Assembly (NCBI RefSeq): GCF_018327705.1
Contig: NZ_BNEM01000002.1
Coordinates: 2,232,001-2,296,000 of the forward strand
Direction of reading: 5' to 3'
Length of the DNA: 64,000 nt
Source of the DNA: Catellatospora sp. TT07R-123
GTDB lineage: Bacteria > Actinomycetota > Actinomycetes > Mycobacteriales > Micromonosporaceae
Shown: positions 1 to 64,000 of the stretch, in pieces
Position numbering within the stretch: the stretch's first letter is position 1
Layout: each line of letters starts with the position of its first letter
The notes under the pieces: generated by a model
The model's input: the letters and a program-made list of their open reading frames with translations, nothing else
Databases searched by the model: none
What the model was told of the DNA's origin: nothing
Made by a program: the position numbers and the translations under genes

Positions 1-209
1 TGCAGAACCCGAACAAGGGCCTGTGCGTCCCGGACGACCTCGACCACGAGACCGTCCTGGCGGTGGCCAACCCGTACCTGGGCACGGTCCCGTCGGTGCA
101 CACCGACTGGACCCCGCGCAGCGCGCACTACGAGCCGTTCGCCAGGTTCCGCCCGGCGTCCGGCGACGACAGCGAGCAGTGGGCGTTCGCCAACTTCCTG
201 GTGAGCTGA
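1..209 (+). CDS. C-terminal end of an unrecognised protein (5' truncated by window)
   Basis: An open frame enters from the left edge (first full codon at position 3) and ends at TGA 207-209. About 68 residues are visible, rich in Asp, Pro and aromatic residues, ending in WAFANFLVS. Codon use is typical of the window (G/C in third positions), which supports a real gene. I see no motif that allows a family call, and the start and most of the protein lie outside the window. A palindrome follows ten bases after the stop. Confidence 0.6.
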   Translation, partial: QNPNKGLCVPDDLDHETVLAVANPYLGTVPSVHTDWTPRSAHYEPFARFRPASGDDSEQWAFANFLVS

Positions 210-218
210 CCTCAGCCT

Positions 219-238
219 GACCGACCGTTCGGTCGGTC
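219..238. promoter_or_regulatory. Perfect 9-bp inverted repeat (TetR-operator-like or terminator)
   Basis: GACCGACCG at 219-227 is the exact complement of CGGTCGGTC at 230-238, separated by TT. It lies ten bases after the stop of the upstream gene and about 116 bases before the phosphopantetheinyl transferase. The ACCGAC/GTCGGT half-sites match those in the palindrome at 58648-58661 and are typical of TetR-family operators. A short GC-rich stem after a stop codon could also be a factor-assisted terminator; there is no T-run. Confidence 0.45.
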
Positions 239-354
239 GACGCGCCGTCCGGTGGCCGCGACCCGCACTCGGGTCGCGGCCACCGCCGTATCAGCGCGAC
301 GCCGGGACCGGCTCCCCGATACCGGTGCGGCACCGGCCGTGATGTGCTCGACTG

Positions 355-939
355 GTGCTGCGTGTGTGGATCTCCGAATCGCGCTGCGCCACCTGCCTGG
401 CCCGGCTGGCCGTGGCGCAGACCCTCGACACCTGCCCGACCACGGTGCGCGTACGCCGCGACCCGTCCGGGCGGCCGCTCCTGCCCGCCCACCCCGGACT
501 GCACCTGTCGCTGGCCCATACCGAGAAGGTGGCCGCGGTCGCGCTGAGCACGCTCGGGCCGGTCGGCATCGACGTCGAGCTGCGCCGGGAGCTGCCCGCC
601 GCCGAGCTGGCGGCGCGCTGGTTCGACGCCCGCGAAGCGGGCTGGGTGCGCGAGCGCCCGCAGGACTTCCTGCCGCTGTGGACGCAGAAGGAGGCCGTCG
701 GCAAGGCGCTGGGCACGGGCCTGCGCGGCGGCGGCCTGCGCCGCGAGATGCCGCTGCCGCCCCCGTCCGACGGCGCCGCGCTGACCGCCCTGGTCCCGGG
801 CACCAGCGCCATCGCCCTGTACGGCACCGCACTGACCGGCTCGGACGGCGGCGAACTCGTGCTCGCGGTGGCCTGCGCCGCAGCGAACGTGCTGGGCGCC
901 CAGGTCGACCTCGACACCGCCGACCTCGACCCCCGCTGA
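355..939 (+). CDS. 4'-phosphopantetheinyl transferase, Sfp type
   Basis: The 194-residue protein would transfer the 4'-phosphopantetheine arm of coenzyme A to a conserved serine on acyl or peptidyl carrier proteins. The two family signatures are clear: GIDVE (D73, E75, metal binding) and W-x-x-KEA-x-x-K (W109, K112, E113, K117). An SLAH-like segment at 52-55 matches the CoA-binding region. The size fits a compact Sfp/EntD-like enzyme. The start is GTG at 355. No polyketide or peptide synthetase is in the window; the nearest possible carrier-protein user is the ketosynthase fusion at 5273-7174. Carrier specificity cannot be told from sequence. The next gene is convergent, with 4 bases between stops. 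Confidence 0.85.
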   Translation: MLRVWISESRCATCLARLAVAQTLDTCPTTVRVRRDPSGRPLLPAHPGLHLSLAHTEKVAAVALSTLGPVGIDVELRRELPAAELAARWFDAREAGWVRERPQDFLPLWTQKEAVGKALGTGLRGGGLRREMPLPPPSDGAALTALVPGTSAIALYGTALTGSDGGELVLAVACAAANVLGAQVDLDTADLDPR

Positions 940-943
940 CGCG

Positions 944-1651
944 TCAGGCGGGGAGGGGCCGAAGGCGGGCGACGACGGGGACCAGCAGCGCCTGGAGCTG
1001 CTTCTGCGCGGCCGCCTGGTCCTCGGCGGTACTGAACAGCCGCACCACCACGTGCCCCCGCCCCAGGTAGGCGAAGCAGGCGGAGTCGCCGGAGCCCTCG
1101 AAGCACACCGCCACCGCGCCCGGGAAGCCGGCGGGCAGCTTCACCTGGTTCTTGGCGGTCTTCTGGTAGGTGACGTCGTCCTCGTGGAACGAGCCGCACC
1201 CGGCGAGGTTGGACTTGACCTTGGCCAGCACGGTCTCCGCCGTCTGCTCGGGCAGCACGTACGCGTCCTGCCCGGCGATGCCGTGGCCGGTCCACCAGCC
1301 GCGCGACCACGCGTGCACCGCGCGCCCCTCGGTGGTCGACGACGCCGCCCGCGGCCCGCACGCCGGGACCACGCCGTAGGCGTAGTTCACCTGGTGGTCC
1401 TGGTCGAAGGTGCGCTCGAAGTCGGCGCTGCCGAAGGCCGCGTCAGCCTTCAGTTCGGCGTCGGTGACCAGCACCGCCTGCAACTGCTCGGCCGCCGACA
1501 GCGCGGCCCGTGCCGACGGCGTCGCGCCGGCCGTCGGGGCCGTGGTGCTGGCCGGGGTGCTCGGGGCGGCGTGGAACACCGGCGTCGGCCCGGCGGCGCA
1601 GCCAGCGCCTGACATCACCGCGAGCAGGGCCAGGGGCAGGAAGCGGCGCAT
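944..1651 (-). CDS. Putative secreted lipoprotein, PknH sensor-domain-like
   Basis: The 235-residue protein starts with a short basic segment, a hydrophobic stretch and a Cys (C18) preceded by SGAG, an imperfect lipobox. A Pro/Thr/Ala linker follows, and then a globular domain from about residue 50 containing Cys residues spaced as in the extracellular sensor domain of mycobacterial PknH and related lipoproteins. That family assignment rests on overall pattern and is tentative. Export and lipid anchoring are inferred. Its start lies inside the extended 3' end of the EamA gene upstream (the frame stays open to 1443), so the two may be co-transcribed. A ligand or partner is unknown. Confidence 0.65.
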   Translation of the reverse strand: MRRFLPLALLAVMSGAGCAAGPTPVFHAAPSTPASTTAPTAGATPSARAALSAAEQLQAVLVTDAELKADAAFGSADFERTFDQDHQVNYAYGVVPACGPRAASSTTEGRAVHAWSRGWWTGHGIAGQDAYVLPEQTAETVLAKVKSNLAGCGSFHEDDVTYQKTAKNQVKLPAGFPGAVAVCFEGSGDSACFAYLGRGHVVVRLFSTAEDQAAAQKQLQALLVPVVARLRPLPA

Positions 1652-2651
1652 GGGCAGGGGTCTCCTCCGCGAGTCGATCGCCCCGCACGATACCCGCGCC
1701 GCCGCGCGCCGTGTCCGACCCGGTGCCCCGCGCGGCCCGGGCGGCCCGGCGGGGCCACTGGAGCACCGCCACCGAGGCGAGCACGGCCGCCCCGCCCACG
1801 GCCTGCGCCGGGGTGAGGCGCTCGCCGTAGACCAGGGCCATCGCGGCGACGGTGACGGCGGGCTCGGCGCAGGACAGGATCGCGGCGGTGGAGGCGCCGA
1901 CCTCGCGTACGCCGAAGAACATGCCCGCGACCGGCAGCACCGTCGAGCAGGCCGCCAGCAGCGCCGTCCAGCCCCAGGCCGACGGGTCCGCCGGGGCGTG
2001 CAGGCTGCCCGTGACCAGGCCGGTCAGGCCGAGGCTCACCGCGGCGGAGCTGCACACGATCGCCGTGACCGCGAACAGGTCCAGCCCGGCGGGCAGGCCC
2101 TCGCTCACGGTCAGGTACAGCGCGTAGGCGACGGCCGCGGCCAGCGCCAACAGCACCCCGGCCCCGGCGGCCGAACCCTTGATCCCGCCCGCGCCCAGCA
2201 TCAGCAGCAGCCCGGCCACCGAGCAGGCCAGCGCCGCCATCCGGCGCCGGTCGGCGCGCTCGCGGCGCAGCACCACGGCGATCACCAGCACCAGCCCGGG
2301 GTACGCGTACAGCAGCAGCGCGGTCAGCGAGGCGTCGATGCGGGCCAGGGCGCCGAAGTAGAAGCCGGACTGGCAGGCGTACCCGATCGCGCCCAGGCCG
2401 ATCGCGACCAGCAGGCTGCGGCCGGTCGGCAGCTTCGGGCGGCGCCACGCCACGATCGCCCACAGCAGCACCGACGCGAGCGCGAACCGGGCCGTCAGCA
2501 GCGTCGGCACGTTGAGGCCGGCCGCGTAGGCGTGCTTGGCGAACACGGCCGAGACGCCGAACCCGGCGGCCGACAGCAGGCACAGCGCGACGCCGCGCCG
2601 GGGCGACCGGGGCGGCGTCAGAGTGGAGGCGGGGAAAGCCGAGGACACCAT
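1443..2651 (-). CDS. EamA/DMT-family transporter
   Basis: This is a drug/metabolite transporter superfamily member with about ten hydrophobic segments in two EamA repeats. Examples are the TM-rich stretch near residues 15-35, the GLGAIGYACQSG region of repeat one, and AILSCAEPAVTVAAM and GGAAVLASVAVLQW in repeat two. Such proteins export small metabolites or amino acids across the plasma membrane. The ATG at 2651 lies 66 bases from the divergent LysR gene, an arrangement in which the regulator usually controls the transporter. The conserved protein ends near position 1740, but the frame continues to TGA at 1443, giving 402 residues and a 209-base same-strand overlap with the lipoprotein gene. 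Either there is a non-conserved tail or a stop was lost or missequenced. Confidence 0.8.
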   Translation of the reverse strand: MVSSAFPASTLTPPRSPRRGVALCLLSAAGFGVSAVFAKHAYAAGLNVPTLLTARFALASVLLWAIVAWRRPKLPTGRSLLVAIGLGAIGYACQSGFYFGALARIDASLTALLLYAYPGLVLVIAVVLRRERADRRRMAALACSVAGLLLMLGAGGIKGSAAGAGVLLALAAAVAYALYLTVSEGLPAGLDLFAVTAIVCSSAAVSLGLTGLVTGSLHAPADPSAWGWTALLAACSTVLPVAGMFFGVREVGASTAAILSCAEPAVTVAAMALVYGERLTPAQAVGGAAVLASVAVLQWPRRAARAARGTGSDTARGGAGIVRGDRLAEETPAHAPLPAPGPARGDVRRWLRRRADAGVPRRPEHPGQHHGPDGRRDAVGTGRAVGGRAVAGGAGHRRRTEG

Positions 2652-2717
2652 CAGAAGGTATGAGGCGGTGAGCCATCGAGGTAGCCTTGGATTCCAGCAC
2701 ATACCGAAGGAATTTCC
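2652..2717. promoter_or_regulatory. Divergent LysR/EamA promoter region with inverted repeats
   Basis: These 66 bases separate the divergent transporter and LysR genes. GGTATG (2657-2662) is mirrored by CATACC (2700-2705). AAGGA (2707-2711) is mirrored by TCCTT (2715-2719), the latter overlapping the LysR start. The GAAGG at 2706-2710 is a plausible ribosome site for the TTG start at 2718. LysR proteins typically bind such a shared promoter; binding here is inferred. Confidence 0.45.
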
Positions 2718-3647
2718 TTGATCTCGCTGCACCAGCTGCGCTGCTTCCTCACCACGCTCGAACTGGGCTCCTTCACCGCCGCCGCGACCGCGCTCGGCTA
2801 CGCCCAGCCGTCGGTGTCGGAGCAGGTGCGGCTGCTGGAGCAGCAGCTGGACGCGACCCTGTTCCAGCGGGTCGGCCGCGGGCTGGTGCCCACCGAGGCC
2901 GCCCGCGCGCTGGCCCCGCACGCCGCCACCGCCCTGGGCGCGGTCGAGGAGGCGCGCCGGGCCGTGGCCTCGGTGCGCCAGCTGCTCACCGGCACGGTCC
3001 GGTTCGGGGTGTTCCGCACCGCCCGGTTCTACCTCGCCGCCGACCTCGTCGCCGACGTGCTGCGCCAGCACCCCGGCATCCGGGTCGAGCTGGTCGGCCA
3101 GAACTCCGCCGAGATCCTGGAGCAGCTGCGCCGCGGCCGCCTGGAGGCCGCCGTGATCGCGCTGCCCGTCGCCGACGAGGGCATGGTCGTCACCCCCGTG
3201 CTGCGCGACGAGCTGGTGTACGTCAGCGCCGACCCGGCCCGGCTGGCCCGCCGGATCACCCCGGCCGCGCTGGCCGAGGCCCCGCTGGTGCTGCCCGACG
3301 CGAGCTGGCGCGACGACGACACGACCCGCCGCCAGCTCAACCGCGCCGTGCAGGGCGCGGGCCGCTCGCTGCGCCCCCGGGTCGAGGTCGAGGACACCGA
3401 GACCGCGCTGGAGATCGCCGCCCGGGGCCTGGCCGACACCGTCACCTGGCGCGGCGTGCTGCACAACCTCGGCGAACGGCTGCCCGCCGGGCTGGGCTGG
3501 GCCCCGCTGCGCCCGTCGATGTACGAGGAGTTCGCCATCGTGCACCGCCGCGACGCCGAGCTGTCCCCCGCCACCCGGGTCGTCACCGCGATCGCCACCA
3601 GCCGGATGCGCGCCCTGGACCGGGCCATGCGCGCCACCGCGCCGTGA
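2718..3647 (+). CDS. LysR-family transcriptional regulator
   Basis: The 309-residue protein has a classic LysR layout: an N-terminal winged HTH within residues 1-60 (LHQLRCFL, then the recognition helix near QPSVSEQVRLLE), a linker helix, and a periplasmic-binding-protein-like effector domain from about residue 90 to the end. The start is TTG at 2718, chosen because the conserved LysR N terminus begins right after it and GAAGG lies 7 bases upstream. It is divergent to the EamA transporter and probably controls that gene and its own in response to the exported metabolite, which is unknown. Confidence 0.88.
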   Translation: MISLHQLRCFLTTLELGSFTAAATALGYAQPSVSEQVRLLEQQLDATLFQRVGRGLVPTEAARALAPHAATALGAVEEARRAVASVRQLLTGTVRFGVFRTARFYLAADLVADVLRQHPGIRVELVGQNSAEILEQLRRGRLEAAVIALPVADEGMVVTPVLRDELVYVSADPARLARRITPAALAEAPLVLPDASWRDDDTTRRQLNRAVQGAGRSLRPRVEVEDTETALEIAARGLADTVTWRGVLHNLGERLPAGLGWAPLRPSMYEEFAIVHRRDAELSPATRVVTAIATSRMRALDRAMRATAP

Positions 3648-3717
3648 GCTGGACGGGCTGAGGCGAGCATCCGGTCGATACCCTCGCGTCGATCCCAACA
3701 CACACGGAGGACCTGGC

Positions 3718-4440
3718 ATGACCGAGCAGCAGACCCGCCGCGCCGCGCGGCTGGCCGCCTACGACCGGTTGCGCGAGCAGCGCCCGCACCTGTTCCACAA
3801 CCCGCCGGACGCCGCGTACGAGATCGTGCTGGACCCGGCGGTGCAGGAGGAGGTCGCCGACGCGGCGGCCGAGAAGCTGCGCGAGGCGGGCGTCCCCGAG
3901 CAGTACGGCGACATCGGCGTGGTCTACCAGGACCCCTACGTCATGCTGGTGCGCGACGCGGTCCGGTTCCGCTCCGGCCGCCACGGCGCCTACATCCGCG
4001 AGGTGTCGCCGGAGGAGGGCACCGGCGCGGCCGTGCTGACGCTGACGCCCGACGACCGGATCGTGCTGGTGCGCCACTTCCGGCACGAGTCCCGCAACTG
4101 GCACTGGGAGGCCCCGCGCGGCTTCGCCGAACCCGGCGCCGACGGCGCCGCCACCGCCGTCCGCGAGGTCGTCGAGGAGCTGGGCGTCGAACCGGCCGAG
4201 ATCACCTTCCTGGGCCGGTTCGGCACCGGCACCGACGGCCAGGGCGGCACCGACGAGCTGTGGCTGGCCCGGCTCGCCCAGGCACCCGCGATCGGCGACG
4301 ACGTCGACGAGGGCATCGACGAGGTCATCGCCGTCACTCCGGCCGAGTTCGCCGAGATGATGCGCGACGGGCGCATGAGCGACACGTTCACCCTGGCCGC
4401 CTACGCGTACGCCGTCGTCCGGGGGCTCTGGCCCGCCTGA
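3718..4440 (+). CDS. Nudix hydrolase, ADP-ribose-pyrophosphatase-like
   Basis: The 240-residue protein has an N-terminal helical extension (about 1-65) and a Nudix fold from about residue 100. The Nudix box starts at G135 (GFAEPG) and continues to REVVEELG (R149, E150, E153, E154), so the metal-binding REx2EE core is intact. The conserved Glu at the seventh box position is Ala (A141). The REVSP and HWEAPRG segments resemble ADP-ribose/nucleotide-sugar pyrophosphatases. Substrate is not determinable. The start ATG follows a good GGAGG at 3708-3712. The 3' end overlaps the convergent gene at 4401 by 40 bases. Confidence 0.82.
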   Translation: MTEQQTRRAARLAAYDRLREQRPHLFHNPPDAAYEIVLDPAVQEEVADAAAEKLREAGVPEQYGDIGVVYQDPYVMLVRDAVRFRSGRHGAYIREVSPEEGTGAAVLTLTPDDRIVLVRHFRHESRNWHWEAPRGFAEPGADGAATAVREVVEELGVEPAEITFLGRFGTGTDGQGGTDELWLARLAQAPAIGDDVDEGIDEVIAVTPAEFAEMMRDGRMSDTFTLAAYAYAVVRGLWPA

Positions 4441-5276
4441 GCCGGGTCCGGCGCCGCCAGCCGGTCGCGCAGCCGCACCAGGTGCTCGTGGGCGTACTCG
4501 CAGATCACGGCGTGCTCGTAGACGGCCCGGGGCACGTCCAGACCGCTGTCCAGGCGCACCGTGACACCGGCGGGGCGCCAGCGCAGGAACGTCTCGTCGC
4601 CGGCGGTGTCGGCCAGCAGCGCCAGCAGCGACGAGTCCAGCCGCATCGAGTGCACCGCCCGCTGGTACTCCGGCACGGTCAGGCACAGCGCGAACGGGAT
4701 GTTCATCAGGCACAGCGCGGTCTGGATGTCCAGCCGCAGCCAGCGGCGCCGCCCGGGCGCGGGATCGATCGGCGGGACGTCCAGCATGGACAGGTCCAGC
4801 CGCTCGGGCCTGCGCCGGGGCACGCCGGTGCCCAGGCCGATCAGCACCTCGTACACGTTGACGTCGTGCTCGATCACGGCCCGGTCGCCCAGCTGCGCCA
4901 GCGACACCGGGCGCAGCACCGGCTCGACCGCCCCCGCCACCGGCGCGTTGCGCACCAGGAACGCCAGCAGGTTCGTCTCCACGATGAAGTGCCGCACCAG
5001 CAGCGCCCCCGCCTCCGGGTGCACGAACCGGTGCAGGAACCACACGCACAGCCGGTCCATCGTGCCGTGCGCCGACAGCGGCACCGGCACCAGCCGCTTG
5101 AGCACCCGGATCAGCCACACCATGACCGCGGAGAAGGGCCGGACCACCGGGTACAGCCAGCGCCGGGTCCACCGCCGCTGATCGCGTACGACCAGCAGCA
5201 GTGTCGCCCGGTCCATCGGCACCGCCGGGTCGGCCAGCATCGCCGTCCACACCGACGGGTCCCGCAGCGTCCTCAC
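4401..5276 (-). CDS. Unrecognised protein coupled to the ketosynthase fusion
   Basis: The 291-residue protein begins at GTG 5276, overlapping the TGA of the upstream ketosynthase fusion in a GTGA arrangement, so the two are almost certainly translated together. It has basic and aromatic segments near residues 25-60, a hydrophobic patch that could associate with the membrane (FSAVMVWLIRVL), a His-rich region (HRFVHPEAG, LLVRHFIVETN) around residues 75-110, and a mostly helical remainder. I do not recognise the family. The conserved-looking His, Glu and Asp residues and the strict coupling suggest a partner enzyme or membrane anchor in the same pathway; this is inference only. The 3' end overlaps the convergent Nudix gene by 40 bases. 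Confidence 0.7.
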   Translation of the reverse strand: MRTLRDPSVWTAMLADPAVPMDRATLLLVVRDQRRWTRRWLYPVVRPFSAVMVWLIRVLKRLVPVPLSAHGTMDRLCVWFLHRFVHPEAGALLVRHFIVETNLLAFLVRNAPVAGAVEPVLRPVSLAQLGDRAVIEHDVNVYEVLIGLGTGVPRRRPERLDLSMLDVPPIDPAPGRRRWLRLDIQTALCLMNIPFALCLTVPEYQRAVHSMRLDSSLLALLADTAGDETFLRWRPAGVTVRLDSGLDVPRAVYEHAVICEYAHEHLVRLRDRLAAPDPAQAGQSPRTTAYA

Positions 5277-7174
5277 GCGTCCACCTCCGCCAGCTGCATC
5301 GCGTACAGCCGCGCCACCACCTCGGCCGTGCGCACCACCCGCGCCGCCCGCGCCCCGTCGAGCACCCCCTCGCGCAGCAGGTGCGCCAGCTCCGCGAAGT
5401 GCCCGTCGTCGGCCTCCCCGTGGTACGCCAGGAACCGCACCTGGTCCTCGCGCAGCCCCAGCTGCTCGCGCAGCGCCCCGGCCCAGCCCCGCGCCAGCGC
5501 CGTGCCCAGCCCCTCGATGATGAACATCGCCCCCAGCAGGTCCACCGGATCCGGCTGGCTCGCCTGGTGGAACATGTACGCCGACAGCGCCTCCGACCCG
5601 ACGTTCTTGCGCCCGCCCTGGATCTCGGCCAGCTCGCCCCCGGCCGCGACGAAGTCGCGCTCCAGCAGCTGGTAGTCGCGGTGCTCCTCGGCCGCGTGCT
5701 TGATCGCCGCGCTGCGCAGCGCGAACAGCTCCACCGAGAAGTTCGACGCCGCCCGGCTGATCCACCGGCCGCCCTCCACCACCTGCTGGCGCAGGTGCAG
5801 CAGCAGCCGCCGGTAGTCGGCCAGGGTCGCGGTGCCGGTGTCGATGCGCCGCACCAGCGGCACCGCGTGCAGCTGCCGCTCGAAGTCGCCCCAGACCCGG
5901 GCCAGCTCCAGCACCGTCCAGCGGACCGCGTCGCCGTCGCCGGGCAGCGGCTGCCCCAGCGGCGACGGCGTGGCCGCGACCGGTGGCGACGGCTGCGCGA
6001 ACCGGGCCCGCGCGGGCAGCGCGCGCTCGGTGTGCGACACCGGACGGGCGACCGCCGCCGGTGCCGCCTCGGTTCCGTCCACGCAGGTCAGGTGCGCGAA
6101 CGCCAGCGAGTAGCGGCCCGACTCGGGCACGATCAGCAGGATCCGCTCACCGGGGGCGAACCGCCCCGTCCGCCACGCCTCCTCCAGCATCACGAAGATG
6201 CTGGCGGCCCCCGTATTGCCGCGGCTGTGCAGATTGGTGAACCAGCGCTGCTCGTCGATCATCAGGTCGGCGCCGCGCAGCAGGTCGAAGATCTCGCCCC
6301 GGAAGTGCTCGGCGCTGTAGTGGCACAGCACGTGCTCGATCTCCTCGGTGCGGAACCGGCCCGCCCGCACCAGCGCCATGAACTCGCGCAGCCCCAGCTG
6401 GAACAGCGCGGGCAGGTTCTTGACGTCCTGCCGCAGCCGGATCAGCCCGCCCGCCACCGCCCCGGCCAGATCCGGGCCGTCCTGCCAGCTCCGCCCGGCG
6501 ACCGGCTCGCCGCCGGCCGACATGCACACCTGCCGCTCGTTGGCATACGACACCACGTGCGTCCAGTCCAGGCGCAGGCTCAGCCCGCCCGGCCGCGGCG
6601 CGCTCTCCAGCAGCGTCGCGCCCGCCCCGTCCGACAGGGTCCAGCGCAGGAACTCCGCGTCGAACGTGCTGCGCGCACCCTCGTACCGGCTCTGCCGCAG
6701 CGAGCGGCTGACCAGTTCCGATCCGACCACCACGGCCGCGCCGTGCTCGCCCAGCCGCACCGCCCGCGCGGCGGCGGCCAGCGCCGTCATGCTCGACGCG
6801 CACACCCCGCCCGCCGACAGCAGCTCCATCGACGGGCCGCCCAGCCGCCCGTGCACCATCGAGGCGAACCCGGGCACCAGCAGGTCGCCCTGCGTCGTCC
6901 CGGCCGCCAGCATCCCCACCGACTCCAGCGGCAGGTCCCGGTCCTTGAGCGCACCCAGGACCGCCTCGGCGGCCAGCTCCTCGTTGAGCATCGTCACCTC
7001 GCCGCGCTCGTCCAGCGCGTAGTGGCGGGTGCGGATGCCGTTGGCGGCCAGCACGCGTGCCCGCAGTGCCGCGCCGCGCTCGCCCGCGCCGAGGCGCCGG
7101 GCCATCTGCTCGCTGTCCAGCGGCTCCCCGGGCAGGTACGCCCCGAAACCGGTCAGGTAGACCTCTCCAGCCAT
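5273..7174 (-). CDS. Ketoacyl-ACP synthase III / heme-oxygenase-like (HDO/TenA-type) fusion protein
   Basis: This 633-residue protein joins two enzymes. Residues 1-365 form a thiolase-fold ketosynthase III (FabH-like) with the expected catalytic triad: Cys125 in GGVCASS, His285 in CHYSAEH and Asn320 in RGNTGAAS. After a Pro/Ala linker (about 370-415), residues 420-633 form an all-helical domain of the heme-oxygenase-like/TenA/PqqC superfamily. It carries EEHRDY (496-501), E554 and H585-x3-D589-x2-H592. The last signature and E554 match the second half of the diiron ligand set of HDO oxidases such as CADD and SznF. The likely role is acyl-thioester condensation or transfer followed by an iron-dependent oxidation. 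The product is unknown. It is coupled to the unknown gene at 4401, with a kinase/regulator pair upstream. Confidence 0.8.
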   Translation of the reverse strand: MAGEVYLTGFGAYLPGEPLDSEQMARRLGAGERGAALRARVLAANGIRTRHYALDERGEVTMLNEELAAEAVLGALKDRDLPLESVGMLAAGTTQGDLLVPGFASMVHGRLGGPSMELLSAGGVCASSMTALAAAARAVRLGEHGAAVVVGSELVSRSLRQSRYEGARSTFDAEFLRWTLSDGAGATLLESAPRPGGLSLRLDWTHVVSYANERQVCMSAGGEPVAGRSWQDGPDLAGAVAGGLIRLRQDVKNLPALFQLGLREFMALVRAGRFRTEEIEHVLCHYSAEHFRGEIFDLLRGADLMIDEQRWFTNLHSRGNTGAASIFVMLEEAWRTGRFAPGERILLIVPESGRYSLAFAHLTCVDGTEAAPAAVARPVSHTERALPARARFAQPSPPVAATPSPLGQPLPGDGDAVRWTVLELARVWGDFERQLHAVPLVRRIDTGTATLADYRRLLLHLRQQVVEGGRWISRAASNFSVELFALRSAAIKHAAEEHRDYQLLERDFVAAGGELAEIQGGRKNVGSEALSAYMFHQASQPDPVDLLGAMFIIEGLGTALARGWAGALREQLGLREDQVRFLAYHGEADDGHFAELAHLLREGVLDGARAARVVRTAEVVARLYAMQLAEVDA

Positions 7175-7243
7175 GCCCCCGATTCAGCCAGAACCGGCCG
7201 CCGCGCGAATCCGGGCACGTACTCAACCACCGCGCCGGGCTAC

Positions 7244-7918
7244 TCAGCCGGCGTCTGAGTCGTCCAGCCCGCGCTCGATCGCGTAGCGGACCAGCTCGAT
7301 GCGGTTGTGCAGCTGCAACTTGCCCAACGTGTTCTGCACGTGGTTCTGCACCGTACGGTGCGACAGGGTCAGCCGCTCGGCGATCTGCCGGTAGGACAGT
7401 CCCTTCGCGACCAGTCGCAGCACCTCGGTCTCCCGGTCGGTCAGCCGCGGGGCGTCCGGGTCGGCCGCCGGGGCCGCCGCCAGCCGCCGGTACTCCCCCA
7501 GCACCAGCCCGGCCAGGCCTGCCGTGAACACCGCGTCGCCCTCGGCCGTACGCCGCACCGCCTCCAGGAACTCCTCCCGCGCCGCCGACTTCAGCAGGTA
7601 TCCGGTCGCGCCCGCCTTCACCGCGTCGAGCACGTCCTGCTGCTCGCCGCTGGCCGACAGCACCAGCACCCGCACCTCGGGCAGCGCGCCGACCAGGCCC
7701 CGGATCACCTCCACGCCGGACAGGTCGGGGAGCTGGAGATCGAGCACGACCACCTGGGGCCGCACCGAGCGGCACACCCGCACCGCCTGGGCACCCTCGC
7801 CCACCGCCGCCACCACCGTGTACCCGGCCTCGGTCAGGTCGCGGGCCACGCCCTCGCGCCACATCGGATGATCGTCGACCACCATCACGTCCACCACGCG
7901 GTGCAGCCTAGTCAGCAT
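7244..7918 (-). CDS. NarL/LuxR-type response regulator
   Basis: The 224-residue protein has a receiver domain at 8-125 with acidic pocket D15/D16, phospho-acceptor D60 (VVVLDLQLPD) and K110 (YLLKSA), followed by a LuxR-type HTH at about 155-215 (LTDRETEVLRLVAKGLS, recognition helix around HRTVQNHVQ). It is encoded 4 bases after its partner histidine kinase, so the pair is co-translated. The ketosynthase fusion begins 69 bases downstream on the same strand and is a plausible regulated target or co-transcribed gene. The signal is unknown. Confidence 0.9.
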   Translation of the reverse strand: MLTRLHRVVDVMVVDDHPMWREGVARDLTEAGYTVVAAVGEGAQAVRVCRSVRPQVVVLDLQLPDLSGVEVIRGLVGALPEVRVLVLSASGEQQDVLDAVKAGATGYLLKSAAREEFLEAVRRTAEGDAVFTAGLAGLVLGEYRRLAAAPAADPDAPRLTDRETEVLRLVAKGLSYRQIAERLTLSHRTVQNHVQNTLGKLQLHNRIELVRYAIERGLDDSDAG

Positions 7919-7922
7919 CGCC

Positions 7923-9047
7923 TCAACCGGTGGGGACCCGCAGCTCCACCTCGGTGCCCTGACCGGGCCCGCTGGTGACGGCGACGGTGCCGCCCAGGTC
8001 GCGGACGCGGCCCCGGATCGACTGGGCCACCCCCAGCCGCCCGGCGTCGGCGGCCTCGGCCAGGCGGCCGGGCGCGATGCCGCAGCCGTCGTCGCGCACC
8101 GACACGGTGACCTGGTCGGGCTCGTGCTCGACCAGCACCCACGCCTGGGCCTGGGCTCCGGCGTGCACGGCCACGTTGTCCAGGGCGCTGCCGACGGCGG
8201 CGGCGATCTCCTCGGCGGTGGCGGCGGGCAGCAGCACGGGCGTGGCCGGGGACGCGACGGTGACCCTGGCCCCGGCGTACCGTCCGAGCAGGACGCGCAG
8301 GTCGGCGACGCCGTCGGGGGCGGTGTCGGCGCGTACGCCCACCAGGGCCCGCAGCGTCGCCTCCTGCTCCCCGGCCAGGCGGCCCAGCTCGGCCGCCTCG
8401 CCGCCGATCTCGGCCCCGCGCCGCTGCACCAGTGCCAGCACCTGGAGCACCGAGTCGTGGATGCCCCGCGCCAGCCGGTCGCGCTCCCTCGTCGCGGCCT
8501 CCAGCTCGGTGGCGCGCTGCAACCGCTCCTCGGCGTCGCTGGTCAGCCGGGACACGTACCCCATGATCGAACCGGCGAGCAGGAGCAGCACGGTGCCGTT
8601 GACGGTGGCCGAGGTGACCCCCTGCCGCAGCAGCAGGTCGACCGTGCCGACCAGCAGCGCGCCGATGGTGCCCCGGCGGCGGCCGCCGGAGATCGCCCAG
8701 ACCAGCACCACCCCGGCGACCCAGGCCATGGGCAGCGTCGCGCTGCCGGTGTGCAGCCGCTGCGGGGCCACCACCAGCTCGGAGGCGGCCAGGCAGGCGA
8801 TGGTGACCACCATGTCGGCGCTGAGCATGGGCCAGCGCCGCCGCGCCGGGTCGGCGTACGCGGCGCCGGTGACGATCGTCCACACCGCCATCAGCGCCAG
8901 CACCGCCCAGCCGAGCCACGGCCGGACGAAGTCGCGGTAGCTGTTGAGCATCAGGATCGCGGCGTACGCCAGGGCGGCCACGCGGAACACCGCCACCGCC
9001 CGCCACAGGGGCGTGAGCAGGCCCATCCAGGTCCTTTCGGGGTTCAC
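7923..9047 (-). CDS. Membrane sensor histidine kinase, NarL-partner type
   Basis: The 374-residue protein has four to six N-terminal membrane segments within residues 15-165 (MacS-like sensor lacking an obvious extracellular domain). A coiled linker follows, then a HisKA_3-type dimerisation helix with phospho-His H197 in RGIHDSVLQVL. The C-terminal ATPase domain has the N-box SALDNVAVHA and G-boxes DDGCGI and GPGQGTEVEL. The start is GTG at 9047. It phosphorylates the downstream LuxR-type regulator (gap 4 bases). The sensed cue is probably membrane-related or intramembrane, an inference from the missing sensor domain. Confidence 0.88.
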   Translation of the reverse strand: MNPERTWMGLLTPLWRAVAVFRVAALAYAAILMLNSYRDFVRPWLGWAVLALMAVWTIVTGAAYADPARRRWPMLSADMVVTIACLAASELVVAPQRLHTGSATLPMAWVAGVVLVWAISGGRRRGTIGALLVGTVDLLLRQGVTSATVNGTVLLLLAGSIMGYVSRLTSDAEERLQRATELEAATRERDRLARGIHDSVLQVLALVQRRGAEIGGEAAELGRLAGEQEATLRALVGVRADTAPDGVADLRVLLGRYAGARVTVASPATPVLLPAATAEEIAAAVGSALDNVAVHAGAQAQAWVLVEHEPDQVTVSVRDDGCGIAPGRLAEAADAGRLGVAQSIRGRVRDLGGTVAVTSGPGQGTEVELRVPTG

Positions 9048-9111
9048 GGCACCACCTGTACGCCGTCCTAGGCAACTAGCCCTGTAGCCGGGCTGTAGTG
9101 CGTCTGGAGCG

Positions 9112-9131
9112 GCATGTCTAGTGGCACATGC
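9112..9131. promoter_or_regulatory. GCATGT/ACATGC inverted repeat upstream of secreted-protein gene
   Basis: GCATGT at 9112-9117 is mirrored by ACATGC at 9126-9131 with an 8-base spacer, in the 160-base gap between the divergent histidine kinase and the secreted protein at 9208. A direct repeat CTGTAG occurs just upstream (about 9083-9100). Spacing suits a dimeric regulator, but no regulator is assigned. A GGGAG ribosome site precedes the ATG at 9208. Confidence 0.3.
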
Positions 9132-9207
9132 GAATGGGTGATAGGAAACTCCGGTCGCTGCGCAGCGCCCTGAAGTTACCCCCCGAACTTCTCACCGGGA
9201 GACCCCC

Positions 9208-9705
9208 ATGCTCCGTACCGTCCGCCGCGGGATCACCGTCCTCGGCGCCACCGCCGTCGCCGTGGTCCTCGCGTTCGCCAGCCCCGCCCACGCCGCCACG
9301 TTCCTCACCCACGCCCAGGCCGCCTCCCAGCTCAGCGCCGCCGGCATCACCTGGTCCTCCAGCGGCGGCTGCTCCAACCGCAACGTCGCCACCTGCACCT
9401 CCTTCGACCAGATCCGCCAGACCACCATCAGCGGCGTCAAAACCCTCAAATCCGCCAGCGGCTGCGCCATCAACATCACCGCCGGCACCGAGACCGGCCA
9501 CGCCGGCGGCACCTACAGCCACTGGAACGGCTACAAGGTCGACATCAGCAAGTACAGCTGCATCGGCAACTACATCCAGAACACGTTCACCTACGTCGGA
9601 TACATCTCCGGCTGGGGCTACCAGTGGAAGTCCGGCGCCGGCAACCTCTACACCGACGAAGGCAACCACTGGGACATCACCTACTACAACTGCGGCGGCT
9701 GCTGA
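9208..9705 (+). CDS. Small secreted protein, possible M15-like zinc peptidase fold
   Basis: The 165-residue protein has a clear Sec signal peptide (RR, hydrophobic core, SPAHA-A cleavage near residue 29). The mature protein of about 135 residues has six Cys, suggesting disulfides. It carries a GHAGG...HWNGYKVDIS block and a C-terminal GNHWDITYY. Two His/Asp clusters with HW-D spacing resemble the metal sites of D-Ala-D-Ala peptidase/hedgehog-type (M15) domains, so a cell-wall peptidase or related binding module is possible but unproven. The gene is convergent with the VOC protein at 9898; a palindromic element lies between. Confidence 0.72.
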   Translation: MLRTVRRGITVLGATAVAVVLAFASPAHAATFLTHAQAASQLSAAGITWSSSGGCSNRNVATCTSFDQIRQTTISGVKTLKSASGCAINITAGTETGHAGGTYSHWNGYKVDISKYSCIGNYIQNTFTYVGYISGWGYQWKSGAGNLYTDEGNHWDITYYNCGGC

Positions 9706-9780
9706 CCCCACCCGCCCCGCCGCTCGCGTCGCACCGCCCGCGGCGCCCGCGCCGCGCGCGCCGCGGGCACGGTCTTGAAG

Positions 9781-9844
9781 GTGCAGTTTCGGGGAAACTG
9801 CACGAATCCGAGCACGGATTCCAGCACTTTCCCCGAAACTGCAC
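9781..9844. repeat. Palindromic repeat element, copy A (intergenic)
   Basis: A 64-bp element: the 17-base arm at 9781-9797 (GTGCAGTTTCGGGGAAA) is perfectly complementary to 9828-9844, and imperfect pairing continues inward to GAATCC/GGATTC. It lies between the convergent secreted-protein and VOC genes. Near-identical copies are at 59551-59614 (intergenic) and, as shorter variants, at 19502-19561 and 21190-21249 inside coding genes. As RNA it would form a long hairpin in either direction, so it could also act as a bidirectional terminator. Confidence 0.85.
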
Positions 9845-9897
9845 GCACGCACGCCGTACGCCGTACGCGCGGCGTGCGGCTGCCCGGCGCGGGTCGG

Positions 9898-10257
9898 TCA
9901 GGTGGGGCGGCGGGAGGACAGGACGCAGAACTCGTTGCCCTCGGGGTCGGCCAGGACGATCCAGTAGGCGTCGTCGGCCTGGCCGACGTCGATCCGGGTG
10001 GCGCCCATGGCGAGCAGGCGGGCCACCTCGGCGTCCCGGTCGTCGGGGCGGAAGTCCAGGTGGAGTCGGTTCTTGATCGTCTTTTCCTCGGGCACCGGCA
10101 CGAACAGCAGGCCGGGGAGGCGGTCGGGGGCCGGGCGGATCTCGTACCAGCGGGGGTCGGGGTCGATCACGACCCAGCCCAGCGCCTCGCACCACCAGCG
10201 CCCCAGCGCGGCGGGGTCGTGCGCGTCGACGATCGTCTGCTCCCATTCCAGGCTCAC
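9898..10257 (-). CDS. VOC-superfamily protein (glyoxalase/bleomycin-resistance fold)
   Basis: The 119-residue single-module VOC protein has paired beta-alpha-beta-beta-beta units: the first from about residue 8 (TIVDAHDPAALGRWWCEALGW), the second from about 70 (LHLDFRPDDRDAEVARLLAMGA), ending in ADPEGNEFCVL. H72, conserved in LHLDF, and the E of GNEF are typical metal- or ligand-site positions. This class is usually annotated as a dioxygenase-like or binding protein; the substrate is unknown. The gene starts at ATG 10257 and lies 23 bases downstream of the next gene on the same strand. Confidence 0.82.
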   Translation of the reverse strand: MSLEWEQTIVDAHDPAALGRWWCEALGWVVIDPDPRWYEIRPAPDRLPGLLFVPVPEEKTIKNRLHLDFRPDDRDAEVARLLAMGATRIDVGQADDAYWIVLADPEGNEFCVLSSRRPT

Positions 10258-10280
10258 CAGCCGAGCCTAGAACGCGATCA

Positions 10281-11366
10281 TCACCTCCGGTCCCCTGGAC
10301 CGGACGCCGCGCCCGGACCGCCCGGACCGACCGGCCCACCGGGGCTGCCGGGACCGCCGCTGTCGGGCAGCAGGAAGATCCGCTTGTCCTCGGCCACGAA
10401 CAGCACGTCGTGCGAGCCGGGCAGGTAGCTGCCGCCCTCCACCGCCGCGGACCTGCCGTTCGGCTGCGGGAAGCGGCCGACGTACACCGGCTGGCGGGTC
10501 ATCGCGTCACGCAGCAGGTCGTCGCCCTGGAGCGCCGGGTCGGTCGTGAAGACCCAATACAGGGCGTGGCCGGCCAGGGTGAGCCGGGTGCGGTCGTCGG
10601 ACAGCGTGCTGACCGAGATCCGGTTGGCGGCCGCGGCGAACTGCCCCAGCGGCTCCAGTTGGGCGTCGTCGCCCCGGCCGGCGGGCAGCTCCACGCGGTA
10701 CAGCGGTGAGTGCAGGGCCTTGGCGAAGATGTAGAGCTCGCCGTCGAGCCAGAGCATGGCCTCGGCGTTGCGGGTGCGGCAGCCCGGGGCCGGGTCGGGG
10801 AAGGCCAGCGGGTACTTGGCCACGACCACGAACGGGTCGTCGGTGTCCGGATCGGGCTCCAGCGTCTTGAACAGGTGCTGCTGGGTCTTGCAGTCGTTGG
10901 CGCCGATGTCGCCGATCCACAGGTTGTCGTCGTCGTCCAGGACGATGTCCTCCCAGTCGCCGTTGGCGGCGTCGAACACCCCGGCGAACGGGAAGTTCTC
11001 GCCCCGGCGGACCGGGTGGGAGTTGCCGTCGGCGTCCACCTTGATCGCCCACAGCGCCGCCCGGGGCCGCTGGGCGGTGGCGCCGCCGCCGTCGCGCAGC
11101 CAGTAGAAGACGCCCGGAAAGCGGCGGCTCGCGGCCAGGCCGGACGCCTCGCTGGCGGGCAGGTCGACGTCGCCGACGGCGACCTGGCGGCCGACCGCCA
11201 CGGTCGCGAACGGACTCACGCCCCGGCCGGGCTCGGGCAGCGGAATCGGGCCGTCGGCGGCCGAGCCGGTCAGCGCGGCGGGCACGGGCGGGGCGAGCCG
11301 GACGTGCATGGCTGCCGTCGCGGCGGAGGCGAGCAGTGCCGCGGCGATGATCCGCTTTCGGGTCAT
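10281..11366 (-). CDS. Secreted protein of unknown function, probable beta-propeller
   Basis: The 361-residue protein has an N-terminal signal sequence (residues 1-30, MTRKR then Ala-rich core). A domain rich in short beta segments follows, with repeated aspartate motifs such as DWEDIVLDDDDNLWIGDIGAN and SDDRTRLTLAGHALYW, typical of secreted beta-propeller proteins. The C-terminal 30 residues are Gly/Pro-rich and collagen-like. No catalytic motif was recognised. It is divergent from the lipoprotein at 11443 (76-base shared promoter region) and followed by the VOC gene. Confidence 0.7.
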   Translation of the reverse strand: MTRKRIIAAALLASAATAAMHVRLAPPVPAALTGSAADGPIPLPEPGRGVSPFATVAVGRQVAVGDVDLPASEASGLAASRRFPGVFYWLRDGGGATAQRPRAALWAIKVDADGNSHPVRRGENFPFAGVFDAANGDWEDIVLDDDDNLWIGDIGANDCKTQQHLFKTLEPDPDTDDPFVVVAKYPLAFPDPAPGCRTRNAEAMLWLDGELYIFAKALHSPLYRVELPAGRGDDAQLEPLGQFAAAANRISVSTLSDDRTRLTLAGHALYWVFTTDPALQGDDLLRDAMTRQPVYVGRFPQPNGRSAAVEGGSYLPGSHDVLFVAEDKRIFLLPDSGGPGSPGGPVGPGGPGAASGPGDRR

Positions 11367-11442
11367 ACCCTGCTAACGCGCCACGCGATGATCCGATCCT
11401 GTCCCCGGCAACCGGCGGAGCACCGGGCGCGTCTGGACTGCC

Positions 11443-12072
11443 ATGACACGTATTCACACCCGTGCCCGGCTGCGGGTCGCGCTCCCCGCGTTGGCCCTGC
11501 TGGGGATCCTGGCAGGCTGCGCCGGGCAGGAGAAGGACGCCCAGGAGGCGGCCGCGCCGCCACGGTTCCCGTCGGCGCAGACGCCCGGCTGCGACAGCCC
11601 GCGCCCGGCACCGTCGCCGATCGAGACGGCGGGCTCGACCATGTACAGCACCCCGACCGAGCTGGACGCGGCGCTCGGCGTCGTGCAGCGCGAGTCCGAG
11701 GGCGGCCGCTTCGCCGACGTGTTCGGCGGGGTCGAGGTCGTCCCCGAGAAGGGCGAGGCGATCATCTACCGGGTCCCGTCGGCCGACTTCGACGCGTACG
11801 TGGCGTCGGTGGCCGGGCAGGAGTGCATCCACTTCCGCGACGCCCTGTACAGCCTGGCCTCGCTGGTGAAGCTGAGCAACCGGATCAGCGACGACGTCAA
11901 GTACTGGCACGGCAAGGGCGTCGAGATCAACATGACCGGCCCGCTGCCCGACGCCTCCGGCGTGCAGGTCGGCGTCAGCAAGGTCGACGGGGTGCGCGAG
12001 AAGCTGGTCGCGCGCTACGGCGCCGCCATCCCGATCACCGTGGTCAAGGAGGACGCCGTCCTCACGTGGTGA
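11443..12072 (+). CDS. Putative lipoprotein of unknown function
   Basis: The 209-residue protein has a strong lipoprotein signal: basic N terminus, hydrophobic ALPALALLGI and lipobox L-A-G-C with the acylated Cys at 26. An Ala/Pro linker is followed by a soluble domain with Cys residues at about 51 and 127 that may form a disulfide. No family is recognised. It would be anchored on the outer face of the plasma membrane. It is transcribed divergently from the secreted protein at 10281 and in the same direction as the methyltransferase 63 bases downstream. Confidence 0.72.
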   Translation: MTRIHTRARLRVALPALALLGILAGCAGQEKDAQEAAAPPRFPSAQTPGCDSPRPAPSPIETAGSTMYSTPTELDAALGVVQRESEGGRFADVFGGVEVVPEKGEAIIYRVPSADFDAYVASVAGQECIHFRDALYSLASLVKLSNRISDDVKYWHGKGVEINMTGPLPDASGVQVGVSKVDGVREKLVARYGAAIPITVVKEDAVLTW

Positions 12073-12135
12073 GCGTGGGCAGGCTCACCGGGGGTGGTGC
12101 GGGCACCGGGCGGGCGCGGACGGCACACTCGCTGG

Positions 12136-12795
12136 GTGACCGCTGCTGAGTTCGTCCGTGAGTACACCGTGCTGGCGCCTGTGCCGTTCGTGCCCGAGGT
12201 GCGCCTGCACCAGGCCGCCGACGCGATCGGGCTGTGGGAGCTGACCGAGGGCGAGTACCGCAGTGAGCAGCCGCCGCCGTTCTGGGCGTTCGCCTGGGCC
12301 GGCGGCCAGGCGCTGAGCCGTTACCTGCTCGACCACCCCGAGACGGTGGCCGGGCGGCGGGTGCTCGACCTCGCGGCGGGCTCGGGGCTGGTCGCGGTCT
12401 GCGCGGCGCGGGCCGGGGCGGCGTCCGTGCGCGCGGTCGACATCGACCCGCTGTCGACCGCCGCGACCGAGGCGAACGCGCAGGCCAACGGGCTCGCGGT
12501 GGACGCGGAGCAGGCCGACATCCTGGACGGGGACGCCGGGGACGCCGAGGTCGTGCTGGCCGGGGACGTGTTCTACAGCCAGGCCATGGCCGACCGGATG
12601 ATCGGCTTCCTGCGCCGGGCGGTGAAGACCGGCGCCGTGGTGCTGGTCGGCGACCCGGACCGGGCGTTCCTGCCCCGCCCCCTGTTCGACGAGGTGGCGG
12701 CATACGACGTGCCGGTGCCGTTCGCGCTGGAGAGCATGACGGTCAAGCGCACCCGGGTATGGCGCCTGCGCCCGCCGAAGGTCCTGACCGCCTAG
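12136..12795 (+). CDS. Class I SAM-dependent methyltransferase, lysine-MTase/NNMT-like
   Basis: From the GTG at 12136 the protein has 219 residues; an ATG-type upstream start at 12094 is possible but adds a non-conserved basic tail. The Rossmann motif I VLDLAAGSGLVAV, motif II acidic DIDPL and a GDVFYSQ segment fit the METTL/ETFB-lysine-methyltransferase-like group, which modifies proteins or small amines. The PPFWAFAWAGG region ahead of motif I is characteristic of that group. The specific substrate is unknown. Its stop overlaps the convergent TetR gene stop by 3 bases. Confidence 0.8.
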   Translation: MTAAEFVREYTVLAPVPFVPEVRLHQAADAIGLWELTEGEYRSEQPPPFWAFAWAGGQALSRYLLDHPETVAGRRVLDLAAGSGLVAVCAARAGAASVRAVDIDPLSTAATEANAQANGLAVDAEQADILDGDAGDAEVVLAGDVFYSQAMADRMIGFLRRAVKTGAVVLVGDPDRAFLPRPLFDEVAAYDVPVPFALESMTVKRTRVWRLRPPKVLTA

Positions 12796-13376
12796 GGACG
12801 GGCGCCGAGCCCGTTGAGGATCAGCCGCCACACCCGCTCGTACGCCCCGGGCAGGTCGGGGTCGGTCCATTCGGCGGTGTGCGCCGGGTTGTGGAAGCGG
12901 CTGGTGGCGTCCAGCACCGCCCGGCCCATGCCGAACGGGTCGGCCACGGCGAAGTCGCCGCGGCCGACCCCGTCGGCGATGATCTGCCCGAGCTGGGTCG
13001 ACAGCGCGCTGATGTGCGCGCGCACCACCTCACCGGACTCCATGGCCAGCCCGTGGTACGTGGCGAACAGCTCCGGCTCCTCGCGCGCCATCCGCTGCTT
13101 GGACTCGCTCAGCGCGTCCAGCCAGCGGCGCAGCCGCTCCGGGGCCGGGCCGTGGTCGGCGGCGATGGCGGCCAGCGGCTCGGACAGCCGGGCCAGCCAG
13201 CGCTCGGCGACGGCCTCGCGCAGCGCGGCCTTGCTCGGGAAGTGCCGGTACACGCTGCCGTGGCTGACGCCCAGCGCCCGCGACACGTCGACCACGTTGG
13301 CCTTGGCCGGCCCGAAGCGGCGCAGGACGTCCTCCGCCGCCTCCAGGATCCGGTCCGAGGTGAGTACATCTGCCAT
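12792..13376 (-). CDS. TetR-family transcriptional regulator
   Basis: The 194-residue protein starts at ATG 13376 (MADVLTSDRILEAAEDVL), which is the normal TetR N terminus; an upstream GTG-type extension is unlikely. The HTH spans about residues 20-50 with SHGSVYRHFPSKAAL as the recognition region. The C-terminal ligand domain is helical and divergent. It is encoded 13 bases after the aldo/keto reductase and is probably co-transcribed, so it may control that gene and itself. Convergent with the methyltransferase, overlapping at the stop codons. Confidence 0.88.
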   Translation of the reverse strand: MADVLTSDRILEAAEDVLRRFGPAKANVVDVSRALGVSHGSVYRHFPSKAALREAVAERWLARLSEPLAAIAADHGPAPERLRRWLDALSESKQRMAREEPELFATYHGLAMESGEVVRAHISALSTQLGQIIADGVGRGDFAVADPFGMGRAVLDATSRFHNPAHTAEWTDPDLPGAYERVWRLILNGLGARP

Positions 13377-13389
13377 GGTGAGGCAGACC

Positions 13390-14388
13390 CTACCGCTCGC
13401 TGTCCAGGTGTGACATCTGGAACGCGTCATAACGGGCGCCCGCGGCGGCCCCGGCGGGCACGGCGGCCTCGATGCGGGCCAGGTCGGCCTCGGTCAGCCC
13501 GACCTCCAGCGCCCCGAGCGACTCGGCCAGCCGCTGCCGGGTGCGCGCCCCGACCAGCGGGACGATGTCGCCGCCCCGGCTCAGCGCCCAGGCCACGGCG
13601 ATCTGGGCGACGCTGGCGCCCCGGTCCTGCCCGACCTCGCGCAGCGCCTCGACCAGGGCGAGGTTGCGGTCGAGGTTGTCCCCGCCGAACCGGGGCAGGT
13701 GGGTGCGGAAGTCGCCCGCCGGGGTCTGCCGGTCGGCCGACCAGTGGCCAGAGAGCAGGCCGCGCGACAGCACGCCGTACGCGGTGATGCCGATGCCGAG
13801 CTCGCGCGCGACCGGCAGGATCTCGTCCTCGACCCCGCGCGAGATCAGCGAGTACTCGATCTGCAGGTCGCTGATCGGGTGCACGGCGGCGGCCCGCCGC
13901 AGCGTGTCCGCGCCGACCTCGGACAGGCCGATGTGCCGCACGTAGCCCGCCTTGACCAGGTCGGCCAGCGCGCCGACGGTCTCCTCGATCGGCACATTCG
14001 GGTCGAGCCGGGCGGGGCGGTAGACGTCGACGTAGTCGGTGCCGAGCCGGTTGAGCGAGTACGCGAGGAAGTTCTTGATCGCGACCGGGCGGGTGTCCAC
14101 CCCGTGCCAGCCGCCCGCGGCGTCGCGCAGGGCGCCGAACTTGACGCTGATGACCGCCTTCTCGCGGTCGCGGCCCTTGAGCGCATCGCGCAGCAGCAGC
14201 TCGTTGCGGCCCATGCCGTAGAAGTCGCCGGTGTCCAGCAGGGTCACGCCCGCGTCCAGGGCGGCGTGCACGGTGGCGATGCTCTCGGCCTCGTCGGCGG
14301 GGCCGTAGAGGTCGGACATGCCCATCAGGCCGAGGCCGAGCGGGAAGACGCGGGGGCCGGTCAGGCCGAGGGTGCGGGTGTCTGTCAT
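13390..14388 (-). CDS. Aldo/keto reductase
   Basis: The 332-residue protein is a TIM-barrel NADPH-dependent oxidoreductase of the AKR family. Three of the usual four catalytic residues are present: D52, Y57 (TGDFYGMG) and K83 (ISVKFG). At the position of the catalytic His the sequence reads DVYRPARLDP, placing Ala126 where His is usual. A whole actinobacterial subgroup may share this; it suggests altered chemistry. The NADPH-binding end reads LVGARTRQRLAE. Substrate is unknown. A TetR gene follows closely on the same strand. Confidence 0.85.
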   Translation of the reverse strand: MTDTRTLGLTGPRVFPLGLGLMGMSDLYGPADEAESIATVHAALDAGVTLLDTGDFYGMGRNELLLRDALKGRDREKAVISVKFGALRDAAGGWHGVDTRPVAIKNFLAYSLNRLGTDYVDVYRPARLDPNVPIEETVGALADLVKAGYVRHIGLSEVGADTLRRAAAVHPISDLQIEYSLISRGVEDEILPVARELGIGITAYGVLSRGLLSGHWSADRQTPAGDFRTHLPRFGGDNLDRNLALVEALREVGQDRGASVAQIAVAWALSRGGDIVPLVGARTRQRLAESLGALEVGLTEADLARIEAAVPAGAAAGARYDAFQMSHLDSER

Positions 14389-14438
14389 GCCGACAACGAT
14401 AGGACTGACAGCTGACAGATTTCAAGATTTGTCATTCG

Positions 14439-15050
14439 CTAGTGGCCCGGATCACCGTTCTGCCTGCTCAGGCGGTCACGGCGGTAGGCCCAGGCCTCGT
14501 GCCAGACATGGGGGTACACGCCGTGGGTGAAGTAGCGGACCGGTCCGGTGATCGGCCACGAGGCGTGGTCGTGGCGGCGCAGCCACAGCGGGCAGACGGT
14601 GCACAGCACATACCCCAGCGCCACCAGCGGGAGGTATAGCGGGCCGAACAGGCGGCCCTGCTGGACGTGCAGATCCTCGTGTGCCTCGTTGGCGGGCGTC
14701 AGGCCCGCGACGACGTTGCCGACCGTGGTGGCGTACCCGGGCAGGGCCTGCTCCCGCACCACGATCCGGCCCCGGCCGCGCGAGGGCCCCCGGTCGAGCC
14801 GGTGGCCGCCGACCAGGTTCAGCGCCAGGAACAGCGCCCCGGCGACGGTGTTGAGCAGGCTCCAGCTGTGGTCGACCGCGAAGAGCACCAGCCCGCGGCC
14901 GGTGGCCGGATAGGCGTCCAGCCGCGCCACGGCCCACCCGTAGGGCAGCGCGACCACCGCCGCGGCCAGCCCGGCCGCCACCGCGCCGGGCCACCCGAGC
15001 AGGGCACCGACCAGCACCGCGGCACCGACCTGCGCCAGCACCGACGTCAC
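14439..15050 (-). CDS. Membrane protein of unknown function
   Basis: The 203-residue protein has about four hydrophobic segments: two near residues 8-50, one near 65-85 (LLNTVAGALFLALNLV) and one near 145-160 (LYLPLVALGYVLCTV). Between the third and fourth is a soluble loop with HEDLHVQQGRLFG. The tail HGVYPHVWHEAWAYRR adds more His and Trp. The HE-x-LH pattern could bind metal, but the family is not known to me. The start GTG at 15050 is chosen as the first start before the first membrane segment. No clear operon partners. Confidence 0.65.
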   Translation of the reverse strand: MTSVLAQVGAAVLVGALLGWPGAVAAGLAAAVVALPYGWAVARLDAYPATGRGLVLFAVDHSWSLLNTVAGALFLALNLVGGHRLDRGPSRGRGRIVVREQALPGYATTVGNVVAGLTPANEAHEDLHVQQGRLFGPLYLPLVALGYVLCTVCPLWLRRHDHASWPITGPVRYFTHGVYPHVWHEAWAYRRDRLSRQNGDPGH

Positions 15051-15113
15051 CGCGTACGCCCACCGAGCTATCCCCGCACGCTAACCCGGCCGCGCCCGCA
15101 CCGGGCGCCGAAG

Positions 15114-15734
15114 TCAGCCGAGCAGGTTCAGGAAACCCCGGGCGATGATCGCGTGGCCGGGCAGGTTCGGGTGGATGCGGTCGGGCGCCCAGTCCTCCGG
15201 CGAGGTGCTCTTCAGGGCCTCGTCGAAAGCGTCCTGCGTACGCACGTGCAGGGCGTCGAAGTCGGCGGCCAGCCCGGCCACCACCTGCGCGTACCGGGCG
15301 GTCATGGCGCGCTGCGGCTCGGCGCGGTCGGGCTCGATGACGTACGGGTCGGCCAGGATCAGGCGGCAGCCGGTGGCCTCGATCGCCCGCGCGAGCAGCG
15401 CCCGCAGGGTCACCGTGTACTCGTCGATCGGCACGGCTTCGTCGGGGCGATCGGAGAACAGCCGCCACACGTCGTTGATGCCGATCTTCACGCTCAGCCA
15501 GTCGGGGCGTTCGGCGACCACGTCCTCCTCCCAGCGCCGGGCCAGGTCGCGCACGGTGTCGCCGCTGACGCCCCGGTTGGCCCAGCTCAGCCCGAGCTCG
15601 GGATGGGCCGCGGTGACGAACGCGCGCACCAGGCTCATGTACCCGTCGCCGTACGGCGCGGCGTGGTCGCGGCGGCCGCAGTCGGTGATGCTGTCGCCGA
15701 TGAAGACGATCCGCTGTCCCTGCTGGAAAATCAC
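15114..15734 (-). CDS. SGNH/GDSL-family esterase-hydrolase
   Basis: The 206-residue protein has all SGNH blocks: block I FIGDSITD with nucleophile Ser15, block II Gly in NRGVSGDTV, block III GINDVW and block V DRIHPN with the catalytic Asp/His. It therefore hydrolyses an ester, thioester or acetyl group (rhamnogalacturonan-acetylesterase/lysophospholipase type). No signal peptide is visible, so it is probably cytoplasmic. The start is GTG at 15734, just before the conserved IFQQGQRIVFIGDS; the frame is open further upstream, but that region is the divergent promoter. Confidence 0.88.
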   Translation of the reverse strand: MIFQQGQRIVFIGDSITDCGRRDHAAPYGDGYMSLVRAFVTAAHPELGLSWANRGVSGDTVRDLARRWEEDVVAERPDWLSVKIGINDVWRLFSDRPDEAVPIDEYTVTLRALLARAIEATGCRLILADPYVIEPDRAEPQRAMTARYAQVVAGLAADFDALHVRTQDAFDEALKSTSPEDWAPDRIHPNLPGHAIIARGFLNLLG

Positions 15735-15780
15735 CGGCCCATCGTAAGTGGGAGCGATACTTGCTGCGGGGGTGGAAAGA

Positions 15781-16371
15781 ATGGACCTGCTCACCGCGTA
15801 CCGCACCAGCCTCGACGGCTTCACGCAGCGCGTGGGCGAGGTCGGCCCCGAAGCGTGGGCCGAGCCGACGCCGTGTCCCGACTGGAACGTCAACGAGCTG
15901 GTCAACCACCTCGTCGGCGAGGACCGCTGGACGCCGCCCATGTTCGGCGGCTCGACCATCGCCGACGTCGGGGACCGGTTCTCCGGCGACCTGCTCGGCG
16001 ACGACCCGCACACGGCCGCCGTCGACGCCGCGTGGCAGGCCCGGCAGGCCGTCGAGGCGCCCGGTGCCCTCGACCGCACCGTGTTCCTGTCCTTCGGCGA
16101 GACGCCCGCCACCGAGTACCTGCACCAGCTCACCGCCGACCACCTGGTGCACACCTGGGACCTGGCCGCGGCGGCGGGACTGGACCGGCGGCTGGACCCG
16201 GACGCGGTCGCGTTCATCGCGGCCTGGTTCGCCGACCGCGAGCGGGAATACCGGCACGCCGGGGTGATCGGCCCGGCGGTGGCCGTACCCGCTGATGCCG
16301 GGCCGCAGGACCGGCTCATCGCCGCCTTCGGCCGCGACCCGGCCTGGACCTCGCCGAACCGCACCGCCTGA
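15781..16371 (+). CDS. TIGR03086/maleylpyruvate-isomerase-type (DinB-fold) protein
   Basis: The 196-residue protein from ATG 15781 is preceded by GGTGGAAAG, so this start is preferred over the in-frame 15748. It belongs to the mycothiol-dependent maleylpyruvate isomerase/DinB-like four-helix group: TPCPDWNVNELVNHLVGED near residue 30-50 supplies the first His, and LTADHLVHTWDLAAA near 120-135 the HxxxH-like metal ligands. Such actinobacterial enzymes use mycothiol as cofactor in isomerisation or detoxification. Exact reaction unknown. The divergent SGNH gene starts 46 bases away. Confidence 0.82.
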   Translation: MDLLTAYRTSLDGFTQRVGEVGPEAWAEPTPCPDWNVNELVNHLVGEDRWTPPMFGGSTIADVGDRFSGDLLGDDPHTAAVDAAWQARQAVEAPGALDRTVFLSFGETPATEYLHQLTADHLVHTWDLAAAAGLDRRLDPDAVAFIAAWFADREREYRHAGVIGPAVAVPADAGPQDRLIAAFGRDPAWTSPNRTA

Positions 16372-16388
16372 ACCGCGCGCCAGGGCGG

Positions 16389-16742
16389 TCAGGCGGCGTC
16401 GTAGGCGGTGGTGTGGGTGGGCCGGTAGACGCCGAGGGTGGCGCCGCCGGGCAGGCGGACGACGGCCTCGGTGCCCCAGTCGCGCCTGGTCGGCGCCACG
16501 ATGACCTCCAGGCCGCGTTCGCTCCACTGCGACACCGTCGACTCGACGTCGTCGACGGTCAGGTACAGCTCGCAGCGGGTGTGCGCCTCGGCCGGATGGA
16601 AGGCGATCTCGGCGGGCGGCGCCTTGAAGATCAGCCAGCCCTCGCCGGTGTCCACATGCGGCAGGCCCAGCACGTCGCGGAAGAACGCCCGGTCGGCCTC
16701 GGCGTTCGTGCTGTATATGAGCGCGTGCATTCCCTTGATCAC
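16389..16742 (-). CDS. VOC-family protein (extradiol-dioxygenase/glyoxalase fold)
   Basis: The 117-residue single VOC domain has LIYSTNAEADRAFFRDVLGL at the start and ends with PGGATLGVYRPTH. The ligand-site candidates are H7, E72-like positions in CELYLTVDDVES, and the final GV-Y strand. The usual C-terminal Glu is replaced in LGVYRPT, so metal chemistry may be absent and a binding or resistance role is possible. The start is GTG at 16742, with an alternative ATG at 16730. Convergent with the DinB-fold gene. Confidence 0.78.
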   Translation of the reverse strand: MIKGMHALIYSTNAEADRAFFRDVLGLPHVDTGEGWLIFKAPPAEIAFHPAEAHTRCELYLTVDDVESTVSQWSERGLEVIVAPTRRDWGTEAVVRLPGGATLGVYRPTHTTAYDAA

Positions 16743-16807
16743 TACTCGATCTTAGGACGGCACAGCCGCTGAGCAGGTCCGATCGGCTCTCCTGCGCACG
16801 GGGGAGC

Positions 16808-17062
16808 TCATTCGAACAGTGAGTGCGGGGCGTGGTGGTCGGCGCGGGCACGCTCGCGGCGGCGGCGCGCGATCACGATCAGGTCCACTATCGTGATCAG
16901 GCACAGGACGATCGCGGCCCAGCCCAGCGGGACCAGCCCGAAGGCGAAGGCGATCACGGCCAGCGTCCCGGCGAAGACCAGGCCGAAGCCCGCCAGCGCC
17001 AGGCGCAGGTTCAGCGCGCTGTACGGATGATCGTGCGAGCCGTCCGGCTTCTGACGTGTCAT
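16808..17062 (-). CDS. Small two-TM membrane protein
   Basis: The 84-residue protein begins at ATG 17062 behind GGAGAGG. It has a polar N terminus (about 17 residues), two hydrophobic helices (about 22-43 and 46-66, the latter ILCLITIVDLIVI-like), and an Arg-rich cytoplasmic tail (ARRRRERAR). This is the shape of the DUF6343-type small actinobacterial membrane proteins, but the family call is tentative. It is divergent from the NmrA-like gene at 17100, sharing a promoter gap of 37 bases. Confidence 0.72.
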   Translation of the reverse strand: MTRQKPDGSHDHPYSALNLRLALAGFGLVFAGTLAVIAFAFGLVPLGWAAIVLCLITIVDLIVIARRRRERARADHHAPHSLFE

Positions 17063-17099
17063 CACGGGCCTCTCCTCCATACTAGGCCGGGGAGGTTCG

Positions 17100-17951
17100 A
17101 TGACCGAGGTGCCGCAGCCGCTCGTAGCCGTCACCGGTGCCACCGGCAGGCTGGGCGGCCGGGTCGCGCACCGGCTGGCCGAGGCGGGGGTGCGCCAGCG
17201 GCTCGTGGTGCGCCAGCCCGAGCGGGCGCCGGTGCTGCCAGGATGCGAGATCGCGCGGGCCGCGTACCACGACGGGGCGGCGGTGACCGAGGCGCTGACC
17301 GGCGTCGACACCGTGTTCATGGTGTCGGGGGCCGAGTCGGCCCGGCGGGTCGCCGAGCACCGCACCTTCATCGACGCCGCGGTCGCCGCCGGGGTGCGGC
17401 GGCTGGTCTACACCTCGTTCTACGGCGCCGCGCCGGACGCGACGTTCACGCTGGCCCGCGACCACTGGCACACCGAGGAGCACCTCAAGGCCAGCGGCCT
17501 GGCCTGGACCGTCCTGCGCGACAACCTGTACCTGGACGTGCTGCCGCTGTTCGCCGACGCCGAGGGGGTCATCCGGGGCCCGGCCGGCGACGGGCGGGTC
17601 GCGGCGGTCGCGATCGACGACATCGCCGACGTGGCCGCCACCGTGCTGCGCGAGCCCGGCCGCCACGACGGGCAGACGTACGACCTCACCGGGCCGCAGG
17701 CGCTCACCCTGGCCCAGGTGGCCGAGATCGTCACGCTGGTGACGGGGCGGCCGATGCGCTACCACGCCGAGACCCCGGCCGAGGCGTACCAGTCCCGGAC
17801 CCACTACCAGGCGCCCGACTGGCAGGTCGAGGCGTGGGTCAGCACGTACCTGGCGATCGGGACCGGGGAGCTGGCCGCGCCGACCGACGCCGTCAAGCGG
17901 CTGACCGGCGTGGACCCGCTCACCCTGGAGGATCTGCTGCGGCTGGGCTGA
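17100..17951 (+). CDS. NmrA-like NAD(P)-binding SDR-family protein
   Basis: The 283-residue protein is an atypical short-chain dehydrogenase. The nucleotide-binding motif VTGATGRLGG lies at residues 11-20; TSFYGAAP and the DHWHTEEHLKASG segment correspond to the altered active-site region of the NmrA/QorB-like group. Members act as quinone reductases or redox sensors binding NADP. The ATG at 17100 follows GGGGAGG (17089-17095), an excellent ribosome site. No clear operon; the next gene is convergent. Confidence 0.85.
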   Translation: MTEVPQPLVAVTGATGRLGGRVAHRLAEAGVRQRLVVRQPERAPVLPGCEIARAAYHDGAAVTEALTGVDTVFMVSGAESARRVAEHRTFIDAAVAAGVRRLVYTSFYGAAPDATFTLARDHWHTEEHLKASGLAWTVLRDNLYLDVLPLFADAEGVIRGPAGDGRVAAVAIDDIADVAATVLREPGRHDGQTYDLTGPQALTLAQVAEIVTLVTGRPMRYHAETPAEAYQSRTHYQAPDWQVEAWVSTYLAIGTGELAAPTDAVKRLTGVDPLTLEDLLRLG

Positions 17952-18014
17952 ATCCGGCCCGCCCCGCCCGCGTCTTGGCCGGCGGCCGGGACGCGAGCGG
18001 GCCGGGACCGCTGT

Positions 18015-20003
18015 TCAGCGCAGCCAGGACGCCTCCGTGAGGGCCGCCGAGGCGGCCTGCTCGTAGACCGCCGCCGCCAGCCAGGCGCGGGCGAAGGCGG
18101 CGCCGTCGTCCCCGGTCACCCGGCCGAACGTGTCGCGCGGCCGGTGCCGGGCCGTCCCGGTCAGCTCACCCAGCAGGTGGGCGCCCAGGTCCAGCCGGGC
18201 CCGGCGCAGCGCCCGCTCCTGCGACTCGGCCAGCGCCTGCACCGCCCGGCCGCCGGTCACCACCCGTTCCAGATGGCGCCGCAGCAGGCGCAGCGCGGGG
18301 TCGCCGGTCGCCTCGGCCCGCCGCACCGGCGGCGTCGCGTCCGGCGCCGAGCCGGACAGGTGGCTGCGGTGCAGGCGGTCGAACCCCAGGTCGGCGTGGC
18401 CGCCCCAGGCGGGTGGCAGGCGCAGGCCGCTGTCGCCGCCGGGGTCGCCGACCGCCAGCGCCGCCACATGGCCCTGCCGGGTCGGGTCGGGGCGGCCCAC
18501 CAGCAGCAGCTCCACCCCGGCCACGCCGCCGAGCACGGTCAGATTCTCCTGGTACGGCAGCACCGGCTCGTCGTCGGCGACGGTCAACCGCAGCAGGGTG
18601 CCCTCGGCGGTGGCCGCCAGGACCGTGCCGCCGTCGCGGCCGAGCAGCCGTACTGCGACGAACAGCAGGTCCGAACCGACCTGGCGCTGCACCACGGGCA
18701 CGGTCAGCGCCGCGAACGCCCGCCGCAGCTGGTCGGCCAGCGGCTGCGCCCACAGCCGCGACAGCGGCTCCTGCGTCCAGGCCGCGCCCGCCGCGCGCAC
18801 CGCCTTGACCGAGCGGCCCGCGCCGAGCTGGCCGGTCTCGGTGGCGGTGCCACCGGACACGATCAGCCCGGCCCGGGTCAGCTCGCGGTGGGTCAGACCC
18901 GCCTCGCCCAGCGCCACGGTCGCGTCGGCGGCCGCGGCGGCGCGGGCGGCCCCGCCCGGGAACAGGTCCGCGGTCAGCCACAGGCGGCCGTCGCGGTCGG
19001 CCACGTACGTCACCGTCCCCGCGTAGCCGGTGTCGGCGACGACGGGGACCGTGCACAGGCCGTAGAGGCGCAGGCCCTGCTGGGGGTCGTAGCCGCGGCG
19101 GGCCGCGCCCAGCAGCGGGGCGGCCGCGGCGGCGGGCAGGTCCGGCTCGCGCAGCCGGGCCGTGACGGTGAGCAGCTCGCACAGGTCGTCGGTCAGCTCG
19201 GCCAGGCGGAACTGGGGCTGTGCCTGGGCCGCGGCCTGCATCCCGTTCGCGGTACGCAGGCCCGCCGCGGCGGCGCGGTGCAGCCCCTGGGCACGGCACT
19301 CGTGCACGGCTCGCAGCAGCCCGGACCGCAGCACGACCCCGCTGCCGGACAGCCCCGCGTCGAGCACGGCCACGGCCGCCCGCCACAGCCCGTCGGCCGC
19401 CGCCCGCTGCCGCTGCGTCAACCGCCCCCCGCCCGCACCCGCGTCCCCCGCACCGCCCGTGGCGCTCGCGCCCGCACCGCCCGCGCCTACGCCGCTCGGC
19501 TGCACTTTCGGGGAAACTGCTGGAATCTTGGCCGACTTTCGTGCAGTTTCCCCGAAAGTGCCGTGATCTTGGGCGCTCGCGTCCGGAGTGGACGCGTCGG
19601 GAGCGCCCGTGTCCGGGGTGGATGCGCCCGGAGTGCCCGTGCCCGGGGTGGATGCGTCGGGAGTGCCCGGGGGCGGGGTGGACAGGTCGGGGACGGGTGC
19701 GGCGGGGGTGCTGCCGTCGTGGATGGGGGCCAGGGCCAGGACCGCGGTGCGGTGCAGGCACTGCGGGGCGAGCAGGCAGCTGCATACGGCCTGGTCGGCG
19801 GTGCGGACCGCGCCGTCGGGAGCGGTCAGCGTGACGACGGTGTCCTCGTCGGGGCGGACGGTGCAGCCGTCGGCGGTCGCCGCCACCGGCCACGCGGCGG
19901 CCTTGGCGACCGCGTCGTCGACGCGTTTGCGCAGGCGGGCGGGGAGCGCGTCCAGGGCTTCAGCCAGGACGGCCGGGTCCACCGGGGGCAGGGTCGCGGT
20001 CAC
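18015..20003 (-). CDS. SWIM zinc-finger protein of a MoxR/VWA cluster
   Basis: The 662-residue protein has an N-terminal SWIM motif C74-x-C76...C82-x-H84 (CSCLLAPQCLH) for zinc and nucleic-acid or protein binding, then a Pro/Ser/Thr-Ala linker (about 95-195), and a long helical/beta domain to the end. The linker contains repeats such as GAPDAST and, at about residues 148-168, a peptide encoded by a palindromic DNA repeat. The GTG start overlaps the TGA of the VWA gene (GTGA), so it is the last gene of a coupled five-gene operon. SWIM proteins beside MoxR and VWA genes also occur in other bacteria, e.g. the E. coli yeh region. The molecular role is unknown. Confidence 0.8.
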   Translation of the reverse strand: MTATLPPVDPAVLAEALDALPARLRKRVDDAVAKAAAWPVAATADGCTVRPDEDTVVTLTAPDGAVRTADQAVCSCLLAPQCLHRTAVLALAPIHDGSTPAAPVPDLSTPPPGTPDASTPGTGTPGASTPDTGAPDASTPDASAQDHGTFGETARKSAKIPAVSPKVQPSGVGAGGAGASATGGAGDAGAGGGRLTQRQRAAADGLWRAAVAVLDAGLSGSGVVLRSGLLRAVHECRAQGLHRAAAAGLRTANGMQAAAQAQPQFRLAELTDDLCELLTVTARLREPDLPAAAAAPLLGAARRGYDPQQGLRLYGLCTVPVVADTGYAGTVTYVADRDGRLWLTADLFPGGAARAAAAADATVALGEAGLTHRELTRAGLIVSGGTATETGQLGAGRSVKAVRAAGAAWTQEPLSRLWAQPLADQLRRAFAALTVPVVQRQVGSDLLFVAVRLLGRDGGTVLAATAEGTLLRLTVADDEPVLPYQENLTVLGGVAGVELLLVGRPDPTRQGHVAALAVGDPGGDSGLRLPPAWGGHADLGFDRLHRSHLSGSAPDATPPVRRAEATGDPALRLLRRHLERVVTGGRAVQALAESQERALRRARLDLGAHLLGELTGTARHRPRDTFGRVTGDDGAAFARAWLAAAVYEQAASAALTEASWLR
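19502..19561 (-). repeat. Palindromic repeat element, copy B (inside SWIM gene, in frame)
   Basis: A 60-bp element: the 19-base arm at 19502-19520 is perfectly complementary to 19543-19561, around a 22-base centre. On the gene strand it reads through without stop as FGETARK...SPKV (residues about 150-167 of the SWIM protein). It lies in the low-complexity linker. The encoded peptide closely matches that of copy C in the neighbouring gene. Confidence 0.88.
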
Positions 20004-23000
20004 GAGCTCACCTGCTCCCCCACCCAGCGGGCCAGCTCCAGCGGGCTCAGCGCCGCGACCGGCATCCCGGCCGCGACGAGCTGGCCCGCCGCCGACACCG
20101 AGTATCGCGGCCGCCCGGCGTCATCGAGGCTGGCGCAGCCGAGCACGGTCGCCCCCGACTCCACCAGCGCGCGGACCTCGGCCAGCACCCCGGACATGCC
20201 GTACCCCTCCTCGAAGTCGCTGATCAGCACCACGAGCGTGCGCGACGGCACGGTCACCAGCGACCGGGCGTGGCGCAGCCCGGCGGCGATGTGGGTGCCG
20301 CCGCCGACGCGCACCTCCAGCAGCAGGCTGAGCGGGTCGTCGACGCGGTCGGTCAGGTCGACGACCTCGGTGGAGAACGCCACGAAGTGGGTGCTGAGCG
20401 CGGGCACCCCGGCCAGCACCGACGCGGTCAGCGCCGACCAGATCACCGACTCCTCCATCGAGCCGGACACGTCCACGACCAGCACCAGCCGCCAGTCGAC
20501 GCCGCGGCGGGCCCGGCTGCGGAACACCGGCCGCTCCGGCACCACGACCACGGTGCCGTGCTCGTCGCGGCGGCTGGTGGCGAGGTTCGCGCGCAGCGTA
20601 CGGGCCAGGTCCAGCCGGCCGCCGGGACGGCGGGTGGGGCGGGGCGTGGTGAGCCCGTTGAGGGCGGGCCGCAGCGTGGTGGCCAGCTGCCGGGTCAGCT
20701 CCTCGACGAGCTTGGCCACCAGCGGCCGCAGTTTTGCCAGCAGACCCTCCGGCAGGCCACCGGCCAGCGACAGCACGTCGCGCAGCAGCCCGATCGAGGG
20801 GCGGACCGCGTCCGGGTCCAGCGCGAGCGCGGCCTCGATCCGGCCGGACTCGACCGCACGGGCCAGCACCTCTTCGCGTACGCCGGGGCCGAACAGGGCG
20901 GCGAGCTCCTCCGACCATTCGCGTACGCCGGGGAACGGGGCTTCGCGCCCGGCCCGCCCGGCGGCGTCGGCGCGAGCGCCCTCGCCCTTTCCGGCGCCGT
21001 AGAGCTCGTCGAGGGCGGTGGCGTACCGCCGCGCCCCCGCCGAGCAGGCGCCACCATCCCGCCCGAGGATCAGCCGCCACCGGTCGGCCGGCACCAGCCG
21101 CCGCGCCCCTGCTCCGTCTCCGTCCTCCGCACCGGCACCGGCACCGGCACTGGCGTCGGCGTCGGCGTCGGCGTCGGCCGGGGCATCGTGCAGTTTCGGG
21201 GAAAGTGCAGCAATCACGGTCGGCTTTCGTGCAGTTTCCCCGAAACTGCCGGAACCCGCGTCCGGCTCGGCGACGAGCGACGCCGCGGCGTCCGCGGCAT
21301 CCACGGTGGACGGGGTGGACGGGGTGGACGGGGTGGACGGGGTGGACGGGGACGGGGTGGGCGGAGTGTCGGAGGGTAGTAGGCCGAGGGCGGCCAGGGC
21401 CGCGCGGCCCGCTTCGTCGGCCAGTAGGCGCAGCAGTAGCGCGTCCGGGTCGGGCACGTCGTCGACGCGGACCCGGTCGCCGAGCCGCTCGTCGACGACG
21501 GCGAGCAGCCGGTCGCGGGCGGCCGGGCTGGCGGCGTGGAAGCCGCCCCGCAGCGCGGGCAGGCGGCTGAGGAACGCCTCGTCGGGCAGCCGCTCGACCC
21601 GCTCCAGCAGCCCGTCGAGCACCGGAACGGCAGCGGCCAGCAGCGGCTCGGCGACCACCAGCAGGCCGGTGAGCTGCCCGACCAGGTCGCGGCGGGACTC
21701 GTCGGTGGTCGCGGCGTCCACCCAGGACGCCACGCGGACGCCGTACTCGGCGGCGGGGCGGTGGCCGAGCAGCACCTGGACCGCTCCGGCGGCGGCGGCC
21801 AGCAGCGGGGTGCCGTCGGCGGCGAGCCGGGCCAGCGCGTCGGACAGGCGCAGCAGCGACCCGGCCCGGTCGGCGCGCTGCGCCAGCGCGGCCAGGGCGC
21901 GCGCGTCGGCCGGGTCGGTGGAGCCCGCCAGGCCGTCGACCTGGGCCACAGCGGCGGCCTCGATCGCCTCGGCGGCGGCCGCCAGCGGCACGGGGTCGGG
22001 CTGAGGCAGGCCCGGCACGTGGCCCGACCGGAGCCGGTCGAGCAGGGCCAGGGCGTCCAGCGCCTCGGTGAGCGAGCCCTCGCCGGGCACGACTGCGGCC
22101 AGCTCGGCGAGCCGGGCTTCGGCCAGGGCGGGCAGGGCGCACACCGCGGCGTCATGCAGCCCGGCGACGACCTGCGCGGCGGTGGGGCCGCCCCCGTCGC
22201 GTTCGCGGCGGCGCCGGTCGGCCAGGGCGCCTTCGGCCGCCTGGGCCAGGGTCACCCCGCGTAGCCCCGCCATCTCGACGGTGGCGTCGGTGACGGCGGT
22301 CCACTGCAACCGCCAGCGGGTGGTCACCGTGTCGGCGCCCCCCGCGGCCTCGCCCGTCACCTCCTCGGCGTACGCGATGCCGCAGGCTGCCATGCGCCGC
22401 AGCGCGATCTCGCGGCGGGCGTCCAGGTCGGAACGCAGCGGGTCCAGCCGCAGGTCCTTGGCGGCCTCGCCGGGGCCGGGCAGGCGCAGCGCCGCGAGCA
22501 GGTCGCCCACGGCGGGGCCGAGGCCGGAGCGCGGGGTGCCGGGGGCCAGGCGGCCGCGCCGCTCGCCGACCAGCACGTGCTCCATCGCCGCAGCCACGAC
22601 GCGGCCCCGCCCGAGCACCTCGCCGTGGGCGAGCACGCTGGTCAGCGCCTCGATCAGCTCGCCCCGGCCGGGTGCGGGCAGCCCGCGCAGCCGGGCCAGG
22701 TCGAGGGCGAGCCGGGCGGCCTCGCGGGATTCGGCCGGGCCGGCCGGGTGACCGGCGGCGCGGACCCGGGCGCTGACCGCGACCAGTGCCGCGACGGCGG
22801 CCGACTCGATCCTGGCCGGGTCTCCGGCGGCGGTGAGCACGTCCTGCTGCCACTGCGGGTCGCGGATGCCCGCCGGGTAGCCGGAGCGGGCGTCGAGCAG
22901 CCCGAACGTGTACGGCACCAGCGACGTCACCACCGCCTGCCCCGACCCGCCCCCGGCGACGGCGTCGGCCGTCGTGGTCAGCGCCGGGGCGTGGAACGCG

Positions 23001-23704
23001 CCGACCAGCATCGCCACCCGCTGCCCGGCGTGGGCGGCGAGGACGGCGCGCATGTGCGCCTCCCGGCGCAGGTCCAGGCCGGACACGCCGGTGCCCCGGG
23101 CCGCGTCGCGGCGCAGCGCCCAGCCGACCAGCAGCGCGGCGCGGCGTACCGACTCGGCGTCGGCGCCGGGCGCGCGCGCCTCGACCACCCGGTCCCACAT
23201 GTCCTCGTCGGACCGCCCGGTCGCGGTCTCCTTCAGCACCTCGGCTAGGACCGGCCCGGTGGACGCGACCTGTTCGGGGCGCGGGCCGGACGGCTCGTGC
23301 CAGGTGCGGTCGGCCAGGGGCAGGTCGCAGGGGACGACCGGGACGCCGTTGCGGGCGGCCCAGCGGATCGCGACCAGTTCCGGCGAGAAGTCGGCGAACG
23401 GGTAGAACGCCGGGCCGCGGTCGCCGACGATGCCCGCCAGCGCCACCGGCGCGGTGGTCGCCGGGTCGGCCAGCCAGGGCAGCCACTCCCCCAGCTCCGG
23501 CGGCAGCTCCAGCAGCAGCGTCTGCGGCGCGGCCCGGTCCAGCAGGTCGGGCAGCACGACCGCGAGCGCGGGCGAGTGGTGCCGCACCCCGATCAGGTAC
23601 GGCTCGCGGCATCCGGCCAGCTCGGCGGCGGCCACGGCCGGATCGTCGTGGGCGGTGCCGGGCGCGTGGGCGCCCGGCACCGTCTGCTCAGTTGTCGAGC
23701 TCAT
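20000..23704 (-). CDS. DUF5682-VWA fusion protein of a MoxR cluster
   Basis: The 1234-residue protein has two parts. The N-terminal DUF5682-like region (about 1-780) starts with YLIGVRHHSPA and LLLELPPE, a GxRHH/ExP pattern reminiscent of the TraB/EreA/ChaN (Tiki-like) putative hydrolase superfamily. A low-complexity linker (about 785-870) holds TPS and ADA repeats and a palindrome-encoded peptide at about 818-838. The C-terminal VWA domain (about 1065-1234) has a full MIDAS: DVSGSMEES near residue 1078, a GGGTH Thr and an SDFEEG Asp. VWA proteins pair with MoxR ATPases in remodelling or metal insertion. The gene overlaps the MoxR stop by 17 bases. The two parts are often separate genes elsewhere. 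Confidence 0.8.
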   Translation of the reverse strand: MSSTTEQTVPGAHAPGTAHDDPAVAAAELAGCREPYLIGVRHHSPALAVVLPDLLDRAAPQTLLLELPPELGEWLPWLADPATTAPVALAGIVGDRGPAFYPFADFSPELVAIRWAARNGVPVVPCDLPLADRTWHEPSGPRPEQVASTGPVLAEVLKETATGRSDEDMWDRVVEARAPGADAESVRRAALLVGWALRRDAARGTGVSGLDLRREAHMRAVLAAHAGQRVAMLVGAFHAPALTTTADAVAGGGSGQAVVTSLVPYTFGLLDARSGYPAGIRDPQWQQDVLTAAGDPARIESAAVAALVAVSARVRAAGHPAGPAESREAARLALDLARLRGLPAPGRGELIEALTSVLAHGEVLGRGRVVAAAMEHVLVGERRGRLAPGTPRSGLGPAVGDLLAALRLPGPGEAAKDLRLDPLRSDLDARREIALRRMAACGIAYAEEVTGEAAGGADTVTTRWRLQWTAVTDATVEMAGLRGVTLAQAAEGALADRRRRERDGGGPTAAQVVAGLHDAAVCALPALAEARLAELAAVVPGEGSLTEALDALALLDRLRSGHVPGLPQPDPVPLAAAAEAIEAAAVAQVDGLAGSTDPADARALAALAQRADRAGSLLRLSDALARLAADGTPLLAAAAGAVQVLLGHRPAAEYGVRVASWVDAATTDESRRDLVGQLTGLLVVAEPLLAAAVPVLDGLLERVERLPDEAFLSRLPALRGGFHAASPAARDRLLAVVDERLGDRVRVDDVPDPDALLLRLLADEAGRAALAALGLLPSDTPPTPSPSTPSTPSTPSTPSTVDAADAAASLVAEPDAGSGSFGETARKPTVIAALSPKLHDAPADADADADASAGAGAGAEDGDGAGARRLVPADRWRLILGRDGGACSAGARRYATALDELYGAGKGEGARADAAGRAGREAPFPGVREWSEELAALFGPGVREEVLARAVESGRIEAALALDPDAVRPSIGLLRDVLSLAGGLPEGLLAKLRPLVAKLVEELTRQLATTLRPALNGLTTPRPTRRPGGRLDLARTLRANLATSRRDEHGTVVVVPERPVFRSRARRGVDWRLVLVVDVSGSMEESVIWSALTASVLAGVPALSTHFVAFSTEVVDLTDRVDDPLSLLLEVRVGGGTHIAAGLRHARSLVTVPSRTLVVLISDFEEGYGMSGVLAEVRALVESGATVLGCASLDDAGRPRYSVSAAGQLVAAGMPVAALSPLELARWVGEQVSS
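21190..21249 (-). repeat. Palindromic repeat element, copy C (inside DUF5682-VWA gene, in frame)
   Basis: A 60-bp element: arm 21190-21208 pairs with 21231-21249, 18 of 19 bases. On the gene strand it encodes FGETARK...LSPKL, almost the same peptide as copy B and in the same reading frame and orientation. It sits in the low-complexity linker between the DUF5682 and VWA domains (residues about 818-838). Confidence 0.88.
21306..21360 (-). repeat. 9-bp tandem repeat encoding a TPS linker
   Basis: The 9-base unit GGACGGGGT is repeated about five times, then degenerates. On the coding strand it encodes a run of Ser-Thr-Pro triplets in the linker of the DUF5682-VWA protein. A second low-complexity run (ADA/AGA codons, about 21131-21180) lies on the other side of palindrome copy C. 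Such repeats expand and shrink by slippage without breaking the frame. Confidence 0.8.
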
Positions 23705-24848
23705 CGCGCAGTTCCCACAGGCGGCGCCACAGCCGGGCGCCGTCCTCGGCGCGGCGGCGCACCGCCCCGTCCCAGTAGCCGAGCAGCTTGCCGCCGTCGG
23801 CCGGGTCGTCCTTGCGTACGACGCCGAGCAGGTGCCCCGGCAGCAGCGACAGCACGTCCCGGTCGCCCGGGAAGTACGCCGCGGCCAGGCCCAGCGACGT
23901 GGCCACGGCCACCGCCTCGGCGGTGCTCATGACGGTCGACGGCTTGGGCACGTCCCAGCCTTCGGTCGAGCGGCCCTGGCGCAGGTCCCGGAACGCCGTG
24001 ACCAGTGCCTCCAGCACCGCCTCGTCCACCTCGAACGGCGCCTTGACCCGCTCCAGCGCCGCGCGGGCCTGCCGGGCGACCAGCGCGGTCTCCTGGGCCA
24101 GGTCAGCGATCGGCCCGACGGTCTCGAAGTTGAACCGCCGCTTGAGCGCCGCCGACATCTCCGACACGCCCCGGTCGCGCTGGTTCGCGGTGGCGATCAG
24201 CGTGAACCCGGGTGCGGCCGGGACGGTGGCCCCGGCGGTGCCCGCCAGCTCCGGCACGGCGATGCGCCGGTCGGACAGCAGCGACACCAGCGCGTCCTGC
24301 ACCTCGGGCAGGCAGCGGGTGATCTCCTCGACCCGGGCGACCGCGCCGGAGCGCATCGCGGTGAGGACCGGCGAGGGCACCAGCGCCTCGCTGCTGGGGC
24401 CGTGCGCCAGCAGCAGGGCGTAGTTCCAGCCGTAGCGCAGCTGGTCCTCGGTGGTGCCCGCGGTGCCCTGCACGGTCAGCTCGCTGGTGCCGCAGACCGC
24501 GGCGGCCAGCAGCTCCGACAGCATCGACTTGGCGGTGCCGGGCTCGCCGACCAGCAGCAGGCCCCGCTCCCCGGCGAGGGTGACGACGCACCGCTCGACC
24601 AGGGCCCGCTCGCCGACGAACTTCGCCGGGACGGTGAGCTTGGCCGGCAGGCCGTCGCGACGGTCCTCCTTGGCCAGTTCCAGCTCGCGGCCGTCGCTGC
24701 CGGTGATGAAGGTGACCACGGCGCGCGGGGTGAGCCGCCAGCCGGGCGGGCGCGGCCCGCCGTCGTACGCGGCCAGGAACGCCAGCTCCTCGGCGTGCCG
24801 GTGCTCGGCCGGGTCGACCTGCCGAGCCGTTGTCGTGGTGGTGGTCAT
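23688..24848 (-). CDS. MoxR-family AAA+ ATPase (cluster 1)
   Basis: The 386-residue ATPase has Walker A GEPGTAKS at 101-108, a Walker B region VARVEEITR (Glu-Glu in place of the usual Asp-Glu), sensor 1 IATANQRDRG and an arginine-finger region ALKRRFNFE. These are MoxR/RavA-type features; such rings remodel or load partner proteins carrying VWA domains. It starts with ATG 24848, overlapping the TGA of the 1576-residue gene (ATGA), and its stop lies inside the start of the DUF5682-VWA gene. This coupling predicts a complex with those neighbours. The target is unknown. Confidence 0.9.
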   Translation of the reverse strand: MTTTTTTARQVDPAEHRHAEELAFLAAYDGGPRPPGWRLTPRAVVTFITGSDGRELELAKEDRRDGLPAKLTVPAKFVGERALVERCVVTLAGERGLLLVGEPGTAKSMLSELLAAAVCGTSELTVQGTAGTTEDQLRYGWNYALLLAHGPSSEALVPSPVLTAMRSGAVARVEEITRCLPEVQDALVSLLSDRRIAVPELAGTAGATVPAAPGFTLIATANQRDRGVSEMSAALKRRFNFETVGPIADLAQETALVARQARAALERVKAPFEVDEAVLEALVTAFRDLRQGRSTEGWDVPKPSTVMSTAEAVAVATSLGLAAAYFPGDRDVLSLLPGHLLGVVRKDDPADGGKLLGYWDGAVRRRAEDGARLWRRLWELRDELDN

Positions 24849-27800
24849 CGGCGCCTCTCGGTGACGAGTTCATCGAATCGGGGTGCGTCGCCCTGGCGGA
24901 CCCGGGCCCACGCGAGGTCGAACAGCTGCGGGGCGGGCGCGACCGGCAGCACCACACCGAGCACGACCGGACCCTGCGCGCCGCCGATCAGCAGCCCGTA
25001 CTTCCAGGTCTCCAGCGGCAGGTGCGGGGCCTTGAGCGCGAGCCACCCGCCGGGCAGGAACAGCGACCGTCCGGCGCGGGGCCGCTTGGCCTCCACGATC
25101 AGGTCGGAGGCGGCCAGGGCGGCGCGGGCCGCCTTGAGCCGGGCGGGCTTCCAGCCGGTCCACGCCGCGACGTTGCGGTCGGTGGGGTCCGGCAGGGCCA
25201 GCAGTTGCAGGTACAGCGCGGCGGCGTCGGCGGGCAGGCCGGTGGCCTGGGCGACCTCGGCGACCAGCTCGGGGGCCGAGCGGGACGGGTCCTGGGCGAA
25301 GCCGTCGGCGTCGGGCACGGGGTAGCCGACCAGCTTCTCGATCTGGTCGCCGAGCACCGCGCGCAGGCTGGCGACCAGCGCGCTGACGCCGCTGACCTGG
25401 GCGAGCAGGACGGTCAGCGCCGGGTCGCCCGCGCCGTCGAGCAGGCCGGTGCGCAGGTGCGCGTGCCGCCAGTCGCCGCCGGGAGGGAACACCAGCGCGC
25501 CCGCCTGGACGCCGTCGGGGCCCTCGCTCGGGGTGGCGCCCACGGCGCGGGCCAGGCCGTCGATGTCCTTGGCGGCGATGTGCCCGGCGTGGATGACCAG
25601 CTTGGGGTCGCGCAGCCGGCCCCGCAGCAGCTCCAGCACCCGGGGCAGCCCGTCGCGCAGCGGGTCGGCGGCGGGCAGGTGGTAGACCAGCCAGGGCAGC
25701 GCCTTGGCCAGCGCCACGATCAGGTCGTCGGGGTCGATCCCGTCGGCCTTGCCGTGCAGCCAGCGGCAGGTGTCGGGGTTGGCGATGCCGTGCAGCAGCT
25801 CGGTGGCCGCGACGCTGCCGGAGGCGTTGGAGTTGTTCAGCGCCACGATCAGCTCGTCGCGCACCGGGCGGCGTACGCCGTGCCGCTCGGTCCATTCCGC
25901 GACCACCCGGTCGACGGCCGGGCCGGTGGCCCACAGCGCGGCCGGGTCTTCGGGCAGCATCAGCGACAGCATCCGCACCGTCTCGTCGCGGTGCTGCCAG
26001 CGGCGGGCCGCGACGGTCAGCGCGTCGGCGTCGACGCCGCCGAGCTGCTCGCGCAGCGGCTGGTTCTCGGCCCGGTCCCACTGGCGCCGGGGCAGGGCCG
26101 CCAGCAGCAGCGTCGCCTCGGCGTGGGACATGCCGGCCCGCTGCGACAGGTCGCCGGGGGCCTCGGCCCGCCACGGCGCGGGGCCGTGCTGGGCCAGCGC
26201 CGCCAGGAACGCCTCGACCGAGGCCGGGTCGGCCCCGGTGAGGTCGAAGCGCATCTCCTCGTCGATGGTGTGGCCCGGCAGCGCCCCGAACACCCCGTCG
26301 GGGGCGTGGTCGAGCAGGGTCAGCTCGCGGTCGTCGGTGTCGACCGTGAGCACGAGCTGCCGCCGCCCGCCCAGGGTCAGCACCTGCCCCGCCACAGCGG
26401 TGACCGGCGCGTCGGAGGTGACGTCGATGCGGCGCAGCGCGCTGCCCGGCGCGGTCAGGCCGCTGCGTGCGGCGGCGCCCAGCAGGTCGGCCAGGGCTTC
26501 GCGCTGCCCGTCGGGGATGAACGGGCTGGCGGCGCGGGCCATGGCCGGTCGCAGCAGGCCGAAGCTGTCGATCCAGTCGATGTCGCCCGGGAAGGCGACC
26601 CGCTCGGCCGGCACCTCGGCGGCGGTCAGCGCGGCCCCGGCCGCCTCCAGCAGCCGGACGGCGCTGTCGCCACGCCGGTAGCAGTAGCGGATCAGCCCGG
26701 ACAGCACCTCGGCGAGCTCGTTGTCGCCGACTCCGGCGGGCGTCACCGGCGCGGCTGCCTGCTGCCGGACCCGGCCGGCCAGGGTCTCGCCCAGCCGGTG
26801 CTGGCGCAGGGCCAGCGCGGCCGCGCGCAGCACCACCCCGCCCACGCCCGCGCGCAGCGCCGGGTCGGTGACCTCGGGCAGCAGCGGGGCGATCAGGTCG
26901 GGCAGCTGCTCGGCGGCGGCCGTGGTGAAGCCGCCGTTCTCGGAGACGGTCCGCGCGGCGGCCATCAGTGCGGCGGCACGCTCGTCGGACAGGGTCCGCA
27001 GCGCCGCCGATCCGGCCTCGTCGCGCGGGCGCAGGTGGTGCCAGAACTCGGCGGGCGGCACCAGCACGGTGCCCCGGGCGTAGGGGGAGGCGCCCCAGCC
27101 GCGCTGGTACTCGCCCAGGGCGGTGCCGTCGGCGCCGTACAGCCGCAGCGTGCTGCGGCGGTAGCTGTCCTCGTCGGTCAGGCCGCACACCGGCCCGCCG
27201 GGCAGGCGCAGCGCCCCGACCAGGTGGCCGGTGCCCTTGTCCTTGGGCAGCGTGTACGCGGTCCCGTCGACCGACTCGCCGACGCGGGTGCCGTCGGCCC
27301 GCTCCCGGACGCGCCAGCCGACCAGGCCGTCGCGGGCGCCCAGCGGGCTGCCGGCCGGGCCGGGGTGCAGGCGGCAGGAGTGCAGCTGAAGCGGCTCGCC
27401 GTCGACGGCGCCGTCCTCCAGGAACGCGGGCAGGCTGGCCCGGCCCGCCTCACCGGTGGCCGGGTCGAACTCGCGCAGCTCGTGGCGTTCGCTGCGCCAC
27501 CGCCACACCCAGTAGGCCGAGCCGTCGCTGAGCACGGGGCCGCCCCGGCGCTCGGACCGGTCGCCGACGTGCAGCGGCCGGCCGCCCAGGGTGCGGCCAC
27601 CGCCGGGCAGGGGCAGCGAGAGGCCGTTGGACAGGTCAAACGCCTCGTCGGGGACGGTGAACACGTCGTCGGGCGTGCCGCTCCAGTAGCCGCGCCGCTC
27701 GGCCCCGGCGTCCCAGCAGACCAGCAGCTGGCCGTCGACCCAGCGGAACACCTGGCGCCACTGGTAACGGCGCTCGTCGGCGGGGATGCGCAGGAGGTGC

Positions 27801-29575
27801 TCGTACTCGACGCGGTCGGGGCCGACGACCTGGACCAGGTCGCCGACGCGCACGATCAGGTGCGGCCACTGCTCGACCACCGTGGTCTCGTCGACCTTCA
27901 CGCCGTCGAAGCGGTGCACCGCCTGTTCCAGCGCGGGCCAGCCGAACTCGTCCAGCACGCCCGCGCGCAGGGTGCGGGCGAGCACCGCGGCGACGTCGTG
28001 CTCGATCACGGTACGGGCCGCGTCGGCGTGCACGGCCAGGCCCTCGGGAGTGTCCAGCCGCTCCAGCCGGTCCAGGTGGCCGCCGAGGGTGGGCAGGCCG
28101 TGGTCGCCGACCTCGCGGGCCAGGTTCTCCAGCCAGACCCGGACGGCGGTGCGCAGGCCCTCGACCGACAGGACGTTGCGGATGCGGTCGGCGCTGACGC
28201 CTCGTCCCAGGTAGTCCTCCACGCCGCTGACCAGCTCGTCCAGGAAGCGGCCGTCCCCGGCCAGCGCGACCAGGTCGCGGCGGCCCTCGGTGCTGTCCTG
28301 GAGCCAGTGCCCGACGTCGTAGCGGGCGTCATCGTGCGGCTCGGTGAGCGGCACGCCCAGCGCCAGGCAGGCGTCGACGAGGTCCAGGTCGACCTGTCCG
28401 TAGCGGCGGCACAGCGCCGTCGGCACGCCGTCGGCCTTGAGCCGGGGGGCCATCTGCTCCAGCAGCGCCAGCAGGTGCGGGCTGCGCTTGTGGTCGCGCC
28501 AGGAGCGGTTGTTGCGGTGGGCGTCGAAGCGCTGGAGCCAGCCCGCCGGGCCGTCGGGCGAGGCGGCGCCGGGGGCGACGCGGTCGGCGGGCTCGGTCAG
28601 CGCGGGCAGTGCACCCGCCTCGCCGAGCAGGGCCAGCCAGGTGTCGTCGGTGCAGTTCTTCGGGAAGATGCCCAGCAGGCGGCCCCGGATCGCGGGGTCG
28701 GCGGCGGCCAGGCCGGCCAGCGGCGCCCGGTAGGCGGCCCAGAACTGCTCCGGGGCGCCGATGGTCGCGGGGGCGCCGAACAGGTCGCGCAGCACCTGCT
28801 CATCGGCCGCGGCCTGGTCGAGTTTGGCGGCCTTGGCCAGGCGGCGCAGGTCGGTGTGCATCGCAGCGTACGGCGGCAGCCCGCCCAGGGTCCGCTCCAC
28901 GCACAGCCGCCGGAACCGCTCGTAGGCGTCGGCGGGGGTGCACCGGGCGGCCAGGTCGCGGGCGTGGCCGGTCAGCGCCTTCACGGTCAGCGCACCGGCC
29001 AGCGCGAACTCCAGGAACACCGCGTGCTGGCGTTCCTCGTCGATGGCCAGGCCGTACGCCCGCTCGGCGTCGCGGGCCTTGCCGAACATGCTCGCCGCGT
29101 ACGAGGTGCTGTCCCCGGCCAGGAACGCCCGGCCCGCCTCCTCGTAGAACGTGGGCAGGAAGTGCGGCACCGAGCGGGCCAGCCGCTCGCCGAGGGCGTC
29201 GAACCCCTCCTTGGCCGCGCCGGTGCGCGACTTGGCGATGCGCGCGAGCCGCTCGATCTCCTTGACCAGCGCCAGCGCGTGGTGGCCGTTGGCGGGGTCG
29301 TGCACGAGCGCCCAGGCCGGGAAGCCCAGCGCCTGCTGGCGGACCACGCCGACCGGCTCGGTCGACTCCGGCTTGTCGAAGCCGAGGAACTCCATGCTCA
29401 GGTCCTCGGCCGCGCCGAGGGTGGCCGGGACCAGCCGCACGATGGTGCGCTCGCCCAGCACCGGGTGCCGGTAGCGGCGCGCGCTCAGCGCGTCGACGGT
29501 GTCGTCCTTGGCCACGGCGGTGCCGGCGGGCAGCACCGCACCGGCCTCCAGCAGGACCTTCGTCTGCTCGCTCAC
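24845..29575 (-). CDS. Very large protein of the MoxR/VWA/SWIM cluster, function unknown
   Basis: The 1576-residue protein has no signal peptide or membrane segments. The first 400 residues are helical (several Ala/Leu-rich repeats), a middle section (about 640-880) is rich in beta strands and Trp (WRQVFRWVDGQLLVCW, YWVWRWRSERH), and the last 600 residues are again helical with a final Lys/Arg-rich block (TGWKPARLKAARAAL). Such giants are sometimes labelled DNA-binding or MolR-like when found beside MoxR, VWA and DUF4132 genes; I cannot confirm a DNA-binding motif. The GTG start at 29575 overlaps the stop of the DUF4132 gene, and the ATGA at its end couples it to MoxR. Probably the client or scaffold of the complex. 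Confidence 0.78.
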   Translation of the reverse strand: MSEQTKVLLEAGAVLPAGTAVAKDDTVDALSARRYRHPVLGERTIVRLVPATLGAAEDLSMEFLGFDKPESTEPVGVVRQQALGFPAWALVHDPANGHHALALVKEIERLARIAKSRTGAAKEGFDALGERLARSVPHFLPTFYEEAGRAFLAGDSTSYAASMFGKARDAERAYGLAIDEERQHAVFLEFALAGALTVKALTGHARDLAARCTPADAYERFRRLCVERTLGGLPPYAAMHTDLRRLAKAAKLDQAAADEQVLRDLFGAPATIGAPEQFWAAYRAPLAGLAAADPAIRGRLLGIFPKNCTDDTWLALLGEAGALPALTEPADRVAPGAASPDGPAGWLQRFDAHRNNRSWRDHKRSPHLLALLEQMAPRLKADGVPTALCRRYGQVDLDLVDACLALGVPLTEPHDDARYDVGHWLQDSTEGRRDLVALAGDGRFLDELVSGVEDYLGRGVSADRIRNVLSVEGLRTAVRVWLENLAREVGDHGLPTLGGHLDRLERLDTPEGLAVHADAARTVIEHDVAAVLARTLRAGVLDEFGWPALEQAVHRFDGVKVDETTVVEQWPHLIVRVGDLVQVVGPDRVEYEHLLRIPADERRYQWRQVFRWVDGQLLVCWDAGAERRGYWSGTPDDVFTVPDEAFDLSNGLSLPLPGGGRTLGGRPLHVGDRSERRGGPVLSDGSAYWVWRWRSERHELREFDPATGEAGRASLPAFLEDGAVDGEPLQLHSCRLHPGPAGSPLGARDGLVGWRVRERADGTRVGESVDGTAYTLPKDKGTGHLVGALRLPGGPVCGLTDEDSYRRSTLRLYGADGTALGEYQRGWGASPYARGTVLVPPAEFWHHLRPRDEAGSAALRTLSDERAAALMAAARTVSENGGFTTAAAEQLPDLIAPLLPEVTDPALRAGVGGVVLRAAALALRQHRLGETLAGRVRQQAAAPVTPAGVGDNELAEVLSGLIRYCYRRGDSAVRLLEAAGAALTAAEVPAERVAFPGDIDWIDSFGLLRPAMARAASPFIPDGQREALADLLGAAARSGLTAPGSALRRIDVTSDAPVTAVAGQVLTLGGRRQLVLTVDTDDRELTLLDHAPDGVFGALPGHTIDEEMRFDLTGADPASVEAFLAALAQHGPAPWRAEAPGDLSQRAGMSHAEATLLLAALPRRQWDRAENQPLREQLGGVDADALTVAARRWQHRDETVRMLSLMLPEDPAALWATGPAVDRVVAEWTERHGVRRPVRDELIVALNNSNASGSVAATELLHGIANPDTCRWLHGKADGIDPDDLIVALAKALPWLVYHLPAADPLRDGLPRVLELLRGRLRDPKLVIHAGHIAAKDIDGLARAVGATPSEGPDGVQAGALVFPPGGDWRHAHLRTGLLDGAGDPALTVLLAQVSGVSALVASLRAVLGDQIEKLVGYPVPDADGFAQDPSRSAPELVAEVAQATGLPADAAALYLQLLALPDPTDRNVAAWTGWKPARLKAARAALAASDLIVEAKRPRAGRSLFLPGGWLALKAPHLPLETWKYGLLIGGAQGPVVLGVVLPVAPAPQLFDLAWARVRQGDAPRFDELVTERRR

Positions 29576-30447
29576 TCGTCCTCACCCTCCTCCTGCTTCA
29601 CCACGCGCCCGGCGTACAGGGCCGCGGCCATCCGGATGCCTTCCGACCAGGCGACCGGCCCGACGTCGGCCAGGGGCAGCCCGGCGCCGTCGCGGTCGGT
29701 GAAGACCAGGTCACCGGTCTCCGCCTCGTAGTACGGGTCGTCGGCGCCGACCCAGGTCCGCGCCTCGACGACGCGGCCGCCCTCGAACACCCGGCAGACG
29801 GCGTTGCCGCCGCGCACCGGGTAGCCGAGCTTGGTGGCGCGCGAGGTCAGGTGGCGCAGCTGCTCGTAGCGGCCGCCCGAATACTCCTCGACCCTGGTCG
29901 CGGCCGGGTCCTGCGTCGCCGGGCGGACGTGGATCTGGCGGAACAGCTGGTCCACCGACTGCTGCACACCCAGGTCGGCGGCGAACTCGCGCAGGTCGTC
30001 CAGGTCGCTCAGGGTCACCGGGTGCGGGATGAGCACCCGCGCGGCCTCGCGGCGCACCGTGTCGCCGTCGAGCGTGACCACGCCGATCCGCCCGGGCTCC
30101 GCGGCGCGCAGGAAGCCGACCTCGTCGGGGTCCCAGCCGCCGTCGTCGTCGAGCACCGCCACGACCAGGTCCGTCAGCGCGGTCCGCCAGCTCTCGTCGG
30201 GCCACACCTCGGCCAGCACCTCGACCGGCACGGGCAGCGAGCGGACCATCCAGCGCTCGATGTCGGTGCGGCACTGGGACTCGTGACGGCCCAGCCACTC
30301 GGTGAGCTGCCGCAGCCCGACCACGACCGGGTCGTCGCGCAGCGCGGCGGGCACGGAGCGCAGTTCGCGCCCCTTGGCGTTGCGGGCGACGAGCGTCGAT
30401 TCCCGCAGAGTGACCTCATAGCCACCCGATGCGGTCAGCCATCCCAT
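29572..30447 (-). CDS. DUF4132-domain protein, first gene of MoxR cluster 1
   Basis: The 291-residue protein starts at ATG 30447 with GGAAGGGGG upstream (gene strand), preferred over in-frame upstream starts that lack coding character. The central and C-terminal part (about 120-240) matches the DUF4132 pattern: ARVLIPHPVTLSDLDDLREFAADLG and a following FRQIHVRP. DUF4132 proteins are also linked to the MoxR-like genes near E. coli yehI. It is the promoter-proximal gene of the operon running to 18015; its stop overlaps the next start in a GTGA. Confidence 0.8.
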   Translation of the reverse strand: MGWLTASGGYEVTLRESTLVARNAKGRELRSVPAALRDDPVVVGLRQLTEWLGRHESQCRTDIERWMVRSLPVPVEVLAEVWPDESWRTALTDLVVAVLDDDGGWDPDEVGFLRAAEPGRIGVVTLDGDTVRREAARVLIPHPVTLSDLDDLREFAADLGVQQSVDQLFRQIHVRPATQDPAATRVEEYSGGRYEQLRHLTSRATKLGYPVRGGNAVCRVFEGGRVVEARTWVGADDPYYEAETGDLVFTDRDGAGLPLADVGPVAWSEGIRMAAALYAGRVVKQEEGEDE

Positions 30448-30835
30448 GTGGACGGCCCCCTTCCTGTCGAGGACACCGGAGGCTAAACCACCGCGGTGAC
30501 ACTTCCCCCGGCCGCGGGTGTACATCCGGTGCGACCTGCGGCGCCGCAACTGGTTCGGTCGGGCGCTTGCTGCGGTTAGCACCAGGACGCGGCAGAATCG
30601 GACGTAAGATCTGATCAGGCGTACGACGCGCAGGAGCACCGCGAGGCGTGGGCTGCCGCCCGCCGCCGAGCTCGCCGGAAAGAGGGCGACGATGCTGAAG
30701 CAGCCGGACGAGGCCGCGGCCTCCCGCACCACGACCAGCGCGCGGGCCGGCGAGTCCGCGCCCGTCTCGCGGCGTCCCGCCGCCCGAGCGTCGGCGGAGT
30801 ACCGTCGGAGCCCGAGGCGGAAGAAGGGGTCGCGC
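30448..30835. promoter_or_regulatory. 388-bp divergent intergenic region (MoxR cluster 1 / patatin gene)
   Basis: No gene with convincing coding character. It must hold the promoter of the five-gene minus-strand operon and that of the patatin-like gene. A GC-rich near-palindrome CCGCGG...CCGCGG occurs at about 30490-30520, but no confident -10/-35 pair was identified. Confidence 0.5.
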
Positions 30836-31675
30836 ATGAAGAGCCGGGCACTGGTGCTGGGCGGCGGCGGGATCACCGGAATCGCCTGGGAGCTGGGCAT
30901 TCTGGCCGGACTGGCCGAGGCCGGGCTTGACCTCAGCGACGCCGACCTGCTGATCGGCACCTCGGCCGGTTCCGTGGTCGCGTCGCTGTTCACCGGGCGC
31001 ACGCCGATCGAGGAGCGCTACGCCACCCAGCTGGAGGACCCGGCCGACGAGGTCGCCGACCGCCTGAGCACCTGGATGCTGCTGGGGTACGGCTGGGCGA
31101 TGCTGCGCAGCCGCCAGCCGGAGCAGTACCGGGCCCGGCTGGGCGCGCTGGCGTTCGCCAACGCCCGGATGACCCCCGACGAGCGGCGCGCGGTGATCGC
31201 CTCGCGCCTGCCCGACCTCGACTGGCCCGAGCGGCCGCTGATGATCACCGCCAGCGACGCGCACACCGGCGAGTTCGTGGTGTTCGACCGCGACAGCGGG
31301 GTGCCGCTGCTGGACGCGGTGACCGCGAGCTGCGCGGTGCCCGGGGTGTGGCCGCCCGCGCAGATCAACGGGCGCAGCTTCATCGACGGCGGCATGCGGT
31401 CGGCCACCAACGCCGACCTGGCCGCCGGATACGAGCGGGTCGTCATCGTGGCGCCGGTGACCGTCGGCGGCGGGCTGGTCTCCAGCGCCGCCCGGCACGC
31501 CGTCGACCTGCGCGCCGAGGGGGCGCAGGTGAGCCTGGTGAGCCCGGACCGCAGCGCCCGGACGGCGATCGGCCGCAACATGCTCGACCCCGCCAAGCGG
31601 GCGGTGTCGGCGCTGGCCGGTCGGGCGCAGGCCGCGACGATCATCGCGGAGGTGGCCGCCGTCTGGGGCCGGTGA
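30836..31675 (+). CDS. Patatin-like phospholipase family protein
   Basis: The 279-residue protein has the patatin catalytic dyad: the oxyanion loop LGGGGITGIAWELG at 8-21, nucleophile elbow GTSAG with Ser43, and Asp184 in FIDGGMRS. It lacks a signal peptide and is probably a cytoplasmic or membrane-surface lipid acyl hydrolase, similar to RssA-type proteins. The ATG at 30836 follows GAAGAAGGGG and begins the conserved MKSRALVLGGGG; the open frame upstream is non-coding in character. A short hairpin and longer inverted repeats follow the stop. Confidence 0.9.
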   Translation: MKSRALVLGGGGITGIAWELGILAGLAEAGLDLSDADLLIGTSAGSVVASLFTGRTPIEERYATQLEDPADEVADRLSTWMLLGYGWAMLRSRQPEQYRARLGALAFANARMTPDERRAVIASRLPDLDWPERPLMITASDAHTGEFVVFDRDSGVPLLDAVTASCAVPGVWPPAQINGRSFIDGGMRSATNADLAAGYERVVIVAPVTVGGGLVSSAARHAVDLRAEGAQVSLVSPDRSARTAIGRNMLDPAKRAVSALAGRAQAATIIAEVAAVWGR

Positions 31676-31823
31676 CCGATCCGAAGGTCCGGTGAAATCA
31701 GCCGGACGCCGAGGGCAGCCGGTCTGAACTGCGCGTACAGCGGTGACTTCGCTTGTTTTCGCAGGTGAACCCCGTCCGAACACGACGTAGCCAAACGCCG
31801 CTGGGGCCGCTATGCTTCTGCGT

Positions 31824-31869
31824 AACGCTCGGCTTGGCGACTTCCCCCGTGGTTGCCAAGACGAGCGTT
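31824..31869 (+). promoter_or_regulatory. Long hairpin behind a sigma-70-like -10 (possible small RNA)
   Basis: The 18-base arms 31824-31841 and 31852-31869 pair at 16 of 18 positions around a 10-base loop with a C5 run (TTCCCCCGTG). TATGCT at 31811-31816 resembles a -10 box and would start transcription just at the hairpin. The surrounding 31676-31973 contains no credible protein gene. It may be a small RNA, a leader or simply a strong terminator hairpin of the patatin gene. Confidence 0.45.
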
Positions 31870-31897
31870 CTTATTTGTGCAACATCGGATCGGTGAT

Positions 31898-31958
31898 GAT
31901 CGCGGTCTGCGGTCAGAATCGCGCGTTCCAGCACATCTTCTGACCGCAGAGCGCGATC
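31898..31958. terminator. Bidirectional terminator-like inverted repeat
   Basis: The 21-base arms 31898-31918 and 31938-31958 are complementary at 20 of 21 positions with a 19-base loop. The repeat lies between the convergent patatin gene and the RND operon, 16 bases from the RND stop, the normal place for a two-way terminator. No T-run follows, as is usual for high-GC actinobacterial terminators. Confidence 0.6.
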
Positions 31959-31973
31959 ACCCCGCCCTCAGCC

Positions 31974-34900
31974 TCACCCCGCCGGAACCGGCTCCGGCCC
32001 CGCGGCGGGTGGCGCGGCCGGTGGCTCGGCGGCGGCCGACTCCGTGCGCGGCCGGCCGAACCGCAGGTACAGCACCGGGACGATGAGCAGGTTGAGCAGC
32101 GTCGAGGTCAGCAGGCCGCCGATGATGACGACCGCCATCGGGTGCTCGATCTCGTGTCCGGGCACGTCGCCGAGGACCACCAGCGGCACCAGTGCCAGGC
32201 CGGTCGCCAGCGTGGTCATCAGGATCGGCGACAGCCGGTCCAGCGAGCCCCGCAGCACCAGGTCCTTGCCGAAGGGCCGGCCCTCGAACCGTTCCAGGTG
32301 CTGGTAGTGGCTGATCAGCAGGATGCCGTTGCGGGCGGCGATGCCGAGCACGGTGAGCAGGCCCACCAGCGAGCCGAGCGAGATGGTGCGGTCACTGAAG
32401 AAGTACGCCGCGAGCACGCCGCCGACCAGTGCCGACGGCAGGGTCAGGAACGACATGACCGCCAGCCGCCAGCTCTCGAACGACAGCCGCAGCAGGATCA
32501 GGATCAGCAGCGCCGCCCCGAGGCCGAACCACAGGATGCGCTGGGCCGCGGCCTGGCGCTCGGCGTACTCGCCGAGCAGTTCGGCGTGGTAGCCGCGGTC
32601 GAACTGCACGTTGCCGATTTTGGTGTCTAGGTCCTGGACGACCGCGCCGAGGTCGCGGCCCTCGACGTTGGCACCGACGTCGATGTAGCGCTGGGTGCCG
32701 TCGTGCAGGATCACGTTGGGCGTGGACTTGACCTCGACCTTGGCCACGTCGCCGAGGCGCACGTGCCCGCCGTTCGGGGTGTCGATCGGCAGGTTCTCGA
32801 TGTCGGCGACGGAGTCGCGGGTGGCGGGCGTGCTCCATACCACGATGTCGTAGGCCTTGCCGTCGCGGAAGATGTCGCCGACCTCCTCGCCGGCCATCAG
32901 CGTCGCCGAGGCGCGCCGTACGTCGCCCGGTTTGACACCGAACTTCTCGGCCTTGGCCAGGTCGACGGTGACCTCGACCTGCGGCACGTCCACCTCCAGG
33001 TCGACGTGCCGGTCGACGGTGCCCGGGGTGTCGGCCATCAGCTGCTGGATCTGCTCGGCCTTGGCCCGCAGCTGGTCCAGGTCCTCGCCGTAGATGCGCA
33101 CCACGATGGCGTCGCCGGAGCCGGTCAGCACCTCGTCGGTGCGTTCCCGCAGGTACGTGTACACGTTGTGCATCAGGCCGGGGTAGTTCTTGCCGACGGC
33201 CTCGATCTTGGCGATGGTCTCGTCGTAGTCGGCGGACGGGTCGATGCTGATCCACAGCTCGCCGAAGTTGACGCCCGCCGTCTCGTCGCCCAGGTACGCC
33301 ATGCCGATGTGCGCGCCGAACGTCTGCACGCCGGGCACCTGGCGCAGCTCCTTGGAGACGTTCTGGATCATCCGGATCTCCTCGTCGTTGGACGATCCGG
33401 GCGCGGTGATGAAGTGCATGAAGACGTTGCGCTCCTTGAACGCCGGCAGCAGCGACTGGCCCAGGCCGGGCAGCGCGGCCAGGCCGAACAGCAGCACCAC
33501 GCCGGTGGCCGCGAACGCGACGAACGGCTTGCGGATGATCCGGTCGAGCACCCGGCCGTAGGCGGGCTTGAGCCAGCGCACGACCGGCGACTCCCGGCGG
33601 TCCAGCGGGGCACGCGAGAGCAGCAGCAGGGCCAGGGCCGGCGTCACGGTCAGCGCCACCACCAGCGAGGCGAGCACCGCCAGGGTGTACGACAGCGCCA
33701 GCGGCCGGAAGAACGCCCCGGTGAGCCCGCCCAGGAAGAAGATCGGCACCGCCGCCGCGACGATGATCATCGTGGCGTACACGATCGGGCTCCGCACCTC
33801 CAGGGACGCGTCCAGGATGATCGACGCGGTGGAGCGGTCCGAGCCCTCGGCCCGCGCCTGGCGCAGCCGTCTCATGATGTTCTCGATGTCGATGATCGCG
33901 TCGTCGACGACCACGCCGACGGCGATCACCAACCCGGCTAAGACCATGGTGTTGATCGTGGCGCCGCGATAGTAGAGCACCAGGCCCGCGGCCACGATGG
34001 ACAGCGGGATCGCGACCAGGCTGATCAGCGCGGTACGCCACTCGAACAGGAACAGCGCCAGCACCAGCACCACGAACAGGCAGCCCAGCAGCAGCGCGCG
34101 GGAGAGGTTGTCCACCGCCGTCTCGATGAACGAGGCGGGCCGGAAGATGGCCGGGTCGACCTTGATGCCGGTCAGGCCCGGCTCCAGCGTCTTGAGCGCC
34201 TGCTCGACACCCTTGGTGACGTCGATGGTGTTGGCCCAGGGCAGCTTCTCCACGATCAGCATCACGCCGGGCTGACCCTGGATCACCGCGTCACCGATCA
34301 GCGGCTGGTGGCCCTCGACCACGTCGGCCACCTCGCCCAGGCGCAGCGGCGCCTGCCCGTCGCGGGACACGGTCACCTTGGCCAGGTCGGCCGCGGTGCG
34401 GATGGGCAGCACGTGCCGTACGCCGATGGTCTGGTTGGGGGTGTTGACCTGGCCGTCGGTGCCGATCACCGCGCCGTTGGAGAACTGGAGCAGCCCCACC
34501 TCCAGCGCGTCGGCGGTCTCGGTCATCACCTGGTCCAGCGAGACGCTGTGCGCCTGCATCCGCTTCGGGTCGACCTGCACCTGGAGCATCTGGAGCTGCT
34601 CGCCCCAGATCGCCACGTTCGCGACGCCAGGCACCTCCAGCAGCTTCGCCCGGATCGTCCAGTACGAGATCATCGACATCTCGATGATGGACCGGCTGTC
34701 CGAGGTGAGCCCGATCTTCATGACCCGGCCCATGGACGACACGGGCTGGAGCATGACCGGCGGCGCCGCCCAGGTCGGCAGCGTCGGGGTCACCGAGACC
34801 ATCCGCTCCGACACGAGCTGGCGGGCGGTGAACAGGTCGGTGCCCGGCTTGAACAGCAGCTCGATCGAGGACAGCTGCGCCAGCGACTTGGACCGCATCG

Positions 34901-35141
34901 TCTCCAGGCCCTCGACGCCGTTGAGCGCGTTCTCCATCGGCACCGTGACCAGCGACTCGACCTCACCCGCCGACAGGCCCAGGCACGCGGTCTGGATCTC
35001 CACGCGGGGCGGGGCGAACTCGGGGAACACGTCGACCGGCATCTTGCGCAGCTGGACGAAGCCCAGCGCCATCATGCCGGCGGCCAGCGCCACCACCAGG
35101 ATGCGGAACTTCAGGCTCGTCGCGACGATCCAGCGCATCAT
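31974..35141 (-). CDS. RND-family efflux pump subunit, HME/CzcA-CusA type
   Basis: The 1055-residue protein has the RND topology: TM1 at 12-30, a large loop with porter domains, TM2-6 at about 335-540, a second loop, and TM7-12 at about 855-1030. The N terminus (KMPVDVFPEFAPPRVEIQT) is characteristic of the heavy-metal (CusA/CzcA) branch. In TM4 the relay region reads GVVVDDAIIDIENI, retaining the Asp and Glu used for proton coupling, although the residue six before the Asp is Ala, not Asp. It is the third gene of an operon with the mini adaptor and a second RND subunit. In a monoderm cell it exports across one membrane. Substrate unknown. Confidence 0.85.
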   Translation of the reverse strand: MMRWIVATSLKFRILVVALAAGMMALGFVQLRKMPVDVFPEFAPPRVEIQTACLGLSAGEVESLVTVPMENALNGVEGLETMRSKSLAQLSSIELLFKPGTDLFTARQLVSERMVSVTPTLPTWAAPPVMLQPVSSMGRVMKIGLTSDSRSIIEMSMISYWTIRAKLLEVPGVANVAIWGEQLQMLQVQVDPKRMQAHSVSLDQVMTETADALEVGLLQFSNGAVIGTDGQVNTPNQTIGVRHVLPIRTAADLAKVTVSRDGQAPLRLGEVADVVEGHQPLIGDAVIQGQPGVMLIVEKLPWANTIDVTKGVEQALKTLEPGLTGIKVDPAIFRPASFIETAVDNLSRALLLGCLFVVLVLALFLFEWRTALISLVAIPLSIVAAGLVLYYRGATINTMVLAGLVIAVGVVVDDAIIDIENIMRRLRQARAEGSDRSTASIILDASLEVRSPIVYATMIIVAAAVPIFFLGGLTGAFFRPLALSYTLAVLASLVVALTVTPALALLLLSRAPLDRRESPVVRWLKPAYGRVLDRIIRKPFVAFAATGVVLLFGLAALPGLGQSLLPAFKERNVFMHFITAPGSSNDEEIRMIQNVSKELRQVPGVQTFGAHIGMAYLGDETAGVNFGELWISIDPSADYDETIAKIEAVGKNYPGLMHNVYTYLRERTDEVLTGSGDAIVVRIYGEDLDQLRAKAEQIQQLMADTPGTVDRHVDLEVDVPQVEVTVDLAKAEKFGVKPGDVRRASATLMAGEEVGDIFRDGKAYDIVVWSTPATRDSVADIENLPIDTPNGGHVRLGDVAKVEVKSTPNVILHDGTQRYIDVGANVEGRDLGAVVQDLDTKIGNVQFDRGYHAELLGEYAERQAAAQRILWFGLGAALLILILLRLSFESWRLAVMSFLTLPSALVGGVLAAYFFSDRTISLGSLVGLLTVLGIAARNGILLISHYQHLERFEGRPFGKDLVLRGSLDRLSPILMTTLATGLALVPLVVLGDVPGHEIEHPMAVVIIGGLLTSTLLNLLIVPVLYLRFGRPRTESAAAEPPAAPPAAGPEPVPAG

Positions 35142-35163
35142 GACCGGTCACCCCTCCCCGCCG

Positions 35164-35640
35164 TCACTCTTCCTCGACCCCGACCTCGGTGCCGTAGAGC
35201 TCGTCGACGCCCTGCACCACCACCTGGGTGCCGGCCTTCGGCCCCGCCGACAGCACGACGGTGTCGCCCGCGACGGTCTCCACGGTCACGGGCTGGCGCA
35301 GGTACACCCGGTCGCCGACGACGGCGTAGGCCCAGGTCGCGCCGGTCGGGTCGTAGAAGAGCGCCTTATACGGGATGGTGAGCTTCTGCTTGCTGCCGTA
35401 TTTGGCCATGGCCACCGGGGCGGTGACGATGCCCAGGTGCTCGACCGCGTCCGGCTGGAGCGTCACCCGGCTCAGGTCGGTGCCCTCGACCGGCTCGGCC
35501 ACCCCGGACGTGTCGTTCTGGGTGTCGACGATGTCCGACAGCGGCGGGTACGAGCTGCCCAGCATCGCCGCCAGCCCCACGCCGACGGCCACCGCCACCA
35601 GGGCGCCCAGGCCCCACTTGAGCCACCTGTTGCCCGACAT
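35164..35640 (-). CDS. Minimal membrane-fusion (adaptor) protein for the RND pumps
   Basis: The 158-residue protein has one N-terminal membrane anchor (about 8-27, WGLGALVAVAVGVGLAAM) and an extracytoplasmic part whose two segments (VTLQPDAVEHLGIVTAPVAM and the PYKALFYDPTGATWAYAVVGDRVYLRQPV region) match the C-terminal beta-barrel and membrane-proximal domains of CusB/HlyD-type adaptors. The barrel-sandwich and helical hairpin that normally reach the outer membrane are missing, which fits an organism without one. It is sandwiched between the two RND genes with gaps of 4 and 22 bases. Confidence 0.75.
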   Translation of the reverse strand: MSGNRWLKWGLGALVAVAVGVGLAAMLGSSYPPLSDIVDTQNDTSGVAEPVEGTDLSRVTLQPDAVEHLGIVTAPVAMAKYGSKQKLTIPYKALFYDPTGATWAYAVVGDRVYLRQPVTVETVAGDTVVLSAGPKAGTQVVVQGVDELYGTEVGVEEE

Positions 35641-35644
35641 GGCG

Positions 35645-38600
35645 TCACGCTCCTTCTGCGGCCGACGGTGCGGTCCCGGCCGGGCCGGCCGCCGGGTGCT
35701 GCCCGCGTGCGGGGTCGAAGTACCCGTAGAGCACGGGCAGCAGGTACAGGATCAGCAGCACGGCGGTGACCAGGCCGCCCAGCGCGGTGACCGCCAGCGG
35801 GCGCAGGATCTCCAGGCCCGCCACGTTGCCCAGGGCCAGCATCGGCACCAGCGCCGCCGCCACGGCCAGCGCCGTGGTGACGATCGGCGCGAACCGGTCG
35901 CCGACGCCGTACGACGGCTGCGCGCCCGCCGCGGCGGCCTGCTGCTGCCAGCCGCGGACGAGCAGCACGCCCTCGCGCACGGCCAGCGCCAGCGGCACCC
36001 CGAGGCCCAGCAGCGAGCCGATCGAGACGCCGACGCCGGTCAGCAGCGCCAGCAGCACCCCGCCGAACAGGGACGCGGGCAGCAGCAGGATCAGCAGCGT
36101 AGCCAGCCGCCAGCTGCCGAACGCCGCCTGGAGCAGCAGGTAGGCCGCGATCGCCGCGACCGCGAGCAGCGCCAGCAGGCGCCAGTGCGCGGGGCCCGCG
36201 GTGGTGTAGTCGCCCAGCACCTCGGCGTGGTATTCGACCGGGAACTGGACGTTCTTCAGCTCGCCCTGGATGTCGCGGGCGACCATGTCGACCGGGCGGC
36301 CGGTCACGTCGACGGGGATGTCGACGCGGCGGGACACGGAGTCGTGGCGGATGTCCGCCGGCGCCGACACGAGCCGTACGTTCGCCACGTCGGACAGCTT
36401 CACGTGCTCGCCGGTCGGGGTGTCGATGAGCAGGTTGCCGACGGCGGCGACGCTGCTGCGCACCGACGGCACGCCCAGCACGACCACGTCGAAGACCTTC
36501 TGCTCCTCGAACAGGCTGCCCGCGGTCAGGCCGGAGACCAGCACGGCGGCGCTGCGCCGGACGTCGCCGGGCTTGATGCCGTACTTCTCCGCCCGCGCCA
36601 GGTCGACCTCGACCTCGATGGTGGCCTGGTCCTTGCCCAGGTCCACCGGCCGGGCCGTGACCCCGTCGACCTGGTCGAGGATCCCGCGCACCTCCTGCGC
36701 CTTGGCCCGCAGCGTGTCCAGGTCCTTGCCGTAGATCCGCACCACCAGGTCGCCCTTGGTGCCGGTCAGCGCCTCGTTGACCTGCTGCGCCGGATACGTG
36801 ATCACGTGGTGGTCGAACCCCGGGTACTGGCTCACCACGTCCTGGATGCGGTCGGTGGTGGCGGTGTAGTCCGCCTTCGGGTCGATGGTCAGCCAGAACT
36901 CGCCGGAGTTCATGCCGACGGCCTGGTCGGAGTTGACGGCCCGGCCCACGTGCACGCCGACGTTGGACACGCCCTCGGTGGCCCGCAGCCGCTCGCTGAC
37001 CTGCCCGGCGACCCGGACCATCTCCTGCTGGGACATGCTGGGCACCCCGGTCCAGCGGACCAGCAGGTTGCGGTCCTGCGGCACCGGCAGCAGCGCCTGG
37101 CCGCCCAGCAGCGGCGCGAGCAGCGGCCCGGCCAGGGCCAGCACCAGCGCGGTGGCCAGGGCCAGCTTCGGGTGGCGGCTGCCGCGCAGCGACAGGCCCT
37201 CGTAGCGGCGCCGCAGCCAGCCCAGCGCGGGCGACTGCGCGGGCAGGTCCGCCCTGCGGTACAGCAGCCAGGTCAGCACCGGGGTGAGCGTCAGCGACAG
37301 CAGCAGCGAGGCCAGCACCGCCAGCCCGCACGACCACGCCATCGGGCCGGTGAAGGCGCCGGTGAGGCCGCCGATGAACAGCAGCGGGGCGAGCCCGGCG
37401 AGCAGGATCAGGGTGGCGTACAGCAGCGGCACGCGGGTGCGCAGCACCACGTCGGCGAACGACTGCTCGGTGACCGGTTCGCCCTCGCGGCGCGCCAGCC
37501 CCCGTCTGGCGTTGTCCGTCTCCGTGACCACGTCGTGCACCACCACCGTCAGGGCGAACATCAGCCCCGCCAGCACCAGCATGTTGACCCCGCCGCCGCG
37601 CAGGTCGAGCACGAGCACCGCCAGCAGCAGCGACAGCGGGATGACGATCAGCGCGATCAGGGCGGCGCGCCAGTCCAGCAGCAGCGCCCCGATCACGATC
37701 ACCGCGAGCAGGATGCTCAGCAGTACGGCGGTGCGCAGGTTGCCCAGCGCCGACTCGATGAAGCTGGCCGGGCGGTAGAGGGTGGTGTCGACCTGGACTC
37801 CGGCCATACCCGGCTCCAGGGACTTCAGCGCGTCCTCGACGCCCTTGGTGACCTCCAGCGTGTTGGCGCCGGGGAACTTCTCCACCACCAGCATCAGGCC
37901 GGGCTTGTCGCCGACCAGGGCGTCGCCGATCAGCGGGAGCTGGTGGTCCTCGGTCACGGTGGCCACGTCGCCCAGCCGCATGATCCGCTCGCCGTTGCGC
38001 ACCGGCGCCTGGGCGGTCTGGTCCTCACCCGTGGCGCGGGGCTGCTCCAGCGGCACCTTGGCCAGTTCGGCGGCGGTGTGGATGGGCAGGATGTGCTGGA
38101 TGCTCAGCCGCTGGTTGGGCGTCTCGACGAAGCCGCTGGTGCCGGGGGTGGACGCCTCGACGAAGGTCAGCGGGGACACCCACAGCGCGTTGCCGGTGGT
38201 CTCGACGACCTGGGTAAGCGTGACGCCCGCGGCGGCCAGCTTCTCGGGGTCGACCTGGACCTGCAACTGCCGGTCGCGCTCGCCCCAGATGGACACGTTG
38301 GCCACCCCGGGCACGCCCATCAGCTTGGGTTTGACCTGCCAGTGCGCGAGCAGGGACATGTCGATGAGCGACACGTCCGGCGAGGACAGGCCGACGACCA
38401 TGACCCGGCTGGTGGAGGAGACGGGCTGGATCATGTTGGGGGCCTTGGACACGTGCGGCAGCGCGACCGCCTGGGTGAGCCGCTCCTGCACCGCCTGGCG
38501 GGCCCGCAGCACGTCGGTGCCGGGTTCGAACACCAGGTCCACCTGCGACAGGCCACTCATCGACTGCGACCGGATCGACTCCAGCCACGGCACGCCGTTG

Positions 38601-38821
38601 AGCAGGTCCTGTTCCAACGGGACGGTGATGAACTGCTCCACCTCGGTGGCCGACAGTCCCAGCGCCTCGGTCTGGATCTCGACGGTCGGCGGCGAGAACT
38701 CGGGCAGCACATCGGATGCGGACTTGTTCAGCCTGGTGAAGCCGAAGAACATCAGCAGTGCCGCCACCGGTATGACCAGCAGGCGGAACTTCAGACTCGA
38801 CCGGATGATCCAGCGCATCAT
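35645..38821 (-). CDS. RND-family pump subunit, degenerate relay
   Basis: The 1058-residue protein is a paralogue of the downstream RND subunit, with the same start MMRWIIRSSLKFRLLV, a matching SASDVLPEFSPPTVEIQT and full RND topology. In TM4 the region reads TVVVHDVVTETDN, so the first relay Asp is His and the Glu is shifted or replaced. The TM11-12 region also looks less conserved. It may be an inactive or differently coupled partner in a heteromeric pump, as in MdtBC. Start ATG at 38821 (ATGATG). It leads the three-gene operon. Confidence 0.82.
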   Translation of the reverse strand: MMRWIIRSSLKFRLLVIPVAALLMFFGFTRLNKSASDVLPEFSPPTVEIQTEALGLSATEVEQFITVPLEQDLLNGVPWLESIRSQSMSGLSQVDLVFEPGTDVLRARQAVQERLTQAVALPHVSKAPNMIQPVSSTSRVMVVGLSSPDVSLIDMSLLAHWQVKPKLMGVPGVANVSIWGERDRQLQVQVDPEKLAAAGVTLTQVVETTGNALWVSPLTFVEASTPGTSGFVETPNQRLSIQHILPIHTAAELAKVPLEQPRATGEDQTAQAPVRNGERIMRLGDVATVTEDHQLPLIGDALVGDKPGLMLVVEKFPGANTLEVTKGVEDALKSLEPGMAGVQVDTTLYRPASFIESALGNLRTAVLLSILLAVIVIGALLLDWRAALIALIVIPLSLLLAVLVLDLRGGGVNMLVLAGLMFALTVVVHDVVTETDNARRGLARREGEPVTEQSFADVVLRTRVPLLYATLILLAGLAPLLFIGGLTGAFTGPMAWSCGLAVLASLLLSLTLTPVLTWLLYRRADLPAQSPALGWLRRRYEGLSLRGSRHPKLALATALVLALAGPLLAPLLGGQALLPVPQDRNLLVRWTGVPSMSQQEMVRVAGQVSERLRATEGVSNVGVHVGRAVNSDQAVGMNSGEFWLTIDPKADYTATTDRIQDVVSQYPGFDHHVITYPAQQVNEALTGTKGDLVVRIYGKDLDTLRAKAQEVRGILDQVDGVTARPVDLGKDQATIEVEVDLARAEKYGIKPGDVRRSAAVLVSGLTAGSLFEEQKVFDVVVLGVPSVRSSVAAVGNLLIDTPTGEHVKLSDVANVRLVSAPADIRHDSVSRRVDIPVDVTGRPVDMVARDIQGELKNVQFPVEYHAEVLGDYTTAGPAHWRLLALLAVAAIAAYLLLQAAFGSWRLATLLILLLPASLFGGVLLALLTGVGVSIGSLLGLGVPLALAVREGVLLVRGWQQQAAAAGAQPSYGVGDRFAPIVTTALAVAAALVPMLALGNVAGLEILRPLAVTALGGLVTAVLLILYLLPVLYGYFDPARGQHPAAGPAGTAPSAAEGA

Positions 38822-38855
38822 GGCCCGCCCCCGTTCCTAGCAGCGGTCACGGCGT

Positions 38856-38923
38856 AAGCGGTGGTGCCGGACAGGCCCTCGGAGCGCCATGCCCCTGCCA
38901 CCGCTTCCGCCGTTTCACGGAAG
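38856..38923. promoter_or_regulatory. Inverted repeats upstream of the RND operon
   Basis: AAGCGGTGG (38856-38864) is mirrored by CCACCGCTT (38898-38906), and CTTCCG (38904-38909) by CGGAAG (38918-38923). They lie 35-102 bases upstream of the RND operon start, in the 267-base gap before the tRNA-like sequence, and could be an operator or leader structure. No regulator gene is adjacent. Confidence 0.4.
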
Positions 38924-39088
38924 TCCTCCGCCCGTCAACGCTACGCCCGCGACCCGCTCCAACTGGGAGTTTTCTGGCAGTTAGGGCCAAATCAGAGAGG
39001 TACCTGTGAGCAGGCTGGACGGTCCGGTGCCGGGCCTCGCGCACGGTGGGGCGGCGGGTTGTCGGCGGGGTCGGGTAGTGTCCCGCGC

Positions 39089-39170
39089 GGCGAGGTCGTA
39101 GCGCAGAGGTCGTCGCGCCTTGACTGCAAGCTGGAGGACGTCGGTTCGAATCCGACCGGCCTCGCCCCCA
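39089..39170 (+). tRNA. tRNA-like sequence (tRNA-Cys-like, GCA), non-canonical
   Basis: A perfect T arm (GTCGG-TTCGAAT-CCGAC, 39140-39156), a D arm (GCGC pair at 39101-39104 and 39115-39118 with GG in the loop), an acceptor pair GGCGAGG/CCTCGCC extendable to 10 bp (39089-39098 with 39157-39166, one G-T) and an encoded CCA (39168-39170) all point to a tRNA. The anticodon region TGCAAG (39125-39130) would give GCA for Cys. However, the anticodon stem does not pair normally, and three extra bases lie between the T arm and the usual acceptor strand. It may be a pseudo-tRNA, a remodelled minor tRNA or a relic. It lies 67 bases before the second MoxR operon. Confidence 0.45.
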
Positions 39171-39237
39171 CAGCAACCCGCGCACGGCCCGGCGGCGACG
39201 CCGGGTCGTGCCGCGACTGAAGTGCCGGGAGGGTCCG

Positions 39238-40635
39238 ATGCCGCCGAGCAGCACGCGGATGCCGTCCGCGCGCGCGGCCGGACCGGCGGTGTCCGCCTCT
39301 GATGTGGACGCCTGCCTGCGGGTGCTGGACGCCCTGCGGGGCGGGACGCTCGCCGAGGCGGACGCGGCGGCGGTCGGCCGCGCGGTCGGCGCCGCCTACC
39401 GCGACGGGCGCCGGGAGCGGCGGGCGGCCCGCACGGCGCAGCGCCGCGAGCAGGACCTGGAGCTGCTTGCCGCCGCGCGCCGGTTCCGGGAGGAGATCCC
39501 GGCGCTGACGGCCGCGTCCCCGGCCGCGGCCGCCGACGAGCAGCCCCGGCTGCACAAGCCCCGCCGCTGCTACGTGTGCAAGACGCACTACCGGCTGGTC
39601 GACGCCGACTACCACCTGATGTGCCCGGACTGCGCGCACGACAACCGGCTGCGCCGCGACGCCCGCTGCGACCTGACCGGGCGGCGGGCCGTGGTCACCG
39701 GCGGGCGCGTCAAGATCGGGTTCCACGTCGCGCTGAAGCTGCTGCGCGACGGGGCGGACGTGCTGGTGACGACCCGTTTTCCGTACGATGCCGCCCGCCG
39801 CTTCGCGGCCGTGCCCGACGCCGCCGACTGGCGCGACCGGCTGCACGTGCACGGGGTGGACTTCCTGGACCTGCCCGGCGTGCTCGACCTGGTCGACGCG
39901 GTCAACCGGCGCTGGGACCACCTCGACATCCTGGTCAACAACGCCGCGCAGACGCTGCACCGCCCGGCCGCCTACCACCGCGAGGTGCGGGCGGCCGAGC
40001 TGACGCCGCTGTCGGGCGCCGCCGCCGCGATCGAGGCGGTGCCCGCGCGGGCCCCCGGCGGCGCCGCGACCGCCGCGCACCTGCCCGCGCTGGTGCAGTC
40101 GCTGTTCCCGGCCGGAGCGGTCGACGAGACCGGCGAGCCGCTGGACCTGCGCGAGGTCAACAGCTGGGTGCTGCGCGACCGGGACGTGACCCCGCAGGAG
40201 TGGCTGGAGGTGCACGTGGTGAACGCGTTCGCGCCGTTCCTGCTCACCTCGCGCCTGCGGCCGCTGCTGGCCGCCGCCCCGCACCCGCTGCGGCACGTGG
40301 TGCAGGTGTCGGCGATGGAGGGCAGCTTCTCCCGCGAGTTCAAGACCGAGCGGCACCCGCACACCAACATGGCCAAGGCGTCCATGAACATGATCACCCG
40401 CACCCTGGCCGCCGACTACCGCGGCGACGGCATCCTGATGAACAGCGTGGACACCGGCTGGGTCACCGACGAGCGGCCGCACCCGGCCAAGCAGGCGCAG
40501 CGCCAGGCCGGGTTCCGCCCGCCGCTGGACGTCGTCGACGGCGCCGCCCGGGTGTACGACCCGATCGTGCGCGAGCAGCACGGCGACCCCGTGCACGGCC
40601 AGTTCCTCAAGGACTACCGGCCGGTGCCGTGGTGA
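39238..40635 (+). CDS. Zinc-ribbon/short-chain-dehydrogenase protein heading MoxR operon 2
   Basis: The 465-residue protein starts at ATG 39238 after GGGAGGG. Residues 20-100 are helical and charged; a zinc ribbon follows at C111-x2-C114...C129-x2-C132; then comes an SDR Rossmann domain from about 148. The cofactor loop is GGRVKIG (155-161), a variant of TGxxxGIG, and NNAAQT at 234-239 is present. The active-site region reads HTNMAKASMNM, placing Thr where the catalytic Tyr is expected before Lys. An insertion (about 245-320) separates the halves. It may bind NAD(P) as a sensor. The next gene overlaps in a GTGA. Confidence 0.75.
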   Translation: MPPSSTRMPSARAAGPAVSASDVDACLRVLDALRGGTLAEADAAAVGRAVGAAYRDGRRERRAARTAQRREQDLELLAAARRFREEIPALTAASPAAAADEQPRLHKPRRCYVCKTHYRLVDADYHLMCPDCAHDNRLRRDARCDLTGRRAVVTGGRVKIGFHVALKLLRDGADVLVTTRFPYDAARRFAAVPDAADWRDRLHVHGVDFLDLPGVLDLVDAVNRRWDHLDILVNNAAQTLHRPAAYHREVRAAELTPLSGAAAAIEAVPARAPGGAATAAHLPALVQSLFPAGAVDETGEPLDLREVNSWVLRDRDVTPQEWLEVHVVNAFAPFLLTSRLRPLLAAAPHPLRHVVQVSAMEGSFSREFKTERHPHTNMAKASMNMITRTLAADYRGDGILMNSVDTGWVTDERPHPAKQAQRQAGFRPPLDVVDGAARVYDPIVREQHGDPVHGQFLKDYRPVPW

Positions 40636-41780
40636 GCGCGCCGACCCCGCCCGCCGGCCCGGTCCCGGTGCGCTGCCCCGCCATCACCCACCCGGAGCTG
40701 GGCCTGGCCGACCCCGGCGACTTCGACGCGCTGCTGGCCCGCCTGGCCGACCCGGCCGCGGTCGCCGCGTCCGAGGACTTCCCACGCGGCACGCTGCAAC
40801 CCGACGGGCGGCTCGACCTGTGCAAACAGGGCCTCGGGCCGTACGCGGCACAGCGCGTGGTGCCGGCGGCGGTCGCGTTCGGGCACGCCACCCACCTGCT
40901 GCTGGGCACCAACGGGCTGGGCAGCGAGGGCGCCCGCGTGGTCGCCGACGCGCTCACCGACGGCCACCGGGTGCAGACCGTCTACCTCGGCTGCAACCGC
41001 ATCGACGCCGACGGCGCCGGAGCGCTGGCCGACCGGCTGGCCGCCGACCGCACCGTGCGGGCGCTGTGGCTCAAGCGCAACCCGATCGGCGACGCGGGCC
41101 TGGCCCGGCTGTGCACCGCCCTGGCCGGCAACACCGCGCTGCGCACCCTCGACCTGGTCAACACCGGGTTGACCGCGACCGGGCTGGGCGAGCTGGCCCG
41201 CACCCTGGCCGGGCGGGCGGCGCCGCTGGAGCGGCTGTTCCTGGGCGGCAACGGCCTGGGCCCCGAGGCCGTCGCGGCGCTGGCCTCGATCGTCCACGAC
41301 GGCCGCGTCCGCGAGCTCTACCTGGCCGCCAACGCCCTCGGCGACACCGGCGCCGCCGCGCTGGCCGAGGCCGTCGAAGGGCTGCCGATGACGCTGGGCC
41401 TGGGCGGCAACGGCCTCACCCCGGCCGGGGTGGCCGCACTGGCCGCCCGGCTGGGCGCCTGGCACGCCCTGGACCTGGCCCGGCCGCCGTCGGAGCGGGC
41501 GCTGGGCGCCACCGCCAACACCGTCGGCGACGACGGGGCCGCCGCGCTGGCCGCGGTCCTGCCCGCCAGCGCGCTGCGGCGGCTGGACCTGCGCTTCACC
41601 GCCATCACCGGCCGGGGCGCGAAGGTGCTGGTCGCGGCCCTGAACGACGACATGCCCCTGCGCTACCTCGGCCTCAACGGCGGCGTGCCCCGGCGGCTGC
41701 GGCGGCTGTCGACGGCCGTGCTCGGCCCCGCCGAGGCCCCGCACCCCGACATCAGCGCGATCGCGAGCGTCTACCGATGA
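40632..41780 (+). CDS. RNI-type leucine-rich-repeat protein (MoxR operon 2)
   Basis: The 382-residue protein from GTG 40632 has about seven ribonuclease-inhibitor/RanGAP-type LRRs between residues 95 and 340, for example LYLGCNRIDADGAGALADRL, LWLKRNPIGDAGLARL, LFLGGNGLGPEAVAAL and LYLAANALGDTGAAAL. No signal peptide, so cytoplasmic. LRRs of this kind bind other proteins. The start overlaps the stop of the SDR gene (GTGA) and its own stop overlaps the next start (ATGA), so stoichiometric translation with its neighbours is expected. Role inferred: adaptor or recognition subunit. Confidence 0.85.
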   Translation: MSAPTPPAGPVPVRCPAITHPELGLADPGDFDALLARLADPAAVAASEDFPRGTLQPDGRLDLCKQGLGPYAAQRVVPAAVAFGHATHLLLGTNGLGSEGARVVADALTDGHRVQTVYLGCNRIDADGAGALADRLAADRTVRALWLKRNPIGDAGLARLCTALAGNTALRTLDLVNTGLTATGLGELARTLAGRAAPLERLFLGGNGLGPEAVAALASIVHDGRVRELYLAANALGDTGAAALAEAVEGLPMTLGLGGNGLTPAGVAALAARLGAWHALDLARPPSERALGATANTVGDDGAAALAAVLPASALRRLDLRFTAITGRGAKVLVAALNDDMPLRYLGLNGGVPRRLRRLSTAVLGPAEAPHPDISAIASVYR

Positions 41781-43444
41781 GCGACCCCGACCAGGCCCAC
41801 CAGAACGACCTGCCCACCTGGCGCCGCGTGCGGCGGTATGCCGTACCGGCGCAGATGGTCGCGCGGGCCACGGCCCGGCGGCTGGCCGGCGACTGGCGCG
41901 GCGCCTGCGCCGCCGCCAACGTCGACGTGCGGTTCGACGAGGCGGAACTCGTCGGCACCTACGGTGCCGAGGCGGCCGCGCGGCTGGCCGGCGAGCTGGC
42001 CGGGTTCGCCCCCGACCTGCTGCGCTGGCACCTGCCCCGGGCCCTGGGCGGCCGCGCCAGCCTGTCCACCGGCGACGTGTTCGCGCTCGCCCCGAAGGCC
42101 GACACGGTCCCCGAGGAGCTGCCCCGGCTGGTGGTCGTGCTGCCGAAGACCGTCGACGGCTCGCAGCGGCTGCGCCTGGAGGTGCGCACCACCGCCCGCG
42201 AGGAGCTGCCCGGTCACCTGTGGGACGCCCGGCAGGCGCACGGGCTGCGCGCGGCCTGGGGCGGCGCGGAGCGGATGCCGTTCCTCGCCCCCGACGGCAC
42301 CCCGCTGGCCGCCGCCGAGCTGGGTGCCGGCGACACCGCACCGGCCCGCGCCGAGCGCGCGGCCGCGCTGCTGGCGGCGGGCGACGTCGTCGCGGCCTGG
42401 CGGGTGGCCGGGATCGAGCTGGACCCGGCCGAGGCCAAGGGCCGCTGGGGCACCGCGATGACCGTCCAGGGCCTGCCCGCGCTGAACCTGGTCGGCCTGC
42501 CCGCGCAGGCCCGCGCGCTGGCGGCGCGGCGCGGCGTGACCGCGGTCCGGGTCAGCTTCGGCTGGCGCACCCGCATCGAGCTGGACCTGAGCGGGCCCGA
42601 CGACGGCGGCCCGATCGGCGCGCGGCTGAGCAGCGACCGGGACACCCCGGCGGCGGACCTGGCCGAGCCGGTCCACCGGCTGCCGGTCGACCTGGAGCTG
42701 CTGCGGCACGGCCTGATCACCGTCGCCGAGCTGCACCCGCTGATCCGCGCCGCGCTGGCGCCGGACGCGGTGACGCCCGAGCACCGCGACGAGCCCGAGG
42801 TGCCGGAGTTCGCCCCGGTCGCGGTGCGCTGCCGGGGCGCGTGGCACCGGGTGCACAACGACGCGGGCCTGCTGCGCGTGCTCGACCACACGCCCGAGGA
42901 GGTGCTGCGCGAGCGGATGATGCACGGCCTCGGCGGCAGGACCGCGGGCTGCTTCGCCGCCGAGCAGTCCTGGCACGACGGCAGGGGCCGGCTGCCCAGA
43001 CTCCTGCGCGCCCAGCGCGACGACCTCATGCAGCGGGTGCTGCACGGCGACACCGACGGCCTGCTCGCGCTGCTGGACCGGGGCATGGACCCGCGCATCC
43101 GCGACGGGCGCGGCTTCACGCTGCTGCACCACCTGCGCTGCCTGGACCACGAGCGGCTGCTGCCCCGGCTGCTGGCCGCCGGGCTGCACGTCGACGAGCG
43201 CGACCACCGGGGCCGTACGCCGCTGCACGTGGCGGTCGGCTGGGTCGGCACGGCCGCGCTGGTGAAGGCGCTGCTGGACGCGGGCGCCGACCCGAGGGCC
43301 GACGACGAGAGCGGGGTGTCGCCGACGCTGCTGCTGGAGTACAAGGGCGGCGACTACTTCGACTCCGAGGACGAGGACTGGTTCGACGGCCAGGCCGACC
43401 TGCGCCTGGTGAAGCGATACCTGGACGAGGCGGGGGAACAGTGA
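41777..43444 (+). CDS. Ankyrin-repeat protein (MoxR operon 2)
   Basis: The 555-residue protein starts at ATG 41777 inside the LRR stop (ATGA). Its N-terminal 400 residues form an unrecognised alpha/beta region (ARATARRLAGDWRGACAAAN near 30, a C-terminal part with RCRGAWHRV near 350). Residues about 420-525 hold three to four ankyrin repeats: GDTDGLLALLDRGMDPRIRD, GFTLLHHLRCLDHERLLPRL, RGRTPLHVAVGWVGTAALV and ALLDAGADPRADD. The acidic tail (YFDSEDEDWFDG) is notable. Cytoplasmic. It probably recognises a partner protein for the ATPase. Confidence 0.83.
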   Translation: MSDPDQAHQNDLPTWRRVRRYAVPAQMVARATARRLAGDWRGACAAANVDVRFDEAELVGTYGAEAAARLAGELAGFAPDLLRWHLPRALGGRASLSTGDVFALAPKADTVPEELPRLVVVLPKTVDGSQRLRLEVRTTAREELPGHLWDARQAHGLRAAWGGAERMPFLAPDGTPLAAAELGAGDTAPARAERAAALLAAGDVVAAWRVAGIELDPAEAKGRWGTAMTVQGLPALNLVGLPAQARALAARRGVTAVRVSFGWRTRIELDLSGPDDGGPIGARLSSDRDTPAADLAEPVHRLPVDLELLRHGLITVAELHPLIRAALAPDAVTPEHRDEPEVPEFAPVAVRCRGAWHRVHNDAGLLRVLDHTPEEVLRERMMHGLGGRTAGCFAAEQSWHDGRGRLPRLLRAQRDDLMQRVLHGDTDGLLALLDRGMDPRIRDGRGFTLLHHLRCLDHERLLPRLLAAGLHVDERDHRGRTPLHVAVGWVGTAALVKALLDAGADPRADDESGVSPTLLLEYKGGDYFDSEDEDWFDGQADLRLVKRYLDEAGEQ

Positions 43445-44625
43445 CGAGGGTGGAGGATCCGCTGCTGGCGGCCGACGAGCTGATCGGCCGCACCCGGGCG
43501 TGGCGCAGCGAGCCGGTGACCGACCCGCGTGCGCAGGCGCTGGCGCTGGCGGTGTCGGCGAACCTGCCGGTGCTGCTGTGGGGCGAGCCGGGCATCGGCA
43601 AGTCGGCGACGTTGCAGCAGCTCGCGGCCGGGCTGGGGGTGCCGCTGGAGACGGTGATCGCCAGCGTGCACGAGCCTTCGGACTTCGCCGGGCTGCCGAT
43701 CGTGGGCGACAACCCCGCCGTGGACGGGGTGCCGATGGCGCCGCCGGACTGGGCGGTGCGGCTGGCCCGTACCGGGCGGGGGCTGCTGTTCTTCGACGAG
43801 CTGTCGTCGGCGCCCCCGGCGGTGCAGGCGGCGCTGCTGCGGGTGGTGCTGGAGCGGCGCGTCGGCAGCCTGGAGCTGCCCGCCTCGATCCGGATCGTGG
43901 CGGCGGCCAACCCGCCCGCCAGCGCCGCCGACGGCTGGCACCTGAGCCCGCCGCTGGCCAACCGGTTCGTGCACCTGCACTGGACGCACGACCCGGCGGC
44001 GGTGGCCCGGGGCCTGGCCGGGACCTGGCCGTCGATCACGGTCCCCGCGGTGGTCCCGTCGCGTACGGCCGGTGCCGTGGCCAAGGCCCGCGGCACCATC
44101 GCCGGTTTCCTCACCGCCCGGCCCGGCCTGGTGCACCACCTGCCCACCGACGCCGACAGCCGGGGCGGGGCGTGGCCGTCGCCGCGCAGCTGGGAGATGG
44201 CGCTGCGGCTGCTGGCGTTCCACCTGTGCACCGACACCAGCCGCGACGCGCTGGCCACGGCCGTGATCGGGGCGGTGGGCGACGGGCCGGGCCTGGAGTT
44301 CACCACGTACCTCCAGGAGCTGGACCTGCCCGACCCGGAGCGGGTGCTGGCCGACCCGGAGGCGTTCGCGCTGCCCGAGCGCGGCGACCGGCAGCTGGCG
44401 TTCCTGGCCGCGGTGGTCGCGGCGGTGCAGGCCCGGGTGACCCGGCCGCGCTGGGAGGCGGGCTGGGTGGTGCTGGCCAAGGCCGTCGAGGCGGGCGTGC
44501 CGGACGTGGCCGCGCGGGCGGCGCTGGACCTGGCGGCGCTGCGCGACACCGACTGGCCGGTGCCCGCGTCGATCGACGCGTTCGTCGAGGTGCTGAGCCT
44601 GTCCGGAATGCTCGCCGGCCGATGA
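43441..44625 (+). CDS. MoxR-family AAA+ ATPase (operon 2)
   Basis: The 394-residue ATPase has a perfect Walker A GEPGIGKS (48-55), Walker B LLFFDE (D119, E120), sensor 1 AAANPP (N157) and an arginine-finger region LANRFVHL (R175). The lid region continues to about 330. The GTG start overlaps the ankyrin stop (GTGA) and the stop overlaps the VWA start (ATGA). MoxR ATPases act as ring chaperones on VWA partners; the gene next door encodes one. Differences from the cluster 1 MoxR (Walker A TAKS, EE Walker B) show it is a separate lineage. Confidence 0.92.
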   Translation: MTRVEDPLLAADELIGRTRAWRSEPVTDPRAQALALAVSANLPVLLWGEPGIGKSATLQQLAAGLGVPLETVIASVHEPSDFAGLPIVGDNPAVDGVPMAPPDWAVRLARTGRGLLFFDELSSAPPAVQAALLRVVLERRVGSLELPASIRIVAAANPPASAADGWHLSPPLANRFVHLHWTHDPAAVARGLAGTWPSITVPAVVPSRTAGAVAKARGTIAGFLTARPGLVHHLPTDADSRGGAWPSPRSWEMALRLLAFHLCTDTSRDALATAVIGAVGDGPGLEFTTYLQELDLPDPERVLADPEAFALPERGDRQLAFLAAVVAAVQARVTRPRWEAGWVVLAKAVEAGVPDVAARAALDLAALRDTDWPVPASIDAFVEVLSLSGMLAGR

Positions 44626-45848
44626 CCGCCGGGGCACCGGACGGCACCGGGCGCTCGGACGGTTCCGCGCGGCTGGACCGCACCCGGCTGCTGGCGGCGC
44701 GGCTGCGCGCCGCCCAGGACCGGCCCTACCTGGGCACCGCGCTGTACAGCCTGACCGTGGTCGCCAGCGAGCAGGTGCCGACGATGGGCGTGGACCGGTA
44801 CTGGCGCTGCTACGTCAATCCCGACTTCGTCGCGCGGACGCCGGTCGAGCAGCTGGCGGCGGTGTGGATCCACGAGGTGGCGCACCTGCTGCGCGACCAC
44901 CACGGCCGGGCCGACCGGCTGCCCGTCGCCGACCGGCACGACCACCACCGGCTCAACGTGGCACAGGACTGCGAGATCAACGACGACCTGATCGCCGACG
45001 GGCTGCCGCTGCCGGAGAACCGAGTCGACCCGAAGGGGCTGGGCCTGCCGACGGGGCAGCTGTTCGAGCAGTACCTGCCGTCGCTGCCGCGTACGCGGCT
45101 GGTGCTGGTGCAGTGCGGGTCGGGCGCGCACGGGATCTCGATGCCGTGGGAGCTGGACGGCCAGGTGGGCGTGTCGGGCGTGGAGGCTGACGCGATCCGG
45201 CGGCAGACCGCGCAGGCGATGCGCTCGCACCAGCGCTCGCGCGGCAGGCTGCCGGGCGGCTGGCAGCGCTGGGCGGAGCAGGTCCTGGAGCCGACCGTCG
45301 ACTGGCGGCAGGCGCTGACCGGCGCGGTGCGCGAGGCGGCGGCCTGGGCGAGCGGGGCGGTGGACTACACGTACCAGCGGCCGTCGCGGCGCGGGGCGGC
45401 GCTGCGCGGCGTGGTGCTGCCGAGCCTGCGCGCCCCGCTGCCGCGCGTGGCGATCGTGGTGGACACGTCCGGTTCGATGTCGCCGGACGACCTGGCGGCG
45501 GTGATGGGCGAGATCGCGGGCGTGCTGCGCGCGGTCGGCGTACGAGGCAACCGGGTCACCGTGCTGGCCTGCGACGCCGACGTGCACGCGACCCGCAAGG
45601 TGTCCACGCTCGGCGAGGTGGTGCTGGCCGGCGGCGGCGGCACGGACATGCGCGTGGGCATCGGCGCGGCGCTGGCGGTGCCGCAGCCGCCGCACATCGT
45701 CATCGTGCTCACCGACGGCTACACGCCGTGGCCGGAGGCCGCGCTGAGCCGGACGAGGATCATCGCGGGCCTGGTCGGCACGGAGCCGCCGACGCCTCCG
45801 CCGTGGATCGAGTCGGTTCTCATCACGACCAACTCTGCCAAAACGTGA
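44622..45848 (+). CDS. HExxH-VWA protein, partner of MoxR (operon 2)
   Basis: The 408-residue protein has an N-terminal metallopeptidase-like domain with H84-E85-x-x-H88 (HEVAHLLRDHH) and an acidic cluster QDCEINDD (115-122) that could give the third ligand, then a VWA domain from about 275 with MIDAS D281-T-S-G-S, T341 and D365. This combination is known in the VWA-like metallopeptidase group (DUF2201). It starts at ATG 44622 inside the MoxR stop. Predicted role: effector protease or metal-binding partner whose activity is gated by MoxR. No substrate is known. Confidence 0.88.
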   Translation: MTAGAPDGTGRSDGSARLDRTRLLAARLRAAQDRPYLGTALYSLTVVASEQVPTMGVDRYWRCYVNPDFVARTPVEQLAAVWIHEVAHLLRDHHGRADRLPVADRHDHHRLNVAQDCEINDDLIADGLPLPENRVDPKGLGLPTGQLFEQYLPSLPRTRLVLVQCGSGAHGISMPWELDGQVGVSGVEADAIRRQTAQAMRSHQRSRGRLPGGWQRWAEQVLEPTVDWRQALTGAVREAAAWASGAVDYTYQRPSRRGAALRGVVLPSLRAPLPRVAIVVDTSGSMSPDDLAAVMGEIAGVLRAVGVRGNRVTVLACDADVHATRKVSTLGEVVLAGGGGTDMRVGIGAALAVPQPPHIVIVLTDGYTPWPEAALSRTRIIAGLVGTEPPTPPPWIESVLITTNSAKT

Positions 45849-45911
45849 GTTGAGGCAGCTCGGAGATGGTTTTGTGTACCCATACGATCAGCACGTTCGG
45901 GGGGATCGGTC

Positions 45912-46418
45912 ATGGGCACACTCGCTGCGCGCACGGCGATGACCGGCGCCATCGGCGCCGCGGCGGCGGTTCTGGCGTTTCCGGTGGCGGCGTCGGCGGC
46001 CGCCGACGTCACCGTCAATCCGTCCGCGGTGGCCCCGGGCGGGCAGTTCACCGTCGCGGCCTACTGCGGCGCCAGCGCCACCTCGGCGCGATTGAGCGGC
46101 ACGAGCTGGGGCGGCCCGTCGGAGATCACGCTGGACGGGTACACCGAGGGCGGGCCGGGCGCGTTCGCGGCCACGCTGACGGTGCCGGCGGCGACCCTGC
46201 CGGGGACGTACCAGCTGGATGTCACCTGCGGTGACGGCGAGACCGGGACCGGCAGCCTGGTGGTGTCGCCGACGGGCGCACCCGAGGGCGGCGGCGGCGC
46301 GACGTCGCTGGGGCCGAACCGGGTGCTGCTGGCCGCGGGCGGCGGCCTGCTGCTGGTGTCCGGCGCGGGCGCCGGTCTGCTGCTGCGCCGGAGGTACCGT
46401 GGCCACCACTGTGCCTGA
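45912..46418 (+). CDS. Secreted cell-surface protein with C-terminal membrane anchor
   Basis: The 168-residue protein has a signal peptide (cleavage near ASA-A, residue 30), an Ig-like beta domain of about 90 residues (DVTVNPSAVAPGGQFTVAAYC ... GTYQLDVTC) with one probable disulfide, a Gly-rich stretch, and a C-terminal helix plus RRR tail. No LPxTG-type sortase motif is seen before the helix, so it is perhaps simply membrane-anchored. The sortase gene starts inside its 3' end (20-base overlap), suggesting a functional link. Confidence 0.8.
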   Translation: MGTLAARTAMTGAIGAAAAVLAFPVAASAAADVTVNPSAVAPGGQFTVAAYCGASATSARLSGTSWGGPSEITLDGYTEGGPGAFAATLTVPAATLPGTYQLDVTCGDGETGTGSLVVSPTGAPEGGGGATSLGPNRVLLAAGGGLLLVSGAGAGLLLRRRYRGHHCA

Positions 46419-47229
46419 GCCCGCGCCCGGGTCGCGTCCGGACGGACCGCCGGGCCCGCCGGGGCCCGTGCCGCCAGGGCGCGAGCCGGTGCCGGGGCAG
46501 GCCCTGGTGCCGGTGTCGGCGCAGCTTCCGGTGCCGGTGCAGCTGCTGCTGGGCCGCCATCGGGCGGGCGGGCGGCGCCGCATGGGCCGGTTCAGCGCGA
46601 CCACGCTGACCGCAGTGTGCGCGCTGCTCGGGCTGGGGCTGCTGGCCGCCGCCCTCATCACGGCGCCCGAGCCGCCGCCGCAGCCCGCCGCCGACGGCAG
46701 CCGCTACCACGCCGGGGACGCCGACCGGCGCCCCGACGCGCGCGGGGTGCGGCCGATGGACCGGTCGGTGCCGGTCCGGGTGCGCATCCCGGCGATCAAC
46801 GTGGACGCGGTCGTGGTCACCGTCGGCACCAATCCCGACGGCACGCTCCAGGTGCCCGAGCTGACCCACGCCGACCTGACCGGCTGGTACCGGTATGGGC
46901 CCAGCCCCGGCGAGCGCGGCAACGCCGTCATCGTCGGCCACGTGGACACCCGGGCCAGCGGTCCGGCGGTCTTCTACGACCTGGGACGGCTGGCGGCGGG
47001 CACCCGGGTCGAGGTGGTCCGGATGGACGGCACCGTGGCGGTGTTCGGCGTGGTCAAGGTGCGTTCGTTCCCGAAGGCGGAGTTCCCGGCGACACGGGTG
47101 TTCGGCAGCAGCGACGACATGGGGCTGCGCCTGGTGACCTGCGGCGGGACGTACGACGAGGCCCAGCGCAACTATCTGAACAGCACCGTCGTCTTCGCCT
47201 CGCTCACCGGCACCGAGCGCGTGAGCTGA
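46399..47229 (+). CDS. Class F-type sortase
   Basis: The 276-residue protein has a Pro-rich cytoplasmic N terminus (about 1-50), a membrane anchor (about 65-90) and a sortase domain from about 120. Catalytic residues are His in VGHVDT, Cys in LVTCGG and Arg in EAQRNY. The GTG start at 46399 is chosen because GGAGG lies at 46390-46394; it overlaps the surface-protein gene. Class F sortases are typical of actinobacteria and usually anchor proteins or join pili; the exact substrate is unknown. Confidence 0.88.
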   Translation: MATTVPEPAPGSRPDGPPGPPGPVPPGREPVPGQALVPVSAQLPVPVQLLLGRHRAGGRRRMGRFSATTLTAVCALLGLGLLAAALITAPEPPPQPAADGSRYHAGDADRRPDARGVRPMDRSVPVRVRIPAINVDAVVVTVGTNPDGTLQVPELTHADLTGWYRYGPSPGERGNAVIVGHVDTRASGPAVFYDLGRLAAGTRVEVVRMDGTVAVFGVVKVRSFPKAEFPATRVFGSSDDMGLRLVTCGGTYDEAQRNYLNSTVVFASLTGTERVS

Positions 47230-47246
47230 ACCGCGCCGTCAGCCGG

Positions 47247-48614
47247 TCAGGCGACCAGCTCGGCCACGGCCGACTCGAACACGTCGGCGTGCTGGGCCAC
47301 GTCGGCGTCGGAGGTGTCCGGGCACATCAGCGCCATGTTGTGGAACGGCGTCATCAGGATGCCCCGGTTCAGCGTGTACAGGTGCATGTACTCGTCGAGC
47401 AGGTCGTCGGCGGCCGCGGCGGACTCGCCGCCCGAGCGCGGCGCGGGCCTGGTGAACCGGTATTCCGCGCGTGCCCCGAGCTGGGTCACCGACCAGGGGA
47501 CGGCCGCGGTCTCCAGGACCCGCCGCACGTCCTCGGTGTACGTGTCGGCCAGCCGGATCATGTGCGCGAACGCGTCGTCGGTGAGCACCTCGGCCAGTGT
47601 GGCGCGCATCGCCGCCAGCGACAGCGCGTTGCCGGCCAGGGTGCCGCCGACGCCGCCGACGTCCACGATGTCGGCCTCGCCGCTGCTCGCGCGCCGGTGC
47701 ACGGCGTCGGCGACCTCGTCGCTCAGCCCGTAGGCGCCGCAGGGGATGCCGCCGCCGATCGACTTGCCGATGACGAAGACGTCGGGGCGCAGCCCGTCGC
47801 GCATCGTCATGCCGCCGGGACCGGCCGAGATCGTGTGCGTCTCGTCGATCATGAGCAGCGCGCCGTACCTCGTGGCCAGTTCGCGCAGGCCGTCGAGGAA
47901 GCCGGGTTCGGGCAGCACGATGCCGATGTTGGTCAGCGCGGGCTCGGTCAGGATCGCCGCGACGTCGCCGTGGGCCAGCTCCCGCTCCACGGCGGCCAGG
48001 TCGTTCCACTCGGCGACGCGCGTGGTGACGGTCGGGTCGACGGCCGGGGCCACGTTGCCGGGACGGCTGGCCGGGCGGCCGTCGGGTCCGACCACGATGA
48101 AGGTCTCGTCGACCGACCCGTGGTAGCAGTACGAGAAGACCAGCAGCTTCGGCCGACCGGTGACCAGCCGGGCCAGGCGCACCGCCCAGCGGTTGGCGTC
48201 GGTGGCGCTGAGCGTGAACGACCACTTCGGCAGGCCGAACCGGCGGGCCAGCTCCGCGCCGACCCACTCCGCGTCCTCGGTGGGCAGCATGGTGGTGATG
48301 CCGCCGTCGGTGCCGATGCGGCGGGCCACGGCCCGGACCGTGGGCTGCGGGCTGTGCCCGGCCATCGCCCCGGTGTCGCCGAGCGCGAAGTCGGTGTAGG
48401 TCCGCCCGTCCACATCGGTGATCTTGTTGCCGTGCGCGGTGGCGTAGGCGAGCGGGAAGCCGCCCGCCCACTTGCTCATCCAGGTCATCGGCACCCGCCC
48501 GAACAGGTGGTCGGCCGCGGCGTGCAGCTCCAGCGAGCGCGGGTGGTCGGCCCGGTAGCGCTCGCGCTCGCGGTCCACGAGCTGCTCCACCCGGGTACGG
48601 TCGATGCCGGTCAT
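47247..48614 (-). CDS. Class III PLP-dependent aminotransferase, GSA-aminomutase-like
   Basis: The 455-residue protein is a fold-type I PLP enzyme: MIDETHT supplies the Asp that binds the pyridine nitrogen, GKSIGGG contains the PLP-binding Lys, and SATDANRWAVRLAR marks the phosphate-binding region. The overall pattern resembles glutamate-1-semialdehyde aminomutase and class III transaminases acting on amine or keto groups. It is convergent with the sortase (17 bases between stops). The real substrate is unknown; hemL proper is usually shorter and located with heme genes, which are absent. Confidence 0.85.
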   Translation of the reverse strand: MTGIDRTRVEQLVDRERERYRADHPRSLELHAAADHLFGRVPMTWMSKWAGGFPLAYATAHGNKITDVDGRTYTDFALGDTGAMAGHSPQPTVRAVARRIGTDGGITTMLPTEDAEWVGAELARRFGLPKWSFTLSATDANRWAVRLARLVTGRPKLLVFSYCYHGSVDETFIVVGPDGRPASRPGNVAPAVDPTVTTRVAEWNDLAAVERELAHGDVAAILTEPALTNIGIVLPEPGFLDGLRELATRYGALLMIDETHTISAGPGGMTMRDGLRPDVFVIGKSIGGGIPCGAYGLSDEVADAVHRRASSGEADIVDVGGVGGTLAGNALSLAAMRATLAEVLTDDAFAHMIRLADTYTEDVRRVLETAAVPWSVTQLGARAEYRFTRPAPRSGGESAAAADDLLDEYMHLYTLNRGILMTPFHNMALMCPDTSDADVAQHADVFESAVAELVA

Positions 48615-48714
48615 CCCGGCACGGTAACACGGTTTCCGAGCTTTTCGATCTACTCGCCTTCGGATTCCGTGGCGGTGAGCCGCCCCGGCCGGTCAGCTCA
48701 CCGCTGCCGCCACC

Positions 48715-50544
48715 TCACAGTGCCGCCCGGTGCCGGGCCCGCGCGATGGCCCAGGCGGCGTTGACCAGGCCGATGTGGCTGAACGCCTGCGGGAAGTTGC
48801 CCAGCAGCTCGCCGCTGTCCGGGTCCACCTCCTCGGCCAGCAGCCCGACGTCGTTGACGTACGCGGCGGCGCGCTGGAACACCTCGGTGGCGTGGTTGAC
48901 CCGGCCCGCCTCGGCCAGCGCCTCGGCCAGCCAGAACGTGCACAGCAGGAACGTGCCCTCGCCCCCGCGCAGCCCGTCCACGCCCGCCTCGGCCCGGTAC
49001 CGGTAGACCAGGCCGCGCTCGTCGGTGAGCCGGTCGGCGATCGCCTCGACCGTGGCCAGCACCCGCGGGTCGGTGGCGGGCAGGAACCCGACGATCGGCA
49101 GCATCAGGCAGGACGCGTCCAGTTCGTCGCTCCCGAAGTACTGCGTGAACGCGCCGACGCGCTCGTTCCAGCCCTCGCGCAGAATCGTGGCGTGCAGGTC
49201 GTCGCGGACGCGGGCCCACTGCGGCACCCGGTCGGCGGCGCCGAGCCGGTCGGCGAGCCGGATCGCCCGGTCCAGCGCCACCCAGCACATCACCTTCGAG
49301 TACGTGAAGTGCCGCGGGCCGCCGCGCACCTCCCAGATGCCCTGGTCCGGGTCGTGGCAGCGGCGGGCGGCGGTGTCGGCCAGGGCGACCAGGAAGGCGC
49401 GCATCTCGTCGTCCATGGTCGCGATGTGCCGTTCGAGGCGGCACGCCGCGTCGAGCAGTTCGCCGTACACGTCGATCTGCTGCTGGTCCCAGGCGCCGTT
49501 GCCGACCCGCACCGGGCGGCTGTCCCGCCAGCCGTGCAGGCGCGGCAGGGTGCGTTCGGACAGGTCGTGCTCGCCGCCGACGCCGTACATGATCTGGAGC
49601 GGGCGGTCGGCGCTCAGCGTCCCGGCGGCGGCGGTCGTCATGAAGGCGAAGAAGCTCTCCGCCTCGTCCGGGCAGGCGGCGACCCACAGCGCCTGCATGG
49701 TGAAGCTGGCGTCGCGAACCCAGGAGTACCGGTAGTCCCAGTTGCGCTCCCCGCCGACCTCCTCCGGCAGCGAGGTGGTCGGCGCGGCCACGATCGCACC
49801 GCTCGGCTGGTAGGTCAGCCCCTGGAGCACGCGACCGCTGTGGTGCACCAGCTCGCGCCACGGGCCCTCGTACCGCTGGTGCAGCGCGGACCACGAGCGC
49901 CAGGACTCGATCGTCGCCGCCGTCCGGGCGGCGATCTCCTCCTCGGACCAGACCCGCGCGGGCTGCTGCTCCAGCGTGGAGCGGTGCAGGGCGAACCACA
50001 GCTCCTGGCCGCCGCGCACGGTCAGCCGCGCCCGCGCGTCACCTTCGGCGAGCTCCAGCGGTACGGGACTCGACAGCACCAGCCGGTCGGCGCCGCCCCG
50101 CACGGACACGCCCCCGTCGACCGCCGACAGCAGCGGCTGGACCAGCCCGTACTCGGGGCGGGGACGGAAGTGCAGCTCGAACCCGACCTCGCCGTCCAGG
50201 CCGCGCAGCCCGCGCATCAGCAGGTGCGGGGCGCCCTCGCCGAGGGCGTGGCCGTGGTTGCCCTCCCCCATCGCCATCGCGTCGGTGAGCACGGCCGTGC
50301 CGGTCGCGGTGTGGAAGGTCGTCTCCAGCACCAGCGTCTGATCGGCGTATCCGCGCAGCGTGTGGTGCTCGTCGACGGGGGTGACGGACCAGTGCCCGCC
50401 GCCGTCGTCGAGGAGCCGGTCGAACACCGACGGGCTGTCGAAGCGCGGGAAGCACAGCCAGTCGACCGACCCGTCCCGGGTCACCAGCGCCGCGCTGTGG
50501 CAGTCGGACAGCAGCGCGTGCGCGCCGATCGGTACGCCGCTCAT
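48715..50544 (-). CDS. Glycoside hydrolase family 15 (trehalase/glucoamylase-like)
   Basis: The 609-residue protein from ATG 50544 lacks a signal peptide. It has an N-terminal beta-sandwich (about 1-210) and the (alpha/alpha)6 catalytic domain with GH15 signatures: RNWDYRYSWVRDA, YGVGGEHDLSE, NGAWDQQQIDVYGE and GIWEVRG, whose Glu is the likely general acid, with FPQAFSHIG at the end. In actinobacteria such cytoplasmic GH15 enzymes are often trehalases. The longer start at 50598 would extend into a non-conserved segment. Confidence 0.9.
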   Translation of the reverse strand: MSGVPIGAHALLSDCHSAALVTRDGSVDWLCFPRFDSPSVFDRLLDDGGGHWSVTPVDEHHTLRGYADQTLVLETTFHTATGTAVLTDAMAMGEGNHGHALGEGAPHLLMRGLRGLDGEVGFELHFRPRPEYGLVQPLLSAVDGGVSVRGGADRLVLSSPVPLELAEGDARARLTVRGGQELWFALHRSTLEQQPARVWSEEEIAARTAATIESWRSWSALHQRYEGPWRELVHHSGRVLQGLTYQPSGAIVAAPTTSLPEEVGGERNWDYRYSWVRDASFTMQALWVAACPDEAESFFAFMTTAAAGTLSADRPLQIMYGVGGEHDLSERTLPRLHGWRDSRPVRVGNGAWDQQQIDVYGELLDAACRLERHIATMDDEMRAFLVALADTAARRCHDPDQGIWEVRGGPRHFTYSKVMCWVALDRAIRLADRLGAADRVPQWARVRDDLHATILREGWNERVGAFTQYFGSDELDASCLMLPIVGFLPATDPRVLATVEAIADRLTDERGLVYRYRAEAGVDGLRGGEGTFLLCTFWLAEALAEAGRVNHATEVFQRAAAYVNDVGLLAEEVDPDSGELLGNFPQAFSHIGLVNAAWAIARARHRAAL

Positions 50545-50585
50545 GCTCCCAGTCTCACCACGACCGGCGCCCGCGGTGACACTTT

Positions 50586-50643
50586 CGCCGCAGCCCACAC
50601 CTAATCCGGTGTAGTCACACCATATGAGGTGTGGGCTGCGGCG
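50586..50643. terminator. Nested perfect inverted repeat, probable terminator
   Basis: Outer arms of 17 bases (50586-50602 and 50627-50643) are perfectly complementary. Between them lies a second palindrome, GGTGT-AGTC-ACACC. The motif CACACC/GGTGTG thus occurs four times. It lies 12 bases downstream of the immunity-like gene (minus strand) and 41 bases upstream of the GH15 start. Its structure suits a strong terminator for the toxin operon, but two binding sites for a dimeric regulator of GH15 are also possible. Confidence 0.6.
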
Positions 50644-50655
50644 GTACGTACGTAC

Positions 50656-51027
50656 CTACCGCGCCGTCACCGTGATCTCGGAGACGGCGGGCAGGGCGGT
50701 CGGGGCGTCGTCGGTGACCCAGGCGTACTCCAGCGCGGCCAGGCGGCCGTCCTGGAGCCACAGCAGCAGCTCCCCGGCGAACTCGCCGTCGGGGCCGGTC
50801 ACCGCGGCGTCCACCGGCACCAGGCCGTCGGCCAGCGGGGCCGCGGGCGCCGACGCGGGCACGACCAGGTCCAGGCTCGGCCCGTCGCCGTCGTCCCACG
50901 CGCCCTCGGCGGTCGCGGCCTCCACCTGGTCCCGCAGCGCCTGCGCGCCCTCGATCGGGGCCGACAGCAGGTGGCGCAGCACCGCCCGCTCCTGCTCGGT
51001 CAGCGGTCGTCCGGTCGCGTCGCTCAT
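50656..51027 (-). CDS. Probable immunity protein of the polymorphic toxin
   Basis: The 123-residue protein starts at ATG 51027 with GGAAGGA upstream, 23 bases after the toxin stop. It begins RPLTEQERAVLRHLLSAPIEGAQALRDQ and ends in a beta segment with LLLWLQDGRLAALEYAWVTDD, a pattern seen in small actinobacterial proteins encoded beside toxin genes. It is acidic and cytoplasmic, as expected for an immunity protein that binds the toxin domain. The match to a named immunity family is from memory and tentative. Confidence 0.65.
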   Translation of the reverse strand: MSDATGRPLTEQERAVLRHLLSAPIEGAQALRDQVEAATAEGAWDDGDGPSLDLVVPASAPAAPLADGLVPVDAAVTGPDGEFAGELLLWLQDGRLAALEYAWVTDDAPTALPAVSEITVTAR

Positions 51028-51050
51028 CGTGGCATCCTTCCAGGTGTCGA

Positions 51051-53231
51051 TCACGGAATGAAGGCGGTACCGATCTTGGGTACGCCGTTCACGACGGCGC
51101 CCCGGATGGTCACCGTGGCGCCCTCGATGATCCGGGTCACCTCGAACCGGCCCGCCGCGGGCAGCCCCTCACCGCTGGCGAGGCTGTCGACCAGCGCTTT
51201 CATCGCCTCCGAGCGGCCGCCGGCCGCCTCGACGATGGGCTCCAGGTTGTGCTTGGCCGGGTCGATGATGTGGGCGAGCTTGGACTCGGTGTTGGCGTAC
51301 TCGTACGCCTGCTCCATCACCTCTTCCGAGAAGCCCTCGCCCGCGGCGGCGCCCTCGGCTGCCGCCCCTTCCGCAGCAGCCCCCTCAGCAGCAGCGCCCT
51401 CGGCAGCCGCGGCCTCAGCGGCAGCAGCCTCGGCAGCGGCAGCTTCGGCGGCAGCGGCCTCGGCGGCGGCAGCAGCAGCCGCTTCCGCAGCGGCGGCCTC
51501 AGCAGCAGCAGCCGCGGCAGCCTCCGCGGCGGCGGCCTCGGCGGCGGCGACGGCAGCGGCCTCAGCAGCAGCCTCAGCAGCGGCAGCGGCAGCGGCCTCC
51601 GCAGCGGCCTCGGCGGCGGCAATGGCGGCAGCTTCCGCGGCGCCCGCGGCCAGGATCTCCGGTAGCAGGAAGACCGCCAGCGCGATCAGCGCGATCGCGC
51701 CCACCACCAGGGCCACCTTGACCCCGAAGGAGCAGTCGGTCAGCCCGGAGCAGTTGTCGGCGAACGCCGGAGCGGCCCAGACGCCGACCGCGGCGACCGC
51801 GGCCGCCGCGAGCACGGCGACGCGGCGCACGATCCGTGCCCAGAACCCGGCGGCCCGGCGCCCGGTCCGCGCCGCGAAGGTCGCGGTGCCCGGCGGCGGG
51901 AACGCGGGCGGTTCTCCCGCTACCGGCGCAGACGGCGGAGCCGGCGGGGCGGCGGGCGGGGCGGCCGGAGCCGACGCGGGCGGCGCGGCGGGCGGGGTCG
52001 CGATCGGCTGCGTCGGGATCGCCAGCGTCGGCGGCACCGACTCCGCGGCTGCGGCCGTACCGGCTGTACCGCCGGTGGTGGCCGGACCGGCCGGACCTGC
52101 CGGGGTGCGCAGGCGGCCGAAGGTCAGGCGCGGGCCGGGCAGCAGGAACACCGACACGATGAACGACAGGAAGATCGAGACGACCAGCGGCGTGAACGAG
52201 CGCTCGCCCTGGTCCACGAACGGCTGCACGATCAGCGACGTGGACAGGTAGCTGAACAGCACGCAGACGCCGATCCGGACCAGCAGCGGCACCTTGGCCA
52301 CGATCGCCGGGTAGTACGGGATCAGCGGCACCACCGCGACGCGCAGCAGCAGGATGCCGGTCAGCAGCACCCACACCACCAGGCCCAGGAACAGGTTGCC
52401 GACCAGGCCGGACAGCAGCAGCGTGACGAACAGCGCCTGCGCGGGCAGGAGCAGCAGCCGCATCACGTCGGGCAGCGCGCCGGGCGGCTTCGGGGCCGCC
52501 ACGGCCACGGCGGGCGGGCGGACCGGCTTGCGCGCGGCCAGCAGCACCGCGACACTGCGGGCCACCGCGGCGAACCCGGCGAACACCGCCAGCCAGAACG
52601 TGTTCGACTGGATCGGCTGCACCGCCGCGGTGTCGGGCACCTGCCCGGCGAAGCTCCACAGCGGACGGATCATGAACGGCGTGGCGTGCGCCCAGGCGTA
52701 GGTGTACCCGGCCACGACCAGCACGTACACGCCCTGTCCGGCCAGCAGGGCCAGGTCGGCGTTGCTTTTGCGGACCACCTGCGCGGTCCTGACGGCGAAG
52801 CCCGTGCCGAGCAGCGGGGCGATCACCAGCAGGCTGGCCAGCAGCAGGTACGACATCACCAGCGGGACGTACCCGGTGGTGAACTTGTCGAGCGGGTCGC
52901 CGTAGAACCAGAAGCCGGGCAGGCCGGTGCGGTCGGTCACGACCAGGTCCACCAGCGTGTACCCGGACCAGGTCCACAGCCCGACCGCCGAGCCCGCCCC
53001 TGCCGCCAGCACCATCAGCGCGACCACGAAGAACGAGTACGTGTAGACGGTGCCGGGGTGGATCAGTCCGAGGAACGCCCCGAGCACGAAGCCGCCCAGT
53101 GGCGCGACCAGCGCCAGCGGCGGCCAGGCGCGCAGGTACGCGCCGTCACCTGTGATCGCGCCCAGGGTCAGCCAGAACCGCCGCATCGCGGCGGGCAGCT
53201 GCAACCAGAGCGTGTCTACCAGCTTGTTCAC
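51051..53231 (-). CDS. Membrane-anchored polymorphic toxin-like protein with EAAA helical spacer
   Basis: The 726-residue protein has about eight membrane helices in residues 15-410, a Pro/Ala linker (about 420-465), an internal signal-like segment (about 469-490, ending APAFADN) plus another helix, a long Ala/Glu-rich helix made of EAAA units (about 530-630), and a C-terminal domain of about 95 residues. That domain contains a HIIDPAKHNL motif and ends with GAVVNGVPKIGTAFIP, features I associate with C-terminal toxin (RNase-like) modules of polymorphic toxins. A small immunity-like gene follows. The GTG start at 53231 overlaps the upstream stop (GTGA). Target and delivery unknown. Confidence 0.68.
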   Translation of the reverse strand: MNKLVDTLWLQLPAAMRRFWLTLGAITGDGAYLRAWPPLALVAPLGGFVLGAFLGLIHPGTVYTYSFFVVALMVLAAGAGSAVGLWTWSGYTLVDLVVTDRTGLPGFWFYGDPLDKFTTGYVPLVMSYLLLASLLVIAPLLGTGFAVRTAQVVRKSNADLALLAGQGVYVLVVAGYTYAWAHATPFMIRPLWSFAGQVPDTAAVQPIQSNTFWLAVFAGFAAVARSVAVLLAARKPVRPPAVAVAAPKPPGALPDVMRLLLLPAQALFVTLLLSGLVGNLFLGLVVWVLLTGILLLRVAVVPLIPYYPAIVAKVPLLVRIGVCVLFSYLSTSLIVQPFVDQGERSFTPLVVSIFLSFIVSVFLLPGPRLTFGRLRTPAGPAGPATTGGTAGTAAAAESVPPTLAIPTQPIATPPAAPPASAPAAPPAAPPAPPSAPVAGEPPAFPPPGTATFAARTGRRAAGFWARIVRRVAVLAAAAVAAVGVWAAPAFADNCSGLTDCSFGVKVALVVGAIALIALAVFLLPEILAAGAAEAAAIAAAEAAAEAAAAAAAEAAAEAAAVAAAEAAAAEAAAAAAAEAAAAEAAAAAAAEAAAAEAAAAEAAAAEAAAAEGAAAEGAAAEGAAAEGAAAGEGFSEEVMEQAYEYANTESKLAHIIDPAKHNLEPIVEAAGGRSEAMKALVDSLASGEGLPAAGRFEVTRIIEGATVTIRGAVVNGVPKIGTAFIP

Positions 53232-53920
53232 GGCACCTCCGAGGGGTTCGGGGCGGGGGCCTCGACCGGCGCGGCCGCCGGTCCGGTGGAGCGGGCGGCC
53301 AGGCGGCTGATCCCGGCCGCGGCGACGGCGCCGAGCGTGGCGCCGTACACGACGTGGCCGAGGGCCGAGACCTCCAGGAACTCGTTGAGCATCTGGATGC
53401 GCAGCCAGGTCGGGTAGAGGAACGCCATGCACAGTTCCAGGCCGATGCCCCACAGCGCGCCGGTCCACCAGGACGGGCGCCGGAACACCATCGTGTACGC
53501 CAGGCCGAAGAACGTGCCGTTGGAGATGTGGTACGCCAGGCCCACCGCGAAGATCAGCGCATCGGGATGGTTCGTGCCGATGAACAGCTCGCCGAAGATG
53601 TGGAACACGTGGAACGGCTTGAACGACATGTCGAACAGCGCCACCACACCGTAGCGCGCCGCGTCGTACGCCAGGGTGCCGATGAGGCCGGCGACCAGGC
53701 CGACCCCGGCCCGCCGGCGCAGCGCGCGGCGCCCGGCGGGGTCCAGGCGCGACAGCACGAAGCCGAAGACCGCCGCCCCCAGCAGCGCGAACGCGCCGAT
53801 GGCCAGCGGCAGCGAGATGTCGGTGAGGATGTGCAGCACCAGGCCGGCGCCGCCGGCCATGGGCAATCCGATGAGGAAGATCCGCCTACGCAGCGCCGGG
53901 ACACTGAGGTTAGCCGTCAC
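53228..53920 (-). CDS. Membrane protein coupled to the toxin gene
   Basis: The 230-residue protein has five to six membrane helices (about 15-60, 70-95, 115-150, 155-175, 185-205) and a soluble Pro/Ala tail. The central part FKPFHVFHIFGELFIGTNHPDA and GLAYHISNGTFFGLAYTMV contain several His in or near membrane segments. I do not recognise the family with certainty. It starts with GTG at 53920 and overlaps the toxin start (GTGA), so it may support membrane insertion or transport of the toxin protein. Confidence 0.7.
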   Translation of the reverse strand: MTANLSVPALRRRIFLIGLPMAGGAGLVLHILTDISLPLAIGAFALLGAAVFGFVLSRLDPAGRRALRRRAGVGLVAGLIGTLAYDAARYGVVALFDMSFKPFHVFHIFGELFIGTNHPDALIFAVGLAYHISNGTFFGLAYTMVFRRPSWWTGALWGIGLELCMAFLYPTWLRIQMLNEFLEVSALGHVVYGATLGAVAAAGISRLAARSTGPAAAPVEAPAPNPSEVP

Positions 53921-54015
53921 GCGCCGCTCCTATCCGAACAGGACACGTGGTACAGCAAACAGCCGCGACCCGGCAACCGGAAGCCCCGAACGGTGGAGGC
54001 GGGCCGCCTGTCGGC

Positions 54016-54615
54016 CTACGCGGGGCGCAGCGCGGCGAGCACGAAGTCGGTGACCTCGCGGGTGAGCTCGTCGGCGCCCTTGGGGCCGTCGGGGCGATAC
54101 CAGACCGGGATCTGGTTGACCATGCCGAACACCATCAGCGTCACCGTCTCGGCCGAGGCCACCGAGGCCAGCTCGCCGCGCGCCTGCCCGCGGTCGATCA
54201 CGGCACGGAAGGTCTCGTGGTAGCGGCGCCGGTCGGCGCGGATCGCCTCGCGCCGCTCCCGGTCCAGCCGGTGCATCTCGCGGCCGAAGACCGCCGCCTC
54301 CTGGGCGTGCCCGGCGGTCGTGGCGACCAGGCTGGCGATCACGGCGCGGACGGCCTCGGCCGTCGGCATCTCCCGCGCCACGATCGCGTCCAGCTCCGTG
54401 AGCTGGAGGGTGATCAGGTGGTGGTAGATCTCGTACAGCAGGTCGTCCTTGGAGCTGAAGTAGTGGTAGAGCGCGCCCTTGGTGACCTGGGCGCGCTCCA
54501 CCACCTGCTGCACCGACGTGGCGTCGTAGCCCTGCCCGGCGAACAGCTCCACCGCGGCGGCGAGCACCCGCTCGCGCACCCCCGGCCGCCGACCTGCCAC
54601 GTCTGCTCCCGTCAT
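54016..54615 (-). CDS. TetR-family regulator of the acyl-CoA operon
   Basis: The 199-residue protein starts at ATG 54615, overlapping the acyl-CoA dehydrogenase stop (ATGA). The TetR HTH is at about 15-55 with DATSVQQVVERAQVTKGALYHYFSSKDDLL. It is the last gene of the five-gene operon that begins at 58586. In actinobacteria such regulators usually bind palindromes like ACCGACCGGTCGGT upstream of their own fatty-acid-related operons; the perfect copy at 58648-58661 is a natural candidate. Confidence 0.88.
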   Translation of the reverse strand: MTGADVAGRRPGVRERVLAAAVELFAGQGYDATSVQQVVERAQVTKGALYHYFSSKDDLLYEIYHHLITLQLTELDAIVAREMPTAEAVRAVIASLVATTAGHAQEAAVFGREMHRLDRERREAIRADRRRYHETFRAVIDRGQARGELASVASAETVTLMVFGMVNQIPVWYRPDGPKGADELTREVTDFVLAALRPA

Positions 54616-55823
54616 CGGTATCGGGCCAGCTCCCGCTGCGCCACCGTGCGGCGGTGCACCTCGTCGGGACCGTCCGCGATCTGGAGGGTACGCGCGTGGG
54701 CGTACAGCGAGGCCAGTGGCGTGTCCTGGGACACCCCGGCCGCGCCGTGGGCCTGGATGGCGCGGTCGATGACCCGGCAGGCCATCGCGGGCACCACCAC
54801 CTTGATCGCGGCGATCTCGGTGCGCGCCCCCCGGTTGCCGACGGTGTCCATCAGCCAGGCCGTCTTCAGCACCAGCAGCCGGGCCTGCTCGATGTCGATG
54901 CGGGCGTCGGCGATCCACTCCTGCACCACGCCGTGGCCCGCGATCGGGCCGCCGAACGTCTCGCGCGACAGCACGCGGCGGCACATCAGCTCCAGGGCGC
55001 GTTCGGCCATACCGATGAGGCGCATGCAGTGGTGGATGCGGCCCGGACCCAGGCGCGCCTGGGCGATGGCGAAGCCCTCGTGCTCGCCGCCGACGAGGTT
55101 GGTCACCGGCACCCGGACCCGATCGAACTCGATCTCGGCGTGGCCGCCGTGGCTGCGGTCGTCGTAGCCGAACACGTGCGTGGAGCGGCGCCGGGTGACG
55201 CCGGGGGTGTCCAGCGGCACCAGGATCATGCTGTGGCGGCGGTGGCGCGGCCCGTCCGGGTCGGACAGCCCCATCACGATCGAGATCTCGCAGCGGGGGT
55301 TCATCGCACCCGACGACCACCACTTGCGCCCGTCCACCACGTACTCGTCGCCGTCGCGGGTGATGCGCAGCGCGATGTTGTTGGCGTCGGAGGAGGCCAC
55401 CTCGGGCTCGGTCATCGAGAAGCAGGACCGGATCTGCCCGGCCAGCAGCGGTTTGAGCCACCGTTCGTGCTGCTCCGGGGTGCCGAACTGGGCCAGCAGC
55501 TCCATGTTGCCGGTGTCGGGGGCGGCGCAGTTCATCGCCTCCGGTGCCAGCAGCGGGCTGCGGCCGGACAGCTCGGCCAGGTGCGCGTACTGGAGGTTGG
55601 TCAGCCCGGCGCCGTGCCCGGCGTCGGGCAGGAACAGGTTCCACAGCCCCCGGGCCTGGGCCTCCCGCTTGAGGTCCGCCATCAGCGGCGGGGAGTCCCA
55701 CCGGTCCGGTTCGGCCGCCATCTGCGCCTCGAACCCGGCCTCGGCCGGGAAGACCACCTCATCGAGGAAGGCCTGCACCCTGCCCGCCAGCTCGGCCGTA
55801 CGCCCGTCCATCGCGAAGTCCAT
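54612..55823 (-). CDS. Acyl-CoA dehydrogenase
   Basis: The 403-residue flavoenzyme follows the ACAD pattern: N-terminal helical domain, FSMTEPEVASSDANNI (FAD/substrate region near 140-155), the middle beta domain with RKWWSSGAMNPRCEI, and a C-terminal helical domain ending near QAHGAAGVSQDTPL and LQIADGPDEVHR. It oxidises an acyl-CoA thioester between C2 and C3 with FAD. The chain length is unknown. It is 5 bases downstream of the phosphotransferase gene, and its stop overlaps the TetR start. Confidence 0.9.
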   Translation of the reverse strand: MDFAMDGRTAELAGRVQAFLDEVVFPAEAGFEAQMAAEPDRWDSPPLMADLKREAQARGLWNLFLPDAGHGAGLTNLQYAHLAELSGRSPLLAPEAMNCAAPDTGNMELLAQFGTPEQHERWLKPLLAGQIRSCFSMTEPEVASSDANNIALRITRDGDEYVVDGRKWWSSGAMNPRCEISIVMGLSDPDGPRHRRHSMILVPLDTPGVTRRRSTHVFGYDDRSHGGHAEIEFDRVRVPVTNLVGGEHEGFAIAQARLGPGRIHHCMRLIGMAERALELMCRRVLSRETFGGPIAGHGVVQEWIADARIDIEQARLLVLKTAWLMDTVGNRGARTEIAAIKVVVPAMACRVIDRAIQAHGAAGVSQDTPLASLYAHARTLQIADGPDEVHRRTVAQRELARYR

Positions 55824-55828
55824 GCCGC

Positions 55829-56866
55829 CTACTCCCCTGCCGCCGAAAGTCCCTGTTCCACCAGATGCGGCACCATGGCGCCGACCGTCTCGAAGTCACG
55901 GCCCACGGTCTTGCCGGCGAGGAACCGGGCATGGATCCCCTCCAGGATGATCGCGAGCTTGTAGTACGCGAACGCGATGTACCAGTCCAGCTGCGCCAGG
56001 TCGACCCCGGTCGCCTCGGCGTACCAGGCGGTCAGCTGCCCGGCGGGCGGGAAGCCGCTGCCGGGTTCGAGCCCGCCGCCGGGCCGGGCGCCCTGCTCGG
56101 CCAGCACCGTGTACACGTGCAGCAGCCCGACGTCGGCCAGCGGATCGCCCAAGGTGCACATCTCCCAGTCGAGCACCGCCAGCACCCGGGTCACCGCCGG
56201 GTCGAACATGACGTTGTCGAGCCGGTAGTCCCCGTGCACGATCCCGGCCCGGCCCGAGTCCGGCACCGCCCCGGCGAGCCGGTCGTGCAGCCGCTGCAAC
56301 CCGGGCAGCTCCCGGGTGACCGAGCGCTGCCACTGCTTGTGCCAGATGGCGACCTGGCGCACCAGGTAGCCGTCGGGCTTGCCGAAGTCGGCCAGGCCCA
56401 CCTCGGCCGGGTCGACGGCGTGCAGCGCCACCAGCACGTCCACCAGGGTCCGGCCGCAGCGCTCCGCCTGCTCGCGCGTCAGCGGATCGTGGCCCACGCC
56501 CCGCAGGACGACGCCCGGCACCTCGTCCATCAGGTAGAACGGCGAGCCGATCACCTCGGGGTCGGTGCACAGCAGCCAGGTGCCGGGCACGGGCACGCCG
56601 GTGTCGCGCAGCGCGCGGATCACCCGGTACTCCCGGCCCATGTCGTGGGCGGTGGGCAGCACGTGCCCCAGCGGCGGCCGCCGCAGCACCCACCGGGTGG
56701 CACCGTCGGTCAGCCGGTACGTCAGATTGGATCGGCCGCCCTCGATCAGCTCCCCGCGCAGCGGCCCGGCCAGCTCCGCCGCCTGGTCCGCGCCGGGCAG
56801 GGCGTCGCGCAGGTACGCGGCCAGCCGGACCGTGTCGATGCCCGGCGGATCAGGGAAGAGGCTCAT
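55829..56866 (-). CDS. Phosphotransferase-family protein (APH/ACAD10-like)
   Basis: The 345-residue protein has the kinase-like APH fold: a Gly-rich N lobe, the catalytic loop IVHGDYRLDNVMF (HGD-x4-N) near residue 215 and VLDWEM as the metal-binding DxD-like element. In acyl-CoA dehydrogenase operons this family (as in human ACAD10/11) phosphorylates hydroxyacyl intermediates. The start ATG 56866 overlaps the LLM gene stop (ATGA). Its product probably feeds the dehydrogenase encoded next. Confidence 0.85.
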   Translation of the reverse strand: MSLFPDPPGIDTVRLAAYLRDALPGADQAAELAGPLRGELIEGGRSNLTYRLTDGATRWVLRRPPLGHVLPTAHDMGREYRVIRALRDTGVPVPGTWLLCTDPEVIGSPFYLMDEVPGVVLRGVGHDPLTREQAERCGRTLVDVLVALHAVDPAEVGLADFGKPDGYLVRQVAIWHKQWQRSVTRELPGLQRLHDRLAGAVPDSGRAGIVHGDYRLDNVMFDPAVTRVLAVLDWEMCTLGDPLADVGLLHVYTVLAEQGARPGGGLEPGSGFPPAGQLTAWYAEATGVDLAQLDWYIAFAYYKLAIILEGIHARFLAGKTVGRDFETVGAMVPHLVEQGLSAAGE

Positions 56867-57816
56867 CGCGGCGCCAGCTCCCGCACGGCGCGCTCGGCGT
56901 CCAGCCCCGGCAGCGGCACCAGCGCCAGCACCGGGGTGTCGATCCCGGCCGCCGCGTACCGGGCCACGTGCTCGCGGCACCGCCCGTACGACCCGTGCAC
57001 GATCAGCGCGTCGACGACCTCGTCCGGGATCGCCGCGGCCGCCTCCTTGCGCTGCCCCGCCGCCCAGGCCGCGTGCATGGGCGCGAGCTGCTCGCCGCGC
57101 CCCAGCCAGTCGTGGAACGCCGCGTACACGCTCACGGTCAGGTACGCCGCGATCAGCCGCCGCCCCAGTGCCCGTACGGCGCCGGCGTCCTCGCTCGGGC
57201 ACACGAAGATCCGGGCGGCCAGCTCCTTCGGGCCCAGCTCGGCGCGCACCTTCGGCACGTCCTCGACGGCGAGCCAGTTGGTGATCGCCCCGTCGGCCTC
57301 GCGCCCGGCCAGGCGCAGCATGCCCGGCCGCAGCGCGGCGAGCAGGATGCGCGGCGGTTCGGCAGGGGCCGGATCGAGGGCGAACCCGCGCACGCCGAAG
57401 GTGTCGTACGCCGTGTCGATCTTCTGGCCGCCCAGCGCGGCCCGCAGGAAGCGCAGCGTGTCGCGGGTGCGCTGGAACGGCTGGTCGAAGGCGGCCGCGT
57501 TCCAGTTCTCCACGATCACCGGTGAGCTGGCGCCGACGCCCAGCGCGAACCGGCCCGGCGCGAGCTGCGCCAGCGCGGAGGCGGTCATCGCCAGCAGGCC
57601 CGGACCCCGGGTGTAGACGGGCGCGATGGCGGTGCCCAGCCGCAGCGTGGGGGCGTGCTCGGCGGCCAGCACCAGCGGCGTGAACGCGTCGACGCCGTTG
57701 GTCTCGGCGGTCCAGACCCCGGTGTAGCCCAGCTCGGCCAGCAGCGGCAGCAGCCGCCGGTGCTCGGCCAGCGGCACCCCCGGCAGCGGGACGGTGATCT
57801 CCCAGCGCCCGCTCAT
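56863..57816 (-). CDS. F420-dependent LLM-class oxidoreductase
   Basis: The 317-residue protein is a bacterial-luciferase-fold enzyme: GYTGVWTAETNGVDAFTPL and LRLGTAIAPVYTRGPGLLAMTASALAQLAPGR are typical of F420-dependent LLM enzymes of actinobacteria. It likely reduces or oxidises an acyl or carbonyl intermediate with coenzyme F420. ATG 57816 is preferred over the upstream start 57882, which lies in the previous gene. Overlaps the SDR gene by 4 bases (ATGA). Confidence 0.86.
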   Translation of the reverse strand: MSGRWEITVPLPGVPLAEHRRLLPLLAELGYTGVWTAETNGVDAFTPLVLAAEHAPTLRLGTAIAPVYTRGPGLLAMTASALAQLAPGRFALGVGASSPVIVENWNAAAFDQPFQRTRDTLRFLRAALGGQKIDTAYDTFGVRGFALDPAPAEPPRILLAALRPGMLRLAGREADGAITNWLAVEDVPKVRAELGPKELAARIFVCPSEDAGAVRALGRRLIAAYLTVSVYAAFHDWLGRGEQLAPMHAAWAAGQRKEAAAAIPDEVVDALIVHGSYGRCREHVARYAAAGIDTPVLALVPLPGLDAERAVRELAPR

Positions 57817-58586
57817 CCCACGGTCACCGAGGTACGGATCAGCGACCCGCCGTCGACGGTCAGCGTCTGTCCGGTCATCCATCCTGACGCCGACCCGGCC
57901 AGGAACACCGCCACCGAGGCGATGTCCTCCGGCTCACCGATGCGCCCCAGCGGCAGCACCGCGTTCATCTGCTCCTCGAACGGCTCCCACAGCGCACGGG
58001 CGAGCTGCGTACGCACCAGCCCCGGCGCGATCCCGTTCACCCGCACCGACGGCGCCAGCTCGGCGGCGAACTGCCTGGTCAGGTGGATCACCGCGGCCTT
58101 GGTCGCGTTGTAGTAGCCGATCCCGTGCTCGGTCACCAGCCCGCCGACCGAGGCGATGTTGACGACGCTGCCGCCGTGCCGCGCCATCGAGGCGTGCCAC
58201 ACCGCCTGCGTCCACAGCACGATCGACAGCTGGTTGACCTGCACCGTCTTCTCCGCCTGGGACACGCTGATGTCGACCAGCGGCCCGAAGTACGGATTCG
58301 TCCCCGCGTTGTTGACCAGCACGTCCACCGTGCCGAACCGCTCGACCGCCGCGGCCACGCACTCCTGCACCTGCTCCGGCTCGCCGACGTGTGCCGCCTT
58401 CGCGAACACCCCCACCTGCGGGTACGCCTCCGCCAGCTCCGCCGCGACCGCGTCCAGCGCCTCCTGCCGCCGCGACACCAGCACCACGTTGGCGCCCTCG
58501 GCCGCCAGCGCCGTCGCGATGCCCTTGCCGATCCCCCGGGAAGCGCCCGTGACCAGCGCCGTCCTGCCCCGCAGACCCGTCTCCAC
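57813..58586 (-). CDS. SDR-family oxidoreductase
   Basis: The 257-residue short-chain dehydrogenase has the TGASRGIG cofactor motif near residue 14, NNAGTN near 90 and YYNATK (Tyr-x3-Lys) near 160, so it is catalytically complete. The GTG start at 58586 has GGAGG 8 bases upstream; a GTG at 58601 adds five residues and is the alternative. It is the first gene of the acyl-CoA/F420 operon. Substrate probably a beta-hydroxyacyl or similar intermediate. Confidence 0.87.
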   Translation of the reverse strand: METGLRGRTALVTGASRGIGKGIATALAAEGANVVLVSRRQEALDAVAAELAEAYPQVGVFAKAAHVGEPEQVQECVAAAVERFGTVDVLVNNAGTNPYFGPLVDISVSQAEKTVQVNQLSIVLWTQAVWHASMARHGGSVVNIASVGGLVTEHGIGYYNATKAAVIHLTRQFAAELAPSVRVNGIAPGLVRTQLARALWEPFEEQMNAVLPLGRIGEPEDIASVAVFLAGSASGWMTGQTLTVDGGSLIRTSVTVG

Positions 58587-58647
58587 CTGTCCAGCCTCCA
58601 CGTCGATGTTTGACGCACGCGCGGTCGGCGCCTACCTTACCCAACAG

Positions 58648-58661
58648 ACCGACCGGTCGGT
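58648..58661. promoter_or_regulatory. Perfect ACCGACCGGTCGGT palindrome, probable TetR operator
   Basis: A 14-base perfect palindrome in the divergent region between the SDR/acyl-CoA operon (starts 58586) and the SDR at 58729. It has the half-site ACCGAC seen in many actinobacterial TetR operators for fatty-acid and acyl-CoA genes. The operon ends with a TetR gene, making autoregulation likely. The similar palindrome at 219-238 shares the half-sites. Confidence 0.65.
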
Positions 58662-58728
58662 ATGGAGCTTGCGGCAGCCCGCCGCCCGCTGTCAACCGCC
58701 GACACCCCTACCCGAACGGAGTGGGCAC

Positions 58729-59514
58729 ATGCGCGTGGCCGGTTCCACCGTCGTCATCACGGGCGCCACCGGCGGCATCGGCGCCGCCCTGGCCCGCCGC
58801 TTCGCCACCGAGGGCGCGACCGGCCTGTGCCTGTCCGACCGCCCCGGCACCCCGCTCGACGCCCTGGCCGCCGAACTGTCCGCCGCAGGCGTCCCGACCA
58901 TCACCGTCGAAGCCGACGTCGCCGACGAGCAGCAGGTCACCGCCCTGGTCGAGGCGGCCGAACGAGAACTCGGGCGCATCGACCTGTTCTGCGCCAACGC
59001 GGGCATCGGCACCGGCGCGGGCCTCGACGCCGACCCGGCCGTCTGGGCCGCCGCCTGGTCGGTCAACGTCATGGCGCACGTGCACTCCGCCCGCGCCGTG
59101 CTGCCCGGCATGCTGGCGCGCGGCCACGGCTGGCTGCTGCACACCTGCTCGGCGGCCGGGCTGCTCAGCTCCCCCGGCGACGCTCCCTACGCGGTCACCA
59201 AGCACGCGGCGGTCGCGTTCGCCGAATGGCTGTCCATCGAGTACGGCGACCGCGGCATCGGCGTCAGCGTGCTGTGCCCGCAGGGCGTACGCACCCCGCT
59301 GCTCACCGACGGCCTCGCCGCCGGGTCCCCCGCCGCCCTGGCCGTGGCCCGCGCCGGCACCATCCTCGAACCCGAGGAGGTAGCCGACGCCACCGTCACC
59401 GCCCTGGCCGAGGGCCGCTTCCACATCCTCCCCCACCCCGAGGTCGCCGAATACCTCCGCCGCAAGGCCACCGACCCCGACCGCTGGCTCTCCGCCATGC
59501 GCCGCCTCCGCTGA
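58729..59514 (+). CDS. SDR-family oxidoreductase (divergent)
   Basis: The 261-residue short-chain dehydrogenase has TGATGGIGAA, CANAGIG, HTCSAAG and YAVTK (active-site Ser, Tyr, Lys). The C terminus EYLRRKATDPDRWLSAMRRLR is typical of a group that often flanks acyl-CoA genes. ATG 58729 is preceded by CGGAG. It faces away from the acyl-CoA operon across the palindrome at 58648, so both may be co-regulated. A palindromic repeat follows its stop. Confidence 0.88.
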   Translation: MRVAGSTVVITGATGGIGAALARRFATEGATGLCLSDRPGTPLDALAAELSAAGVPTITVEADVADEQQVTALVEAAERELGRIDLFCANAGIGTGAGLDADPAVWAAAWSVNVMAHVHSARAVLPGMLARGHGWLLHTCSAAGLLSSPGDAPYAVTKHAAVAFAEWLSIEYGDRGIGVSVLCPQGVRTPLLTDGLAAGSPAALAVARAGTILEPEEVADATVTALAEGRFHILPHPEVAEYLRRKATDPDRWLSAMRRLR

Positions 59515-59550
59515 CCCTCCCCGCCCCCGCGTCTGCCGCGCGTGGTTTGC

Positions 59551-59614
59551 GTGCAGTTTCGGGGAAAGTGCACGAATCTTGGACCTGATTCCAGCACTTT
59601 CCCCGAAACTGCAC
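59551..59614. repeat. Palindromic repeat element, copy D (intergenic)
   Basis: A 64-bp element with arms 59551-59567 and 59598-59614 (17 of 17 pairing) and imperfect inner pairing to GAATC/GATTC. It is almost identical to copy A, also between two convergent genes (SDR and the unknown gene at 59631). Confidence 0.85.
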
Positions 59615-59630
59615 GCTGAAGAACCGCGCG

Positions 59631-60428
59631 TCAGGCGGGTGTCAGGACGGTGATGCGGTCGGCGTCGACGCCCGTGGCGAGGCAGTCCGCGATCGCCTCC
59701 GCCCGGGCCGACTCCCAGTGCTCGATACGGCCCGCGATCGCGGCCGCGATCAGGGCGAGCTCGCGCACCGTGCGGGCGTCGGCGTCCGAGGGCGGGTGCT
59801 CGCGCGCCGCGGCATAGGCGTCGGCGACCTGGACCGGGTCGGCCGCGGCGACCTCGATGACCTCATCGAGATCCCAGCCGTGGTGCACGACCAGGTTGGC
59901 CGCGTACAGGTTGCGGTTGGCGGCGACGTAGTCGAGGTGGTGGCGGGCGAAGGCGATCACGTCGGTGGCCTTGCGCGCCCGTGCCAGCGGATCGTCCGGC
60001 AGCGGCAGGCGGGCCTCGTTCAGCTGCCGGATCGCGGTGTGGCGCGCCTCGGTGAGCAGTTCCCGCAGCTCGGTGACGACCTGCTGGCGGTGCAGCAGTT
60101 CGTGCCCGGCGTCGTACAGGTGCTGCGGGGCCGTGGTCACGCACCACTGCGCGACCAGGCGGGGTCGTCCCTCATGCTCGCTGTAGGCGCAGATCGCCTC
60201 AGCGAGATCGGCCCGGGACCAGACCCGGCTGCCGTGCAGGTATGCCGCCGCCTCGTCGCGGGCGGCCAGGGCTGTGCGGTAGGCCTGACGGATCTCGGCG
60301 CTCACAGCGCACGCGTTGAACGCGCCGCCGGAGGTGCCGGACCGCCGCACGGCCCGCAGGTCTTCGCGGAGCCTGCCCAGATCGATGTGCGCCAGCGGAT
60401 CGCCGACGCCTGCCCGCGTCGTCTCCAT
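59631..60428 (-). CDS. Unrecognised protein
   Basis: The 265-residue protein is mainly helical, with several His/Glu/Asp-rich segments: YLHGSRVWSRADLAEAICAYSEHEG, HELLHRQQVVTELREL and HHLDYVAANRNLYAANLVVHHGWD. The YLHGSR segment superficially resembles a nucleotidyltransferase GS motif, but the rest does not fit clearly. No family recognised. It starts with ATG 60428 and stands between the palindromic repeat and the vapBC pair. Confidence 0.6.
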   Translation of the reverse strand: METTRAGVGDPLAHIDLGRLREDLRAVRRSGTSGGAFNACAVSAEIRQAYRTALAARDEAAAYLHGSRVWSRADLAEAICAYSEHEGRPRLVAQWCVTTAPQHLYDAGHELLHRQQVVTELRELLTEARHTAIRQLNEARLPLPDDPLARARKATDVIAFARHHLDYVAANRNLYAANLVVHHGWDLDEVIEVAAADPVQVADAYAAAREHPPSDADARTVRELALIAAAIAGRIEHWESARAEAIADCLATGVDADRITVLTPA

Positions 60429-60482
60429 TTCCGCAGTTTATCCCGCTATCTCGGCCAGGTACCCACGTCGCGCGAAGCAGGG

Positions 60483-60887
60483 TCACGGCTGATCGACGCG
60501 GATCATCGCGATACCGGGTCGCACCTTCGCGACCGAGGCGAAGTCGGCATCCGCGTGCAGGAGGGTGAGTCGCTGCTCGGCTGCCGTCAGCGCGATGACG
60601 ATGTCCATCGGGGAGGGGCCACGGTGGTGCCCGATGCGGATCAGGTCCCGCTGCACTGCCAACACCTGCCGCCAGGGTTCCTCGATCGGCGGACACCAGC
60701 TGAATGTCTGTTTCAGGACGGCGAAGAACGGCTCGAAGTCGCGATCTGACCGGACCGAGACCATCAGCTCCGACTCGACCGGAGAGGTGACGGCCACGAG
60801 GCCCTGCGCGACATACGTGACCCACGGCTCCCCGATCTGCCCGCGCAGGATGCGCCAGACGGCGGAGGTGTCGGCGAGGTAGCTCAT
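60483..60887 (-). CDS. VapC-type PIN-domain toxin
   Basis: The 134-residue PIN-domain ribonuclease has the four acidic positions expected: D6 (LADTSAVWR), E38/E40 (SPVESEL), D95 (SPMDIVIA) and D113/D115 (HADADF). Such toxins cleave tRNA or rRNA and are neutralised by the VapB partner. It overlaps the antitoxin gene by 4 bases (ATGA), the normal vapBC order with antitoxin first. Confidence 0.88.
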   Translation of the reverse strand: MSYLADTSAVWRILRGQIGEPWVTYVAQGLVAVTSPVESELMVSVRSDRDFEPFFAVLKQTFSWCPPIEEPWRQVLAVQRDLIRIGHHRGPSPMDIVIALTAAEQRLTLLHADADFASVAKVRPGIAMIRVDQP

Positions 60888-61102
60888 CTACCCGACCGCT
60901 CCTGCTCCTCCAGCACCTCGAAGTCGAGGATCTGATCAGCGTTGTCCTTCAGCCAGGCAAGCCCGCGAGCCCGGTCGTCCGCGCTGGTGCCGGCAGCGAT
61001 GGCCAGGGCTCGGTTGATCGTGTCACGCTTTGTCTTCGTGCCGAGCTGCTGCTGTGCGAAGGCCAGCACCGACTCGTCTAGATCCACCACTGTGCGCGCC
61101 AT
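60884..61102 (-). CDS. VapB-type antitoxin
   Basis: The 72-residue protein has an N-terminal ribbon-helix-helix-like DNA-binding segment (RTVVDLDESVLAFAQQQLG) and a C-terminal toxin-binding tail (LKDNADQILDFEVLEEQERSG). It is followed at once by the PIN toxin. The upstream 61103-61165 is AT-rich with GATAT and TATAC motifs that may be the autoregulated promoter/operator. Confidence 0.85.
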   Translation of the reverse strand: MARTVVDLDESVLAFAQQQLGTKTKRDTINRALAIAAGTSADDRARGLAWLKDNADQILDFEVLEEQERSGR

Positions 61103-61353
61103 ACCCGTCTCCGTCCTCGTCGATATACATGACTAAGCATCAAGATATCACCACTGGCATATCGGTGCCGCCAGCCGTTCGAGCGCCAGTCCCGGTGGGT
61201 GGGCAGGGGCGGCGCGGGGTGGCGGGATGGTGTGAACTGGTTCACGAGCGCAGCGTCGGGCTCGGCGGCCGCACCCCGGCCGCATCCGCCGCGTACCGCG
61301 CTCACCCGGGGCGTATCGCGCGGGCACACCTCCGCTACCCCTGGAGCGACAGC

Positions 61354-61800
61354 GTGCAGACCCCTGCCCCCCAGCTGCGCGACGTACGCCGCCGCGCCGA
61401 CCTGCTCAGCCTGGCCGCCGCCGCGTGTGACGCGGGCGTGCCCCTGCTGGCCCCCGCCACCCGGACGGCCGCCGCGCCCGAGCCGGTGCTGCCGCTGCTG
61501 CCGACCGAGTGGGTCGAGCGCAGCCGGATCGCCACCGCCGCCGAGCGCTACACCACGTACACGCGCGGCGCCGTCGAATTGCACCTGCACACGATGCTGG
61601 GCTGGGGCGAGCACACCCCGCAGCGCCAGATCGCGCAGCTCAACCTGGGTGCCTTCCGGGTACGGGTCAGCGCCGGCACCACCTGGCGCGGCTTCGAGGC
61701 GTGCTGGAGCGACGGCACCGCCCGCCACCGCCTGGTCTGCCGCGCCCCCCTGCGCCTCGCCGACTTCCTCGACCTCCTCCTCACCCTCCACTGGGAGTGA
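61354..61800 (+). CDS. Unrecognised protein
   Basis: The 148-residue protein from GTG 61354 (GGAG about 8 bases upstream) has a helical N-terminal half (LRDVRRRADLLSLAAAACDAGV), a Pro-rich middle, and a beta-rich C-terminal half with LHLHTMLGWGEHTPQRQIAQLNLG and a WRGFEACWSDGTARHRL segment. No signal peptide or TM. No family recognised; it is convergent with the MaoC gene. Confidence 0.6.
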   Translation: MQTPAPQLRDVRRRADLLSLAAAACDAGVPLLAPATRTAAAPEPVLPLLPTEWVERSRIATAAERYTTYTRGAVELHLHTMLGWGEHTPQRQIAQLNLGAFRVRVSAGTTWRGFEACWSDGTARHRLVCRAPLRLADFLDLLLTLHWE

Positions 61801-61827
61801 GCCCACCGGCGCAGGGCGCGCGCTCCG

Positions 61828-62286
61828 TCAGGGGCGGAAGTGGAGGCGGGTGACGGTCTCCGCGACGCAGCAGGGCTTGTCGCCGGAGTCGGTGCCGATC
61901 GTCATCTGGGCGGCGAGCTGCACGCCGCCGCTGACCGGCTCGACCGTGAGGAACCGGGCGCTCAGCCGTACGCTCGCGCCCACGCGCACCGGCGCGGGGA
62001 AGCGCACCTTGTTCAGCCCGTAGTTGACCGCCATGGCGACGCCGTCGAAGCGGTACAGGTCGCGCACCAGCAGCGGCAGCAGCGACAGGGTCAGGTACCC
62101 GTGGGCGATCGTGCCGCCGAACGGGCCGTGCGCGGCGCGCTCGGGATCGATGTGGATCCACTGGTCGTCGCCGGTCGCGGCGGCGAACGCGTCCACCCGC
62201 TCCTGCTCGATGCGGTGCCACGGGCCCGGCCCGATCTCCTCGCCGATCGCGGCCGCCAGGTCGTCGGGGGACGTGAACACGCGCAT
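61828..62286 (-). CDS. MaoC-like (R)-specific enoyl-CoA hydratase
   Basis: The 152-residue hot-dog-fold protein has the hydratase motif GDDQWIHID (D40, H45) and a following HGPFGGTIAHGYLTLSL. The size and single-domain form match FabZ-like/MaoC (R)-hydratases acting on enoyl-CoA. ATG 62286 follows GGAGGAG and is preferred over the start at 62328, which lacks a ribosome site. Confidence 0.9.
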   Translation of the reverse strand: MRVFTSPDDLAAAIGEEIGPGPWHRIEQERVDAFAAATGDDQWIHIDPERAAHGPFGGTIAHGYLTLSLLPLLVRDLYRFDGVAMAVNYGLNKVRFPAPVRVGASVRLSARFLTVEPVSGGVQLAAQMTIGTDSGDKPCCVAETVTRLHFRP

Positions 62287-62438
62287 GCCGGGCTCCTCCT
62301 GTACGCGGCTGCTCTGCCGCACCCGCATGGTAGCCGCGTACGCGTACGGCCCACCCGGGCAGTGGGTGGGCCGTACGCGCGGGCCGCGGTGGCCGGTCAG
62401 ACCGATCCGTGCCGACCGGCCACCTGGTCAGGCGCGGG

Positions 62439-64000
62439 TCACGGCGTGGTGCAGGCGAAGCCGCTCGCCGTCGACGTGTCACCGTTCGGGCGGCTGACCT
62501 GGAAGCCGAACGCCACGCTGGCACCCGGCGCCACCGTGGCGTTCCAGCCGACCGGCTTGACGGTCACGTTCTGGCCGCTGACGGTCACCGTGCCGTTCCA
62601 GCTGCCGGAGATCGTGTGACCGGCGGGCAGCGTGAAGGTGACGGTCCAGCCGGTGATGGCGGAGGTCCCGGTGTTCTTGACGGTGACCGGGTCCATCACG
62701 TAGCCGTTGCCCCACGAGGTCTGCACGGTCGCGGTGGCCGTGCAGCCGCCGGTGCCACCGCCGGAGGTGGTGACGGTGACCGTGTTGGACACCGACGAGA
62801 GGTTGCCCGCCGCGTCCTTGGCCCGCACCTGGTAGCGGTACGAGGTGGACGCCGACAGCCCGCTGTCGGTGAACGACGTGGTGGCCGAGGAGCCGACGAC
62901 CGCGAAGGAGCCGCCCGAGGTGCCGGGAGCGCGCAGGATGTCGTACCCGGTGACGCCGACGTTGTCGGTCGAACCGGTCCACGACAGGCCGGTGCCGGAG
63001 GCGGTGGTGCCCGAGGCGGCGAGGCTGCTCGGCGTGGACGGCGGCGTGGTGTCGCCGGTGCCGCCGGAGGTGGTGACGGTGACCGTGTTGGACACCGACG
63101 AGAGGTTGCCCGCCGCGTCCTTGGCCCGCACCTGGTAGCGGTACGAGGTGGACGCCGACAGCCCGCTGTCGGTGAACGACGTGGTGGCCGAGGAGCCGAC
63201 GACCGCGAAGGAGCCGCCCGAGGTGCCGGGAGCGCGCAGGATGTCGTACCCGGTGACGCCGACGTTGTCGGTCGAACCGGTCCACGACAGGCCGGTGCCG
63301 GAGGCGGTGGTGCCCGAGGCGGCCAGGTTGCTCGGCGCCGACGGTGCCGTCGTGTCGTTGTTCGGCGAGCCGCCCAGTGCGGTGTAGACCGCCGTGTACG
63401 ACGGCTTCACCTGGTAGTTCTCGTCGTAGATCAGCGCCGCGCCCTCACTGGGGAACGTGTCGGGCACCCACGAGTACTTGTCGGAGAAGCCCCAGATGGT
63501 GATGCCGGTGCAGGCCGAGACGGCCAGGCAGGCGTTGACCACGTTGGTGTAGTACTGCGCCTGGGTCGCGTCCTTGGCCGAGGTGCGCGGCGTGGGGATG
63601 CGGATGTCGAGCTCGGTGATGCGCACCGTCACGCCCAGCGCGGCGAACCGGGCGATGTTCTGCTGCATGTCGCCGGGGAAGCCGTACTGCGTCGACAGGT
63701 GGGTCTGCAGGCCCACGCAGTCGATCGGCACGCCCTGGCTCTTCAGCGTGCTGACCAGGTTGTACATCGCGGTGCTCTTGGCGTTGACGCCCTCGACGTT
63801 GTAGTCGTTGATGCACAGCTTCGCGTCGGCGTCGGCCGCGCGGGCGGCGCGGAACGCGTCGGCGATGAAGCCCGAGCCCAGCGTGTTGTACCAGAAGCTG
63901 GTCCGGTAACCGCCGTTCTCGTCGAAGACCTCGTTGACCACGTCCCACGACTGCACGACGGGGTTGCTGGCGAAGTGACCGACCACGTTGGCGATGTGGT
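62439..64000 (-). CDS. Secreted GH10 endoxylanase, FnIII-FnIII-CBM2 (5' end outside window)
   Basis: The gene continues beyond 64000; about 520 residues are visible. First comes the C-terminal part of a GH10 barrel with acid/base Glu in WDVVNEVF and nucleophile Glu in ITELDIR, then IWGFSDKYSW. Two fibronectin-III domains follow (each about 100 residues, connected by GGTGDTTPP-type linkers) and a cellulose-binding CBM2 (CTATATVQTSWGNG to FACTTP) with typical Trp residues. The enzyme hydrolyses xylan outside the cell. The two FnIII copies are nearly identical at DNA level (see repeat). Confidence 0.92.
   Translation of the reverse strand, partial: HIANVVGHFASNPVVQSWDVVNEVFDENGGYRTSFWYNTLGSGFIADAFRAARAADADAKLCINDYNVEGVNAKSTAMYNLVSTLKSQGVPIDCVGLQTHLSTQYGFPGDMQQNIARFAALGVTVRITELDIRIPTPRTSAKDATQAQYYTNVVNACLAVSACTGITIWGFSDKYSWVPDTFPSEGAALIYDENYQVKPSYTAVYTALGGSPNNDTTAPSAPSNLAASGTTASGTGLSWTGSTDNVGVTGYDILRAPGTSGGSFAVVGSSATTSFTDSGLSASTSYRYQVRAKDAAGNLSSVSNTVTVTTSGGTGDTTPPSTPSSLAASGTTASGTGLSWTGSTDNVGVTGYDILRAPGTSGGSFAVVGSSATTSFTDSGLSASTSYRYQVRAKDAAGNLSSVSNTVTVTTSGGGTGGCTATATVQTSWGNGYVMDPVTVKNTGTSAITGWTVTFTLPAGHTISGSWNGTVTVSGQNVTVKPVGWNATVAPGASVAFGFQVSRPNGDTSTASGFACTTP
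62761..63323 (-). repeat. Duplicated 303-bp FnIII unit within the xylanase gene
   Basis: The segment 62761-63020 is repeated at 63064-63323 with no difference in about 260 bases that I can detect; the offset is 303 bases (101 codons). Flanking linkers diverge. This indicates a recent duplication or gene conversion of an FnIII module. Confidence 0.88.

Follow-up and report, generated by a model that had tools for sequence, protein, structure and literature searches.

A tRNA-like RNA at the head of a five-gene MoxR–VWA operon in Catellatospora

Results

Organization of the operon

The window analysed here is a 64,000-nucleotide stretch of the genome of Catellatospora sp. TT07R-123 (contig NZ_BNEM01000002.1, positions 2,232,001 to 2,296,000), numbered from its first letter. 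Positions 39238–45848 hold five forward-strand open frames with four overlaps of exactly 4 bases each, and 69 nt separate a tRNA-like RNA element from the start of the first of these, the SDR gene (Table 1). All 11 Catellatospora genomes examined (this genome included) carry these five genes in identical order, and the operon is therefore not a chance arrangement. A scan for promoters and terminators found none, and no integrase was recognized by Pfam among the five operon genes and the three that follow. An initial annotation of this DNA had described five coupled genes, which the open frames and Pfam matches confirm, and Walker A Lys54, HExxH Glu85 and MIDAS Asp281 all lie where it placed them. 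Its gene content is right for the five proteins but incomplete, in that the RNA gene was left out and some 415 N-terminal residues of the third protein are unlike any Pfam family. The presence of the RNA changes how the operon is to be read.

Table 1. Features of the operon and its upstream RNA (window coordinates).
Feature	Position	Strand	Evidence
tRNA-like RNA, operon head	39087..39168	+	ARAGORN 'tRNA-???' 39091-39167; Rfam tRNA 40 bits at 39092-39164; model R1 93.4 bits
Zinc-ribbon SDR-like protein, 465 aa	39238..40635	+	Pfam adh_short/adh_short_C2, E ~1e-16
Cys4 zinc ribbon of SDR protein (C111, C114, C129, C132; residues 111-132)	39568..39633	+	
LRR protein, ribonuclease-inhibitor type, 382 aa	40632..41780	+	Pfam LRR_6 E 2.5e-19
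Third-component (ANK) protein, 555 aa, with ankyrin repeats behind a conserved central domain; no Pfam match in the N-terminal regions	41777..43444	+	
ANK protein central domain CxGxWH...DH...ALGG...C, residues 346-415	42812..43021	+	profile matches L154, L155, L156
Ankyrin repeats of third-component protein, residues 416-520	43022..43336	+	Pfam matches within 417-513, best E 5.3e-9
MoxR-type AAA+ ATPase, 394 aa; Walker A GEPGIGKS, Walker B FFDEL, Arg175	43441..44625	+	Pfam AAA_5 E 2.2e-8
DUF2201/VWA protein, 408 aa; zincin-like domain (HEVAH) at the N terminus, VWA with MIDAS at the C terminus	44622..45848	+	Pfam DUF2201_N 6.8e-31, DUF2201 2.5e-17
HExxH motif of DUF2201/VWA protein, residues 84-88	44871..44885	+	
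MIDAS DTSGS of DUF2201/VWA protein, residues 281-285, with T341 and D365	45462..45476	+	

The MoxR–VWA pair and its third component

MoxR–VWA machines are widespread, and a client is known for few of them. In the operon the MoxR AAA+ and vWA genes are adjacent, and the DUF2201 protein beside MoxR carries a zincin-like domain in front of its vWA domain, the arrangement by which metallopeptidase-vWA pairs are recognized. The ATPase and MIDAS motifs are intact, in keeping with the proposed coupling of such a pair to repeat proteins; the MIDAS is retained in 26/26 aligned homologues, one of which reads DTSES. The vWA match ends at residue 399 of 408, with no effector domain C-terminal to it. From its motif the HExxH domain is a putative metallopeptidase, and its Glu is retained in 25 of the 26 aligned homologues; four distant relatives (L063, L154, L155 and L156) have HHxxH, in which the Glu is lost and the histidines are kept. 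This loss weakens the suggestion that the operon encodes a protease whose targets are chosen by the repeat proteins.

The MoxR protein scores 19.4 bits against bpMoxR, for which the cut-off is 27. At the cut-offs used, the only solved structures matched are midasin (by MoxR), a magnesium-chelatase VWA subunit and ankyrins. Relatives of the VWA protein occur in 235 of 50,697 phage records, the best among the matches listed being ~28% identical.

The ankyrin-type (ANK) protein shows the lowest conservation among the five (56–58% identity in four congeners, compared with 88–90% for MoxR in three), and is also found in extra copies. No Pfam family matches its first ~415 residues, and the 27 family members searched gave ankyrin models and single weak matches only; its central domain is shared with genes beside MoxR–DUF2201 in distant members of the phylum (L154, L155 and L156). 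A suspected internal repeat of the two N-terminal regions found no support (BLAST E 9.1; hhalign probability 5.5%, E 0.007, 34 columns). Structure predictions for the ANK and VWA proteins, made for the window and the congener L067, had mean pLDDT values of 48.6 and 36.3 and were unusable; in the ANK model the ankyrin part is fair and the remainder of low confidence.

The SDR-like and LRR proteins

The SDR-like protein has the cofactor motif TGGRVKIG, and Thr376 (TNMAK) occupies the position of the catalytic Tyr. This position of the YxxxK motif is Thr in all 79 relatives examined, with Lys retained in every one, and a classical, cofactor-using SDR enzyme is at best weakly supported. All four Cys of the zinc ribbon are present in 78/79 relatives, the remaining row being gapped; the ribbon matches DZR_2 at E 0.0011, under the Pfam cut-off.

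Among 80 loci of SDR relatives searched with profiles, all five genes occur only in the congener L067, the LRR gene occurs at three others, and one (L097) has a divergent AAA–DUF2201 pair; disregarding shadow frames antisense to the SDR gene, no other neighbouring family exceeds 9/80 loci. The window LRR family is matched in 2/296 phylum genomes, both times within operons of the window type, and the protein is 83–84% identical between congeners.

We assessed 23 operons of the window type, found through the VWA gene, omitting L042 (at a contig end) and counting L067 and L049 once as the same contig. None of the 23 separates the ANK-type protein from MoxR and VWA, and these three are also found elsewhere without SDR, LRR or RNA, whereas SDR is present in 17/23 and LRR in 22/23; SDR is missing from the other six and from a paralogous class of stretches (class B). 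The expectation that the genes would be linked elsewhere thus holds for ANK, MoxR and VWA and fails for SDR, whose relatives are mostly unlinked, and because of this difference the operon is better described as two modules than as the one machine first proposed.

The tRNA-like RNA

The window RNA folds with a 7-bp acceptor that leader and trailer extend to ~10 bp, a T stem of 5 bp and a normal D arm. Its anticodon arm is non-canonical (TTG-ACTG-CAA is a possible pairing): 2/5 stem pairs form and position 33 is C, as against the 5-bp stem, 7-nt loop and U33 of canonical elongator tRNAs, which several other linked RNAs do have. The anticodon arm is degenerate in this branch of the family, and all five stem pairs are present in 12/24 aligned RNAs. 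An 8-bp 'selenocysteine-like' acceptor was dropped because the stem runs to ~10 bp, and quadruplet decoding (ARAGORN 'gcaa') is an artefact of the absent anticodon stem.

Covariation in the family is 0.385 compared with 0.164 after shuffling, a control that leaves relatedness in. Each of three acceptor-extension pairs is formed in 19/24 RNAs, with two-sided changes, and the extension is complete in 31/47 linked and 5/39 unlinked tRNA calls. Searched with model R1, the genome itself yields the window RNA at the top (93.4 bits), two further copies at 89.7 and 80.8 bits, and nothing else above 58.5 bits, so that the family stands apart from the host tRNAs. The calls on linked RNAs cover many tRNA types. 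With a full anticodon stem in half of the aligned RNAs, and 16/47 linked calls lacking the full extension, some family members could be working tRNAs.

Linkage of the RNA to the operon

The RNA stands at the head of 21 of the 23 operons, L041 and L043 lacking it, and family members scoring at least 81 bits are found in 0/17 class B stretches, in which the core module is present without RNA. By genome, the RNA is detected at E<=1e-12 in 22/81 relatives, 21 of these being among the 23 with an operon-type VWA gene (a VWA match of at least 57% identity, or the 63% partial match in G079). A match to SDR, LRR or ANK lies at 10–151 bp in 28 of the 30 RNA copies fetched (from 64 matches). When the phylum sample is added, 30/37 adjoin an SDR, LRR or ankyrin-type gene; the exceptions are C2:481723 in the genome itself, L190, L198, L201 and, in G259, L200, L217 and L222 (three of that genome's four copies). 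The RNA was taken to occupy positions 1501–1582 of each locus, which is untrue for L201, where the copy is at the contig start and the SDR, LRR and ANK families are matched nowhere on the locus. Since the RNA model was built from linked RNAs, this evidence is partly circular; outside the training operons and their orthologues, 9/11 copies have such a gene adjacent. The counts of assessable operons, of those headed by the RNA, of SDR and LRR presence, of relatives having both the RNA and an operon-type VWA gene, of genomes with the VWA gene, of training or orthologous places and of 30/37 adjoining copies were made by hand.

Among 57 distinct linked tRNA calls, 56 are on the strand of the adjacent gene; 39 lie 5' of the nearest gene, mostly at no more than 151 bp, and 17 lie 3' of it, some of them 5' of the next gene, all on the same strand. 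Several form tandem arrays of 2–4. tRNA-type genes also adjoin some SDR genes in Bacteroidota, Campylobacterota, Armatimonadota and Deinococcota; no tRNA is called near 67/79 SDR relatives, and the tRNA-linked SDRs cluster on the tree (4 label changes against 22.3 when shuffled). In single cases, RtcB-family genes lie near an Aquimarina SDR that is followed by three tRNA calls, an independent AAA + DUF2201 pair adjoins another SDR with tRNA-like RNAs, and a Deinococcus plasmid carries a tRNA call, SDR and LRR remnant together. In viral contigs three scans gave no match, the queries being one exact RNA pattern, ANK and SDR.

Discussion

Comparison with described systems

Wider RNA-repair systems were reportedly described by Burroughs and Aravind in 2016. 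The rsr-yrlBA-rtcBA cluster is an RNA-repair operon (PMC7790460) and Y RNA has been described as tRNA-like (PMC7824862); the window likewise places a tRNA-related non-coding RNA beside protein genes, a likeness of arrangement. RtcB-family genes near one relative of the window SDR provide a further link, but the operon differs from RNA-repair systems in having no RtcB, the genome's sole copy being at C1:1535225. Allo-tRNAs, with 8/4 or 9/3 arrangements, and selC* tRNA-Cys, with an 8-bp acceptor (PMC7609411), share the long acceptor helix and varied anticodons, and both have a longer variable arm; the window RNA has a ~10-bp acceptor, and its T stem of 5 bp together with the shortness of its variable region led us to reject identity with either.

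The gene set with its RNA was not found in the literature searched, coverage of the relevant papers being incomplete, in line with the initial annotation, which knew of no system with the five genes; MoxR with a metallopeptidase-VWA partner, however, has already been described. Jumbo phages carry a MoxR AAA+ gene beside that of a vWA protein whose N-terminal domain is a metallopeptidase, a pair proposed to act in virion assembly, and the available text mentions no third component, SDR, LRR or tRNA-like RNA (PMC7824862). In MoxR–vWA ternary conflict systems, which occur in actinobacteria among others, the couple is joined by a system-specific third protein such as VMAP, iSTAND, FtsH or a beta-propeller (PMC7159879) or iSTAND2 or TERNS3 (PMC8195603). 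The operon differs from these accounts in four respects: ankyrin repeats accompany unnamed regions in its third protein, a zincin-like domain precedes the vWA, no effector follows the vWA, and there is a tRNA-like RNA. By Pfam, none of the 27 ANK-family members is VMAP, iSTAND, FtsH or a beta-propeller; none matches iSTAND2 or TERNS3 either, domains that Pfam may not contain. NorQ/NorD, in which the MIDAS of the VWA partner is proposed to contact the client (PMC13036017, PMC9976466), and RavA/ViaA (PMC3893208) also combine a ring ATPase with a VWA protein, but as described they have respiratory-enzyme clients, no RNA and another VWA family.

Alternative explanations

A maturation chaperone is a possible, if rather unlikely, explanation: MoxR and the zincin-like VWA protein would act on one client, possibly the SDR-like protein, by inserting a metal or by remodelling it, with ankyrin and LRR proteins as client adaptors and the RNA a passenger. 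NorQD remodels its client and so allows iron insertion (PMC13036017, PMC9976466), the HHxxH relatives keep the motif histidines where Glu is lost, and conservation throughout the genus also fits. Absence of SDR from six operons and from class B, however, means that it is no obligate client, and linkage of the RNA is left unexplained. A conflict (anti-phage or abortive) system on the ternary pattern, in which the tRNA mimic would serve as bait for nucleases that cut tRNA, or as a sentinel for them, with the HExxH domain as effector, is unlikely. The logic of the pair is that of the published ternary systems (PMC7159879), and the variable, multicopy ANK protein, the many tRNA types called and the RtcB genes near one SDR relative would agree with it. 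The defence context once suggested for the operon nevertheless finds little support: neighbours are conserved in congeners and the three viral-contig scans gave no match; no PADLOC-DB 2.0 system model was matched (the five proteins gave ankyrin-repeat, partial AAA or weak matches only), Pfam found no toxin domain, and the LRR protein, at its level of identity between congeners, is not diversifying.

tRNA genes are common integration sites, and the RNAs might be ordinary tRNA genes into which cassettes insert, the linkage then marking hot spots and not function. The Deinococcus plasmid and the RNAs with full anticodon stems could be read in this way, but the separation of the family from host tRNAs in bit score, the near-uniform strand, the retention of a covarying extra acceptor part and the lack of integrase among the eight genes scanned make it very unlikely. 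The element may alternatively act in cis, as a processing or regulatory mRNA leader for the adjacent gene; the short spacing in the window and the many RNAs closely 5' of a gene would suit a leader, whereas those 3' of their nearest gene and the tandem arrays would not, and we regard a purely cis role as improbable.

Proposed role

The operon suggests a ribonucleoprotein system that is built on a tRNA mimic and would be remodelled by MoxR–VWA, and in which the RNA would be made and bound by operon proteins; whether the RNA is a working part of the system we judge evenly balanced. One module would comprise the RNA and its partner proteins (the zinc-ribbon SDR pseudoenzyme and the LRR protein), the other a ternary MoxR–VWA remodelling machine with the ankyrin protein as third component. 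The RNA would fold as a tRNA mimic whose over-long acceptor helix should impede its being matured and used as an ordinary tRNA, and it could be held by the SDR, LRR and/or ankyrin protein, which may recognize its binders or damagers. The VWA domain, with its MIDAS and the zinc-site domain in front, would grip the RNA-protein complex, which the MoxR ring would dismantle or switch by hydrolysing ATP; the outcome might be maintenance of tRNA or RNA integrity, or a response to RNA damage. The role may thus be RNA repair, damage sensing or regulation, and a role in RNA damage, taken alone, is somewhat improbable. We further speculate, at long reach, that tRNA mimics with an over-long acceptor, co-transcribed with a member of one of three unrelated protein families (zinc-ribbon SDR pseudoenzyme, LRR or ankyrin-type third component), are sentinels for tRNA damage or attack, wired in Micromonosporaceae to a MoxR–zincin–VWA machine that turns RNA state into remodelling or proteolysis; that this is a categorically new system is doubtful.

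A dedicated RNA at the operon head offers a direct handle on whether the machine acts on a ribonucleoprotein. If it does, AAA+ remodelling would be connected with tRNA mimicry, an SDR family of many phyla that lacks the catalytic Tyr (79 relatives examined) would gain a first role, and a DUF2201 ternary system would be defined whose unnamed third-component domain is found again in remote members of the phylum.

The operon and its conservation

The initial annotation described an operon of five genes, each overlapping the next by four bases, and this arrangement is confirmed at every junction, on the forward strand of a host genome of 9.17 Mb. The Pfam matches of the five products are SDR, LRR_6, ankyrin, AAA_5 and DUF2201_N/DUF2201. 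The operon is real and conserved, and it contains more than was seen at first, namely a tRNA-like RNA ahead of the SDR gene.

Among 26 aligned homologues the Walker A motif of the MoxR ATPase is conserved in 25 and falls in a gap of the remaining row; all 26 have the finger Arg and the Asp-Glu of Walker B. In the VWA protein the MIDAS motif is conserved in 26 of 26 aligned homologues—in one as DTSES—and the Glu of HExxH is found in 25 of 26. Four DUF2201 relatives (L063, L154, L155 and L156) have HHxxH in place of HExxH, with the flanking histidines retained. Of the five proteins the ankyrin protein (ANK) shows the lowest conservation, with 56–58% identity to four congeners, compared with 88–90% for MoxR in three, and its region 166–345 is just 42–45% identical between congeners. 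Additional ANK copies were found, and together with the low conservation these fit a part that meets variable partners.

Operon classes and a core module

The sample consisted of 36 stretches around DUF2201 homologues and 12 further stretches. Upstream DNA could be assessed for 23 operons built like that of the window (class A), comprising the window itself, L031–L041, L043–L052 and L147; by hand count, the ANK-type protein, MoxR and VWA are present in all 23, the LRR gene in 22 (missing in L043) and the SDR gene in 17 (missing in L034, L037, L039, L043, L052 and L147). In L041 the SDR and LRR genes are split from ANK, MoxR and VWA by about 7 kb of other genes. Class B operons, which are paralogous, have no SDR or LRR gene and encode MoxR, VWA and a protein matching ANK in its N-terminal and central part. 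One is located at a separate site in the same genome (L053, C1:1662000-1680000), with an ANK-type protein lacking the ankyrin repeats that the window copy has, and relatives provide nine more stretches (L054–L062). A further class B operon is carried by a mobilizable Streptomyces zaomyceticus plasmid (L160), the ANK-type and VWA proteins of which match other Streptomyces and Embleya plasmid records.

The VWA profile matches 14 of 296 sampled genomes of the phylum, seven of them from a single genus of the same class, another listed genome of which is negative; all seven have an ANK-type gene near the VWA gene on the same contig (six stretches were viewed gene by gene). Three genomes of other classes (L154, L155 and L156) have MoxR and DUF2201 followed by genes whose similarity to ANK is confined to its central domain, and three plasmid stretches of Rhodococcus or Mycobacterium (L159, L164 and L165) carry MoxR and DUF2201 but lack this domain. 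Given the distribution across class A, class B and L154–L156, the core consists of MoxR, the zincin-like VWA protein and a protein bearing the unnamed ANK central domain; the ankyrin, LRR and SDR parts seem to have been added to it. In the phages collection, a DUF2201/VWA relative occurs in 235 of 50,697 records, and in Pseudomonas phage sp. 30-3 and Thermus phage phiFa a MoxR-profile ATPase lies close by.

The window also contains a second MoxR operon, which additionally encodes a 1576-aa protein without a Pfam match and a DUF4132 protein. Genes related to those of this second operon adjoin the class A operon in eight of eight congener stretches (L044–L051) and a class B operon in L152. Between the two MoxR operons, at 31974-38821 on the reverse strand, are two large proteins of ~1055 aa, with a small gene between them, which presumably resemble RND-type efflux pumps; L031/L032 also have this pair next to their class A operon, and neither protein was seen in the remaining eight congener stretches. 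The protein encoded at 51051-53231 (reverse strand) has a long low-complexity stretch rich in Ala and Glu, and AT skew reaches 0.31 at 52001-54000.

Features of the second MoxR operon, and loci with tRNA calls flanking an SDR gene
Feature	Window position or loci	Strand	Context
Second MoxR operon	18015-30900	-	
DUF5682 joined to VWA_CoxE	20000-23680	-	Second MoxR operon
MoxR AAA_5	23688-24848	-	Second MoxR operon
tRNA-flanked SDR	L124, L130, L134, L135		Bacteroidota
tRNA-flanked SDR	L136		Campylobacterota
tRNA-flanked SDR	L082		Armatimonadota
tRNA-flanked SDR	L068, L097, L100, L109, L111		Actinomycetes

Structure of the tRNA-like RNA

ARAGORN reports a 'tRNA-???' at 39091-39167, and such a call lies directly upstream of the SDR gene in all 11 loci first checked, two of which are from other genera; at other loci, odd or ordinary-looking tRNA calls adjoin SDR, LRR or ANK genes. 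An alignment of the RNA family comprises 24 sequences and 84 columns, and its cloverleaf is supported by covariation: paired cells amount to 90.8%, compared with 78.6% in shuffled alignments, and the covariation score is 0.385, compared with 0.164 for shuffles—none of which equals it, relatedness not being removed by this control—and 0.064–0.122 for slid controls.

The acceptor helix has three pairs past the usual seven, each formed in 19 of the 24 sequences and with two-sided changes in 4, 3 and 4 sequences, respectively. Pairs 8–10 are complete in 31 of 47 distinct ARAGORN calls linked to an SDR, LRR or ANK gene and in 5 of 39 unlinked ones (Fisher p = 7 × 10−7, relatedness not removed), after 26 of 151 calls with no clear frame or near an end were left out. 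Of the five extended unlinked calls, four (L198, L200, L217 and L222) are themselves members of this RNA family. The anticodon arm is degenerate (2–3 of 5 pairs, C33) in 10 of 11 aligned RNAs directly preceding a class A SDR or LRR gene, the RNA of L040 being the sole one of these with a canonical arm; a TTG/CAA pairing is possible in seven RNAs with a degenerate arm. Five full anticodon-stem pairs are present in 12 of the 24 aligned RNAs.

Linkage of the RNA to the genes

R1, the covariance model of the RNA, has 27 matches of at least 81 bits across 52 loci. Of the 23 class A loci, 21 have matches at this level, the exceptions being L041 and L043, as do 0 of 17 class B stretches (L053–L062, L148–L153 and L160); in L157 another match adjoins the solo ANK gene. 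A search of the whole Catellatospora genome yields three matches (93.4, 89.7 and 80.8 bits) set apart from the next best at 58.5 bits, and these correspond to the window operon, a solo ANK paralogue and a site without a recognised partner. The last copy is at C2:481723-481804 (L221 1501-1582), with no SDR, LRR or ANK match adjoining.

R1 matches 22 of 81 related genomes at E≤1 × 10−12, and 21 of these 22 fall among the 23 with a class A-type VWA gene. In the 296-genome phylum sample, scores above 80 bits are restricted to the genome under study and G259, the one other LRR-bearing genome; a further genome, G238, has a single match of 73 bits, and those matches at 65–70 bits that ARAGORN can name are proline tRNAs. 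The search of relatives returned 64 matches, and in 28 of the 30 copies fetched from it an SDR, LRR or ANK match lies 10–151 bp away; for those of the 30 that are outside the training operons and their orthologues the proportion is 9 of 11. With seven further copies of at least 73 bits from the phylum search, the 28 of 30 become 30 of 37. The copies without a partner gene—three of the four in G259, the third of the Catellatospora genome, and that of G238—speak against reading the RNA as a part of the system. Among distinct linked calls, 56 of 57 are on the same strand as the gene, with 39 ahead of and 17 after the nearest gene.

Zinc-ribbon SDRs and adjacent tRNA calls in other phyla

Among the best 80 of 231 confirmed SDR loci in genome_contigs, profiles recover all five genes only in L067, from a congener, and an LRR gene adjoins the SDR gene in L082, L109 and L111. 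In 79 SDR sequences from these best 80 loci the classical catalytic Tyr position is Thr in every case, the Lys is retained in 79, and the Cys4 ribbon is present in 78, with one gap.

An ARAGORN call lies within 500 bp of the SDR gene in 12 of 79 SDR loci (L068–L146) and in none of the other 67. The call in L091 is an ordinary-looking leucine tRNA; R1 at E≤1 matches 10 of the remaining 11 loci, L136 being unmatched, and its scores for the distant-phylum calls are weak, at about 24–53 bits. In some SDR-flanking calls, such as two of the three in L134 and both of the framed ones in L124, the 10-bp acceptor is complete; in others it is incomplete. On a Deinococcus plasmid a tRNA-Ala call is situated 57 bp ahead of an SDR gene that is followed by an LRR remnant. 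In an SDR tree of 92 rows—a quick tree with long branches flagged and near-copies included—the 25 linked rows need 4 label changes, compared with 22.3 when shuffled.

Gene contexts at these loci are varied. L134 (Aquimarina) has an RtcB-family gene, a small gene, the SDR gene and then three tRNA calls, with a second RtcB-family gene ~3 kb downstream. In L135 (Flavobacterium) a DUF434/DUF5616 gene is upstream of the SDR gene with its tRNA calls, and a gene with the same start is downstream; both loci have a gene of ~220–230 aa ahead of the SDR gene. In L097 (Streptomyces sp. Tue6028) the interval between the SDR gene and a Trp-type tRNA-like RNA encodes an AAA ATPase and a DUF2201 protein that is divergent (27.2 bits against a cut-off of 23.2) and has HEARH and DTSGS; in L100 (S. 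stelliscabiei) the SDR gene and an RNA of this kind are directly adjacent. The 2016 RNA-repair survey of Burroughs and Aravind reportedly includes a new tRNA-like molecule with Band-7 proteins.

Relationship to known systems and a possible mechanism

Searches of open-licence full texts found no paper recognised as a description of the five-gene operon. Passages of earlier papers do describe a MoxR and metallopeptidase-vWA pair in jumbo phages (PMC7824862) and MoxR-vWA ternary conflict systems (PMC7159879, PMC8195603), and no word starting with ankyrin, leucine or SDR occurs in the main text of PMC7159879; non-canonical tRNAs are covered by a review (PMC7609411). According to passages of PMC13036017 and PMC9976466, NorQ remodels its VWA partner NorD, enabling iron insertion into a client that the MIDAS is proposed to contact. 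By the same logic, the MoxR-VWA pair here may have as its client a complex assembled around the tRNA mimic, whose long acceptor helix should hinder RNase P and normal tRNA use. The system may serve in RNA repair, in sensing of damage, in conflict or in cis regulation. The protein machine is a new variation on MoxR-VWA systems, and the surprising element is the tRNA-like RNA family attached to it.
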